From: Gammaproteobacteria bacterium
GTDB lineage: Bacteria; Pseudomonadota; Gammaproteobacteria; Burkholderiales; Burkholderiaceae_C
Direction of reading: 5' to 3'
DNA: 47,281 nucleotides
Assembly: GCA_025359085.1 (NCBI GenBank)
Contig: JANYHL010000016.1
Coordinates: 1 to 47,281 of the forward strand
Of the stretch, positions 1 to 47,281 are shown piece by piece. Positions within the stretch are counted from its first letter, which is position 1; every line of letters begins with the position of its first letter. The position numbers were made by a program, and so were the translations under genes. Below the pieces are notes generated by a model. The model did not search any database, was not told where the DNA came from, and worked only from the letters and a program-made list of their open reading frames with translations.

Positions 1-745
1 CGCCGGAGTCGCGTCCGAACGCGGCTCTAAACTCGCGGGCGAGAGTGGGAATGAGCTCCAGAGCCTGCATCTGCTTGGCGTGGGCGAGGTACCGGACCTC
101 CATGAAGGCCTCCGGACCCACCATGGCGCCGATCGTGACGGGTTCATTCGGGTCAAGCACCTGCCGGGGCTCGTAGGGTGGCAAAAAGCGATCCACCAGG
201 GCTTGATCCGGCACATCGACGCGCTCGTAGGCGTGTGTCAGGATAAAACCATCCATGCACACCATCACCGGCAGCGACAACTCCTCGGCAATTTTGAACG
301 CCTGGATGTGCAGATCCAGCGCTTCCTGGTTGGTCTCAGCAAAAATCTGCAACCAGCCGGCATCGCGCATTGACATGCTGTCGGTATGGTCGTTCCAGAT
401 ATTGATGGGCGCACCAATTGAACGATTGGCCACCGTCATGACGATGGGCAAGCCCAGCCCAGAGGCGTTGTACACCGCCTCGGCCATGAACAGCAGACCC
501 TGACTGGCCGTTGCGGTATAGGCGCGCGCTCCGGCCGCAGAAGCCCCAATGGCCACGCTCATGGCGGCAAACTCGGACTCGACGTTGATGAATTCGCAGC
601 GCTCCAGCGCGCCCGATTTCACCATCTCGCCCAGACCCTCCACGATGTGGGTTTGCGGTGAAATAGGGTAGGCACAAATGACTTCGGGGCGGCTCATGGC
701 AACCGCCAGGGCCACGGCATGCGAGCCTTCGCATTGTTTAAGCAT
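1..745 (-). CDS. porA: 2-oxoacid:ferredoxin oxidoreductase alpha subunit, 3' end outside window
   Basis: Partial gene: 248 codons are visible and the stop lies beyond position 1. The product resembles the alpha subunit of four-subunit pyruvate:ferredoxin oxidoreductases, which together with the TPP-binding beta subunit oxidise pyruvate (or another 2-oxoacid) to acyl-CoA, CO2 and reduced ferredoxin in the cytoplasm. The N-terminus reads MLKQCEGSHAVALAVAMSRP, followed by the conserved AYPISPQT segment (about residues 25-32), VESEFAAM, TATASQGL, and APINIWNDHTDSMSMRDAGW, all typical of this family. The start ATG overlaps the last 8 bases of the gamma-subunit gene, so translation is probably coupled. 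The beta subunit is expected just beyond the window edge. Whether pyruvate or another 2-oxoacid is the substrate cannot be decided from sequence alone. Confidence 0.9.
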   Translation of the reverse strand, partial: MLKQCEGSHAVALAVAMSRPEVICAYPISPQTHIVEGLGEMVKSGALERCEFINVESEFAAMSVAIGASAAGARAYTATASQGLLFMAEAVYNASGLGLPIVMTVANRSIGAPINIWNDHTDSMSMRDAGWLQIFAETNQEALDLHIQAFKIAEELSLPVMVCMDGFILTHAYERVDVPDQALVDRFLPPYEPRQVLDPNEPVTIGAMVGPEAFMEVRYLAHAKQMQALELIPTLAREFRAAFGRDSG

Positions 746-1325
746 GGTGAGTCTCCGTCTTTAAGGCGTGTTGCTTGGCGATTTCATAGGCATCCCGCGC
801 CGCATCCTTGTTGCCCTGCGCGACCGCACCCTTGAATTTTTGACCGATGGCCGCTTGCACGGCGTCAAGCGTGATGAGTCCAGTCGCAGCGGCGAATGCC
901 CCCAGTAGCGGCATGTTCGGGACCGGACGCCCCACATATTTCATGGACAGCTCGGTGGCGCCTACCGTCAGCAAATGCTCAGGCTGGAAGTCCTTGACGA
1001 ACTCGCCCAAACCTAACTCCTGGAATGTGCGGGTGGTGTTGATCAAGATATAGCCACCTTTCTTGAGACCGCTGAACACATCGACCTGGTTCAGCAAGGT
1101 GGGATCCTGAATGATGATGGCATCGGGCTCCATGACCGGTTCACGCAAGCGGATTTCCTGGTCGTCCATGCGGCAATAAGCCACCACGGGCGCACCGGTT
1201 CGCTCAGAGCCAAAGCTGGGAAAGGCCTGTGCGTGCTGGCCGCCTAAAAACCCTGCGATGGAGAGCATTTCTGCACCGGTCACTACCCCTTGCCCCCCCC
1301 GTCCGTGAATTCGTACTTGAAACAT
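738..1325 (-). CDS. porG: 2-oxoacid:ferredoxin oxidoreductase gamma subunit
   Basis: 195 aa, the usual size for a free-standing gamma subunit. The glycine-rich HGRGGQGVVTGAEML motif (GRGGQG at residues 8-13) is the family signature, followed by FGSERTGAPV and the conserved PNMPLLGAFAAATGL segment. The gamma subunit takes part in binding CoA and in subunit assembly. The ATG at 1325 is preferred over an in-frame start 15 bases upstream because GGAAAGG lies six bases before it and the family begins MFQVRIHG. It is the first gene of the visible operon, upstream of the alpha-subunit gene. No ferredoxin-like delta subunit lies between gamma and alpha; it is either missing or encoded downstream. An FNR-like box lies about 97 bp upstream. 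Confidence 0.9.
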   Translation of the reverse strand: MFQVRIHGRGGQGVVTGAEMLSIAGFLGGQHAQAFPSFGSERTGAPVVAYCRMDDQEIRLREPVMEPDAIIIQDPTLLNQVDVFSGLKKGGYILINTTRTFQELGLGEFVKDFQPEHLLTVGATELSMKYVGRPVPNMPLLGAFAAATGLITLDAVQAAIGQKFKGAVAQGNKDAARDAYEIAKQHALKTETHHA

Positions 1326-1421
1326 GGTTGGCCTTTCCAATTGTGGCTATGTAAAAAAGCGGGTTTACGGTCTGTATTATTCCGTCTGACGAAATTTTGC
1401 ACCACGATATAAATTATCAAT

Positions 1422-1435
1422 TTGTCTTGGATCAA
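1422..1435. promoter_or_regulatory. Candidate FNR/Anr-type box upstream of porG
   Basis: TTGTC-TTGG-ATCAA has the arrangement of the FNR/Anr consensus TTGAT-N4-ATCAA: one perfect half-site, one with two mismatches, and the right 4-base spacer. It lies in the divergent region between porG and the MDR oxidoreductase, 97 bp from the porG start. Oxygen-sensitive ferredoxin-dependent enzymes are often induced anaerobically, so the place makes sense. One imperfect match could also occur by chance. Confidence 0.35.
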
Positions 1436-1589
1436 TATCCACGCCGACAAGGAAGGTCGGCCTGCGCCGCAATTGCTGGCGTTTCGATGTTGCCGTTTGT
1501 GTAAGGTCTGGCCCGTCTGTCACTTGTGCTACCGGGCCGGGTCTGGCTCCGCGCTAGCATTCAATGGTTTTATCATTCCGGAGTTTTCC

Positions 1590-2642
1590 ATGTCAGCGTC
1601 CACACTATTGCCCACCCTGACCAACCATCAGATTCGTCTGGCGACCCGCCCCGTTGGGCTCCCAACCCGCGCTAACTGGCAAAACACCACCGAGGCGGTC
1701 CTGGAACCGACCGAGGGCGGCGTGCTGCTCAAAACGCTGGCCCTCTCGCTCGACCCCGCCATGCGCGGCTGGATGAATGAAGGCAAAAGCTACATTGCCC
1801 CGGTGGCCATTGGAGAGGTGATGCGCGCCGGTGGCGTGGGCAAAGTCATCGCTTCCAAAAACCCGAAGTTTTCGGTGGGCGACTACGTGGCTGCAGGTTT
1901 CGGCGTGCAGGAGTACCTGACGCTGGCACCGGCTGACTTCAAACTCAGGGGTTTGCTCAAAATTGACCTGTCCTTGGGCACGTTGACGCAGTGGCTCAAT
2001 GTGCTGGGCATGCCCGGCATGACCGGCTACTTTGGCTTGATGGAGGTGGGTCAACCCCAAGCGGGCGAAACCGTGGTGGTGTCCGGTGCGGCCGGGGCTG
2101 TCGGCCAGACGGTGGGTCAGGTGGCGAAGATCAAGGGGTGCCGCGTGGTTGGCATTGCCGGGGGCCAGGCCAAATGCGAGTGGGTGGTCAAAGAGCTGGG
2201 TTTTGATGCCTGTATTGACTACAAGGCCGGTCCCACGGCTGTCAAGGATGGCTTGAAGCAGCATTGCCCAGCTGGCGTTGATATCTACTTTGACAACGTG
2301 GGCGGCGAGATTCTGGACACCGTGCTGACGCGTATCAACCGCGGCGCCCGCATCATCATCTGTGGCGCCATCAGCCAGTACAACAACACAACGGCTGTGC
2401 AAGGCCCCAAAAACTACCTGAGCCTGCTGGTGAACCGCGCGCGCATGGAGGGCATTGTGGTGTTTGACTATGCCGACCGCTACCCCCTGGCGGTGGCCGA
2501 GATGGCGGGCTACCTCAAGGACGGGCGCATGAAGAGCAAAGAAGACGTCGTGGAAGGACTGGATGCCTTCCCGGACGCCCTCAACAAGCTCTTTAGCGGC
2601 GAAAACTTTGGCAAGCTGGTGCTGCAGGTGGCCGCAGACTGA
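1590..2642 (+). CDS. NADP-dependent zinc-free alcohol dehydrogenase-like oxidoreductase (MDR superfamily)
   Basis: 350 aa. The protein resembles the leukotriene B4 12-hydroxydehydrogenase / curcumin reductase CurA group, which use NADPH to reduce the double bond of alpha,beta-unsaturated ketones and aldehydes. The N-terminal catalytic fold contains LSLDPAMRGWMNEGKSY, and the Rossmann domain holds VVVSGAAGAVGQTVGQVAK (about residues 165-185) and the later IYFDNVGGEILD, both diagnostic. The cysteine/histidine zinc ligands of classical alcohol dehydrogenases are absent. ATG 1590 is chosen because CCGGAG lies six bases upstream and homologues start there; the reading frame stays open to 1422 but the extension does not look like protein of this family. 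Substrate unknown. It appears monocistronic. Confidence 0.88.
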   Translation: MSASTLLPTLTNHQIRLATRPVGLPTRANWQNTTEAVLEPTEGGVLLKTLALSLDPAMRGWMNEGKSYIAPVAIGEVMRAGGVGKVIASKNPKFSVGDYVAAGFGVQEYLTLAPADFKLRGLLKIDLSLGTLTQWLNVLGMPGMTGYFGLMEVGQPQAGETVVVSGAAGAVGQTVGQVAKIKGCRVVGIAGGQAKCEWVVKELGFDACIDYKAGPTAVKDGLKQHCPAGVDIYFDNVGGEILDTVLTRINRGARIIICGAISQYNNTTAVQGPKNYLSLLVNRARMEGIVVFDYADRYPLAVAEMAGYLKDGRMKSKEDVVEGLDAFPDALNKLFSGENFGKLVLQVAAD

Positions 2643-2653
2643 GTTGCATGAGT

Positions 2654-2707
2654 GCTACGTTATAAATAGCATACTGCGCTTATAAAACGAGGGCTAGAGC
2701 CTGATTT
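2654..2707 (-). repeat. 54-bp dispersed repeat, intergenic copy 1
   Basis: This copy lies between the oxidoreductase and the convergent hydrolase gene. Read on the minus strand it aligns without gaps to copies at 31151, 37760 and 39496. By hand count 38 of 54 positions match the lpdA copy at 39496. Shared blocks include AAATCAGGCT at the start, TAGCCC in the left half, GCTA in the right half and GTAGC at the end. Its flank (AATTTATAAG on the minus strand) also resembles the ATTTAAGC flank of the aceF and lpdA copies. Confidence 0.7.
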
Positions 2708-2732
2708 CTTATAAATTTACAAAAAAGACAGT

Positions 2733-4007
2733 TCAAGCAATCAGCGTCGCGTAAACCAGATCTCGAAACAGCATGCGGTAGTACTCACGCTGATTGGGCG
2801 CCTGCAGCATCAGAACGGCAAACAAGTCTTCGGCCGGGTCGACAAAGAACGTGGTGCCAGCCATGCCGCCCCAGAAATAACTACCGACCGAACCCGGCAC
2901 CGATGCAACACCCACCTCTTTTCGCACCGCCACACCCAGGCCAAAACCATGACCGGGTGGCAGCAAGGCGCGCGATGCGCCGCGGTTGACCGGAATTTCG
3001 CCCAGATGGTCGGCGGTCATGAATTCGACTGTTTTGGGACCCAGCAGGCGCACGCCGTCGAGCTCACCCTTGTTCAGCATGAACTGCAAAAACCGCGCGT
3101 AATCCAGCGCCGTTGAGGCCAGGCCGCCCCCACCGGATTCCAGCGCGACATGCTCGCGCAGATCGATCAAGCGCATCTGTACCCCGCCTTCGGGGTCGGT
3201 GGCAAAGGGTTCTGCAATGCGCCTGTGCTGTTCGACTGGCACGGAAAAGCCGGTGTCGATCATGCCCAGCGGCTTGAAAATTTGGTCTTGCAGAAATTTA
3301 CCCAACGTCTGGCCGCTGACTACTTCGACCACCCGTCCCAGTACATCGGTGGCACGGCCATATTCCCACACGGTGCCGGGCTCGTACATCAACGGCAGGG
3401 CCGCCAGTTGATGCGAAAACTCGGCATTACTGCGCCCGCGTGAGCCGATTCTGATCTGCGCATATTGCCGTTGTACCGAGGCATTGCCCATGAACTCGTA
3501 AGTCAGGCCCGCCGTGTGGCGCAGCAGGTCTTGCAGTGTGGCCGCTTGTCGCACCCCCTGCAACTGGACGGTGCCGTCAACCAGACTGGCTACTTTTTGC
3601 GTGGCGTACTCGGGCAGGTATTTGGCCACCGGGTCATTCAACAACAGTTGGCCCTGTTCCATCAGCATCATGGCCGCCACCGAAACGATCGGTTTAGTCA
3701 TGGAATAGATGCGGAAAATGGCATCCTGCGTCATGGGGGAATGGGTAGCGGGGTCGAGCGCGCCCACCTTGTCAAACAGGGCCAGTTTGCCGTGCCGGGC
3801 AATCAGCACCACGGCGCCGGGCAGGCGCTGACGATCGACCTCGGCCTGCAGCAACGCCATCAGCCGGGCGCTGCGTTGGGGGCACAAGCCGACTTGATCC
3901 GGTGACACACGGGGCAGCGACTTGCCAAGGGTGTCAGTCAATTGCGCTGGCGTCTCGGCAAGCCTGGGCGACTGGGGCCGCTTGCCCGTGCTAGAAGTTT
4001 GCAACAC
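2733..4007 (-). CDS. Serine hydrolase of the beta-lactamase class C / family VIII esterase type
   Basis: 424 aa. The SMTK tetrad (residues 102-105) is the SxxK nucleophile motif, the Tyr of WEYGRATD (about 216) fits the YxN/YxS position, and FWGGMAG (about 378-384) replaces the KTG box, as in EstB-like family VIII esterases. The probable role is cytoplasmic ester or amide hydrolysis; true beta-lactam resistance is unlikely. No signal peptide is evident, which argues against a periplasmic beta-lactamase. Start: GTG at 4007 has GGAG six bases upstream; a TTG four codons earlier is possible but has no ribosome site. The substrate is unknown. It converges on the MDR oxidoreductase gene and runs in the same direction as ppsR upstream. 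Confidence 0.85.
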   Translation of the reverse strand: MLQTSSTGKRPQSPRLAETPAQLTDTLGKSLPRVSPDQVGLCPQRSARLMALLQAEVDRQRLPGAVVLIARHGKLALFDKVGALDPATHSPMTQDAIFRIYSMTKPIVSVAAMMLMEQGQLLLNDPVAKYLPEYATQKVASLVDGTVQLQGVRQAATLQDLLRHTAGLTYEFMGNASVQRQYAQIRIGSRGRSNAEFSHQLAALPLMYEPGTVWEYGRATDVLGRVVEVVSGQTLGKFLQDQIFKPLGMIDTGFSVPVEQHRRIAEPFATDPEGGVQMRLIDLREHVALESGGGGLASTALDYARFLQFMLNKGELDGVRLLGPKTVEFMTADHLGEIPVNRGASRALLPPGHGFGLGVAVRKEVGVASVPGSVGSYFWGGMAGTTFFVDPAEDLFAVLMLQAPNQREYYRMLFRDLVYATLIA

Positions 4008-4070
4008 GTTGATCTCCAAAAAATTAACAGTGATAAGCCAACACGCCGATCAGGCCGACGTTGGGGCGAC

Positions 4071-4892
4071 TCAATAATCCAGCCGCTCCGGCCGGATTTC
4101 CTGCAGGATGGTGGTCGCTATTTCTTCGATCGATTTGGTGGTTGTGGACAACCATCGGATCCCGGTGCGACGCATCATGGCTTCGGCTTCACTCACTTCC
4201 TTGCGGCAGTTTTCCAGGGATGCATATTTGGAGTGGGGTCTGCGCTCATTGCGAATTTCGCTCAGACGTTCGGGCTGGATCGTCAGGCCAAAAAGCTTGC
4301 TTTGATGTGCCTTGAGCGCAGCTGGCAATTGTTGGCGCTCAAAGTCTTCCGGAATCAGGGGGTAGTTGGAAGCCTTGAGTCCGTATTGCATGGCCAGATA
4401 GAGCGAGGTGGGGGTTTTTCCGCTGCGGCTGACGCCGACCAAAATGATATCGGACTGTTCCAGATCGGTGTTGGATTGCCCGTCGTCATGGGCCAGTGAG
4501 AAGTTAATGGCCTCAATGCGTGACTGGTAGGCCCGGCTTTTGCTGGCATCGCTGAAGCGGCCGATGCGGTGGCTGGACTTGAGTCTGAGCTCAGACTCAA
4601 GCGGATGGACGAAGGTACTAAACATGTCGAGCAGCAGGCCCTGGCAATTGTCCGTAATGACTTTGAGTACATCAACATCCACAAGTGTTGTGAAAACAAT
4701 CGACTTGTTGCCGTCCACGATGCCGGCACGGTTGATTTCCCGGACCACTTGATGTGCTTTATCAACGGAGTCGGTAAATGGCAGTCTGACATGCCGAAAG
4801 TTGCTTTCAAACTGAGCCAGGATGGCGTTACCAAAAGTTTCTGCGGTGATGCCAGTGCCATCGGAGATGAAAAATACAGTGCGTTGGGACAT
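4071..4892 (-). CDS. ppsR: PEP synthase regulatory kinase/pyrophosphorylase
   Basis: 273 aa, the normal length of the DUF299 family. These bifunctional enzymes inactivate PEP synthase by ADP-dependent phosphorylation of a threonine near the catalytic histidine and reactivate it by phosphate-dependent, pyrophosphate-releasing dephosphorylation. The N-terminus RTVFFISDGTGITAETFG is diagnostic and the P-loop GVSRSGKT spans residues 153-160. The gene is divergent from ppsA, its target, with 220 bp between the two starts, which is the expected context and supports both calls. Confidence 0.95.
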   Translation of the reverse strand: MSQRTVFFISDGTGITAETFGNAILAQFESNFRHVRLPFTDSVDKAHQVVREINRAGIVDGNKSIVFTTLVDVDVLKVITDNCQGLLLDMFSTFVHPLESELRLKSSHRIGRFSDASKSRAYQSRIEAINFSLAHDDGQSNTDLEQSDIILVGVSRSGKTPTSLYLAMQYGLKASNYPLIPEDFERQQLPAALKAHQSKLFGLTIQPERLSEIRNERRPHSKYASLENCRKEVSEAEAMMRRTGIRWLSTTTKSIEEIATTILQEIRPERLDY

Positions 4893-5112
4893 GATGTTTC
4901 TGGATTGGGTTTTCTTGGCGCATTGTGCCCGGCCAAGCTGCAGCTTGGCCCGACTCGCGGCCTACAATGCCAAAAATTCAACCCCATTCTTCCATGTGCT
5001 GCACTGACCGATTAGAACAACGACAAAGTCAAGCTGTTGGCATGGGCATGAGCCGCGCACCAGAGCGCCCGGGCCTGTGCCGTGATCCGCTTTTAACTTC
5101 TGGAGCTTTCCC

Positions 5113-7506
5113 ATGGCTGAACTTTTCAATTCGACCGCCTTGGTCGTACCGTTTGAAAACCTGAGAATGACCGACGTCGAGTCGGTTGGCGGCAAAAATG
5201 CCAGTCTCGGAGAAATGATTTCAAATTTGCCCAGCGGGGTGAAAGTGCCCACCGGTTTTGCCACGACCGCTCATGCGTTCCGTAATTTCCTGGCCTACGA
5301 GGATCTCAGTGGCAGGATCAATGCCCACCTGAGTGCCCTCGATACCGAAGACGTGCGGGCGCTGGCGCAGGTGGGTGCGCAGATTCGGGCCATGGTTGAA
5401 GCACAACCTTTTCCAGCGGATCTTGAACAGGCCATTCGTGAGGCCTTTGTGACGCTCGTGTCCGGTAATCCGCAAGCCACCTTTGCGGTGCGTTCGTCTG
5501 CGACGGCCGAAGATTTGCCCGATGCATCGTTTGCGGGCCAGCAGGAAACATTTTTAAATGTGATTGGTATCGACGAAATTCTGTACAAGATCAAGGAAGT
5601 TTTCGCCTCCTTGTACAACGACCGCGCCATCAGCTACCGGGTACACAAAGGCTTTGCCCACGAGCATGTGGCCTTGAGCGCGGGCATTCAGCGCATGGTG
5701 CGTTCAGACTTGGGCGCAGCCGGTGTCATGTTCACCATCGATACCGAGTCCGGTTTTCAGGATGTGGTGTTCATTACCTCCAGCTACGGGTTGGGCGAAA
5801 CCGTGGTGCAGGGCGCGGTCAATCCGGATGAGTTTTACGTGCACAAACCGATGCTCAAGGCCGGCAAGCGCGCCGTAATTCGTCGCAGTCTGGGCTCCAA
5901 ATTGATCCAGATGCAGTTCACCACGCCAGAGGAAAAAGCCAGCAGTGGCAAGCTGGTCAAAACCACGGATGTGCCGACTGAGATGCGCAACCGATATTCG
6001 TTGACCGAAGCCGATGTGGAAAAACTGGCTACCTATGCGCTGGTGATTGAAGAGCACTATGGCCGTGCCATGGACATTGAATGGGGCAAAGACGGGCTCG
6101 ACGGAGAACTCTACATTTTGCAGGCGCGACCGGAGACCGTAAAGAGCCAGTCCGCAGGCAAGGCCGAGTACCGTTACAAGCTCAAGGGCAAGAGTGCCGT
6201 GATTGTCGAAGGTCGGGCCATTGGTCAGAAGATCGGGACGGGTCCGGTTCGCATCGTGCACAACCTCAATGAGATGGACAAGGTGCAGGCTGGCGATATT
6301 TTGGTGACCGATATGACCGATCCCAACTGGGAGCCAGTCATGAAGCGGGCCTCGGCCATTGTGACGAATCGGGGCGGGCGCACCTGTCATGCCGCCATCA
6401 TCGCGCGCGAACTGGGCATTCCGGCCGTGGTGGGGTGTGGTCATGCAACTGAAGTGCTCAAGGATGGAATGTTGGTCACTGTGAGTTGCGCCGAGGGGGA
6501 CACCGGTTTTATTTATGATGGATTGCTGGAAACCGAAGTCACCGAAGTTCAACGTGGTGAAATGCCAAAAATTGCCGTCAAGATCATGATGAATGTCGGC
6601 AACCCGCAATTGGCTTTTGACTTTTGCCAGCTGCCCAACGAAGGCGTCGGCTTGGCACGCCTTGAGTTCATTATCAACAACAACATCGGTGTTCATCCCA
6701 AGGCGATTCTTGACTATCCGAACATTGATGCAGATCTGAAAAAGGCGGTCGAATCGGTTGCCCGTGGCCATGCTTCGCCACGCGCTTTTTATGTGGACCG
6801 GGTCGCCGAGGGTGTCGCCACAATCGGTGCCGCGTTCTGGCCCAAGCCAGTCATCGTGCGTCTGTCGGATTTCAAGAGCAATGAATACCGAAAACTGATT
6901 GGTGGCAGCCGCTACGAGCCGGAAGAAGAAAACCCGATGCTTGGTTTCCGGGGTGCCGCACGTTATCTCAGTGCCGACTTCGGTGAGGCCTTTGCGATGG
7001 AGTGCGAGGCGCTCAAACGTGTTCGCCAGGACATGGGCTTGAGCAACGTCCAGGTGATGGTGCCCTTTGTAAGAACGCTGGGTCAAGCTAAAAAAGTGAC
7101 CGAATTGTTGGCGGCCCATGGGCTCAAGCGCGGTGAAAATGGTCTGAAGATCATCATGATGTGTGAGATTCCGAGTAACGCCATTTTGGCCAGCCAGTTC
7201 CTGGAATATTTTGATGGCTTCTCGATTGGCTCCAATGATTTGACCCAGCTTACCTTGGGGCTTGATCGTGACTCCGGTCTCGAATTGCTGGCCGCCGACT
7301 TTGACGAGCGTGATCCGGCCGTTACCGCGCTTATCAGTCAGGCCATCAGTGCTTGCCAAGCCGAAGGCAAGTACATTGGCATTTGTGGTCAAGGGCCGAG
7401 TGATCACCCTGATTTTGCAGAGTGGCTGGCCAAGGAAGGAATCTCATCGATTTCCCTGAATCCGGACTCCGTAATTGCGACCTGGCAGAAGCTGGCCGGG
7501 CAATAG
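5113..7506 (+). CDS. ppsA: Phosphoenolpyruvate synthase (pyruvate, water dikinase)
   Basis: 797 aa. It converts pyruvate, ATP and water to PEP, AMP and phosphate, the entry to gluconeogenesis from C3 acids. Order of domains: N-terminal ATP-grasp nucleotide-binding domain ([10 protein letters not shown] near residue 25, [20 protein letters not shown] near 125), central swivelling phosphohistidine domain with [15 protein letters not shown] (catalytic His426), and C-terminal PEP/pyruvate barrel ending in [11 protein letters not shown] (catalytic Cys758). GGAG lies 10 bases before ATG 5113. It is divergent from its regulator ppsR. The downstream symporter begins 45 bp after the stop and may be co-transcribed, which would couple uptake of a small organic acid with PEP formation (inference). 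Confidence 0.97.
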
Positions 7507-7551
7507 CAAACCCCTATGGCCTGAGGCTTCACCGGCTGTCATGATGGCGCG

Positions 7552-9894
7552 ATGTTGAATCCCGCGCAGGAGATAGGCGAATTCAAGCCGATATCAGGCG
7601 GTTTACGTCTGCATGCCTGGCTACTTGCAATCTGGTTTGCAGCGTCGTTCGGCGTGGTTTTTTTCGCTCACGACTTGCAGATGGTCATTGCTGGATGGCC
7701 TTTGGGTTACTGGTTTGTGGCGCAAGGCAGTGTGTTCGTTTTTATTGCCATCGTCGCGGTGTTCGCCTGGGTTGCGAATCGCCGCGACCCCGAGAGTATG
7801 ACGGCCGCTGTCGCCTATACCGCCTACAAGCACCGACTGCACCGACGATTCGCCGCTTACGTCGTTTGCTTGCTGCTGTTCTTGTTGGCGATGGCGCTGG
7901 CGGAGCGGTGGGGGCTGAAAAAAACGTGGGTTGGTTCCATTTTTTTGTTTGCCACCGTGGCCATGTATGCCGCGATCGGCATTTACGCGCGCACGTCGGA
8001 TGCTGCGGAGTACTACGTTGCCGGACGCAACATTCCCGCTGTTTATAACGGCATGGCGACAGCCGCCGACTGGATGAGCGCGGCCTCATTTATCAGCATG
8101 GCAGGCGGCCTTTATCTGCAGGGATTTTCAGGGACGCAATCACAGCCGGGAGGTCTGGTTTATGTTCTGGGGTGGACGGGGGGCTTTTGTCTGGTTGCCT
8201 TGCTGGTTGCACCCTACCTGAGAAAGTTGGAGCTTTACACCATTCCTGATTATTTTGGGGCCCGTTTTGGCGGCTGCTGGCCACGGATGATTGCGGCATT
8301 TGCAGCGGTACTTTGTTCATTTACTTACGTTGTGGCGCAAATTTACGGCGTCGGTTTGATTACCTCACGCTTGACTGGTGTCCAGTTTGAAATTGGCATA
8401 CTGTTGGGCTTGGGCGGTGTCCTGGTGTGCTCATTTTTGGGGGGCATGCGGGCGGTTACCTGGACGCAAGTGACTCAGTATGTCGTATTGATTCTGGCTT
8501 TTTTGATTCCGGTGTCGTGGCTGTCTTACAAGCAATTGGGCAATCCACTGGCGCCATTTGTTTACGGCCAGCAATTGGAAAAAATTACTGAACTGGAACG
8601 ACAACTTATGGCTTCACCGGCCGAGTTGCAGGTTATCAATGAATACGCCCGGCGCGCGCGGGACTATCAGCGCAAGCTGCAAGACGTGCAAGCATCACTC
8701 GAGCGTGAGCAGAACACGATAAGGGAAAAAATTCGTTTTCTGAATGAACATCGGGTTGATGAATCGATTGTTGTTGCAGCCAGGCGTGAACTTGCCGCGT
8801 TGCCCAAGGACGCCATCAGCGCGCGCGAGCGCTGGACGCATGCGATGCAGGACAACCTGGATCGAGCGCAACCCTTGGGTGGCATGCCACCGCATGCCAA
8901 ACCATTTGCTGGCGATCCGCACGGGAGCGCTGATGAACAGAAGGCATTTGATGTTTCGCGGCGCAACTTTCTGGCATTGATGTTTTGTCTGATGGTGGGA
9001 ACGGCTGGCTTGCCCCACTTGCTGACCCGCTTTTATACAACCCGCACGGTGGCCGAGGCCCGTACCTCCGTCGCCTGGTCGCTATTTTTTATTGCGTTGT
9101 TGTATTTGTCGGCTCCCGCATTGGCCGTACTGGTGAAATTTGAGATCATGAGCCAGCTGGTCGGGCAGAACTTTGACTCATTGCCCGTGTGGATCGCGCA
9201 ATGGGCGAAGGTCGACCCGACGCTCGTCGCTGTCAGCGATGTCAATGGGGACCATATTCTTCAATTTGCAGAGCTCAAATTGGGGGCTGATATTGTGATG
9301 CTGGCCACGCCGGAGTTGGGTGGTTTGCCTTATGTAGTGTCCGGCCTTGTGGCGGCGGGTGGGCTGGCTGCCGCGCTCTCGACTGCGGATGGCTTGCTGC
9401 TGACAATTGGAAATGCGCTGGCACATGATTTTTTCTATCGAAGCGGGAGTAGCCAGTCGCAGGCGGTCAGACGGGTCATGTTGTCAAAGTTTGCGCTCCT
9501 ATTGGTCGCCCTTGTCGCGGCGTATGTGGCTGCCCAGCGGCCCGCAGATATCCTCTATCTTGTCTCGGCTTCATTTTCTTTGGCCGGCGCCGCGTTTGTG
9601 CCGGTGATGGTGCTCGGGATATTCTGGCGCCGCACGACACGCTTGGCTGCCGTTGCCGGGATGGTCGCGGGTCTTGGGCTAACCATCTACTACATGGCTG
9701 TTAATAGCGCAGCACTGAGAACTGCTCTGGGCTTGAGTGGCACGGGGTTGTGGTTCGATATTCAACCTATTTCTGCCGGGGTATTTGGTGTTTTTGCAGG
9801 CTTTGTGGTCACTGTGCTGGTTAGTCTTCTGTCTCGACCGCATGTCTCTCCGCCCGGTGAGTCCGTGTTATTGGAGCCTGAGGTTGGCATATAA
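7552..9894 (+). CDS. Sodium:solute symporter, VC_2705 subfamily, fused to DUF4212-type small subunit
   Basis: 780 aa inner-membrane protein. Residues about 15-85 match the small subunit (DUF4212) that is normally a separate protein of about 90 aa: a helix LHAWLLAIWFAASFGVVFF, then GWPLGYWFVAQGSVFVFIAI, then WVANRRD. From about residue 145 it is an SSS-family transporter: YVAGRNIPAVYNGMATAADW, SFISMAGGLYLQG, and LVAAGGLAAALSTADGLLL. A hydrophilic, helix-prone insert (about 340-465, rich in Glu, Arg and Gln) sits between membrane segments. An EF-hand/dockerin-like loop with Asp, Asn, Asp and Glu at 563, 565, 567 and 574 precedes the conserved ATPEL stretch. The substrate is unknown; monocarboxylates such as acetate, pyruvate or lactate are plausible from family and the ppsA neighbour. 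No clear ribosome site precedes the start. Confidence 0.9.
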   Translation: MLNPAQEIGEFKPISGGLRLHAWLLAIWFAASFGVVFFAHDLQMVIAGWPLGYWFVAQGSVFVFIAIVAVFAWVANRRDPESMTAAVAYTAYKHRLHRRFAAYVVCLLLFLLAMALAERWGLKKTWVGSIFLFATVAMYAAIGIYARTSDAAEYYVAGRNIPAVYNGMATAADWMSAASFISMAGGLYLQGFSGTQSQPGGLVYVLGWTGGFCLVALLVAPYLRKLELYTIPDYFGARFGGCWPRMIAAFAAVLCSFTYVVAQIYGVGLITSRLTGVQFEIGILLGLGGVLVCSFLGGMRAVTWTQVTQYVVLILAFLIPVSWLSYKQLGNPLAPFVYGQQLEKITELERQLMASPAELQVINEYARRARDYQRKLQDVQASLEREQNTIREKIRFLNEHRVDESIVVAARRELAALPKDAISARERWTHAMQDNLDRAQPLGGMPPHAKPFAGDPHGSADEQKAFDVSRRNFLALMFCLMVGTAGLPHLLTRFYTTRTVAEARTSVAWSLFFIALLYLSAPALAVLVKFEIMSQLVGQNFDSLPVWIAQWAKVDPTLVAVSDVNGDHILQFAELKLGADIVMLATPELGGLPYVVSGLVAAGGLAAALSTADGLLLTIGNALAHDFFYRSGSSQSQAVRRVMLSKFALLLVALVAAYVAAQRPADILYLVSASFSLAGAAFVPVMVLGIFWRRTTRLAAVAGMVAGLGLTIYYMAVNSAALRTALGLSGTGLWFDIQPISAGVFGVFAGFVVTVLVSLLSRPHVSPPGESVLLEPEVGI

Positions 9895-9960
9895 TGCTGG
9901 GCTTCGCCTTGCCACACCTCAATTAGACGCTGAGGGTGGTTCTTTCTGCCCAATGTGGGC
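9890..9960 (+). promoter_or_regulatory. Candidate rpsF promoter -10 and structured 5' leader
   Basis: A perfect TATAAT (9890-9895) overlaps the stop codon of the symporter gene; no good -35 hexamer is placed at 16-18 bp. The following leader can form two hairpins: CCACACCTCA (9912-9921) with TGAGGGTGG (9931-9939), with one bulged A, and GCCCA/TGGGC at 9948-9960, just before the AAGGAG ribosome site. The S6:S18 complex is known to bind its own leader in many bacteria. I cannot show that this leader carries that motif. Confidence 0.35.
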
Positions 9961-9978
9961 CATCCATAAGGAGTATCA

Positions 9979-10344
9979 ATGCGTCATTATGAAATCATTC
10001 TCATGATCCATCCGGATCAGAGCGAGCAGGTTCCCGCCATGCTGGAACGTTACAAGGGCATGATCACTGCCGGTGGCGGTAAAGTGCACCGCGTTGAAGA
10101 TTGGGGTCGCCGCCAGTTGGTCTACATGATCAACAAGCTTGCCAAGGCCCATTATCTTTGCGTCAACATCGAAGCCGATCAGGCTGTGATGGCAGAGTTG
10201 GAGCACGCGTTCAAGTTCAATGATGCCGTGTTGCGTCATCTGACAGTTTTGAAGAAAAAGGCCGACACGGGCCCTTCTTCAATGATGAAAACTGTCGAAC
10301 GTGAAGATGCGCGCAAGACCCAACAGCCCGAGTACCAGGCTTAA
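9979..10344 (+). CDS. rpsF: 30S ribosomal protein S6
   Basis: 121 aa. S6 binds 16S rRNA with S18 in the platform of the small subunit. The N-terminus [21 protein letters not shown] and the segment [17 protein letters not shown] are characteristic. The C-terminal tail ([20 protein letters not shown]) is charged and probably disordered, as in many proteobacterial S6 proteins. AAGGAG lies five bases before the ATG. It is the first gene of the rpsF-priB-rpsR-rplI operon. Confidence 0.97.
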
Positions 10345-10367
10345 GGGCTTCTTTGCCTGAAAGGGGT

Positions 10368-10667
10368 GTGAACCACGTTGCCAACCAGCTTGTTTTGACT
10401 GCCTGTATCGCCGGAATTGATTCGCTGCGTTACACGCCAGCCGGATTACCGGCGCTGAACATCGGACTTGAACATGAGTCTGAAATTCAGGAAGCAGGGC
10501 AGATAAGACAAGTGAAGGCGACACTGAAAGCGGTGGCCTTTGGTGCATTGGCTGAACGGCTTGCAAAACAAGCCATAGGCAGTGCCTGGAGGTTCAACGG
10601 TTTTCTGGCGACACCTCGCAATGGCAAGCACGTCGTGTTTCACATTCAAGAATTTCAGCAAGATTAA
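10368..10667 (+). CDS. priB: Primosomal replication protein N (single OB-fold)
   Basis: About 99 aa. PriB is a small dimeric single-strand-binding OB-fold protein that helps PriA restart stalled replication forks. NQLVLTACIAGIDSLRYTPA at the N-terminus, the HESEIQEAGQ segment and GSAWRFNGFLATPRNGKHVV at the end are typical of betaproteobacterial PriB. Its position between rpsF and rpsR is conserved in beta- and gammaproteobacteria. The start is uncertain: GTG 10368 gives the usual MNHVANQL-type N-terminus but its AAGG is very close; a TTG at 10353 has TAAGGG at better spacing and would add five residues. Confidence 0.92.
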   Translation: MNHVANQLVLTACIAGIDSLRYTPAGLPALNIGLEHESEIQEAGQIRQVKATLKAVAFGALAERLAKQAIGSAWRFNGFLATPRNGKHVVFHIQEFQQD

Positions 10668-10696
10668 CGAATTCATAAATATTTAAGGAGTCCATC

Positions 10697-10981
10697 ATGG
10701 CCGGACCAAAACGTTTCAATAACAAAGACAAGCGCCCTAAGCGCCCAGCACAGAACCTGCTGTTCAAACGCAAGCGCTTTTGCCGCTTTACCGTGACTGG
10801 CGTTGAAGAGATCGATTACAAGGACATTGATACCTTGCGCGATTTCATTGCCGAGAACGGCAAGATCATTCCCGCTCGCCTGACTGGCACCCGTGCCATT
10901 TTTCAGCGTCAGCTCAACACCGCTATCAAGCGCGCACGTTTCCTTGCGATGCTGCCGTACAGCGACCAGCACAAGATTTAA
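10697..10981 (+). CDS. rpsR: 30S ribosomal protein S18
   Basis: 94 aa. S18 is the platform partner of S6. The core [21 protein letters not shown] and the basic C-terminal half [20 protein letters not shown], ending in LLPYSDQH-type [11 protein letters not shown], are conserved. A strong AAGGAG lies seven bases before the ATG. It sits between priB and rplI. Confidence 0.97.
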
Positions 10982-10992
10982 GGAACACGATC

Positions 10993-11445
10993 ATGCAAAT
11001 TATTCTGCTCGACAAGGTTGTGAACCTTGGTAATCTCGGTGAGATCGTGCGCGTTAAAGATGGCTATGCCCGCAACTTCCTGATTCCATCCGGTCGCGCT
11101 CGTCGCGCCACGGCGTCAGCGAAGCAAGAGTTTGAAGTCAAGCGCGCTGAACTCGAAAAAGCTGCCGCCGTCAAACTGGCTGAATCGCAGACGGTGGGTG
11201 AAAAGCTTGCAGGCACGACCTGCAAGCTGACCCAGAAAGCCGGCGTTGATGGTCGTCTCTTTGGTTCTGTGACCAACGCCGACATTGCTGAAGAGCTGAC
11301 CAAGAATGGCTTCAAAGTGAGCAAGGCGCAGATCCGCATGCCCAACGGGCCAATCAAGGTGGTGGGCGATAGCACGGTCAGCGTCGCCTTGCATACCGAC
11401 GTCTTGGTGGAAATTACGGTTTCGGTCTACGGCGAAACCGCTTAA
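10993..11445 (+). CDS. rplI: 50S ribosomal protein L9
   Basis: 150 aa, full length. L9 spans from the L1 stalk outwards and helps keep the reading frame. The N-terminal domain [32 protein letters not shown] is almost the family consensus; a long connecting helix (residues about 40-75, rich in Glu, Lys and Ala) and a C-terminal RNA-binding domain ([19 protein letters not shown]) follow. AAGGA precedes the ATG, 11 bases after the rpsR stop. Last gene of the operon; a terminator follows 25 bp later. Confidence 0.97.
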
Positions 11446-11470
11446 ACCAACGCAGGCTCCGCTTGGAGCC

Positions 11471-11508
11471 AAAAAGCCCTCTGACTATCAAGCAGAGGGC
11501 TTTTTTTT
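11471..11508 (+). terminator. Rho-independent terminator of the rpsF-rplI operon
   Basis: AAAAAGCCCTCTG (11471-11483) pairs with CAGAGGGCTTTTT (11493-11505) around a 9-base loop, and a run of eight T follows the stem. The symmetrical A and T tracts would let it work in both directions. Confidence 0.92.
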
Positions 11509-11760
11509 GCCTTCAGCACTGCCGGTTGCCGCTTTTTTCGCCGCCACCGCTCGTCCAATCGCTAGAATGATCAGCTTGACGCTGTCCCGAACTGCCTGAC
11601 CATTTTTGGCACGCACTGATGGCTCATTCCAAACAAACGTCCAGTTGCCATTTGATAGCCACACGGCCCATGCTGACGCAGACCACAGAACCGGCAGTCC
11701 CAAGACAAAAGCGCACGACCTTGGAAATCAGACAGTACATAGACTTTTTAGGAACAAACA
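11509..11760. other. Gap between rplI terminator and ribonucleotide reductase gene
   Basis: The full stretch without a gene is 11446-11760 (315 bases). After the terminator I see no convincing gene, RNA or repeat. The conserved boxes of a cobalamin riboswitch, which might be expected before a B12-dependent enzyme, are not visible, nor is a clear NrdR box. A 71-codon minus-strand frame here starts with TTG and runs into the terminator, so I do not count it. The promoter of the downstream gene must lie here; TTTTTAGGAACAAACA just before its ATG gives a modest AGGA ribosome site. Confidence 0.5.
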
Positions 11761-14670
11761 ATGACGCAAAAAGCTCCCGCTCGAACAAAGCCAATCCACG
11801 CCCTTGCCCCGCAGCCGATCAGCGAGGAAGTCCTGATTGAAAAGTACGCCAAGGGTTCAGAAAAGACCATCCTTGAGGTCAATCAACGCGTCGCGCGTGC
11901 TTTGGCCCAGGTAGAGGCACCAGAACAGCGGAAGGAATGGGAAGCCAAATTTTTGCAAGCCCTGCAAAACGGGTTTCTGCCGGCTGGACGAATTCAATCC
12001 GCCGCTGGCACTGATCTGGCGGCCACCTTGATCAACTGTTTTGTGCAGCCCGTAGGCGACTCGATCGCCCACGTCGAGGACGGCCATCCTGGCATCTATA
12101 CCGCGCTGACAGAGGCGGCCGAAACCATGCGGCGTGGTGGCGGCGTGGGTTATGACTTTTCCCGCATCCGCCCGCGTGGCGCCTGGGTTGGCAGCACGCA
12201 AAGCAGTGCATCAGGGCCTGTGAGCTACATGCGCGTGTTTGACCGCTCGTGTGAAACGGTGGAGTCGGCCGGCGCCCGGCGCGGTGCACAAATGGGCGTG
12301 CTGCGCTGTGATCATCCTGACATTGAAGAGTTCATCCATGCCAAGGACACCGGTGATTTGAAGAATTTCAACATCTCGGTGGGTGTCACTGACGGATTCA
12401 TGCTCGCGGTGCAAAAAAACGCGACGTTTACGCTCGTTCATCGGGCCGAACCGGGGGCCGCTCAAAAAGCAGCTGGGGCGCATCAGTTGGCGGAAAGCGG
12501 TATCTGGGTCTACCGGACCTTGCAGGCGCGCGAGTTGTGGGATCAAATCATGCGCTCGACCTATGACCATGCCGAGCCGGGTGTCCTGTTCCTGGACCAT
12601 ATCAATCGCGACAACAACCTGTCCTATTGTGAAACCATTGCCAGCACCAATCCTTGCGCCGAGCAGCCGTTGCCGCCGTACGGTTGCTGTTGTCTGGGCT
12701 CGATTGATCTGACCCGGTTCGTCAGGCAACCCTTCGAAAAAACCGCCAGTTTTGACAGAGCCGCCTTTGCCGAAGTGGCGCGCGTCGCCACTCGCATGCT
12801 CGACAACGTCCTGGACGTAACGGTTTGGCCCCTGCCGCAGCAACAAGAAGAAGCGCGCAGCAAGCGCCGTGTCGGCTTGGGCTATACCGGGCTCGGTGAT
12901 GCGCTGGTGATGCTCAATTTACGCTACGACACGCAAGCGGCGCGTGACATGGCACGCGATATTTCCGAGCTGATGCGCGACACCGCCTACGATGCCTCGG
13001 TTGATCTGGCGCAGGAGCGCGGTGCCTTTCCCTTGTTCAATGCCGATCTCTACCTCACCGGTCAAAGGTTCGCATCACGCTTGTCACCCGCCCTGAAGGA
13101 GCGCGTTCGCAAGCACGGTCTTCGCAATTCGCACTTGCTTTCGATTGCACCTACCGGAACCATCAGCTTGGCATTTGCCGATAATGCCAGCAACGGCATC
13201 GAGCCTGCGTTCAGCTGGAGTTACACGCGCAAGAAACGCATGGCGGACGGCAGCTTCAAAGAGTATGCGGTCGAAGACCATGCCTGGCGTCTCTATCGTC
13301 ATTTATATGGTCAGGATGCGGCGTTGACCTCTGCCTTCGTGACAGCGCTTGAAATGAGCGCCCAAGCCCACGAAGCCATGGTGGCTGTGGTGGCGCCGTT
13401 CATTGATACCGCCATCTCCAAAACGGTGAATGTGCCAGTCAACTATCCATATGCAGATTTTCAAAATCTTTATATGGAGGCCTGGCAGTCCGGCTTAAAA
13501 GGATTGGCCACTTACCGACCCAACTCGGTTTTGGGATCCGTGCTGAGCGTAACGCCTGTGTCGGGTGCCACAACCACCCCCGAGACGGCAACCGCCCTGC
13601 ATATTGACAGCGCCAACCAACGCCTGGCACTGGAGCGTCTGCCGGCCGCTGTGCTGTCGTCTTTGCGCTGGCCGAGCCGACCCGAATTGCCTGCGGGCAA
13701 TCCGGCCTGGACATTCATGGTGCACCACCCCTTTGGGGACTTTGCATTGTTCGTTGGCGAGTTGGCCCCCGAAGAAGGCGGCGCGCCCAAACCCTTCGAG
13801 GTCTGGGTCAATGGCGCAGAGCAGCCGCGTGGTTTGGGTGCACTCGCCAAAACCTTGTCCATGGACTTGCGCGCCAATGATCCGGCCTGGTTGCAATTGA
13901 AGCTCGACGCTTTGGCCACGGTGGCCGAGGAGCACTCATTTGAGATGCCGTTTCCGCCGCATGGGCAACTGCGTTTGTTTCCTGGCGTGGTCGCCGCCAC
14001 GGCAGCCGTCATTCGCTGGCGTTGTGACCAACTCACCGCCTTGGTGGGCAACGACGTCAAAGTGCCAACGCCCGTGCTGGACGCCATGTTCAGCCGGGGA
14101 GAGCCGCAGACCGGCCCTTCCGGCACGCTGGCATGGTCGGTGGATGTGGACAACCCCGCCACTGGAGAGGCTTTCACCGTCACACTCAAGGAAGTCAATT
14201 TGCCAGATCATGAAGGCAACATTGTCACCCGGCCTTGCGCTTTAGGGTTCTCAGGCAACTACCCCCGAGCACTCGATGGCTTGGCCAGGCTGCTCTCGCT
14301 GGATATGCGCGTGATTGATCCGGCGTGGATCGGTATGAAGTTGCGCAAGCTGCTTAACTATGCCGAACCGCTGGGCCACTTCATGGCATTTGTGCCGGGC
14401 TTGCCCCGGGGTGAACGTCGCCAGCAAACCTGGCCCTCGACGGTAGCGTATGTGGCGCGACTGATTATTCACCGTTATGCCATGCTGGGCGTGCTGGACG
14501 AGGAGGGTTTCCCCCTGCGGGACATGGGCGTGCTGGATGCGCCAAAAAACCACGGAACACCCAGCACCATGGCCGGAAAAATCTGCCCGGAATGCGGTAA
14601 CCCCACCGTCATTCACAAAGACGGCTGTGATTTTTGTACCGCGTGTGGCTATGTTGGACAGTGCGGGTAG
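11761..14670 (+). CDS. nrdJ: Adenosylcobalamin-dependent ribonucleotide reductase (class II)
   Basis: 969 aa. It reduces ribonucleotides to deoxyribonucleotides using a B12-derived thiyl radical, so it needs no oxygen. Key residues: Cys93 (LINCFVQP), Asn297-Cys299-Glu301 (NPCAEQPLPPYGCC, the Cys being the thiyl radical site), GVGYDFSRIRPRGA, LSIAPTGTISLAFADNASNG and the C-terminal cysteines 942, 945, 956, 959, 962 and 968 (ICPECGNP and CDFCTACGY), which form a zinc-ribbon-like tail and can serve the redox relay. Between core and tail are two similar TSCPD-like modules (about 678-722 and 825-869), each with an AxxLSxDxRxxDPAWxxxKL pattern. Single gene; no riboswitch was recognised upstream. 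Confidence 0.93.
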   Translation: MTQKAPARTKPIHALAPQPISEEVLIEKYAKGSEKTILEVNQRVARALAQVEAPEQRKEWEAKFLQALQNGFLPAGRIQSAAGTDLAATLINCFVQPVGDSIAHVEDGHPGIYTALTEAAETMRRGGGVGYDFSRIRPRGAWVGSTQSSASGPVSYMRVFDRSCETVESAGARRGAQMGVLRCDHPDIEEFIHAKDTGDLKNFNISVGVTDGFMLAVQKNATFTLVHRAEPGAAQKAAGAHQLAESGIWVYRTLQARELWDQIMRSTYDHAEPGVLFLDHINRDNNLSYCETIASTNPCAEQPLPPYGCCCLGSIDLTRFVRQPFEKTASFDRAAFAEVARVATRMLDNVLDVTVWPLPQQQEEARSKRRVGLGYTGLGDALVMLNLRYDTQAARDMARDISELMRDTAYDASVDLAQERGAFPLFNADLYLTGQRFASRLSPALKERVRKHGLRNSHLLSIAPTGTISLAFADNASNGIEPAFSWSYTRKKRMADGSFKEYAVEDHAWRLYRHLYGQDAALTSAFVTALEMSAQAHEAMVAVVAPFIDTAISKTVNVPVNYPYADFQNLYMEAWQSGLKGLATYRPNSVLGSVLSVTPVSGATTTPETATALHIDSANQRLALERLPAAVLSSLRWPSRPELPAGNPAWTFMVHHPFGDFALFVGELAPEEGGAPKPFEVWVNGAEQPRGLGALAKTLSMDLRANDPAWLQLKLDALATVAEEHSFEMPFPPHGQLRLFPGVVAATAAVIRWRCDQLTALVGNDVKVPTPVLDAMFSRGEPQTGPSGTLAWSVDVDNPATGEAFTVTLKEVNLPDHEGNIVTRPCALGFSGNYPRALDGLARLLSLDMRVIDPAWIGMKLRKLLNYAEPLGHFMAFVPGLPRGERRQQTWPSTVAYVARLIIHRYAMLGVLDEEGFPLRDMGVLDAPKNHGTPSTMAGKICPECGNPTVIHKDGCDFCTACGYVGQCG

Positions 14671-14684
14671 GGATTGATTTGGAG

Positions 14685-14710
14685 GCGTCCGGCCAAACAG
14701 CCGGCGCTTT
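14685..14710. terminator. Possible shared terminator between convergent nrdJ and uspA-type gene
   Basis: GCG-T-CCGGC (14685-14693) can pair with GCCGG-CGC (14700-14707) around CAAACA with one bulged T, followed by only three T. It lies in the 39 bp between two converging stop codons. The short T run makes it a weak candidate. Confidence 0.45.
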
Positions 14711-15147
14711 CAGTCCCGCACGACCAGCACGGGGAGTTTGGTGTGCGACAGTACCGCTTGCGTGACACTGCCCAGCACCAACTTTTCCAACCCACTGCGG
14801 CCGTGGGATCCCATCACGATCAAATCAACCTGCATTGATTCCGCCGCTTGCACCACACCGCGCCACGCCGTGTGAGATTCAATCACCGAAGCCTCAACGG
14901 GGATGTCCGCCTCAATGAAAGCCGCCTTGGCCGCCTTGACAGCGGCATTGGCCTCAGCGGTCGCTGCGCTGAGATACTCTGCCTGACCATAGGCAAAATC
15001 GGTTCCAACTCCGGTGAATGGGTAAGGGTCAATCACAAAAATTGTGGAGACATGACTGTTGAAGGCTTTAGCCAGCTCGATCGTTTTTTCAACCGCGAAC
15101 TGTGCTGTCGGTGAACCATCCACTGGAACGAGTATGTGCTTGAACAT
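14710..15147 (-). CDS. Universal stress protein, ATP-binding UspA type
   Basis: 145 aa, one Usp domain. The N-terminus MFKHILVPVDGSPTAQFAVE and the C-terminal GSHGRSGLEKLVLGSVTQ give the G-2x-G-9x-G(S/T) nucleotide motif of the ATP-binding subgroup. Such cytoplasmic proteins help survival under starvation or oxygen limitation, but the exact action is rarely known. AAGGAG is found eight bases before the ATG. An FNR-like box lies 60 bp upstream. Monocistronic and convergent with nrdJ. Confidence 0.93.
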   Translation of the reverse strand: MFKHILVPVDGSPTAQFAVEKTIELAKAFNSHVSTIFVIDPYPFTGVGTDFAYGQAEYLSAATAEANAAVKAAKAAFIEADIPVEASVIESHTAWRGVVQAAESMQVDLIVMGSHGRSGLEKLVLGSVTQAVLSHTKLPVLVVRD

Positions 15148-15206
15148 AATAAAAACTCCTTATTGATTGGCAACATCAAGTGTCTGATCGACGCATGGTA
15201 ACAACC

Positions 15207-15220
15207 ATGACCGAGATCAA
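15207..15220. promoter_or_regulatory. Candidate FNR/Anr-type box upstream of the universal stress gene
   Basis: ATGAC-CGAG-ATCAA has one perfect and one two-mismatch half-site with the correct 4-base spacer. It is 60 bp from the start codon of the universal stress gene, a position fitting class II activation if the leader is short. Many Usp genes are known to be FNR/Anr controlled. Chance occurrence is possible. Confidence 0.35.
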
Positions 15221-15421
15221 ATGATCGACGATCCCTGTGCTAACTGGCAGGCAGATGAAATCAATTGACGCTAGCACGATAACCGTCCAGCCAGACCGTC
15301 AGCAGCTATTCTTGTGCGGGAGCCGACAAGGTATCATGGTATTGCTCAAGCGGGCCGCTCTACTTGGCAGGTAGACTCCTCGCCCGTCAAATCAACTTAA
15401 GCCAAAGCGGCAGCGATTCCT

Positions 15422-18400
15422 GTGCGTCTCAATTCAATCAAGTTATCCGGGTTCAAATCCTTCGCGGAACCGACCAATTTTCTGCTTCCGGGGCAACTGG
15501 TAGGGGTGGTCGGGCCCAATGGCTGCGGCAAATCCAACATCATGGACGCGGTACGCTGGGTACTGGGGGAGAGCAAGGCCTCGGAGCTGCGTGGCGAGTC
15601 GATGCAGGACGTCATTTTCAATGGCACCACCACCCGCAAACCGGCCAGCCGCGCCAGCGTGGAGCTGGTTTTTGACAATGCCGACCACCGCGCGGGCGGT
15701 CAGTGGAGCCAGTTCGGTGAAATTGCCGTCAAGCGCGTGCTCACGCGTGATGGCACCAGCAGTTACTACATCAACAACCAGCCGGTGCGCCGTCGTGACG
15801 TGCAGGACGTGTTTCTGGGCACCGGCCTGGGGCCGCGGGCCTACGCCATCATTGGACAGGGCACCATCAGCCGCATCATTGAAAGCAAGCCCGAAGAACT
15901 GCGTCTGTTTCTGGAAGAGGCCGCCGGTGTTTCCAAATACAAGGAGCGCCGCCGCGAGACCGAGAGCCGCCTGTCAGACACCCGTGAAAACCTGACCCGG
16001 GTCGAAGACATCCTGCGCGAACTCAACACCAACCTGGAAAAGTTGGAAGCGCAGGCCGTTGTCGCCAAAAAATTCAACAGCCTGACCACGGATGTCACGC
16101 TCAAGCAGCATCAGCTCTGGTTTCTCAAGCGCACCGAGTCCGAGGCGGATCAAAGCAAGGTCAAGACCGAAGCCCAAGGTGCGGTCAACGCGCTGGAAGG
16201 CCGGGTCGCGGACTTGCGCCACATCGAGACCGAACTGGAAACGGTGCGCCAGGCCCACTACGCGGCAGGTGATCAGGTCAATCAGGCGCAAGGTCTGTTG
16301 TACGAGGCCAGTACCGAGGTCGGCCGACTGGAAGCCGAGATCCGTTTTGTGGTGGAAGGCCGCCATCGCGTCGAACAACGCCTGGCGACCCTTAAGGAGC
16401 AAGCCGCACAGTGGGCCACGCGCCGGGATGACGCGCAGGAAGAAATTGAAAACCTGCTTGAACTGGCCACGCTTGGCGAAGAAAAAACCGAGTTGCTGGC
16501 CGCCCAGGTCGAGGACCAGGCCCAAGCGTTGCCGGATCTGGAAGAAGCCTTGCGCCAGGCGCAAAAAGCCGCCAACGAGCAGCGCGCCAGCGTGGCCCAG
16601 GTGCAGCAGCAAATCCAGGTGCTGGCCGCAGACCAGCGCAGCATCGAGGAGCAGTCGCGCCAGCTCGACAGCCGCCGCGAACGCCTGAGTGCGGACCGCA
16701 ACGCGATGGCAGCACCCGATGAAGCCCGGTTGATCAATCTGCAAAACCAGCTGGACCAGGCCCAGGAGACCGCCAGCGTGGCAGAAGGCCGCCTGCAGGA
16801 GTTGCAGGACAGCGTGCCCCAGCTTGACGAAAGTCGACGAACCGAGCAACAGGCCGTCAACACCGAATCGGCGCGCCTGGCCGAACTATCGGCCCGGATG
16901 GAGGCGCTCAAAGCCTTGCAGGAAAAGGTCAAGACCGACGGCAAGTTGCAACCCTGGCTGGTCAAACACGGACTCGACAGCTTGCAGGGCTTATGGAGTC
17001 GCATTCACATCGAACAGGGTTGGGAAAACGCACTGGAAGGCGCGCTGCGTGAGCGTTTGGGTGCGCTGGAGGTGTCGCGCCTGGAGATGGTGCGCGCGTT
17101 TGGCAACGACGCACCGCCGACCAAACTCGCCTTTTACAGCCCGCCACTGGCCGCGTTGCCCGAGAAAGACGCCGCATTGCCGCGATTATCCGATTTGCTT
17201 CGCCTCAACGATGCGGGTCAAAAAGCGGTTCTGACGGACTGGCTGCACGGCTGTTTCACCGCCGCCAGTTTTGAAGAGGCCCTGGCGAACCGGGACAAGT
17301 TGCAGCCGGGCGAGACCATCTTTGTGAAATCCGGCCACGCCGTGAGCGCCTACAGCGTGAGCTTTTACGCACCGGATTCCGAGCAGGCCGGTTTGCTGGC
17401 CCGGGCCCAGGAAATTGAAAATCTGGACAAGCAGCTCCGGGCGCAAGCCATGATCAGCGATGAATCCCGCTCCCGCCTGATGCGGGCCGAGGCGGCCTAT
17501 ACCGATGCTTCACAACGACTGCTGGTGGTGCGCCGGGAAGCCGCCGAGAGCCAAAGCCGGGCCCATGAATTGCAGGTGGAAACCCTGCGGCTGACGCAGC
17601 TGGCCGAGCAGGCCCGGGTGCGCAGCGCCCAAATTACCGGTGACCTGGCCGAGGTCAATGCCCTTTTGGACGACCTGCAAGAGCGCCGTGTGACGGCAGA
17701 AGGGCGCTTTGAAGAGTTGGACATGCAGTTGGCCGACACCCAGGAGCGCCACGCCCAGCTTGACGAGCGCGTCATGGCAGCCGAGCGCAAGCTCAACGAA
17801 GCCAGAGAACAGCAGCGCAGTCTGGAACGCCAGGCCCAGGAGGCGACTTTTTCCATGCGCAGTCTGGATGCGCGCAGGTCGGAGTTGTCGCGCGCTATAG
17901 AAACTGCAGCGCAACAAGCAGACTCCATAAGGGCTGAAGCCCAAAGAGCCCAAGAAGAGTTGGCACGCTTGAATGACGCTGCGGCACAGGGTGGTCTGCA
18001 AAACGCCTTGGCGCTCAAGCTCGACCGTGAGCAGGCGCTGGGTGTCAGACGCAGCGAATACGACGACCTGACCGCCAAACTTCGCGCCAGCGACGAGCGC
18101 CGCCTGCAACTGGAGCGCGAGCTCGACCCCTTGCGCCAGCGCATCACCGAATTTCAGCTCAAGGAACAAGCCGCGCGGCTGGGTTTTGAGCAATACACCC
18201 AATTGCTTGCCGATGCGCAGGCCGATCTGGAGGCGGTGGCCCTGTCCCTGGCCGACGGCAAGGCGCGCCTGGGCAGCATGCAGGGCGAAATTGACCGCCT
18301 GAACCGTGACATTGCGGCCTTGGGCGCGGTCAACCTGGCGGCGCTCGATGAACTGGCCGTCGCCAGTGAGCGCAAGAATTTTCTGGATGCCCAAACCGCC

Positions 18401-18936
18401 GACCTGGTTGAGGCCATGACCACGCTGGAAGACGCGATCAAGAAAATTGACGCTGAAACCCGCGAACTGCTCTCGGGCACGTTCAATGCGGTCAACGAAC
18501 ACTTTGGACGCATGTTTCCGGAGTTGTTTGGCGGTGGCAATGCACGGTTGGTGATCACGGGTGAAGAAATCCTGGACTCCGGCGTGCAGGTGATTGCCCA
18601 GCCGCCGGGCAAGAAGAACCAGACCATTCACTTGCTGTCGGGCGGAGAAAAAGCGCTGACGGCGATTGCCCTGGTGTTTGCGATTTTCCAGCTCAACCCG
18701 GCGCCGTTCTGCCTGCTCGATGAGGTTGACGCACCGCTGGACGATGCCAACACCGAGCGCTATGCCCGGCTGGTGGTGAGCATGAGCCGCGAGACGCAGT
18801 TCCTGTTCATCAGCCACAACAAGATTGCCATGGAAATGGCCAAACAGTTGATTGGCGTCACGATGCAGGAGCAGGGCGTGTCGCGCATTGTGGCGGTGGA
18901 TATGGACGCAGCCATTTCGATGGCGGAGGTGGCTTG

Positions 18937-18937
<1 letters not shown>
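15422..18937 (+). CDS. smc: Chromosome segregation ATPase SMC
   Basis: 1171 aa. SMC dimers, with ScpA and ScpB, form the bacterial condensin that organises and separates chromosomes. The N-terminus MRLNSIKLSGFKSFAEPTNF is the family consensus; Walker A GPNGCGKS is at 31-38. Long coiled coils flank a hinge (about 500-640, LVKHGLDSLQGLWSRI onwards). The C-terminal head has the signature LLSGGEKALTA (Ser1073) and Walker B FCLLDEVDAPLDD (about 1097-1109). The start is GTG with no good ribosome site, but the protein start is unmistakable. The second coiled coil holds a possible degenerate 54-bp repeat (residues 825-842). It is followed by zipA with a one-base stop/start overlap. Confidence 0.97.
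17894..17947 (-). repeat. Possible degenerate 54-bp repeat inside smc
   Basis: The minus strand aligns without gaps to the 54-bp element. GCTA at the outer end, AGC and GC in the middle and AGGGCT..AGCC at the other end agree with copy 1, but the middle is poorly matched. It encodes AIETAAQQADSIRAEAQ in the coiled coil. It may be chance similarity. Confidence 0.35.
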
Positions 18938-22689
<3,752 letters not shown>

Positions 22690-22724
22690 GCGAGCGCCGC
22701 GTGACGGTTGCGTGCCAGAGCCGC

Positions 22725-24602
22725 TTATTCAGCGCGTACCGGCACCGATTCAAGTTTGAAGCGGCGGGCCTGCAGCTCGCGGTAGCGCTGCAGTGCGCCC
22801 GGATCGGCTTTGGCCGCCTCGATGGCCTCGGTTTCCTGCACTTTGAGCTTTTCCACCAGCATGCGGTTGAGCAGATCACGCAGTTCATTGCTCGGTTCAT
22901 TGCTCTCCAGCGGGCCGGCCAGCTCGTAGCCGGTCATGAGTCGAACGGCCAGTTCTTCCTCCGGGCGCCCGCGCAGTCCTTCACGCAGCGCCACCCAGGC
23001 TTGCGGGCCGTGTTCATGCAACTGGTTTTCCAGCCACACAAACAGCCCTCCGTGCGGTTCCGGCAAGTCACACAGCAGGGTATGGTCTTCGGCCGGCAAG
23101 ACTTCCAGCGCCGCCATGTCGCCCAGCAACAGGCGGGCCGCGTAGTCAGCCCGGCTGGTGGGCCGCGCACGCCCACTTAAACTCCGACGTGTTGGAGATT
23201 TTTTAGATGAATTCTGGCTGTAGCCCTGGTATTCATTGGGTATGTAGCTATCATTATTATTTTTCAATGATTTGCGGTCGCCCTTGGCAGCAACTTGGGG
23301 ATGCCACACCTCGGTCAATTCGCGCACGGACAAACGCACCAGATCGGCAATTTCGCTCAGCAACTGCCGCTTCAAGGCGCCATCGGGCAGCAGCAACCAC
23401 AGCGGTTTGGCATTGCTGGCCAGGTGGGCGCGGCCTTCCGCGGTGTTCAGGTCGCAACCTTCACGCGCCGCGTCAATCAAAAAGCGGCTTAACGGGACGG
23501 CTTCGCTCACATAGCGGGCGAACGCTTCCTTGCCAAATTCCCGGATGAAGCTGTCGGGATCGTGCTCAGGGGGCAAGAACAGGAACTTGACGCTGCGCAC
23601 ATCGGTGGCAAAGGGCAGGGCGCCATCCAGCGCCTTGCGCGCCGCGCGCCGGCCGGCCGCGTCGCCGTCAAAGCTGAACACCACGGCATCGGTGAAACGA
23701 AACAGCTTGTGCAGATGCTCCGCCGTGCAGGCGGTGCCGAGTGTGGCCACGGCGTTGGAGAAGCCGAGTTGGGCCAGCGCCACCACATCCATGTACCCTT
23801 CGGTCACCAAGGCGTAACCCTGGTCGTGCAGCGCGTGGCGGGCTTCAAACAGGCCGTACAGTTCACGCCCCTTGCTGAAAACCGGGGTTTCCGGCGAGTT
23901 CAGGTATTTGGGTTTGTCGTCGCCCAGCACCCGCCCGCCAAAGCCAATGCATTCGCCCTTGACGTTGCGGATCGGGAACATGATCCGGTCGCGAAAACGG
24001 TCGTATCGCTTTTCTTCCCCGGAGGCCTCGTCAACATTCAGGATCACCAGACCGCTTTCGACCAGCAGCGGATCGTCATAGTTCGGGAAAACACTGGCCA
24101 GGCTGCGCCAGCCCTCGGGCGCGTAGCCCAAGCCAAACTGTTTGGCAATTTCGCCCGACAAGCCGCGGCCCTTGAGGTAGTCCACGGCCCGGGGTGAATC
24201 TTTCAACTGTTTTTTGTAGGCATCGCCCGCTTTTTCGAGCACGTCGGTCAGGGTGGTTTGCTTTTGCCGCTGCTCCAGGGCGCGCGCCCGGTCCTGCGGG
24301 CTGGCGTCGTCCTCCGGTACTTGCAGGCCATATTGCTGGGCCAGGTCTTGCACCGCCTCGACAAAGGTCATGCCCGCGTGCTCCATCAAGAAACTGAGGG
24401 CGTCGCCGTTTTTGCCGCAGCCAAAGCAGTGGTAGAACTGCTTGCTCGGGCTGACCGAGAAGGAGGGCGACTTTTCCCCATGAAACGGGCACAGGCCCAT
24501 GAAGTTGGCGCCGCCCTTTTTAAGCTGCACATAACGGCCCACGATTTCGACCACGTCAGCGCGCGAGAGCAACTCCTGAATAAAGGTCTGGGGAATGGAC
24601 AT
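22725..24602 (-). CDS. dnaG: DNA primase
   Basis: 625 aa. DnaG makes RNA primers at the replication fork. The N-terminal zinc-binding domain has Cys38, His41, Cys59 and Cys62 (LCPFHGEKSPSFSVS and FYHCFGCG). The RNA polymerase core follows (FPIRNVKGECIGFGGR, EGYMDVVAL, and the TOPRIM segment FSFDGDAAGRRAA). The C-terminal helicase-binding domain begins near residue 480. The linker between core and helicase-binding domain (about 440-475) is rich in Asn, Ser, Tyr and Lys, and its DNA is AT-rich compared with its surroundings because part of it is a copy of the 54-bp repeat. The gene stands convergent to def. Confidence 0.96.
   Translation of the reverse strand: MSIPQTFIQELLSRADVVEIVGRYVQLKKGGANFMGLCPFHGEKSPSFSVSPSKQFYHCFGCGKNGDALSFLMEHAGMTFVEAVQDLAQQYGLQVPEDDASPQDRARALEQRQKQTTLTDVLEKAGDAYKKQLKDSPRAVDYLKGRGLSGEIAKQFGLGYAPEGWRSLASVFPNYDDPLLVESGLVILNVDEASGEEKRYDRFRDRIMFPIRNVKGECIGFGGRVLGDDKPKYLNSPETPVFSKGRELYGLFEARHALHDQGYALVTEGYMDVVALAQLGFSNAVATLGTACTAEHLHKLFRFTDAVVFSFDGDAAGRRAARKALDGALPFATDVRSVKFLFLPPEHDPDSFIREFGKEAFARYVSEAVPLSRFLIDAAREGCDLNTAEGRAHLASNAKPLWLLLPDGALKRQLLSEIADLVRLSVRELTEVWHPQVAAKGDRKSLKNNNDSYIPNEYQGYSQNSSKKSPTRRSLSGRARPTSRADYAARLLLGDMAALEVLPAEDHTLLCDLPEPHGGLFVWLENQLHEHGPQAWVALREGLRGRPEEELAVRLMTGYELAGPLESNEPSNELRDLLNRMLVEKLKVQETEAIEAAKADPGALQRYRELQARRFKLESVPVRAE
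23210..23263 (+). repeat. 54-bp dispersed repeat inside dnaG linker
   Basis: GGCTGTAGCCCT (23216-23227) and GTAGCTATCA in the right half align without gaps with the intergenic copies; the last ten bases diverge. Read in the dnaG direction it encodes NNDSYIPNEYQGYSQ (about residues 447-465), a hydrophilic linker. It is read in the orientation opposite to that in aceF and lpdA. Confidence 0.6.
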
Positions 24603-24723
24603 GCAGTGATTGTAGAAACACGGGGATCGACCGGCTAGCTTAAGCGGTTAATCGCCCGGCATTCAGGGGCCGGGGGCCGGGAGCCGGAACCTGATAGGGG
24701 CGCCCGTGCTGGGCGCGTGAAAT

Positions 24724-25482
24724 TTAGCGCGGTGCCAGGCGAATGGCGCCATCGAGGCGGATCACTTCACCGTTGAGCATGTCATTCTCGAAAATGTGCT
24801 GCGCGAGTTTGGCGTAGTCCTGGGGCGTGCCCAGCCGTGAGGGGAAGGGCACGCTAGCGGCCAGCGAGTCTTGCACTTCCTGCGGCATGCCGAACATCAT
24901 GGGGGTACCAAAAATACCGGGGGCGATGGTCATGTTGCGGATGCCGTTGCGTGCCAGATCGCGCGCGATTGGCAGCGTCATGCCGACAATGCCGCCTTTG
25001 GACGCGCTGTAGGCCGCCTGGCCGATCTGGCCGTCATAGGCGGCGACGGAGGCGGTGGAGATCAGCACACCGCGCTCGCCGGTGGCCTCGGGTTCGTTTT
25101 TGCACATGGCATCCGCCGCCAGGCGAATCATGTTGAAACTGCCGATCAAATTGACGGTAATGCACTTGCTGAAAACACCCAGGTTGTGCGCGCCATTTTT
25201 GCCGACGGTTTTTTCGGCCGGTGCGATACCCGCGCAGTTGACCAGGCCCATCAGTTTGCCCATGGACAGAGCCTTGGCGACCACGGCCTGGCCGTCGGCT
25301 TCCTGGCTGACATCGCATTTGACGAAAGCACCACCAATGGCTTTGGCAATGGCTTCGCCTTTTTCAACCTGCATATCGGCGATGACCACTTTGCCGCCCT
25401 GGGCCGCCAGCATGCGGGCCGTGCCCTCGCCCAAGCCTGACGCGCCACCGGTGACGATGAAAACCTTACCTGCGATGTCCAT
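24724..25482 (-). CDS. Short-chain dehydrogenase, 3-hydroxyacyl-CoA dehydrogenase type II (HSD10-like)
   Basis: 252 aa. It is expected to oxidise 3-hydroxyacyl-CoA (including 2-methyl-3-hydroxybutyryl-CoA of isoleucine breakdown) with NAD+. The Rossmann motif TGGASGLG is at 11-18, then NCAGIAPA, catalytic Ser145 and the YSASK motif with Tyr158 and Lys162. The NNAG-type motif is VNCAGI. The C-terminal segment ([18 protein letters not shown]) is typical of HSD10-like enzymes. AAGGAG precedes the ATG. A 26-bp near-perfect palindrome 15 bp upstream suggests control by a MerR-family regulator of branched-chain or fatty acid catabolism. It stands alone, away from other catabolic genes. Confidence 0.9.
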
Positions 25483-25496
25483 GTGAATCTCCTTGC

Positions 25497-25522
25497 AATT
25501 GACGTTAACGTAAACGTCAATT
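25497..25522. promoter_or_regulatory. Palindromic operator upstream of the HSD10-like gene (LiuR-like)
   Basis: AATTGACGTT on the left and AACGTCAATT on the right frame a 26-bp inverted repeat with one mismatched symmetrical pair near the centre. It ends 15 bp from the start codon and could cover the promoter. The TTGACGTTNACGT-like form resembles sites assigned to the MerR-type LiuR regulator of branched-chain amino acid catabolism; naming the regulator is inference. Confidence 0.7.
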
Positions 25523-25623
25523 ATGACGCATTGACGCCAGGGGCAATTTGGTCGGTTCTGTGGTTGCGGGTTGAGTAAACCGGTTGGGGCGTCGTCAATC
25601 GATCGGACGTTTGCCGCAAGCCT

Positions 25624-26697
25624 TCAACAGCTTGTCTTGATCAGTGCTGCGGCCTGCTGCACCAGCCTGGGGCCGTGGTAAATCAAACCGGTATAGATTT
25701 GCACCAGATCGGCGCCCGCCCTGATTTTGCTCACCGCATCGTCAGCACTCATCACGCCGCCGACACCTATGATGGGAAAGTCCGGCCCCAATGCGGCGCG
25801 CAGTTGCCCGATGACACGGTTGCTCATGGCCAGCACCGGTGCCCCCGACAGGCCCCCGGTTTCATCCGCGTGCGCCAGGCCTTTGACGGCGTCGCGGTTG
25901 AGGGTGGTGTTGGTGGCAATCACGCCGTCCATGCCATGACGCCTCAAAGTGGCCGCAATGACTGCGACTTGCGTCGCCTCCAGGTCGGGGGCGATCTTGA
26001 CAAAAAGGGGGACTTGTTTGCCATGTTGCGCGGCCAGCGTTTGGCGCCGGTGCGCCACAGCGCCCAGCAAACTGTCAAGCGCTTCATCGCTTTGCAGGGA
26101 GCGCAGGTTCTGGGTATTGGGGCTTGAAATGTTGACGACAACGTAGTCCGCATACGGGTAGACCGCGTCCAGGCAGGCCAGGTAGTCCTCGGTGGCACGC
26201 TCAATCGGTGTCGCGGCGTTCTTGCCAATGTTCAAGCCCAGCAAAAGAGGCAGTGCTTCTTTCTCCCCGTGGGCGCCTTGGCGTTGGCGATAAAACGCTG
26301 AATTTTTGATGTTCGCCACAAAACTGGTCAAGCCCTCGTTGTTAAATCCGAACCGGTTGATCAGCGCCTGCGCCTGCGGCAAACGAAACAGTCGCGGTTT
26401 GGGGTTGCCCGGCTGAGCCAGCGGCGTGACGGTGCCGACCTCGACAAAACCGAAACCCATGGCGCCCAGACCATCAATACAGCGGGCATTTTTGTCCAGC
26501 CCGGCGGCCAAGCCCACCCGGTTCGGAAAAGTCAAGCCGGCCAGCGTGATCGGGTCATTCACCCGGTGGCTGCCATAGGCCCATTTGAAAGGCGTTCCTT
26601 GGGTCAGCGCCAGCGCATGGACGGTCAAGTCGTGGGCGGTCTCCGGGTCAAGACTAAATAAAAAAGGGCGGGCGAGGGCGTAAGGGAGGATAGCCAT
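25624..26697 (-). CDS. pyrD: Dihydroorotate dehydrogenase, class 2 (quinone-linked)
   Basis: 357 aa. It oxidises dihydroorotate to orotate in pyrimidine synthesis, passing electrons to quinone at the inner membrane. The N-terminal amphipathic extension ([19 protein letters not shown]) marks class 2. [39 protein letters not shown] and [13 protein letters not shown] are diagnostic, the last holding the catalytic serine, and the FMN phosphate site is near [11 protein letters not shown]. It is divergent from rpiA, with 46 bp between starts. Confidence 0.97.
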
Positions 26698-26743
26698 TGG
26701 ATAATTCCTGCATCGTATTTTTTAACTGACCTGATTTTCCCCG

Positions 26744-27448
26744 ATGACAAACCCTATTTCCCAATCTGCCGCCGCGCTTTCTCAAGATCAACTCAAAACC
26801 CTGGTCGGCCAGGCGGCACTGCAGTACGTGGTGCCGGGCGAAATCGTGGGCGTTGGCACCGGTTCGACCGTGAATAAATTCATCGATGCCCTGGCCGGCA
26901 TGAAGCCTCTGATCAAAGGCGCGGTCTCCAGTTCGCAAGCCAGCACCCTGCGTTTGAAGGCCTTGGGGATTGCGGTTTTTGATGCCAATGACGTGACCGA
27001 GTTGTCGGTTTACATCGATGGTGCCGATGAGATCGACGGCCACGGCAACATGATCAAAGGGGGCGGTGCTGCGCTCACGCGCGAGAAGATTGTGGCGGCG
27101 CTCGCCAAGCAATTTGTCTGCATCGCCGATGAGTCCAAGCTGGTTCAGACCTTGGGCCGGTATCCCTTGCCGGTTGAAATCATTCCGATGGCGGCGCAGC
27201 AAATCACGCAACGGTTTGCGGCGCTGGGTGGGCAGGCGCAGGTGCGGCTGGTCGGGGGGGAACCGTTGGTAACGGACAACGGCCAGATTTTGCTCGATGT
27301 CACCGGTTTAGTGATTACCGACCCGCTGGCTTTTGAGTCCCAAGTCAGCCAGTGGCCGGGGGTGGTGACGGTGGGTGTGTTTGCCTTTCAGAAGGCCCAG
27401 GTCTGCCTCTTGGGTACGGCCCAAGGCGTCAAAACCTTGATCTTCTGA
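26744..27448 (+). CDS. rpiA: Ribose-5-phosphate isomerase A
   Basis: 234 aa. It interconverts ribose 5-phosphate and ribulose 5-phosphate in the pentose phosphate pathway. GVGTGSTV (about 36-43), DGADEID (92-98), [11 protein letters not shown] (105-115, with the catalytic Glu and Lys near 114-115) and IADESK are the family motifs. The start is the first ATG of a frame with a hydrophilic lead of about 15 residues. The divergent arrangement with pyrD suggests promoters within the 46-bp gap. Confidence 0.97.
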
Positions 27449-27494
27449 TACTTGGCGGGACCGACATGGGGCGCAGTCCTCAACGGATCAAGAA

Positions 27495-28160
27495 TTAAAA
27501 CTTGATGCCTGCCGGATTGGAGGGGCCGTCCACCGGTGTGCGGCTGGGCTCTGGGAAACTGCCTTGGGTCTGATTGGCATCGGCTTTGGCGGCGGGAAGC
27601 GATTTTTGGACCGCCACCAACGGGGCTGCCGTCGGGCGCTGGTAGTTGGCGGGCAACACGGAGGCCATGGGATAACCGGCCGCATTCAGAAATTGTGTCC
27701 ACTCCGACTCGGAAAATCCTCTGATCTGCTGGCCGCCAATGGTCAAGAAAGGCAGCGAATTCTCGCCACTGATGCGTTGCAGCGCTTCGGCGTCTTCGGC
27801 GCTGGTGACAGTTATTTCAGCGAAGGGAATACCGCGGTTGCTGAGCAGCGTGCGACCCGATCCACAGGGCGCACAGTTGCTGGAGGTGTAGAGCGTGACC
27901 GGGTACTTGCTGACCACTTGCCCCAACTCGAAGGGCAGCGCTGGCCCGTTTGCACCCACCGCTTTGCCACCGGCATCGGTGGCGGTCACGTTGGCAGCGG
28001 CGACCGGGGGTTTGTCAGAAAACGTCACTTTGCCGTCTGGCCCCACGACACGGTAGATCGTCTGCGCTTGCGCCAGGCCGGCCGCCAGCAGCAGCGCGGC
28101 AGCAAGGGCGACCGTGGCGCCCAAGGCGGGAGGGTTGGATGGGTAAGTACTATTTTTCAT
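27495..28160 (-). CDS. Exported DUF4124 / glutaredoxin-like protein
   Basis: 221 aa. A signal peptide is clear: MKNSTYPSN, then a hydrophobic stretch ATVALAAALLLAAGLAQAQ with probable cleavage after residue 32. Next comes a DUF4124-like segment (TIYRVVGPDGKVTFSDKPP) and a glutaredoxin-like domain (PVTLYTSSNCAPCGSGRTLL with Cys96-Ala-Pro-Cys99, and LPFLTIGGQQIRGFS). The rest is a proline- and alanine-rich tail. It may act on thiols or disulfides in the periplasm; the target is unknown. ATG 28160 is used instead of a TTG nine bases upstream. It begins 14 bp after the prlC stop and probably shares its mRNA. Confidence 0.85.
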   Translation of the reverse strand: MKNSTYPSNPPALGATVALAAALLLAAGLAQAQTIYRVVGPDGKVTFSDKPPVAAANVTATDAGGKAVGANGPALPFELGQVVSKYPVTLYTSSNCAPCGSGRTLLSNRGIPFAEITVTSAEDAEALQRISGENSLPFLTIGGQQIRGFSESEWTQFLNAAGYPMASVLPANYQRPTAAPLVAVQKSLPAAKADANQTQGSFPEPSRTPVDGPSNPAGIKF

Positions 28161-28174
28161 GAGGAACAATCGCT

Positions 28175-30214
28175 TTACCTTTTATCAGACATGCCTTGAT
28201 GGCGCAGCAAGGCATCCAGATTGGGCGCGCGCCCACGAAACGCCTTGAAGGACTCCATCGCCGGGCGGCTGCCACCGGCTTCCAGAATGGCTTGGCGGTA
28301 TTTTCGGCCCGTCTCCACATTCGGTAAACCGTCGTCGCCCACTGTTTCTTCAAACGCGGCGTAGGCATCGGCACTCAGCACTTCCGCCCATTTGTAACTG
28401 TAATACCCGGCGGCGTAACCGCCGGCAAAAATATGGCTGAAGGTGTGGGCGGTGCGGCTCCACGCGGGCGGTTGCAGCACGGCCACTTCGGCCCGCACCT
28501 GGTTCAACAGCGGCATCAAGTCCAGCGCGGGATCGTGCGCGGTGTGCAGCAGCATGTCAAACAGCGAAAACTCGATTTGACGCAGCGTTTGCAGGCCGCT
28601 CTGGAAGTTTTTCGCCGCCAGCATCTTGTCAAACAGCGGGTGTGGCAGCGCCTCGCCGGTATCGACATGCGCGCTCATGTGGCGCAGCACGTCCCATTCC
28701 CAGCAGAAGTTTTCCATGAACTGGCTGGGCAACTCCACCGCGTCCCACTCCACGCCGCTGATGCCCGAGACCTCGCGCTCGTTGACCTGCGACAGCAGGT
28801 GATGCAGGCCGTGGCCAAATTCGTGAAACAGGGTGGTGACATCGTCGTGCGTCAGCAGCGCGGGTTTGCCACCCACGCCGTCGGCGAAGTTGCACACCAG
28901 ATGCGCCACTGGCGTTTGCAGTTGCTGCGTGTCGGGGCGCAACCAGCGCGTGCGCACGTCGTCCATCCAGGCGCCGCCGCGCTTGCCGGTGCGCGCCGCA
29001 GGGTCCAGGTAAAACTGCCCGACCAGAGCGCCTGCGCGCTCGATCCGGTAGAACTTGACACCGGCATGCCATACCGGCGCCTGGTCTTCCCGGATGCCCA
29101 CATCAAACAGCGTCTCAACGATCTTGAACAGCCCCGCCAGCACCTTGGGCGCCGGAAAGTACTGTTTGACTTCCTGTTCACTGAAGGCGTAGCGCGCTTC
29201 CTTGAGTTTTTCGCTGACATAAGGCCAGTCCCAAGCCTGTGGGTCGGGCAAGTTCAGCTGCTGCGTGGCAAATTCGCGCAGGTCGGCCAGGTCTTGCTTG
29301 GCGAAGGGTCGCGCTTTGGCCGCCAGGTCGCGCAAAAAGGTGACGACGTGCTCAGGTGACTCGGCCATTTTGGGCACGACCGAGAGTTCGCCAAAGTTGC
29401 GGTAGCCCAGCAGTTGGGCTTCTTCCAGGCGCAGGGCCAGCATCTCGTTGATCAGCGCCGAGTTGTCGAAGCGGCGGGTATCCGGGTCAGCCTGATCGGA
29501 GGCGCGCGTGACGTAAGCACGGTACAGCTTCTGGCGCAAGGTACTGCTGCGGGCAAACTGCATCACCGGCAGGTAGCACGGCATTTTGAGCGTCAGCTTG
29601 TAGCCTTCTTTGCCTTCTGCTTGTGCCGCGGCCAAGGCGGCCTGCTGCACATCGCCGGGAACACCCTCAAGTTCAGACGGCTGGGCGTAGTAGGCAAAGG
29701 CATCGGTCGCATCCAGCGCGTTCTCACTGAATTTCTGGCCCAGCTCGGCTTGACGCTCCTGAATGGCGGCAAAGCGCTCGCGATTCGCACCCAACAGCTC
29801 CGCCCCCCCCAGCACAAAATTGCGCAGTGCGTTTTTGTGGGCCTGGCGTTGCTCGGCATCGAGCGAAGTCGGGTCAATCGCTTTGTATTTGGCATACAAG
29901 CGCTCATCGGCTCCCAAGCGGGTAAAAAACTCGGTGATTTTGGGCAGAGCTTCGTTGTAAGCGGCGCGCAGTTCAGGGGTGTCGGCCACGCTATTCAAGT
30001 GGCTCACGGCGCTCCAGGCGCGCCCCAGCTTTTCAGTGGCAACATCCAGCACGCGGGCAATGTCGCTCCAGCGCGCCGGAAAATCAGGGCCAGTCACGGT
30101 TTCAAGTGCCGCGCTGGCAGTAGCCAGCAACTGCTCCATGGCAGGCGTCACCTGTTCCGGCTTGATCTGGTCAAACAGCGGTAAATCGTCAAAAGAGAGC
30201 AGGGGATTGTTCAT
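28175..30214 (-). CDS. prlC: Oligopeptidase A, M3 family metallopeptidase
   Basis: 679 aa, the usual size. PrlC is a cytoplasmic zinc peptidase that degrades short peptides such as cleaved signal peptides. The active site FHEFGHGLHHLL has zinc ligands His464 and His468 and catalytic Glu465. The C-terminus contains the conserved FAGGYAAGYYSYKWAEVLSAD. ATG 30214 gives the family N-terminus MNNPLLSFDDLP; ten further upstream codons are open but unlikely. It lies between folD and the glutaredoxin-like gene, all on the same strand. Confidence 0.96.
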   Translation of the reverse strand: MNNPLLSFDDLPLFDQIKPEQVTPAMEQLLATASAALETVTGPDFPARWSDIARVLDVATEKLGRAWSAVSHLNSVADTPELRAAYNEALPKITEFFTRLGADERLYAKYKAIDPTSLDAEQRQAHKNALRNFVLGGAELLGANRERFAAIQERQAELGQKFSENALDATDAFAYYAQPSELEGVPGDVQQAALAAAQAEGKEGYKLTLKMPCYLPVMQFARSSTLRQKLYRAYVTRASDQADPDTRRFDNSALINEMLALRLEEAQLLGYRNFGELSVVPKMAESPEHVVTFLRDLAAKARPFAKQDLADLREFATQQLNLPDPQAWDWPYVSEKLKEARYAFSEQEVKQYFPAPKVLAGLFKIVETLFDVGIREDQAPVWHAGVKFYRIERAGALVGQFYLDPAARTGKRGGAWMDDVRTRWLRPDTQQLQTPVAHLVCNFADGVGGKPALLTHDDVTTLFHEFGHGLHHLLSQVNEREVSGISGVEWDAVELPSQFMENFCWEWDVLRHMSAHVDTGEALPHPLFDKMLAAKNFQSGLQTLRQIEFSLFDMLLHTAHDPALDLMPLLNQVRAEVAVLQPPAWSRTAHTFSHIFAGGYAAGYYSYKWAEVLSADAYAAFEETVGDDGLPNVETGRKYRQAILEAGGSRPAMESFKAFRGRAPNLDALLRHQGMSDKR

Positions 30215-30271
30215 AAGTTCTATTTTGCGGCCTGAAGTCGCCAATTCAAGGGAGACAGACGCCGGGCCACA

Positions 30272-31132
30272 TCAAGCGGTGCGTTCGGCGGCTTCAAGGG
30301 TGTTGACCAGCAACATCGTAATCGTCATGGGGCCAACCCCACCCGGTACCGGGGTAATGAAGCTGGCCACTGCTTTCACGCCGGCGAAGTCCACATCGCC
30401 GCACAGCTTGCCTTCCTCGTTGCGGTTCATGCCCACGTCAATCACCACCGCGCCGGGCTTCACCATGTCCGGCGTCAATACATTGCGCTTGCCAACGGCG
30501 GCCACGATCACATCCGCCTGGCGCGTGTGGTAGCCGATATCCAAGGTGGCGCTGTGGCACACAGTGACCGTGGCATTGGCTTGCAGCAGCAGCAATGCCA
30601 TCGGTTTGCCCACGGTGTTGCTGCGCCCGATGACCACCGCGTGTTTGCCGCGCAAGTCGATGCCGGTGGTTTCAATCAGTTTCATGCAGCCGTACGGGGT
30701 ACAGGGCCGAAAACCAGGCGAGCCGGTCATCAGCTCGCCGGCGCTCAAGGTGGCATAACCGTCCACGTCCTTGTTGACAGAAATCGCTTCAATCACCTTG
30801 TGCGGGTCGATGTGTTTGGGGATCGGCATCTGCACCAGAATGCCGTGGATGCTCGGGTCGGCGTTGAGCGCGGCGATGCGTGTCAACAGATCGGCCTCGG
30901 ACAGAGTCGCCTCGTACTTTTCAAACACCGAGTGCACGCCGGTGTCCAGGCAGGCCTTGACCTTGTTGCGCACGTACACGGCGCTGGCGGGGTCTTCGCC
31001 GACCAGAATGACAGCCAGACCCGGGGTGACGCCGCGGGCCTTGAGTGCCAGCACGCGGGTGGCCACATCGGCACGCAGCTTGGCAGAGAGGGCGACGCCG
31101 TCGATGATTTGACCGAATTGCTGCGTTGTCAT
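30272..31132 (-). CDS. folD: Bifunctional methylenetetrahydrofolate dehydrogenase / cyclohydrolase
   Basis: 286 aa. It converts 5,10-methylene-THF to 10-formyl-THF through methenyl-THF, with NADP+. The catalytic YVRNK (Tyr53, Lys57), [10 protein letters not shown], the PxT/PCTP segment [11 protein letters not shown] and the nucleotide-binding [14 protein letters not shown] are present, as is the C-terminal [14 protein letters not shown]. It follows the response regulator gene, separated by 73 bp that consist mainly of the 54-bp repeat. Confidence 0.97.
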
Positions 31133-31150
31133 GATTTCATTTCTATAATA

Positions 31151-31204
31151 AAAAAGCCCGCTAGCCCTTGTAGGAGCTTGGCAGGCAGCTATAAATTAAA
31201 TAGC
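31151..31204 (+). repeat. 54-bp dispersed repeat, intergenic copy 2
   Basis: The copy fills most of the gap between the response regulator and folD. It aligns without gaps to the copy at 2654; by hand count 31 of 54 positions agree, including CTAGCCCT, GCAG, GCTAT and the terminal TAGC. Confidence 0.65.
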
Positions 31205-31205
31205 G

Positions 31206-31832
31206 TTAAGCTTTGGCGGGAGCTTGGCCTAACGCAATTTTCAACAGGTCGGCAACGGTATTGGCGTTGAGTTTTTCCATGATGTTGGCGCGGTGCGCCT
31301 CCACCGTCTTGATGCTGATGCCCAGGTCGTCGGCAATCTGCTTGTTCAGGCGCCCGGCCACGATTCGCTCCAGCACCTGCGCTTCGCGCAGGGTCAGGCG
31401 TGCCATCAGGGCGTCCCGGCTGGCCGCGCTCTGGTGGTCGGCAAAAGCGTCCTTGGCCTGCTCCAGCATGCGCTCGACCAGGGTGACCAGTTGATCTTCC
31501 TTGAACGGCTTCTGAATAAAGTCCATCGCCCCTTTTTTCATGGTGTCGACTGCCATCGGCACGTCACCGTGGCCGGTGATGAAGACAATGGGAAGTGGCG
31601 AGCGGCTTTCCAGCAAACGGCTTTGCAGCTCCAGCCCGGTCATGCCGCCCATGCGTATGTCCACGATCAAGCAGGCCACCTCGCGAGCGTCGTAACGGCT
31701 TAAAAATGATTCGCCGGATTCAAAGCAACGCACACGGTAGTCTTTGCCTTCGAGCAGCCACTGCAGCGAGTCACGCACCGCTTCGTCGTCGTCCACCACG
31801 TAAACCGTGCCCTTTTTTGGTATCAAACTCAT
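31206..31832 (-). CDS. Two-component response regulator, FixJ/NarL type
   Basis: 208 aa. The receiver domain (residues 1-125) has the acidic triad near 14-16 (VVDDDE), phosphorylation site Asp58 (LIVDIRMGG), the Thr of FITGHGD and the Lys of IQKPF. A LuxR-type helix-turn-helix follows (about 145-200: LTLREAQVLERIVAGRLNKQ, IADDLGISIKTVEAHRANIM). It should bind DNA when phosphorylated by the kinase encoded upstream, whose stop codon overlaps its start (ATGA at 31829-31832). A likely target is the divergent aceE operon, which is inference from position only. Confidence 0.95.
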   Translation of the reverse strand: MSLIPKKGTVYVVDDDEAVRDSLQWLLEGKDYRVRCFESGESFLSRYDAREVACLIVDIRMGGMTGLELQSRLLESRSPLPIVFITGHGDVPMAVDTMKKGAMDFIQKPFKEDQLVTLVERMLEQAKDAFADHQSAASRDALMARLTLREAQVLERIVAGRLNKQIADDLGISIKTVEAHRANIMEKLNANTVADLLKIALGQAPAKA

Positions 31833-34393
31833 GTTTTACTTGGGTGTCCTTGGTTGTCTTCGGCTTGATCGGCTGGCCGATTGGCCTCCAGTGGCAGCAC
31901 TTCGATCATGGGAATCCAGAACGTAAAACAGCAGCCGGTCAGATCCGGGCCATTGTAGAGGTTCTCGGCTTTCATTCGGCCGTGGTGCGATTCCACTATC
32001 GAGCGGCACAAACTCAGGCCAATGCCCATGCCTTCCGCTTTGGTGGAATGGAAAGCTTCATACAGCCGCGCCATCACCTCCGGGGCGAGCCCCTGGCCCG
32101 AGTCCAGCACCGCGAATTCAATGACCGGTTTGCCGTCGACCTGGGTTGGCGCGACGCGCAGCATCACGCTGCGTTGCGCCGTGGCGCGCTGGGCAGCATC
32201 CACCGATTCGGCAGAATTCTTCAGCAAATTGACCAGTACCTGCTCGATCAGAATCGGGTCCACCAGCAGGACGGGCAGCCTGGGCGCCACATAGTGCGTC
32301 AGGCGCACGTTGCGCCGACGCATCTCGATTTCTACCAATTCCACCGCCTCGTCCACCATGCTCTCGATGTTCGATGGCGAGCGGTTGGGCTCGCTGCGTT
32401 TCACGAAAGAGCGAATGCGATGAATGATCTGACCGGCCCGCTGCGCCTGCTTGGCCGTTTTTTCCAGCGCGCCAAGCAACTCTTCTTCACTTATTTGCTG
32501 CGCCTTGATGCGCGACACCATGCCGTTGCAGTAGTTGTTGATGGCGGTGAGCGGCTGGTTGAGTTCATGCGCCACGCTGGAGGCCATCTCGCCCATGGTG
32601 ATCAGGCGGCTGGCGGTCTGGGCGCGCTCGATCTGGGCCGCAGATTGCTCCTCGGCGACCCGGCGCGCGGTGATGTCGGTGGCAATCACCATTTGTGCCA
32701 GGCGACCATCGACCCAGCTCAAATAGCGGGTGCGCACCTCCAGCCACTTGCCCAGGGCGTCCACGTACAGCTCGGCACTTTCAGACTCATTGTCGTTGAG
32801 CGAATCGGTCGGCAGGCCGGCCAAGGCGTCCACCTGGTCAAGCGATTCATCACTGGGGGCGGTTGCCGGCACACCGGCCTCAGCGACCAGTTGCAGGTGT
32901 CCGCCCGCTTCAGTGCCGAACCACAGTCGGTACAGTTTGTTGGCGAACAACAGCTCTTCGCTGCCCAGCGGCGCCACCGAGATCGAGGCATCCAGCGCTT
33001 CCAGCACCGTGGTAAAGCGTTCATGCGAGGCCGACAACTGATCCCGAATACGATTGGGTTCAGTGATGTCGGTCATCGAGGTCATCCAGCCGGTTTGCAT
33101 GCCATGGGCATCAATCAGTGGCGAGACATAGAGGCGCGCCTCGAACAGCGATCCGTCGCGGCGCTTGACGCGAAACTGGATGCCACTGGCCTGAATCTTG
33201 CCGGCCAGTTCTTCTTGCAGGCGTGAAGACAGGGACTCAAAATCGGCGTCGGGCCAATAAGGAAAAGGCGCGCTCCGTCCCACTAACTCGGGTTCACTCC
33301 AGCCGGTCATGCGGCAAAAAGCCGGGTTGACATAGGTGATACGGCCCTGCAGATCGAGCGCTCGCATGCCCGTCAACATGGAGTTTTCCATGGCGCGGCG
33401 AAAGCTGGTTTCGGATATCAACGCCTGCTGCGCCTGCATCCGCCGACGTGTATGACGCCAGTTGGCGATCAACATCCAGGCCGTCATCAGGCTCAGGGCG
33501 CTGACCAGCCAGAACAGACCACTGCCCACCACCCCCAGCGAGGCCTGGTACGCCTGGGCCCGGATGATGAGGCCGTTGCCCACCGGGGAGACCGGGACCT
33601 CATAAATATTGACCGGTTTGTCCCAGGGCAGCAGGCGGGTGCCGGGCTTGCGCGGCGCAATGCTGGTGCCTGCCAGCATGACGCCGTTCGCATCATGGAA
33701 CGAGACCGCATAACGGGCCGACACTTCAGTGGGCACGCCATAGCGAAATAAACCGTCGATCGAGTATTCAGCCAGCAGAACACCCAAAAAACGGGCGCGG
33801 TCATTGAACGGAATGTGCAATTGCAGCACAGCCGGCATGTTGGCACTGGCCGCCCGCATCGCGTAAATGGGTTGCTGCAATTCGCGCGCCAGGTTGTAGC
33901 TGCTAACCGATTCGCCCGGCTCCAGTGTGGCGCCTATTTTTCTAACCAGATTCGGCGCCAGACTGACGGAGCCGAAGCTGGCTTTGACGTTGCGATGGCT
34001 GTCGATCCAGCTCAGGCTTTCCAGTTCGGGATATTGGTTAACGATGGCCTCGGCCCGGCTCTGGAATTCGTCCGCATCGAGTTCGCGGTTGGAAACCTCA
34101 CGCGCGATCCGCATGAGCTGCTCCTGGCGCTCCAGCAGGCGCAGACGCATACGCTGCTGCGTGTACTCCACATCGCGATTGACGGCTTCTTGCTCCCGGT
34201 CAATTTCCTCCAGGCGCAAATACCCAAAGGCCGCCACGATCGCCGCCAGAAACAAGACCACAGCAGCCAAGGGCGCCAACACGGCAAAGCGGTCCTGGCG
34301 CTGCGGTGTCAAACGCCGCCACCAGTGTTTTAACCTTGTCAGCGGCGGTAGTTTGTCGGGAACAGAGTGCGGAATTGAAAGACTTGAAGGCAT
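31829..34393 (-). CDS. Membrane PAS-domain sensor histidine kinase
   Basis: 854 aa. Membrane helices at about 36-58 and 288-311 enclose a periplasmic sensor region of about 225 residues. In the cytoplasm follow a PAS domain (about 330-450, MENSMLTGMRALDLQGRITY), a second PAS-like domain (about 460-580), the dimerisation/phosphoacceptor domain with His609 (SSVAHELNQPLTAINNY), and a HATPase domain ending in AEGMGIGLSLCRSIVESHHG. The HELNQPLTAI H-box places it with DctB/FixL-like kinases, which often sense carboxylates or redox state. The signal is unknown. It is divergent from aceE across 210 bp of AT-rich DNA. Confidence 0.93.
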   Translation of the reverse strand: MPSSLSIPHSVPDKLPPLTRLKHWWRRLTPQRQDRFAVLAPLAAVVLFLAAIVAAFGYLRLEEIDREQEAVNRDVEYTQQRMRLRLLERQEQLMRIAREVSNRELDADEFQSRAEAIVNQYPELESLSWIDSHRNVKASFGSVSLAPNLVRKIGATLEPGESVSSYNLARELQQPIYAMRAASANMPAVLQLHIPFNDRARFLGVLLAEYSIDGLFRYGVPTEVSARYAVSFHDANGVMLAGTSIAPRKPGTRLLPWDKPVNIYEVPVSPVGNGLIIRAQAYQASLGVVGSGLFWLVSALSLMTAWMLIANWRHTRRRMQAQQALISETSFRRAMENSMLTGMRALDLQGRITYVNPAFCRMTGWSEPELVGRSAPFPYWPDADFESLSSRLQEELAGKIQASGIQFRVKRRDGSLFEARLYVSPLIDAHGMQTGWMTSMTDITEPNRIRDQLSASHERFTTVLEALDASISVAPLGSEELLFANKLYRLWFGTEAGGHLQLVAEAGVPATAPSDESLDQVDALAGLPTDSLNDNESESAELYVDALGKWLEVRTRYLSWVDGRLAQMVIATDITARRVAEEQSAAQIERAQTASRLITMGEMASSVAHELNQPLTAINNYCNGMVSRIKAQQISEEELLGALEKTAKQAQRAGQIIHRIRSFVKRSEPNRSPSNIESMVDEAVELVEIEMRRRNVRLTHYVAPRLPVLLVDPILIEQVLVNLLKNSAESVDAAQRATAQRSVMLRVAPTQVDGKPVIEFAVLDSGQGLAPEVMARLYEAFHSTKAEGMGIGLSLCRSIVESHHGRMKAENLYNGPDLTGCCFTFWIPMIEVLPLEANRPADQAEDNQGHPSKT

Positions 34394-34603
34394 AGTGCGC
34401 AGTGTAGAGGCCTGCCTGTGAGCGAGCGCTGGTTTGCAGGATGCCTGGATGCAATGAAATTGGTTTGTTGGTGTTTGTATTTCTTAATATGAAATCGAGT
34501 AGCATAATTTGAAATTTTTATAAAAACATGGCAAAATAAAAAACACTGGCGTTTCTTGAAAATCCCAATAACATCAAAATGCCAAACCACCCAGGAGATA
34601 AAA
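34394..34603. promoter_or_regulatory. AT-rich divergent control region of the kinase gene and aceE
   Basis: This 210-bp gap is much richer in A and T than its surroundings, especially 34460-34560, as expected for a regulated promoter region. TATAAA (34519-34524) and TTAATA are possible -10 elements for aceE. I find no clear inverted repeat that I could name as an operator. Confidence 0.45.
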
Positions 34604-37315
34604 ATGTCACTAACCCCCGATGACTTGACGGGCGCGAGTGCGCCTGACGTCGACAGCCAGGAAACCCGTGAATGGATGGACGCGCTATCGGCCGTTATTC
34701 AGCGCGAAGGGCCTGAGCGCGCCCATTTTTTGCTCGAGCAATTGCTTGAGCATGCCCGCCAAAACAGTATCGACATGCCGTTTTCAGCCAACACCGGCTA
34801 CGTCAACAGCATTGAACCGGATCAGGAGGAGCGTTGCCCCGGCAACATCGAGATTGAAGAACGCCTGCGCGCCTATATGCGCTGGAACGCGATGGCGATG
34901 GTGGTCAAGGCCAACCGCCACCACCCGGTGGATGGTGGCGATCTGGGCGGGCACATCGGCTCGTTTGCCTCACTGGCCCATATGTTTGGCGCGGGTTTTA
35001 ACCATTTTTGGCATGCCGAGAGCGAAAACCACGGCGGTGACTGCCTCTATATCCAAGGCCATGTGGCGCCCGGTGTCTATGCGCGTGCCTACCTGGAGGG
35101 CCGCCTGACGGAAGAGCAGCTGCTCAATTTCCGCCAGGAAACCGGTGGCAAGGGCTTGTCCAGCTACCCGCACCCCAAGCTGATGCCCGAGTTCTGGCAG
35201 TTCCCCACGGTGTCCATGGGCCTCGGGCCCTTGATGGCGATTTACCAGGCGCGCTTTTTGAAATACCTGCACGCGCGTGGCATCGCCAACACCGAGAACC
35301 GCAAGGTATGGGTGTTTTGTGGCGATGGTGAAATGGATGAGGTCGAATCCTTGGGGGCGATTGGCCTGGCCGCGCGTGAAAAACTCGATAACCTGGTGTT
35401 TGTCATCAACTGCAACCTGCAGCGCCTGGACGGCCCGGTGCGCGGCAACGGCAAAATCGTGCAGGAGCTGGAAAGCACTTTCCGCGGCGCGGGCTGGAAC
35501 GTGCTCAAGCTGCTGTGGGGCAGCAACTGGGACCCGCTGCTGGCGCGCGACACCGACGGCGCCTTGCGCAAGCTCATGATGGACACGCTCGATGGCGACT
35601 ACCAGTCCTTCAAGGCCAACGACGGCGCTTATGTGCGCAAGCATTTCTTTGGCCGCGACCCGCAAACGCTGGCGATGGTGGCCAAGATGAGTGATGACGA
35701 CATCTGGAGCTTGCGCCGCGGTGGCCATGACCCGCAAAAAGTCTATGCGGCTTATCACAAGGCGGTGAATCACAAGGGGCAGCCGAGCGTGCTTCTGATC
35801 AAGACCATCAAGGGTTTTGGCATGGGCAAGAGCGGCGAAGGCAAAAACAATGTGCACCAGACCAAGAAGCTGACCGATGACGACATCAAGCTCTTTCGCG
35901 ACCGCTTCAACATCCCGATTCCTGACAGTCAGATCGCCGATATTCCGTTTTACAAACCGGCGGATGACACACCCGAGATGCGTTACCTGCACGCGCGGCG
36001 CAAGGCTTTGGGGGGTTACCTGCCGCATCGGCGCACCCAAGCCGACGAGCACTTCACGGTGCCCGCGCTGGAGATTTTCAAGTCAGTGATCGAGCCCACC
36101 GCCGAAGGCCGCGAAATCTCCACCACGCAAGCCTATGTGCGCTTTCTGAGCCAGTTGCTGCGCGACCAGGCGCTGGGTCCACGGGTGGTGCCGATTCTGG
36201 TCGATGAAGGCCGCACCTTTGGCATGGAAGGCCTGTTCCGCCAGATTGGCATATACAACCCGGAAGGCCAGAAATACACCCCGGTCGATAAAGACCAGGT
36301 CATGTACTACAAGGAAGACACCAAGGGCCAGATGCTGCAAGAAGGCATCAATGAAGCCGGCGGCATGGCGAGCTGGATTGCCGCCGCCACCAGCTACAGC
36401 ACCAGCAACCGCATCATGGTGCCGTTTTACGTGTACTACTCGATGTTTGGCTTTCAGCGCATTGGCGACCTGGCCTGGGCCGCGGGCGACATGCAGGCAC
36501 GCGGCTTCCTGCTGGGCGGCACGTCAGGGCGCACCACGCTCAACGGCGAAGGCCTGCAGCACGAAGACGGCCACAGCCATATTCTGGCCGGCACCATTCC
36601 GAACTGCATCAGCTATGACCCGACCTTTGCGCATGAGGTGGGCGTGATCCTGCATCACGGCTTGAAGCGCATGGTCGAGAAACAAGACAACGTCTATTAC
36701 TACATCACGCTGCTCAATGAAAACTACCCGATGCCGGGGCTGACGGCGGGCACCGAGGCGCAGATCATCAAGGGCATGTACCTGTGCAAAGCGGGTGCAA
36801 GGGATGCCAAGCAGCCCACGGTGCAATTGCTGGGCTCGGGCAGCATCCTGCGTGAATCGATTGCCGCCCAAGAGCTGCTGGCAAAAGACTGGGGCATCAG
36901 CGCCAATGTCTGGAGTTGCCCCAGCTTCAATGAGTTGGCGCGTGAGGGCCAAGCCTGTGAGCGCCACAACCTGTTGAACCCGGTCGCCGTGCCCAGCTTG
37001 TCGTTTGTCGCGCAACAGCTCGAAAAGCACGCTGGTCCGGTGGTGGCCGCCACCGACTACATGAAGGCCTATGCCGAGCAGATCCGCGCCTTTATCCCCA
37101 AGGGTCGCACTTACAAAGTACTGGGCACCGACGGTTTTGGCCGCAGCGACTTCCGCTCCAAGTTGCGTGAGCATTTTGAGATCAACCGCCATTTCATTGT
37201 GGTGGCCGCGTTGAAGGCGCTGAGCGAAGAGGGCACGCTGCCGGTGGCCAAAGTGCTGGAAGCGATTGCCAAGTACGGCATCCAGACCGACAAGGTCAAT
37301 CCGCTGTACGCTTGA
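34604..37315 (+). CDS. aceE: Pyruvate dehydrogenase E1 component, homodimeric type
   Basis: 903 aa. E1 decarboxylates pyruvate with thiamine diphosphate and transfers the acetyl group to the lipoyl domains of E2. The TPP motif is GDGEMDEVESLGAI (Gly240-Asp241-Gly242) with NCNLQRLDGPVRGNGK about 30 residues on. HHPVDGGDLGGHIGSFASL and the C-terminal LGTDGFGRSDFR are highly conserved. ATG 34604 has AGGAG seven bases upstream; a longer frame to 34556 lacks both family similarity and a ribosome site. It heads aceE-aceF-lpdA, with a hairpin-forming repeat before aceF. Confidence 0.97.
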   Translation: MSLTPDDLTGASAPDVDSQETREWMDALSAVIQREGPERAHFLLEQLLEHARQNSIDMPFSANTGYVNSIEPDQEERCPGNIEIEERLRAYMRWNAMAMVVKANRHHPVDGGDLGGHIGSFASLAHMFGAGFNHFWHAESENHGGDCLYIQGHVAPGVYARAYLEGRLTEEQLLNFRQETGGKGLSSYPHPKLMPEFWQFPTVSMGLGPLMAIYQARFLKYLHARGIANTENRKVWVFCGDGEMDEVESLGAIGLAAREKLDNLVFVINCNLQRLDGPVRGNGKIVQELESTFRGAGWNVLKLLWGSNWDPLLARDTDGALRKLMMDTLDGDYQSFKANDGAYVRKHFFGRDPQTLAMVAKMSDDDIWSLRRGGHDPQKVYAAYHKAVNHKGQPSVLLIKTIKGFGMGKSGEGKNNVHQTKKLTDDDIKLFRDRFNIPIPDSQIADIPFYKPADDTPEMRYLHARRKALGGYLPHRRTQADEHFTVPALEIFKSVIEPTAEGREISTTQAYVRFLSQLLRDQALGPRVVPILVDEGRTFGMEGLFRQIGIYNPEGQKYTPVDKDQVMYYKEDTKGQMLQEGINEAGGMASWIAAATSYSTSNRIMVPFYVYYSMFGFQRIGDLAWAAGDMQARGFLLGGTSGRTTLNGEGLQHEDGHSHILAGTIPNCISYDPTFAHEVGVILHHGLKRMVEKQDNVYYYITLLNENYPMPGLTAGTEAQIIKGMYLCKAGARDAKQPTVQLLGSGSILRESIAAQELLAKDWGISANVWSCPSFNELAREGQACERHNLLNPVAVPSLSFVAQQLEKHAGPVVAATDYMKAYAEQIRAFIPKGRTYKVLGTDGFGRSDFRSKLREHFEINRHFIVVAALKALSEEGTLPVAKVLEAIAKYGIQTDKVNPLYA

Positions 37316-37325
37316 AACCCTCATC

Positions 37326-37376
37326 CCGTTCGGGCCGAGCTGGTCGAAACCCCAGGACCAAGCTCAGGGCGAACGG
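37326..37376. repeat. PELVE-type palindromic repeat between aceE and aceF
   Basis: CCGTTCGGGCCGAGCTGGTC on the left is nearly complementary to GACCAAGCTCAGGGCGAACGG on the right around a short centre, so the RNA would form a long hairpin in the aceE-aceF gap. Related copies lie at 38083 and 21271. Confidence 0.85.
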
Positions 37377-37454
37377 ATATCAGATAAACCGTGTTGGGGC
37401 AGCCTGTAGCGAAGCAAAGTGCTGCCCTCAACTGAACAGGCATGGAGAGACAAC

Positions 37455-39206
37455 ATGGCATTAGTAGAAGTAAAAGTCCCGGACATCGGTGATTTTGATG
37501 AAGTTTCAGTGATTGAAATACTGGTCAAACCGGGCGACACCGTCAAGGCTGAACAAAGCTTGATTACCGTCGAGTCCGACAAGGCGTCGATGGAAATCCC
37601 GTCGTCGGCGGCGGGGGTGGTCAAGGAACTCAAGGTCGCTTTGGGCGACAAGGTCAAGCAAGGCTCATTGCTGTTGTTGCTGGAGGTGGCGGATGCCGCC
37701 GCTGCAGACCTGGCAGGGTCGGCGGCAACGGCCCCAGCGAGCGCTCAGGAATTTAAGCAAAATGAGGCTTTAGCCCCCGTCCCTTCTACGCAAGCCGCTA
37801 TTAATTCAGAAGCACCCAGCCGGGGGGCAGTCGAGGTGCGCGTGCCTGATATTGGTGACTTCAAGGATGTGACGGTGATTGAAGTCATGGTCACGGTGGG
37901 CGACGCGGTCCGCCTGGAGCAAAGTCTGGTCACGGTGGAGTCGGACAAGGCGTCGATGGAAATCCCGTCCAGCGCGGCGGGCGTGATCAAAGAGCTCAAG
38001 GTCAAGCTCGGCGACAAAGTCAATATTGGCGACTTGCTGGCGATTCTGGAAGGTGTCGCTGTGGCCGATGCGGCACCAACAGCCGTTCGCCCTGAGCTTG
38101 TCGAAGGGCTAGCACAGGCTTCGACCCTTCGTCAGGCTCAGGACAGGCCAAGCTCAGCCCGAACGGAACCGAGTGCAGCAGCTAGCGGAACGTCAATGGC
38201 CGCCGTTGTCCAGGCGCTTCCCGCCCACAACCCCAGCGCGCCCACTGCCGGCCTGCCCCATGCCTCGCCCTCGGTGCGCAAGTTTGCCCGCGAGCTGGGC
38301 GTGCCCCTGGAGGAAGTCAAAGGCAGCGGCTTGAAAGGCCGCATCACCGACCACGACGTGCAAACCTTTACCCGCTCGGTGATGAGCGGCGCGGTTCAAA
38401 CGCTGGCCGCGCAGGCGCAACCCAAAACGGCTGCCGCCGCATCCGCCAATGACGGAGCCGGTCTGGGCTTGATTGCGTGGCCGAAGGTGGACTTCACCAA
38501 GTTTGGTCCGGTCGAGCGCAAGGAGATGTCGCGCATCAAGAAAATCAGCGGTGCCAACCTGTTGCGCAACGCGATCATGATTCCGGCGGTCACCAACCAT
38601 GACGACTGTGACATCACCGAGCTGGAAGCTTTTCGGGTCTCGACCAACAAGGAAAACGAAAAGTCAGGTGTCAAGGTCACCATGCTAGCCTTCCTGATCA
38701 AAGCCTGCGTGGCCGCGCTCAAGAAATACCCCGAGTTCAACAGCTCGCTCGACGCTGAGAGTGACGGTTCGGCCCTGATCTACAAGCAGTATTACCACAT
38801 CGGTTTTGCCGCCGACACGCCCAACGGCCTGATGGTGCCGGTGATCAAGGACGCGGACAAAAAAGGCATCATGCAAATCTCGGTGGAGATGGGCGAGCTG
38901 GCCCAAAAAGCGCGCGATGGCAAGTTGAGCCCGTCCGAGATGAGCGGCGCCAGCTTCACCATCAGCAGCCTGGGCGGGATTGGCGGACGTTACTTCACGC
39001 CCATCATCAATGCGCCTGAAGTATCAATTCTGGGGGTGTGTCGTTCCACCATGGAGCCGGTGTGGGACGGCAAGACCTTTCAGCCGCGCCTGATGTTGCC
39101 GCTCTCCTTGACCTGGGACCACCGCGTGATTGACGGTGCCGCTGCGGCCCGCTTCAACGTTTATCTGGGCCAAATCCTCGGCGACTTCCGCCGGGCATTG
39201 CTGTAA
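37455..39206 (+). CDS. aceF: Pyruvate dehydrogenase E2, dihydrolipoamide acetyltransferase
   Basis: 583 aa. E2 is the core of the complex and passes acetyl groups to CoA. Two lipoyl domains (about 2-78 and 125-200) each contain VESDKASMEIPSS, the Lys being lipoylated. A peripheral-subunit binding domain follows (SPSVRKFARELGVPLEEVKG, about 270-305), then the catalytic domain with DHRVIDGAAAARF at the end. The first linker contains a 54-bp repeat copy (residues 102-120) and the second a PELVE-type repeat (about 210-238, VRPELVEGLAQAS and LRQAQDRPSSART). The ATG at 37455 has GGAGAGA upstream; homologues begin MALVEVKVPDIGDF. Confidence 0.97.
   Translation: MALVEVKVPDIGDFDEVSVIEILVKPGDTVKAEQSLITVESDKASMEIPSSAAGVVKELKVALGDKVKQGSLLLLLEVADAAAADLAGSAATAPASAQEFKQNEALAPVPSTQAAINSEAPSRGAVEVRVPDIGDFKDVTVIEVMVTVGDAVRLEQSLVTVESDKASMEIPSSAAGVIKELKVKLGDKVNIGDLLAILEGVAVADAAPTAVRPELVEGLAQASTLRQAQDRPSSARTEPSAAASGTSMAAVVQALPAHNPSAPTAGLPHASPSVRKFARELGVPLEEVKGSGLKGRITDHDVQTFTRSVMSGAVQTLAAQAQPKTAAAASANDGAGLGLIAWPKVDFTKFGPVERKEMSRIKKISGANLLRNAIMIPAVTNHDDCDITELEAFRVSTNKENEKSGVKVTMLAFLIKACVAALKKYPEFNSSLDAESDGSALIYKQYYHIGFAADTPNGLMVPVIKDADKKGIMQISVEMGELAQKARDGKLSPSEMSGASFTISSLGGIGGRYFTPIINAPEVSILGVCRSTMEPVWDGKTFQPRLMLPLSLTWDHRVIDGAAAARFNVYLGQILGDFRRALL
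37760..37813 (+). repeat. 54-bp dispersed repeat in the first aceF linker
   Basis: Aligned without gaps, about 40 of 54 bases equal the lpdA copy, with 12 further matching bases of upstream flank. It is read as NEALAPVPSTQAAINSEA between the two lipoyl domains. Confidence 0.75.
38083..38166. repeat. PELVE-type palindromic repeat in the second aceF linker
   Basis: It starts CCGTTCGCCCTGAGCTTGTC and ends AAGCTCAGCCCGAACGG, an imperfect inverted pair about 84 bp in total, with internal partial repeats (CTTCGACCCTTCG, CAGGCTCAGGACAGG). The frame stays open through it, adding about 28 residues to the linker before the E3-binding domain. Confidence 0.85.
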
Positions 39207-39229
39207 CCCCAACCCGTCAGGAACCACCA

Positions 39230-41077
39230 ATGGCACTTATCGACATCAAAGTCCCCAACATTGGCGACTTCGCCGAAGTCACCGTCATCGAGCTGCTGGT
39301 CAAGCCCGGCGACACCGTGCGGGCCGAGCAAAGCCTGATCACCGTGGAGTCCGACAAGGCCTCCATGGAAATTCCCTGCAGCCACGCCGGCGTAGTGAAA
39401 GAACTCAAGATTGCACTGGGCGACAAGGTCTCCGAAGGCTCGGTGCTGCTGGTGCTGGATGCGGCCAACCCTTTAGATACACCAGAATTTAAGCAAAATC
39501 AGGCTGTAGCGCCCGTCCCATCTGCGCAAGGCGCTACACAAAACGTAGCGCCCGCAGCCACTGCCGTCGCCCCGCCCGCCAGCTACGCCGGCAGCGTCGA
39601 CATGGATTGCGATTTGTTGGTGCTCGGTTCCGGGCCTGGTGGCTATTCCGCGGCCTTCCGCGCCGCAGATTTGGGCCTCAAGGTGGTTCTGGTCGAGCGC
39701 TACGCCCAACTCGGTGGGGTCTGCCTGAACGTCGGTTGCATTCCCAGCAAGGCCTTGCTGCACGTTGCCGCCGTCATGGACGAAGTGAGCCACATGGCGG
39801 CGATGGGGGTGGAGTTTGGCGCACCCAAGGTCAATCTGAATACCTTGCGCGGCCACAAAGACAAGGTCGTCAACAAACTCACGGGGGGTCTGGCCGCCAT
39901 GGCCAAGATGCGCAAGGTGACGGTGGTGCGCGGTTATGGCGCTTTTGTCGGCGCCCATCATGTGCAGGTTGAAGAAACCACCGGCACGTCCCAAGAGAAG
40001 ACCGGCAAGACCCAAACCATTGCCTTCAAGAAGGCCATCATCGCCGCCGGCAGCCAAGCGGTGCGCCTGCCGTTCATGCCGGACGACCCGCGCGTGGTGG
40101 ACAGCACCGGCGCCCTGGCTTTGAAAGAAGTGCCCAAACGCATGTTGATTCTGGGCGGCGGCATCATCGGCCTGGAAATGGGCACGGTCTACAGCACGCT
40201 GGGGGCGCGCCTGGACGTGGTGGAGATGCTGGACGGTCTGATGCAGGGCGCCGACCGCGACCTGGTCAAAATCTGGCAGAAGATGAACGCGCCACGCTTC
40301 GATAACATCATGCTCAACACCAAGACGGTGGGCGCCCGCGCCACGCCGGCAGGCATCGAGGTCACGTTTGCCGCAGCGCAGGAGGGCGGTACCGCCCCGG
40401 CGCCGCAGACCTACGACCTGGTGTTGCAAGCGGTAGGCCGCACGCCCAACGGCAAGAAGATCGCCGCCGACAAGGCTGGAGTTTCTGTGACCGACCGCGG
40501 CTTCATCAACGTCGACATCCAGATGCGCACCAACGTGCCGCACATCTTCGCCATCGGCGACATCGTCGGTCAGCCCATGCTGGCGCACAAGGCGGTGCAC
40601 GAGGCGCATGTGGCCGCTGAAGTGATTGCTGGTGAACTGCAAGGCATCAAGGAACTGGCCAGCGCCGCGTTCAACGCCCGCGTCATCCCGAGCGTCGCCT
40701 ACACCGACCCGGAAATCGCATGGGTCGGCCTCACTGAAGACCAGGCCAAAGCCCAAGGCATCAAGGTCAAGAAGGGCCTGTTCCCCTGGACTGCCTTGGG
40801 CCGTGCCATTGCCAATGGCCGCGACGAAGGGGTCACCAAGCTGCTGTTTGATGATTCACCCGAGGCGCACGGCCACGGCAAGATACTGGGCGGCGGCATG
40901 GTCGGCACCCATGCGGGCGACATGATTGGTGAGATTGCGCTGGCGATCGAGATGGGTGCGGATGCCATCGACATCGGTAAAACGATTCACCCGCACCCCA
41001 CGCTCGGGGAGAGCATCGGCATGGCGGCGGAAGTGGCGCACGGCAGTTGCACGGATTTGCCGCCAGCACGCAAGTAG
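39230..41077 (+). CDS. lpdA: Dihydrolipoamide dehydrogenase (E3) with N-terminal lipoyl domain
   Basis: 615 aa, longer than the usual 470 because of an N-terminal lipoyl domain (about 1-80, VESDKASMEIPCS with the lipoyl Lys). E3 re-oxidises dihydrolipoamide with FAD and NAD+. The FAD-binding GSGPGGYSAAFRAADLG, the redox disulfide GGVCLNVGC (Cys165, Cys170), the NAD-binding GGGIIGLEMG and the C-terminal IHPHPTLGE with the catalytic His-Glu pair are all present. The linker after the lipoyl domain (residues 89-107) is a 54-bp repeat copy, nearly the same as in aceF. Last gene of the operon; a terminator follows. Confidence 0.97.
   Translation: MALIDIKVPNIGDFAEVTVIELLVKPGDTVRAEQSLITVESDKASMEIPCSHAGVVKELKIALGDKVSEGSVLLVLDAANPLDTPEFKQNQAVAPVPSAQGATQNVAPAATAVAPPASYAGSVDMDCDLLVLGSGPGGYSAAFRAADLGLKVVLVERYAQLGGVCLNVGCIPSKALLHVAAVMDEVSHMAAMGVEFGAPKVNLNTLRGHKDKVVNKLTGGLAAMAKMRKVTVVRGYGAFVGAHHVQVEETTGTSQEKTGKTQTIAFKKAIIAAGSQAVRLPFMPDDPRVVDSTGALALKEVPKRMLILGGGIIGLEMGTVYSTLGARLDVVEMLDGLMQGADRDLVKIWQKMNAPRFDNIMLNTKTVGARATPAGIEVTFAAAQEGGTAPAPQTYDLVLQAVGRTPNGKKIAADKAGVSVTDRGFINVDIQMRTNVPHIFAIGDIVGQPMLAHKAVHEAHVAAEVIAGELQGIKELASAAFNARVIPSVAYTDPEIAWVGLTEDQAKAQGIKVKKGLFPWTALGRAIANGRDEGVTKLLFDDSPEAHGHGKILGGGMVGTHAGDMIGEIALAIEMGADAIDIGKTIHPHPTLGESIGMAAEVAHGSCTDLPPARK
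39496..39549 (+). repeat. 54-bp dispersed repeat in the lpdA linker
   Basis: It starts AAATCAGGCTGTAGC and ends AACGTAGC. It matches the intergenic copy at 2654 at 38 of 54 positions and the aceF copy at about 40, without gaps. Read as NQAVAPVPSAQGATQNVA, in the same frame as in aceF. Confidence 0.8.
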
Positions 41078-41100
41078 ACCAAGCATCCACGCTACCCTGC

Positions 41101-41133
41101 AAAGCCCGAACCCTCACCGGTTCGGGCTTTTTT
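41101..41133 (+). terminator. Rho-independent terminator of the aceE-aceF-lpdA operon
   Basis: AAAGCCCGAACC (41101-41112) pairs perfectly with GGTTCGGGCTTT (41119-41130) around a six-base loop, with six T in total at the 3' side. It marks the border between the pyruvate dehydrogenase operon and the restriction locus. Confidence 0.95.
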
Positions 41134-41236
41134 GCTGTGTGCGAAGGTGATATACACGTAGGCTAACCGGTCACAATCGTGGGTAGTCCATAAAGCGAAC
41201 AGCCCTTAGTCAGTCGATAACGTCAATCGCCAACCC

Positions 41237-44200
41237 ATGCCTTCATCCAAGTTCACCTACGCCCTGCCGTCCGGCGCGCCGAGTCCCGTCGTTAGAGAAG
41301 AACACATCGAATACGGCTTCATCGGCAAGCTCCAAAATCTCAAATACGAATACCGCGCGGACATTCGTGACCGCGCCTCACTGGAGCGCAACTTCCGCGA
41401 AAAGTTCGAGGCCCTGAACCGCGTGCGCCTCTCCGACGGAGAGTTTGCTCGGCTACTTGACGAAATCGTCACCCCCGATGTGTTCACCGCCGCACGTACC
41501 CTGCGCAGCATCAACGCCTTCACCCGCGAAGACGGAACGCCACTGAACTACACCCTGGTCAACATCAAGGACTGGTGCAAAAACACTTTTGAGGTCGTCA
41601 ACCAGCTGCGCATCAACACCGACAATAGCCACCACCGTTACGACGTTCTCATCCTCATCAACGGCGTGCCTTGCGTGCAGATTGAGCTGAAAACGCTGGG
41701 CATCAACCCCCGCCGCGCCATGGAGCAGATCGTTGACTACAAAAACGACCCCGGCAACGGCTACACCAAAACCCTGCTTTGCTTTTTGCAGCTCTTCATC
41801 GTCACCAATCGCGGTAGCACGTACTACTTCGCCAACAACAACGCGCGCCACTTTTCGTTCAATGCGGACGAGCGCTTCCTGCCCATCTACCAGTTTGCAG
41901 ACGAGGCCAACAACAAAATCACCCAACTCGACGAGTTTGCCGACAAGTTCCTCGTCAAATGCACATTGGGCCAAACCATCAGCCGCTACATGGTGTTGGT
42001 GGCCAGCGAACAAAAACTGCTGATGATGCGGCCCTACCAGGTATATGCGGTCAAGCAAATCGTGAATTGCATTCACCAGAACTGCGGCAACGGCTACATC
42101 TGGCACACCACCGGCAGCGGCAAAACGCTCACGTCGTTCAAAGCATCCACCCTGCTCAAGGACAACCCCGACATTGAGAAATGCCTGTTTGTGGTGGACC
42201 GCAAAGACCTCGACCGCCAGACCCGCGAAGAGCTCAACAAGTTCCAGGAAGGCTGCGTCGAGGAAAACACCAACACTGGCGCGCTCGTGCGTCGCCTGCT
42301 TTCTGATGACTACGCTGACAAGGTCATCGTCACCACCATCCAAAAGCTCGGCCTTGCGCTCGATGAAAACAGCAAGCGCAACAAGCAGCGCAAAAAGAAC
42401 GACCAGCTGACCTACAAAGAGCAGTTGGAGCCGCTGCGCGATAAACGCATCGTCTTCATTTTCGACGAGTGCCACCGCTCCCAGTTTGGCGATAACCACA
42501 AGGCCATCAAAGAGTTCTTCCCCAAGGCCCAGCTCTTTGGCTTCACCGGCACGCCCATCTTTGAGGACAACGCCTCCCGCGTGAAGGTGGAAGACCAGCA
42601 GGCCTCGTACCAAACCACCGTGGAACTCTTCCAGAAGCAGCTCCACGCCTACACCATCACCCACGCCATTGAAGACGCCAACGTCCTGCGCTTCCATGTC
42701 GATTACTTCAAGCCGGAGGGCAAAAAGCCGCCCAAGCCCGGCGAAGGCCTGGCCAAAAGAGCGGTCATCGAGGCCATCCTGGCCAAGCACGATATTGCCA
42801 CTGGCCAGCGCCGCTTCAATGCCATCCTGGCCACCGCCAGCATCAACGACGCCATCGAATATCACAAGCTCTTTGCCGAGCTGCAGCAGGCAAAGCAAGC
42901 GGCTGACCCCGCCTTTGTGCCGCTCAACATTGCCTGCGTGTTCTCCCCACCCGCCGAGGGTGATGCTGATGTGAAACAGATTCAGGACGACCTGCCAACG
43001 GAAAAGAAGGATAACGAGGTAGACCCCGAAGGCAAAAAAGACGCCCTCAAGGCCATCCTCGCCAGCTACAACACCCGCTTTGGCACCAATCACACCGTTA
43101 GCGAGTTCGACCTCTACTACCAAGACGTGCAAAAGCGCATCAAAGACCAGCAGTGGCCCAATGCCGATCACCCGCATGCGCAAAAAATCGACATCACCAT
43201 CGTGGTGGACATGCTGCTCACCGGCTTCGACTCCAAATACCTGAACACGCTCTACGTGGACAAAAACCTCAAGCACCACGGCTTGATCCAGGCTTTCTCG
43301 CGCACCAACCGCGTGCTCAACGGCACCAAGCCCTATGGCAACATCCTCGACTTCCGGCAGCAACAAGACGCCGTGGATGCCGCCATCGCCCTGTTCTCTG
43401 GTGAAAAGTCCGGTCCGCAGGCCCGCGAAATCTGGTTGGTGGACAAGGCCCCCGTGGTCATCCAGAAGCTGGACGCTGCCGTGCAGAAGCTTGCCGACTT
43501 CATGCAGTCCCAAGGCTTGGCCTGTGCGCCAGAGTCTGTGCCCAACCTCAAGGGCGACGAGGCCCTCGCCGCCTTCATCAAAAACTTCAAGGAAGTGCAA
43601 CGCCTTAAAACCCAGCTCGACCAATACACCGACCTCACCGAAGACAACGCCACCGCTATTGAGCACATCTTGCCCGCAGAAAACCTGCAAGGCTTTCGCG
43701 GCGCGTACCTGGAAACGGCCCAACGACTGAAGCAACAACAAGCCCAACAAGACAAGGGTGGCGAGTCGAAAGACGGTGACGCGGCAGATGTGGACCAGCT
43801 CGATTTTGAGTTTGTGCTGTTCGCCTCTGCCGTCATTGACTATGATTACATCATGGGCCTCATGGCCCGCTTCTCTCAGCAGGGGTCGGGCACCAAACAG
43901 AAGATGAGCCGCGAGCAGCTCATTGGCCTCATCCAGGCCGATGCCAAGTTCATGGACGAGCGCGACGACATTGCTGCGTACATCAACACCCTGAAGGCTG
44001 GCGAAGGCTTGAGCGAGGCCACTATCCGCGATGGCTATTCCCGGTTCAAAAAAGAAAACGACAGCACAGAGCTGGCCGCCATCGCCGCCCAACACCACCT
44101 CGCCCCCGCCGCCCTGCAAGCGTTTGTGGACGGCATCATGCAGCGCATGATTTTTGATGGAGAGGCCTTGAGTGACCTCATGGCCCCGCTGGAGCTGGGC

Positions 44201-44311
44201 TGGAAAGCCCGCGCCCAGGCCGAACTGGCGCTGATGAAAGAACTGGTGCCTTTGCTAACCAAACGCGCACAAGGCCGCGAGATTTCAGGGTTGAGTGCGT
44301 ATGAGCAATAA
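41237..44311 (+). CDS. hsdR: Type I restriction enzyme, R (motor/nuclease) subunit
   Basis: 1024 aa. HsdR cleaves DNA after ATP-driven translocation when bound to the HsdM/HsdS core at unmethylated sites. The N-terminal nuclease has Asp136 and Glu150-Leu-Lys152 (PCVQIELKT), followed by the QxxxY motif (Gln164, Tyr168). The SF2 translocase shows Walker A TTGSGKT (291-297), DECH at 410-413 and FTGTPIF. A long C-terminal helical region (about 740-1020) contacts the methylase core. The gene starts about 100 bp after the lpdA terminator. Its stop overlaps the hsdS start. No cognate methylase gene is visible. Confidence 0.96.
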   Translation: MPSSKFTYALPSGAPSPVVREEHIEYGFIGKLQNLKYEYRADIRDRASLERNFREKFEALNRVRLSDGEFARLLDEIVTPDVFTAARTLRSINAFTREDGTPLNYTLVNIKDWCKNTFEVVNQLRINTDNSHHRYDVLILINGVPCVQIELKTLGINPRRAMEQIVDYKNDPGNGYTKTLLCFLQLFIVTNRGSTYYFANNNARHFSFNADERFLPIYQFADEANNKITQLDEFADKFLVKCTLGQTISRYMVLVASEQKLLMMRPYQVYAVKQIVNCIHQNCGNGYIWHTTGSGKTLTSFKASTLLKDNPDIEKCLFVVDRKDLDRQTREELNKFQEGCVEENTNTGALVRRLLSDDYADKVIVTTIQKLGLALDENSKRNKQRKKNDQLTYKEQLEPLRDKRIVFIFDECHRSQFGDNHKAIKEFFPKAQLFGFTGTPIFEDNASRVKVEDQQASYQTTVELFQKQLHAYTITHAIEDANVLRFHVDYFKPEGKKPPKPGEGLAKRAVIEAILAKHDIATGQRRFNAILATASINDAIEYHKLFAELQQAKQAADPAFVPLNIACVFSPPAEGDADVKQIQDDLPTEKKDNEVDPEGKKDALKAILASYNTRFGTNHTVSEFDLYYQDVQKRIKDQQWPNADHPHAQKIDITIVVDMLLTGFDSKYLNTLYVDKNLKHHGLIQAFSRTNRVLNGTKPYGNILDFRQQQDAVDAAIALFSGEKSGPQAREIWLVDKAPVVIQKLDAAVQKLADFMQSQGLACAPESVPNLKGDEALAAFIKNFKEVQRLKTQLDQYTDLTEDNATAIEHILPAENLQGFRGAYLETAQRLKQQQAQQDKGGESKDGDAADVDQLDFEFVLFASAVIDYDYIMGLMARFSQQGSGTKQKMSREQLIGLIQADAKFMDERDDIAAYINTLKAGEGLSEATIRDGYSRFKKENDSTELAAIAAQHHLAPAALQAFVDGIMQRMIFDGEALSDLMAPLELGWKARAQAELALMKELVPLLTKRAQGREISGLSAYEQ

Positions 44312-45551
44312 AGCAACGGCTCCGCTGATACCCAAGCTACGGTTTCCTGAGTTCCGAGGGACTGAGCCTTGGAGACCTATTTCGCTAAGGGAGGCATCTA
44401 CCCCAGTGACTGAGCGAGTTGGTGAAAGGAAACTGACGCCCGTGAGTATTTCCGCTGGGATTGGGTTTGTTCCGCAGTCCGAAAAGTTCGGCAGAGATAT
44501 TTCAGGCAACCAATATCAACTCTACACACTGGTGAGAGATGGTGATTTTGTTTACAACAAGGGAAACTCTCTCAAGTTCCCGGAAGGTTGCGTTTATCTC
44601 TTGCAGGGATGGGGACAGGTTGCCGCCCCAAATGTCTTCATTTGTTTTCGACTCAAAGCAGGCTATTCGAATGGCTTTTTTCAAAACTGCTTTGAGTCGA
44701 ATGCGCACGGGAAGCAGCTTAAAAAACACATTACCAGCGGTGCACGAAGCAACGGCCTCCTGAATATCAGCAAAGAGGCTTACTTTGGCGTTGCAATCCC
44801 AACTCCAAACTCAGCTGAACAAGAAAAAATCGCCGACTGCCTTAGTTCTTTGGATGAGCTGATCGCCGCCCAAGCCCGCAAAGTGGACGCGCTCAAGACC
44901 CATAAAAAAGGGTTGATGCAGCAGCTTTTCCCCCGCGAAGGCGAAACCCAGCCGCGCCTCCGCTTCCCAGAGTTTTGCAATGCGGGCGCTTGGAGGAAAG
45001 TCGTTGCTGGGAAAATTTTCTCGAACAGAGTCGAAAGGGGAGAAGCAAGCCTACTGATTTACTCGGTAACTATGACGGATGGAATGGTGCCACGCGCGTC
45101 CCTTGATCGTCGGATCGACGACATTGCCAAGAGCACTGCAAACAAGAAAATCCATAAAGGCGATATTGCTTACAACATGATGCGGATGTGGCAGGGTGCC
45201 TTGGGTGTTGCACCGGAAGATTGCATGGTCAGCCCTGCATACATCGTGCTGAAACCTAAAGCGGCAAACACTTTTTTCTTCTCTTTTTTGTTAAAGCTAC
45301 CGCAAATGCTTCAAGTGCTTACTGGACGCTCAAGAGGTTTGACCGAGGACAGATTGCGACTGTATTACGACGACTTTGCCAAAATCCCTTTGCTGTGTCC
45401 TTCGCTTGATGAGCAGAACCGCATCGCCGATTTCTTATCTTCGCTCGATAGCCTCATTGCCATCCAAGCGAAAGAACTTGAAGAACTCAGGGTCCACAAA
45501 AAAGGGTTGATGCTGCAGCTTTTCCCTTCGACGGAAGCGATTAGGGCATGA
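44301..45551 (+). CDS. hsdS: Type I restriction-modification specificity subunit
   Basis: 416 aa. HsdS recognises the two halves of the bipartite target. There are two target-recognition domains (about 1-165 and 220-375), each followed by a conserved helix: NSAEQEKIADCLSSLDELIA with KTHKKGLMQQLFP, and SLDEQNRIADFLSSLDSLIA with VHKKGLMLQLFP. Each half opens with a LRFPEF-like segment. The recognition domains are more AT-rich than hsdR, as is usual for these frequently exchanged parts. ATG 44301 overlaps hsdR by 11 bases. The target sequence cannot be predicted by eye. Confidence 0.95.
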   Translation: MSNKATAPLIPKLRFPEFRGTEPWRPISLREASTPVTERVGERKLTPVSISAGIGFVPQSEKFGRDISGNQYQLYTLVRDGDFVYNKGNSLKFPEGCVYLLQGWGQVAAPNVFICFRLKAGYSNGFFQNCFESNAHGKQLKKHITSGARSNGLLNISKEAYFGVAIPTPNSAEQEKIADCLSSLDELIAAQARKVDALKTHKKGLMQQLFPREGETQPRLRFPEFCNAGAWRKVVAGKIFSNRVERGEASLLIYSVTMTDGMVPRASLDRRIDDIAKSTANKKIHKGDIAYNMMRMWQGALGVAPEDCMVSPAYIVLKPKAANTFFFSFLLKLPQMLQVLTGRSRGLTEDRLRLYYDDFAKIPLLCPSLDEQNRIADFLSSLDSLIAIQAKELEELRVHKKGLMLQLFPSTEAIRA

Positions 45552-46786
45552 GCGAGAAGCCGAAGATTCATCGCTTCACGGACATGCGCAGACTGGTCGC
45601 ACGGCTTCGCGATGACCTGAATGGTGGCAATCAGGACTTTGTGCTGCTCTTTGCCTACAACGGCACAGGAAAGACCCGTTTGTCAATGGCATTCAAGGAC
45701 GCTGGCAAGAAGACGACGCAACGCCCATTTCGTGTCGGCGATCATGCGGGACAGCCTCTCACAATCACCGAGACAGTAGGCGACACACTTTATTTCAATG
45801 CCTTCACCGAAGACCTGTTCTCTTGGGACAACGACCTGGAGAAAGACAGCGAGCGGCGGTTGCATATCAACACCGATTCGAAGTTTTTCAAGGGTTTGAA
45901 GGACTTGGCCCTGGACGAGCGCATCGGCCATTACCTGGGCCGCTATGCGGATTTTCTGTTCGACATTGACTACGACCAGTGGACTATCAGCTTTCGCAAG
46001 GATGACGCCATCCACATCAAGGTATCTCGCGGTGAGGAAAACATTTTCATCTGGTGCGTTTTCATGGCCATTTGCGAGCGTGTGATTGATGGAGCTGAGT
46101 CGTACCAATGGGTGAAGTATCTCTACATTGACGACCCCATCACGTCACTGGACGATAACAACGCGATTGCGGTGGCAAGCGATTTGGCCAAGCTGCTGCG
46201 CAAGGCCAAAGGCAGAACTCGACCAGAAGCCGTAGCCCTTGGCGCGGCGGAAGTTGGCGCACAGGCCGAGCGGATGGTGGCTGCGCCCATCAAGGCCGTG
46301 GTGTCATCGCACCATGCCTTGTTCTTCAATGTGGTGTGCAATGAGCTGAAGAAGGACGCTCACAAAAAATATTTCCTCCACCGTCCTGAGCGCGGCACCA
46401 CGTACACGCTGCGCGCCACGGATGACACACCGTTTTTTCACCATGTGGCCATGCTGGCCGAAGTGCAGAAGGCCACCGAGAGCGGAAAGCTCTACACCTA
46501 TCACTTCAATATGCTGCGCAGCATTTTGGAGAAGACCGCTACCTTTTTTGGTTACGATGATTTTTCTGCCTGCATTCAGGGTTTTGATGACACGGATCTG
46601 TATGCCCGTGCGCTCAATTTGCTAAGCCACGGCAAATACGACATCTATCAGCCTATGGCGATGGTGGACGACAACAAACGGCTTTTCAGGCAGATCCTCG
46701 ATGCATTTTTGGGCCGCTATAAATTTTCTCTCCCTGACATCCTTGATCGACCTGCCACCAAAGCCGTCCCGGCTCCAACACCATGA
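45548..46786 (+). CDS. ABC-type ATPase of the PrrC/RloC kind, putative RNase effector
   Basis: 412 aa. Walker A is AYNGTGKT (36-43), an ABC-like signature SRGEENIFIW is at 160-169, and Walker B with D-loop is YLYIDDPITSLDD (191-203), followed by a switch-like VVSSHH. This layout is that of PrrC/RloC-like proteins, of which PrrC is an anticodon nuclease kept silent by a type I restriction complex. The C-terminal 110 residues are helical and contain Arg354-x6-His361 (YARALNLLSHGKYD), a possible HEPN RNase motif, preceded by NMLRSILEKTATFFG. Start ATGA overlaps hsdS, and the stop overlaps the next gene, so all are translated together. The ATPase call is firm; nuclease activity is inference. Confidence 0.8.
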   Translation: MSEKPKIHRFTDMRRLVARLRDDLNGGNQDFVLLFAYNGTGKTRLSMAFKDAGKKTTQRPFRVGDHAGQPLTITETVGDTLYFNAFTEDLFSWDNDLEKDSERRLHINTDSKFFKGLKDLALDERIGHYLGRYADFLFDIDYDQWTISFRKDDAIHIKVSRGEENIFIWCVFMAICERVIDGAESYQWVKYLYIDDPITSLDDNNAIAVASDLAKLLRKAKGRTRPEAVALGAAEVGAQAERMVAAPIKAVVSSHHALFFNVVCNELKKDAHKKYFLHRPERGTTYTLRATDDTPFFHHVAMLAEVQKATESGKLYTYHFNMLRSILEKTATFFGYDDFSACIQGFDDTDLYARALNLLSHGKYDIYQPMAMVDDNKRLFRQILDAFLGRYKFSLPDILDRPATKAVPAPTP

Positions 46787-47281
46787 ACGACTTGATTATT
46801 TACACCACCGACGACGGTAAAAGCCAAATACAGCTACGGGCTGATTTGGGCACGGTGTGGCTCACACAGCTTGAAATGGCGGAGCTTTTCCAGACCACCA
46901 AGCAGAACATTGCCAAGCACCTCAAAGCCATCTTTACTGAACAGGAGTTGAGCCAAGATTCAGTTGTCAACCAACGGTTGACAACTGCCGCCGACGGCAA
47001 GAACTACCGCGTGGCGCACTACAACCTGGACGCTATCCTGGCCGTGGGCTACCGGGTGCGCTCGCCGCGTGGCGTGCAGTTCCGCCGCTGGGCCTCCACC
47101 ATTCTGAAGGAATACCTGCTCAAGGGCTTTGTGGTGGACGACGAGCGGCTGAAGAATCCGGATGGCCGCCCGGATTACTTCGACGAGATGCTGGAGCGCA
47201 TCCGGGACATCCGGGCCTCGGAGAAACGCTTTTTCCAGAAAGTGCGCGACCTCTTTGCCCTGAGCAGCGACTACGACGGGA
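46783..47281 (+). CDS. RhuM-family protein, 3' end outside window
   Basis: Partial, 166 codons visible. MNDLIIYTTDDGKSQIQLRA, then TVWLTQLEMAELFQTTKQNI, AHYNLDAILAVGYRVRSPRG and FRRWASTILKEYLLKGF match the RhuM (virulence protein) family, often found in type I restriction and other mobile defence loci. The WLTQLEMAELFQTTKQNIAKH part resembles a winged-helix DNA-binding domain. The molecular function is not established. The start overlaps the ATPase stop (ATGA). Confidence 0.9.
   Translation, partial: MNDLIIYTTDDGKSQIQLRADLGTVWLTQLEMAELFQTTKQNIAKHLKAIFTEQELSQDSVVNQRLTTAADGKNYRVAHYNLDAILAVGYRVRSPRGVQFRRWASTILKEYLLKGFVVDDERLKNPDGRPDYFDEMLERIRDIRASEKRFFQKVRDLFALSSDYDG

Follow-up and report, generated by a model that had tools for sequence, protein, structure and literature searches.

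The locus at 31151 of the window, by which we mean the whole stretch of 47,281 nucleotides analysed, raises the question of what kind of sequence recurs at a constant length both between genes and in frame within them. A sequence-only reading had taken it for a 54-bp miniature mobile or gene-converting element. The pairwise identities counted there by hand were reproduced by exact counts (38/54 for 2654 on the minus strand against 39496, 31/54 for 2654 against 31151 and 40/54 for 37760 against 39496). The unit length of 54 bp proved to be too short: in the column profile, information exceeds the background from about −1 to +68, which gives a gapless motif of about 67–70 bp with sharp ends and strongly position-specific conservation. 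Using a position weight matrix (PWM) of 67 columns built from 30 genomic copies, six copies scoring at least 10 bits were called in the window, four of them inside genes, and all six positionally common to G046 and G087, the two nearest genomes compared.

2651..2717, minus strand: intergenic motif copy (PWM 68.1 bits; model R1 46.5 bits), also in G046 and G087
20812..20878, plus strand: weak motif copy in ligA (PWM 20.6 bits; R1 18.4 bits over 20834-20876)
23200..23266, plus strand: motif copy antisense to dnaG (PWM 33.3 bits; R1 18.6 bits), also in G046 and G087
31141..31207, plus strand: degenerate intergenic copy (PWM 39.2 bits; R1 22.5 bits)
37750..37816, plus strand: motif copy in pdhB (E2) (PWM 70.8 bits; R1 54 bits)
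39486..39552, plus strand: motif copy in lpd (dihydrolipoyl dehydrogenase) (PWM 65.2 bits; R1 51.2 bits)

The dnaG copy that had been named from the sequence is thus present; of the weaker ones suspected in ligA and smc, the former was found again and the latter is none of the six. The two strong genic copies both encode interdomain linkers. In the pdhB product (E2 according to NCBIfam TIGR01348), the copy reads EFKQNEALAPVPSTQAAINSEA in frame and forms, at residues 110-133, the linker after the first lipoyl domain (lipoyl stretch 17-87). In Lpd (TIGR01350), for which 30 orthologous loci were compared, the copy reads EFKQNQAVAPVPSAQGATQNVA and occupies residues 85-108, between Biotin_lipoyl (5-76) and Pyr_redox_2 (128-459). 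The dnaG copy lies at residues 445-468, downstream of the DnaB-binding domain (DnaB_bind 372-425), and the ligA copy at residues 265-288, inside the adenylation domain (80-337), with similar scores in G046 (21.0 bits) and G087 (21.8 bits). The copy at 31141-31207 overlaps a conserved terminator-like stretch (an A-run and GCCCGC ... GGC[AG]GGC). Since G003 and G006 have this stretch too, similarly spaced but motif-free, the 31151 copy is a mixed case.

The repeat family is real: as had been supposed from the window, its copies have a constant length and occur in both orientations in coding and non-coding DNA, and they number hundreds per genome. The proposed genome scan revealed a clear excess over controls. 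A 30-bp core pattern matched at least 163 times in the source genome and once when reversed (motif counts of this kind are numbers among the matches listed and therefore lower bounds), and 65 copies were found in 400 kb, with none in the reversed or the Markov-1 sequence. This extrapolates to about 510 copies per genome, or about one per 6 kb. The motif has a GC content of 42% and carries 54.9 bits of information, compared with 13.6 bits needed to locate about 510 sites. No Rfam covariance model matched anywhere in the window at gathering scores. The motif core strings had no match in the literature and no settled name for the motif was found there, in agreement with the sequence-only reading.

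Copies inside genes are the most informative about its origin. Genes were predicted with a simple home-made caller; by this count 33 of 71 copies are genic, 29 of these in two stop-free frames, and 29 of the 33 in the first half of the gene (p 5e-6). Seven host proteins, hand-chosen out of the 33, were compared with solved (PDB) homologues; within the copy they differ by −9 to +8 residues and never by the encoded 22. TrpF and PrmB are gap-free there even against Thermotoga homologues, and the other five stay within the −9 to +8 range, with small gains in DapE (8 additional residues inside the copy and another 4 immediately before it), TilS, SDR and FolC. The TilS segment measures 21 residues at 28 of 30 genus loci, 14 with the motif (≥8 bits) and 14 without it; the remaining two (18 and 19 residues) are both motif-free. 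In G005 and G011, two genomes otherwise rich in the motif, TilS lacks it.

The comparison of orthologous loci yielded no clean empty site, and all six window copies are kept in position in the two nearest genomes. At one intergenic locus insertion may have occurred, because the motif-free G006 is shorter there by 44 nt; this locus is ambiguous. Among 107 copies there are no near-identical pairs besides two segmental duplications. The best other pair agrees in 55 of 67 positions (column-shuffled sets: mean maximum 50.9, largest 54), and the pairwise identities are overdispersed (sd 4.90 vs 3.67). Three identical 36-bp cores were seen in G122, among 26 places listed. Between orthologous copies, changes hit 33 of 496 conserved-column positions compared with 159 of 496 in columns of 0.25–0.6 bit, a contrast inflated by the choice of 11 loci that score as the motif in the compared genomes. 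We are therefore confident that this is a DNA recognition motif of about 67 bp, spread over the whole genome, whose copies build up through substitutions at existing sites, genic and intergenic alike, and not by insertion or recent copying. The idea of a miniature mobile element is not supported, as the protein segments encoded by genic copies are close to their native length; that of gene conversion remains tenable as biased recombination, the form that the drive of an uptake sequence would take.

The copies are spaced more evenly than by chance (CV 0.695 vs 1.02 ± 0.115; 400 kb on four contigs). Only 2 of 59 intervals are shorter than 1 kb compared with 11.6 expected; none of 5000 gene-aware placements was as low, and under a uniform-placement null 0.4% were as low as the observed spacing. 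Orientation is mixed, 30 of 58 adjacent pairs being alike, and no replication-strand bias was evident in the source-genome contigs.

The distribution among genomes is bimodal. Among 150 genomes sampled from the GTDB family, 40 have at least 20 matches and 108 have no more than 8, which is the noise level. Rich and poor members occur within one genus (76 and 3 matches listed in g47, 5 and 115 in g53). The motif also has dialects: among the places listed, CCCCGT is typical of the source genome and G032, GCGCTTRT of G010 and CCGGCGT...TTGCC of G122. The ComEC family (PF03772) was found in 56 of 60 genus genomes, the source genome included. Three of the four genomes in which it was not found are motif-rich (G046, G023 and G043), although drafts can miss genes, and all nine genus genomes with zero listed matches carry it; ComEC thus does not track the motif. 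Four plasmid records matched one motif consensus, and three plasmid stretches contained 8 copies in 32 kb, 2 in 50 kb and 1 in 50 kb. The scan of the named collection took in 55 of 119 stretches, those with a genus in the listed title. None of 50,697 phage records matched the single consensus used, a search of low sensitivity.

The reading that we prefer, with a probability of a little under one half (about 0.48), is that the motif is a sequence of the DNA-uptake type, which biased uptake and recombination have built up through substitutions. Fragments bearing the motif would be preferred by a DNA receptor on the cell surface or pilus, the imported fragments would recombine at their own loci, mutations improving the local match would be favoured by the biased recombination, and coding constraint would halt further improvement. 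Known uptake sequences have cores of 9–11 bp, and that of Haemophilus extends to about 31 bp with its flanks. Like the Haemophilus USS and the Neisseria DUS, the motif is present in hundreds of copies in both orientations, intergenic as well as genic with a frame preference; it evolves in place, is distributed relatively evenly, has lineage dialects and occurs in only part of the family, and like the USS it consists of a core plus AT-rich flanks. It differs from them in its length (about 67 bp, about 55 bits), in being sparser (about one per 6 kb), in belonging to another bacterial order, and in that uptake preference, receptor and drive are here what we infer. Similarly, uptake sequences have been described as arising by point mutation and not as inserted elements (PMC7811141), as having dialects (PMC3630211) and as showing a frame preference within genes (PMC2346458). 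The density given for Haemophilus is about one per 1 kb, and the species reported to take up DNA with a strong preference for certain sequences belong to two bacterial families (PMC7811141).

Natural transformation has been reported for Acidovorax temperans, A. facilis and Verminephrobacter eiseniae (PMC4212676), genera of the same NCBI family as the source bacterium. Transformation between the Acidovorax species tested was not detected, and the passages on Verminephrobacter suggest sequence specificity but name no signal (PMC4212676). Somewhat more doubtfully, we propose that the motif may extend DNA uptake sequences for the first time beyond Pasteurellaceae and Neisseriaceae and may be longer than any other known, with about 67 bp, about 55 bits and a core flanked by AT blocks on either side. 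It would be read by a receptor in Comamonadaceae-type bacteria, biased uptake would have rewritten about 500 loci per genome, reaching into the core of enzymes such as TrpF and TilS and into the N-terminal part of LolB, and the species dialects would limit gene exchange.

A DNA-binding site with a chromosome-organising or other regulatory role, recognized by a nucleoid protein, a gyrase-like wrapping activity or a segregation or repair factor, is an unlikely explanation. A site read in the duplex would also evolve in place, evenly spaced and in both orientations, and would drift with the specificity of its protein, which is consistent with the even spacing with few close pairs, the mixed orientation of neighbours and the protection of conserved columns in orthologous copies. 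The covariation analysis (mutual information on 88 own copies, i.e. the 107 minus the two segmental-duplicate loci and copies below 35 bits, and on 69 G010 cores) fits as well, as correlated columns are mostly adjacent (AA/TT, CC/TT and AT/TA), with a few distant pairs. However, presence in 40 of 150 genomes and scarcity in 108, mixed within a genus, would be odd for a core chromosome site, the information is far above that required to find the sites, and the binding protein is only postulated.

It is quite unlikely, in our opinion, that the motif is a REP-like family which the genome's only REP-associated tyrosine transposase (RAYT), an HUH enzyme, mobilises or templates by cutting single-stranded element DNA for incorporation elsewhere. 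Such a system was first taken as the answer, as motif copies flank the sole Y1 transposase gene on both sides in the source genome and in G046. The enzyme scores 84.7 bits (cutoff 80) with the NCBIfam model of REP-associated tyrosine transposases, and of the PDB entries only E. coli TnpA_REP (4ER8, E 0.0024) matches it. The end of the RAYT gene is overlapped by a copy of at least 6 bits in 13 of 41 RAYT loci scanned (3 of the 41, two cut by contig ends and one with a different RAYT, were left out of the RAYT tree). Most of this weight was lost when it was found that 10 of 38 non-genic copies overlap same-strand gene ends anyway, and that the TilS and Lpd loci are similarly common to motif-rich genomes. 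Moreover, one of the 13 loci belongs to the motif-poor G019, RAYT occurs in motif-free genomes as well, and the terminal repeat of the RAYT, GGGGTCAGAnnCCAATT, has a single occurrence in 447 kb and so is no dispersed repeat.

The folding results are divided. RNAalifold gave 7 pairs in 30 own copies, none of them compensatory, and two own copies folded no better than shuffles, whereas two hand-picked cores of the G010 dialect, in which complementary arms follow a TAG, form a hairpin beyond shuffles (z −2.5 and −3.0). The latter result gives somewhat more weight to RAYT and less to uptake. The likeness to a REP/RAYT system (REPtron) thus consists in a dispersed short family beside a single-copy RAYT, in copies often overlapping gene ends and in the TAG-footed hairpin that the G010 dialect can form. 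The differences are the missing hairpin and compensatory pairs in the own dialect, with covariation mostly between neighbours, the missing 22-residue insertion in the seven proteins tested, the lack of near-identical, recent dispersed copies among the 107, and the occurrence of RAYT without the motif.

Ancient inserted repeats, now decaying and kept in frame, would be common to orthologous places and could leave the length difference at the one intergenic locus and the small gains in DapE, TilS, SDR and FolC; they are very improbable in view of TrpF and PrmB, where not even the Thermotoga homologues reveal an insertion, and of the position-specific conservation with protected columns in the (score-chosen) orthologous copies. 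A Betaproteobacterial repeat element (BRE), known from Comamonadaceae and occasionally intragenic (PMC3110155), or a palindromic coding element of the Rickettsia type, which lies in frame (PMC3733652), is hardly credible, since the latter elements are described as inserted, unlike the genic motif copies tested, which keep near-native protein length, and full-length Bordetella BREs, compared here by description, measure 75–91 bp with an average of 69% GC and are partly tandem (PMC3110155), unlike a partly intragenic motif of about 67 bp and 42% GC with 2 of 59 intervals below 1 kb.

Parts of the motif may have been met before. An automated survey lists the unnamed spaced pairs GCTTAT(N)5AAGCG in Acidovorax ebreus (114 copies, 94% intergenic) and ATAGCT(N)22CAAAAG in Polaromonas naphthalenivorans (125 copies, 81% intergenic), and the most significant motif pairs, 140, in Rhodoferax ferrireducens (PMC5217627). 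The first corresponds to the central part of the motif in GCGCTTAT dialects, and ATAGCT is the reverse complement of its AGCTAT. In the relevant parts of the survey, the pairs are given without function and as separate short pairs not joined into one motif (PMC5217627); judging by these matches, they may be fragments of the 67-bp motif, which may thus account for them.

The motif is a concrete candidate for the uptake signal in transformation of the Acidovorax/Verminephrobacter type. Whatever its role, 33 of the 71 copies superimpose a DNA word of 67 bp on coding DNA, and the proteins tested have not been lengthened by the 22 residues that it encodes; a constraint at the DNA level thus shapes conserved enzymes.

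The dispersed motif is a gapless DNA word of about 67–70 bp, beyond which the information in the aligned genomic copies is at background, so that the 54-bp unit proposed in the sequence-only reading was too short. The main copies of that reading were confirmed in place and its hand-counted identities were exact on recount. A weak copy was also found in ligA but none in smc, and the copy at 31151 is present but mixed with a conserved terminator-like sequence. The majority consensus from 30 genomic copies is AATTTnnAnnAAATnGGGCTCTAGCCCCCGTCGAATATGCGCAAGCAGCTATnAAAAnAGTAGCAAn, and the 67-column weight matrix built from them places six copies in the window. In the source genome (3.158 Mb in 149 contigs), a 30-bp core pattern gave 163 matches, against 1 for the reversed pattern. 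At ≥10 bits, the matrix detected 65 copies in 400 kb (20 stretches from four contigs) and 0 in both reversed and Markov-1 sequence; the comparison with control sequence proposed earlier thus revealed copies far in excess. Extrapolation gives about 510 copies per genome. A sequence-only model scored 150 of 1310 candidates, every one of those 150 at E ≤ 2.1e-8. Positions 1-60000 of source contig C87 (L169-L171) carry only 3 copies ≥14 bits in 60 kb, compared with approximately 1 per 6 kb, and are possibly recently acquired DNA.

The idea of a miniature mobile element was not borne out. Insertion of a copy would be expected to add 22 residues. TilS was located at 52 places, spread over 51 of the 60 genus genomes, and 30 of these loci were compared; the stretch bounded by the conserved RY and [AG][QH]H.DDQ has 21 residues in 28 of the 30 and 18 and 19 in the other two. 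The motif was present at ≥8 bits in 14 loci, all of the 21-residue type and graded from 9 to 84.5 bits, and absent from 16, including those of the motif-rich genomes G005 and G011; in G088, nearly the same peptide is encoded by synonymous codons unlike the motif. Comparisons with seven structures gave changes from −9 to +8 residues and never +22: 0 gaps in the TrpF copy (38.7 bits; 1lbm) and within the PrmB copy (53.4 bits; 1sg9; one residue directly after it), +4 in the SDR (5va8) and FolC (1w78), +6 in TilS (1ni5), +8 in DapE (4ppz; another 4 directly before the copy) and −9 in IleRS (8c9e). Spacing at the LolB, M16 and 31141 loci is similar in motif-free genomes. At one intergenic locus, the motif-free genomes G006 and G003 are shorter by 44 nt and 5 nt, respectively. 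Judged from these alignments, the genic copies tested are not inserted.

Genes were called on 447 kb with a simple codon-usage caller (367 genes, 84% coding). Of 71 copies, 33 lie within genes, 33 are intergenic and 5 extend across gene ends; 10 of the 38 non-genic copies contain the end of a same-strand gene inside their first 22 nt. The genic copies, 29 of which lie before the midpoint of the gene, are read in sense (...ALAPVEYAQAAIKNIA, 18 copies), antisense (...AIKNIAAYALSTGATAQF, 11) or other frames (4). Some sit in linkers, as in PdhB, Lpd and DnaG, others in the interior of enzymes (TilS, TrpF, PrmB, an SDR), and those of LolB and an M16-family protein in N-terminal regions which we read as signal peptides. 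At 6412-6924, 10552-11004 and 14292-15719 of stretch L165, antisense copies encode N-terminal stretches of LolB, the M16-family protein and a protein without a Pfam match, and these peptides are read as putative signal peptides or lipobox. In motif-rich genomes the Lpd linker contains the motif peptide; motif-poor ones have a different sequence there. Among the orthologues (L291-L320) of the window gene (39230-41077), this interdomain linker carries TVRAEPVEAPSTGSG in G047, ASPSTGSGQAEAR-like in G041 and SPSPQPSPLLGEGSK-like in G007 and G085. Since these peptides resemble other repeats, the linker may be a place tolerant of several repeat families.

Among 107 source-genome copies ≥20 bits, two pairs (63/67 identical, with flanks alike) are segmental duplications. 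The closest remaining pair shares 55/67 positions, whereas the best pair of column-shuffled sets reached 50.9 on average and 54 at most; apart from the two duplications, there is no recent copying among the 107. The spread of pairwise identity (sd 4.90) exceeds that of the shuffled sets (3.67), and the copies are therefore near to, but not exactly, independent draws. Dependencies in source-genome and G010 copies mostly join adjacent columns (alternatives AA/TT, CC/TT, AT/TA), RNAalifold detected no compensatory changes, and two source-genome copies folded no better than shuffles, whereas two hand-chosen cores of the G010 dialect folded better (z −2.5 and −3.0). The source dialect thus reads as a duplex site, while that of G010 contains complementary arms. 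Spacing is even: 2 of 59 intervals are below 1 kb (11.6 expected with gene-aware placement), and the interval CV is 0.695 against 1.02 ± 0.115; a CV this low arose in 0 of 5000 gene-aware placements and in 0.4% of uniform ones. The two orientations are intermingled, with 30 of 58 adjacent pairs sharing theirs. At 11 loci with up to three relatives, chosen because the motif scored there, which inflates conservation, orthologue mismatches numbered 33/496 in columns >1.2 bits, 159/775 at 0.6–1.2, 159/496 at 0.25–0.6 and 62/310 at <0.25. The motif holds 54.9 bits in total, whereas 13.6 suffice to locate 510 sites; this excess would be easier to reconcile with drive than with a plain binding site.

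Motif counts range from 0 to 297 among the genus genomes, and 32 genomes from other families of the same order had 0 or 1 match each. With a second pattern, 150 genomes of the GTDB family gave ≥20 matches in 40, 9–15 in 2 and ≤8 in 108; in most of those 108, the reversed control attains this level too. A collection scan found the seed pattern in at least 119 stretches. Among the 80 listed, the genera named were Rhodoferax, Polaromonas, Acidovorax, Ottowia, Extensimonas, Giesbergeria, Curvibacter, Diaphorobacter, Simplicispira and Comamonas, the remaining titles being uncultured or of higher ranks only; a scan of 55 of the listed stretches, those titled with a genus, detected copies besides the seed pattern for 7 of the 10 genera, and reversed controls gave 0. 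By inference, the source genome may belong to Rhodoferax or a near relative. Contig C1 of G122 shows a distinct, fairly uniform dialect, GGCTGTAGCCGGCGTATTTATTGCCTAAGCAGCTAT, with three identical 36-bp cores among 26 listed places. L398, a linear record from Rhodoferax antarcticus ('plasmid unnamed1', NZ_CP019241), has 8 copies in 32 kb and the housekeeping gene pabB and could be part of a chromosome. Another dispersed repeat, TTCGACAGGCTCAGGGCGAACGG-like and partly in inverted pairs, was seen in L154 (11830-11945 and 15300-15450), in L150 upstream of RAYT and near 1400 in contig C44 of G046, with many matches in G081. One survey describes motif pairs with no assigned role, GCTTAT(N)5AAGCG (A. 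ebreus) and ATAGCT(N)22CAAAAG (P. naphthalenivorans), with R. ferrireducens the richest in such pairs (PMC5217627); we read them as probable fragments of the 67-bp motif. The BRE, judged by its description in PMC3110155, differs in length, GC and arrangement. A literature search with the motif core strings found no paper.

The sole Y1 transposase found in the source genome is a REP-associated tyrosine transposase (RAYT; NCBIfam):

L031 1462-2166 (source contig C107): single-copy RAYT gene, common across the genus; orthologues in L112-L151

It is unlikely that the motif is a REP-like family tied to this single gene. Copies flank RAYT on both sides in the source genome and G046, and one lies over the RAYT end in 13 of 41 loci, but RAYT also occurs in motif-free genomes and gene ends in general carry copies at a high base rate. 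When copy number, scored as high or low, is mapped on the tree of 38 RAYT proteins, 6 changes are required (0 of 500 shuffles as low); abundance is thus clustered, yet switched several times. Of 41 loci, 15 have terminal repeats of the GGGGTCAG type upstream of RAYT, 29 have them downstream and 12 have them at both positions, a TIRtron-like layout; the source-genome gene has one downstream only and no C-terminal HTH domain according to Pfam. These repeats are reminiscent of the GGGGWSAS TIRs of TIRYT genes (PMC3733652). Most TIRYT genes were assigned to a subclass reported to be without REP-like neighbours (PMC6006769).

We give a probability of about 0.48 to uptake-biased recombination via a putative receptor as the origin of the motif. 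Three motif-rich genomes gave no ComEC match, the presence of ComEC does not follow the motif, and the motif is unusually long for a DNA uptake sequence; these points count against this reading. Uptake-biased recombination is proposed because the motif, like DNA uptake sequences, changes by substitution in place, occupies both strands, prefers particular reading frames, is evenly spaced, has dialects and is patchily distributed (PMC7811141, PMC3630211, PMC1939737, PMC2346458), and because natural transformation is known in Acidovorax and Verminephrobacter. According to PMC4212676, it was demonstrated in A. temperans, A. facilis and V. eiseniae, with none detected between the tested Acidovorax species and sequence specificity suggested for V. 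eiseniae. DNA uptake favouring motif-bearing fragments through a putative receptor, followed by recombination, would build up the motif in these genomes.
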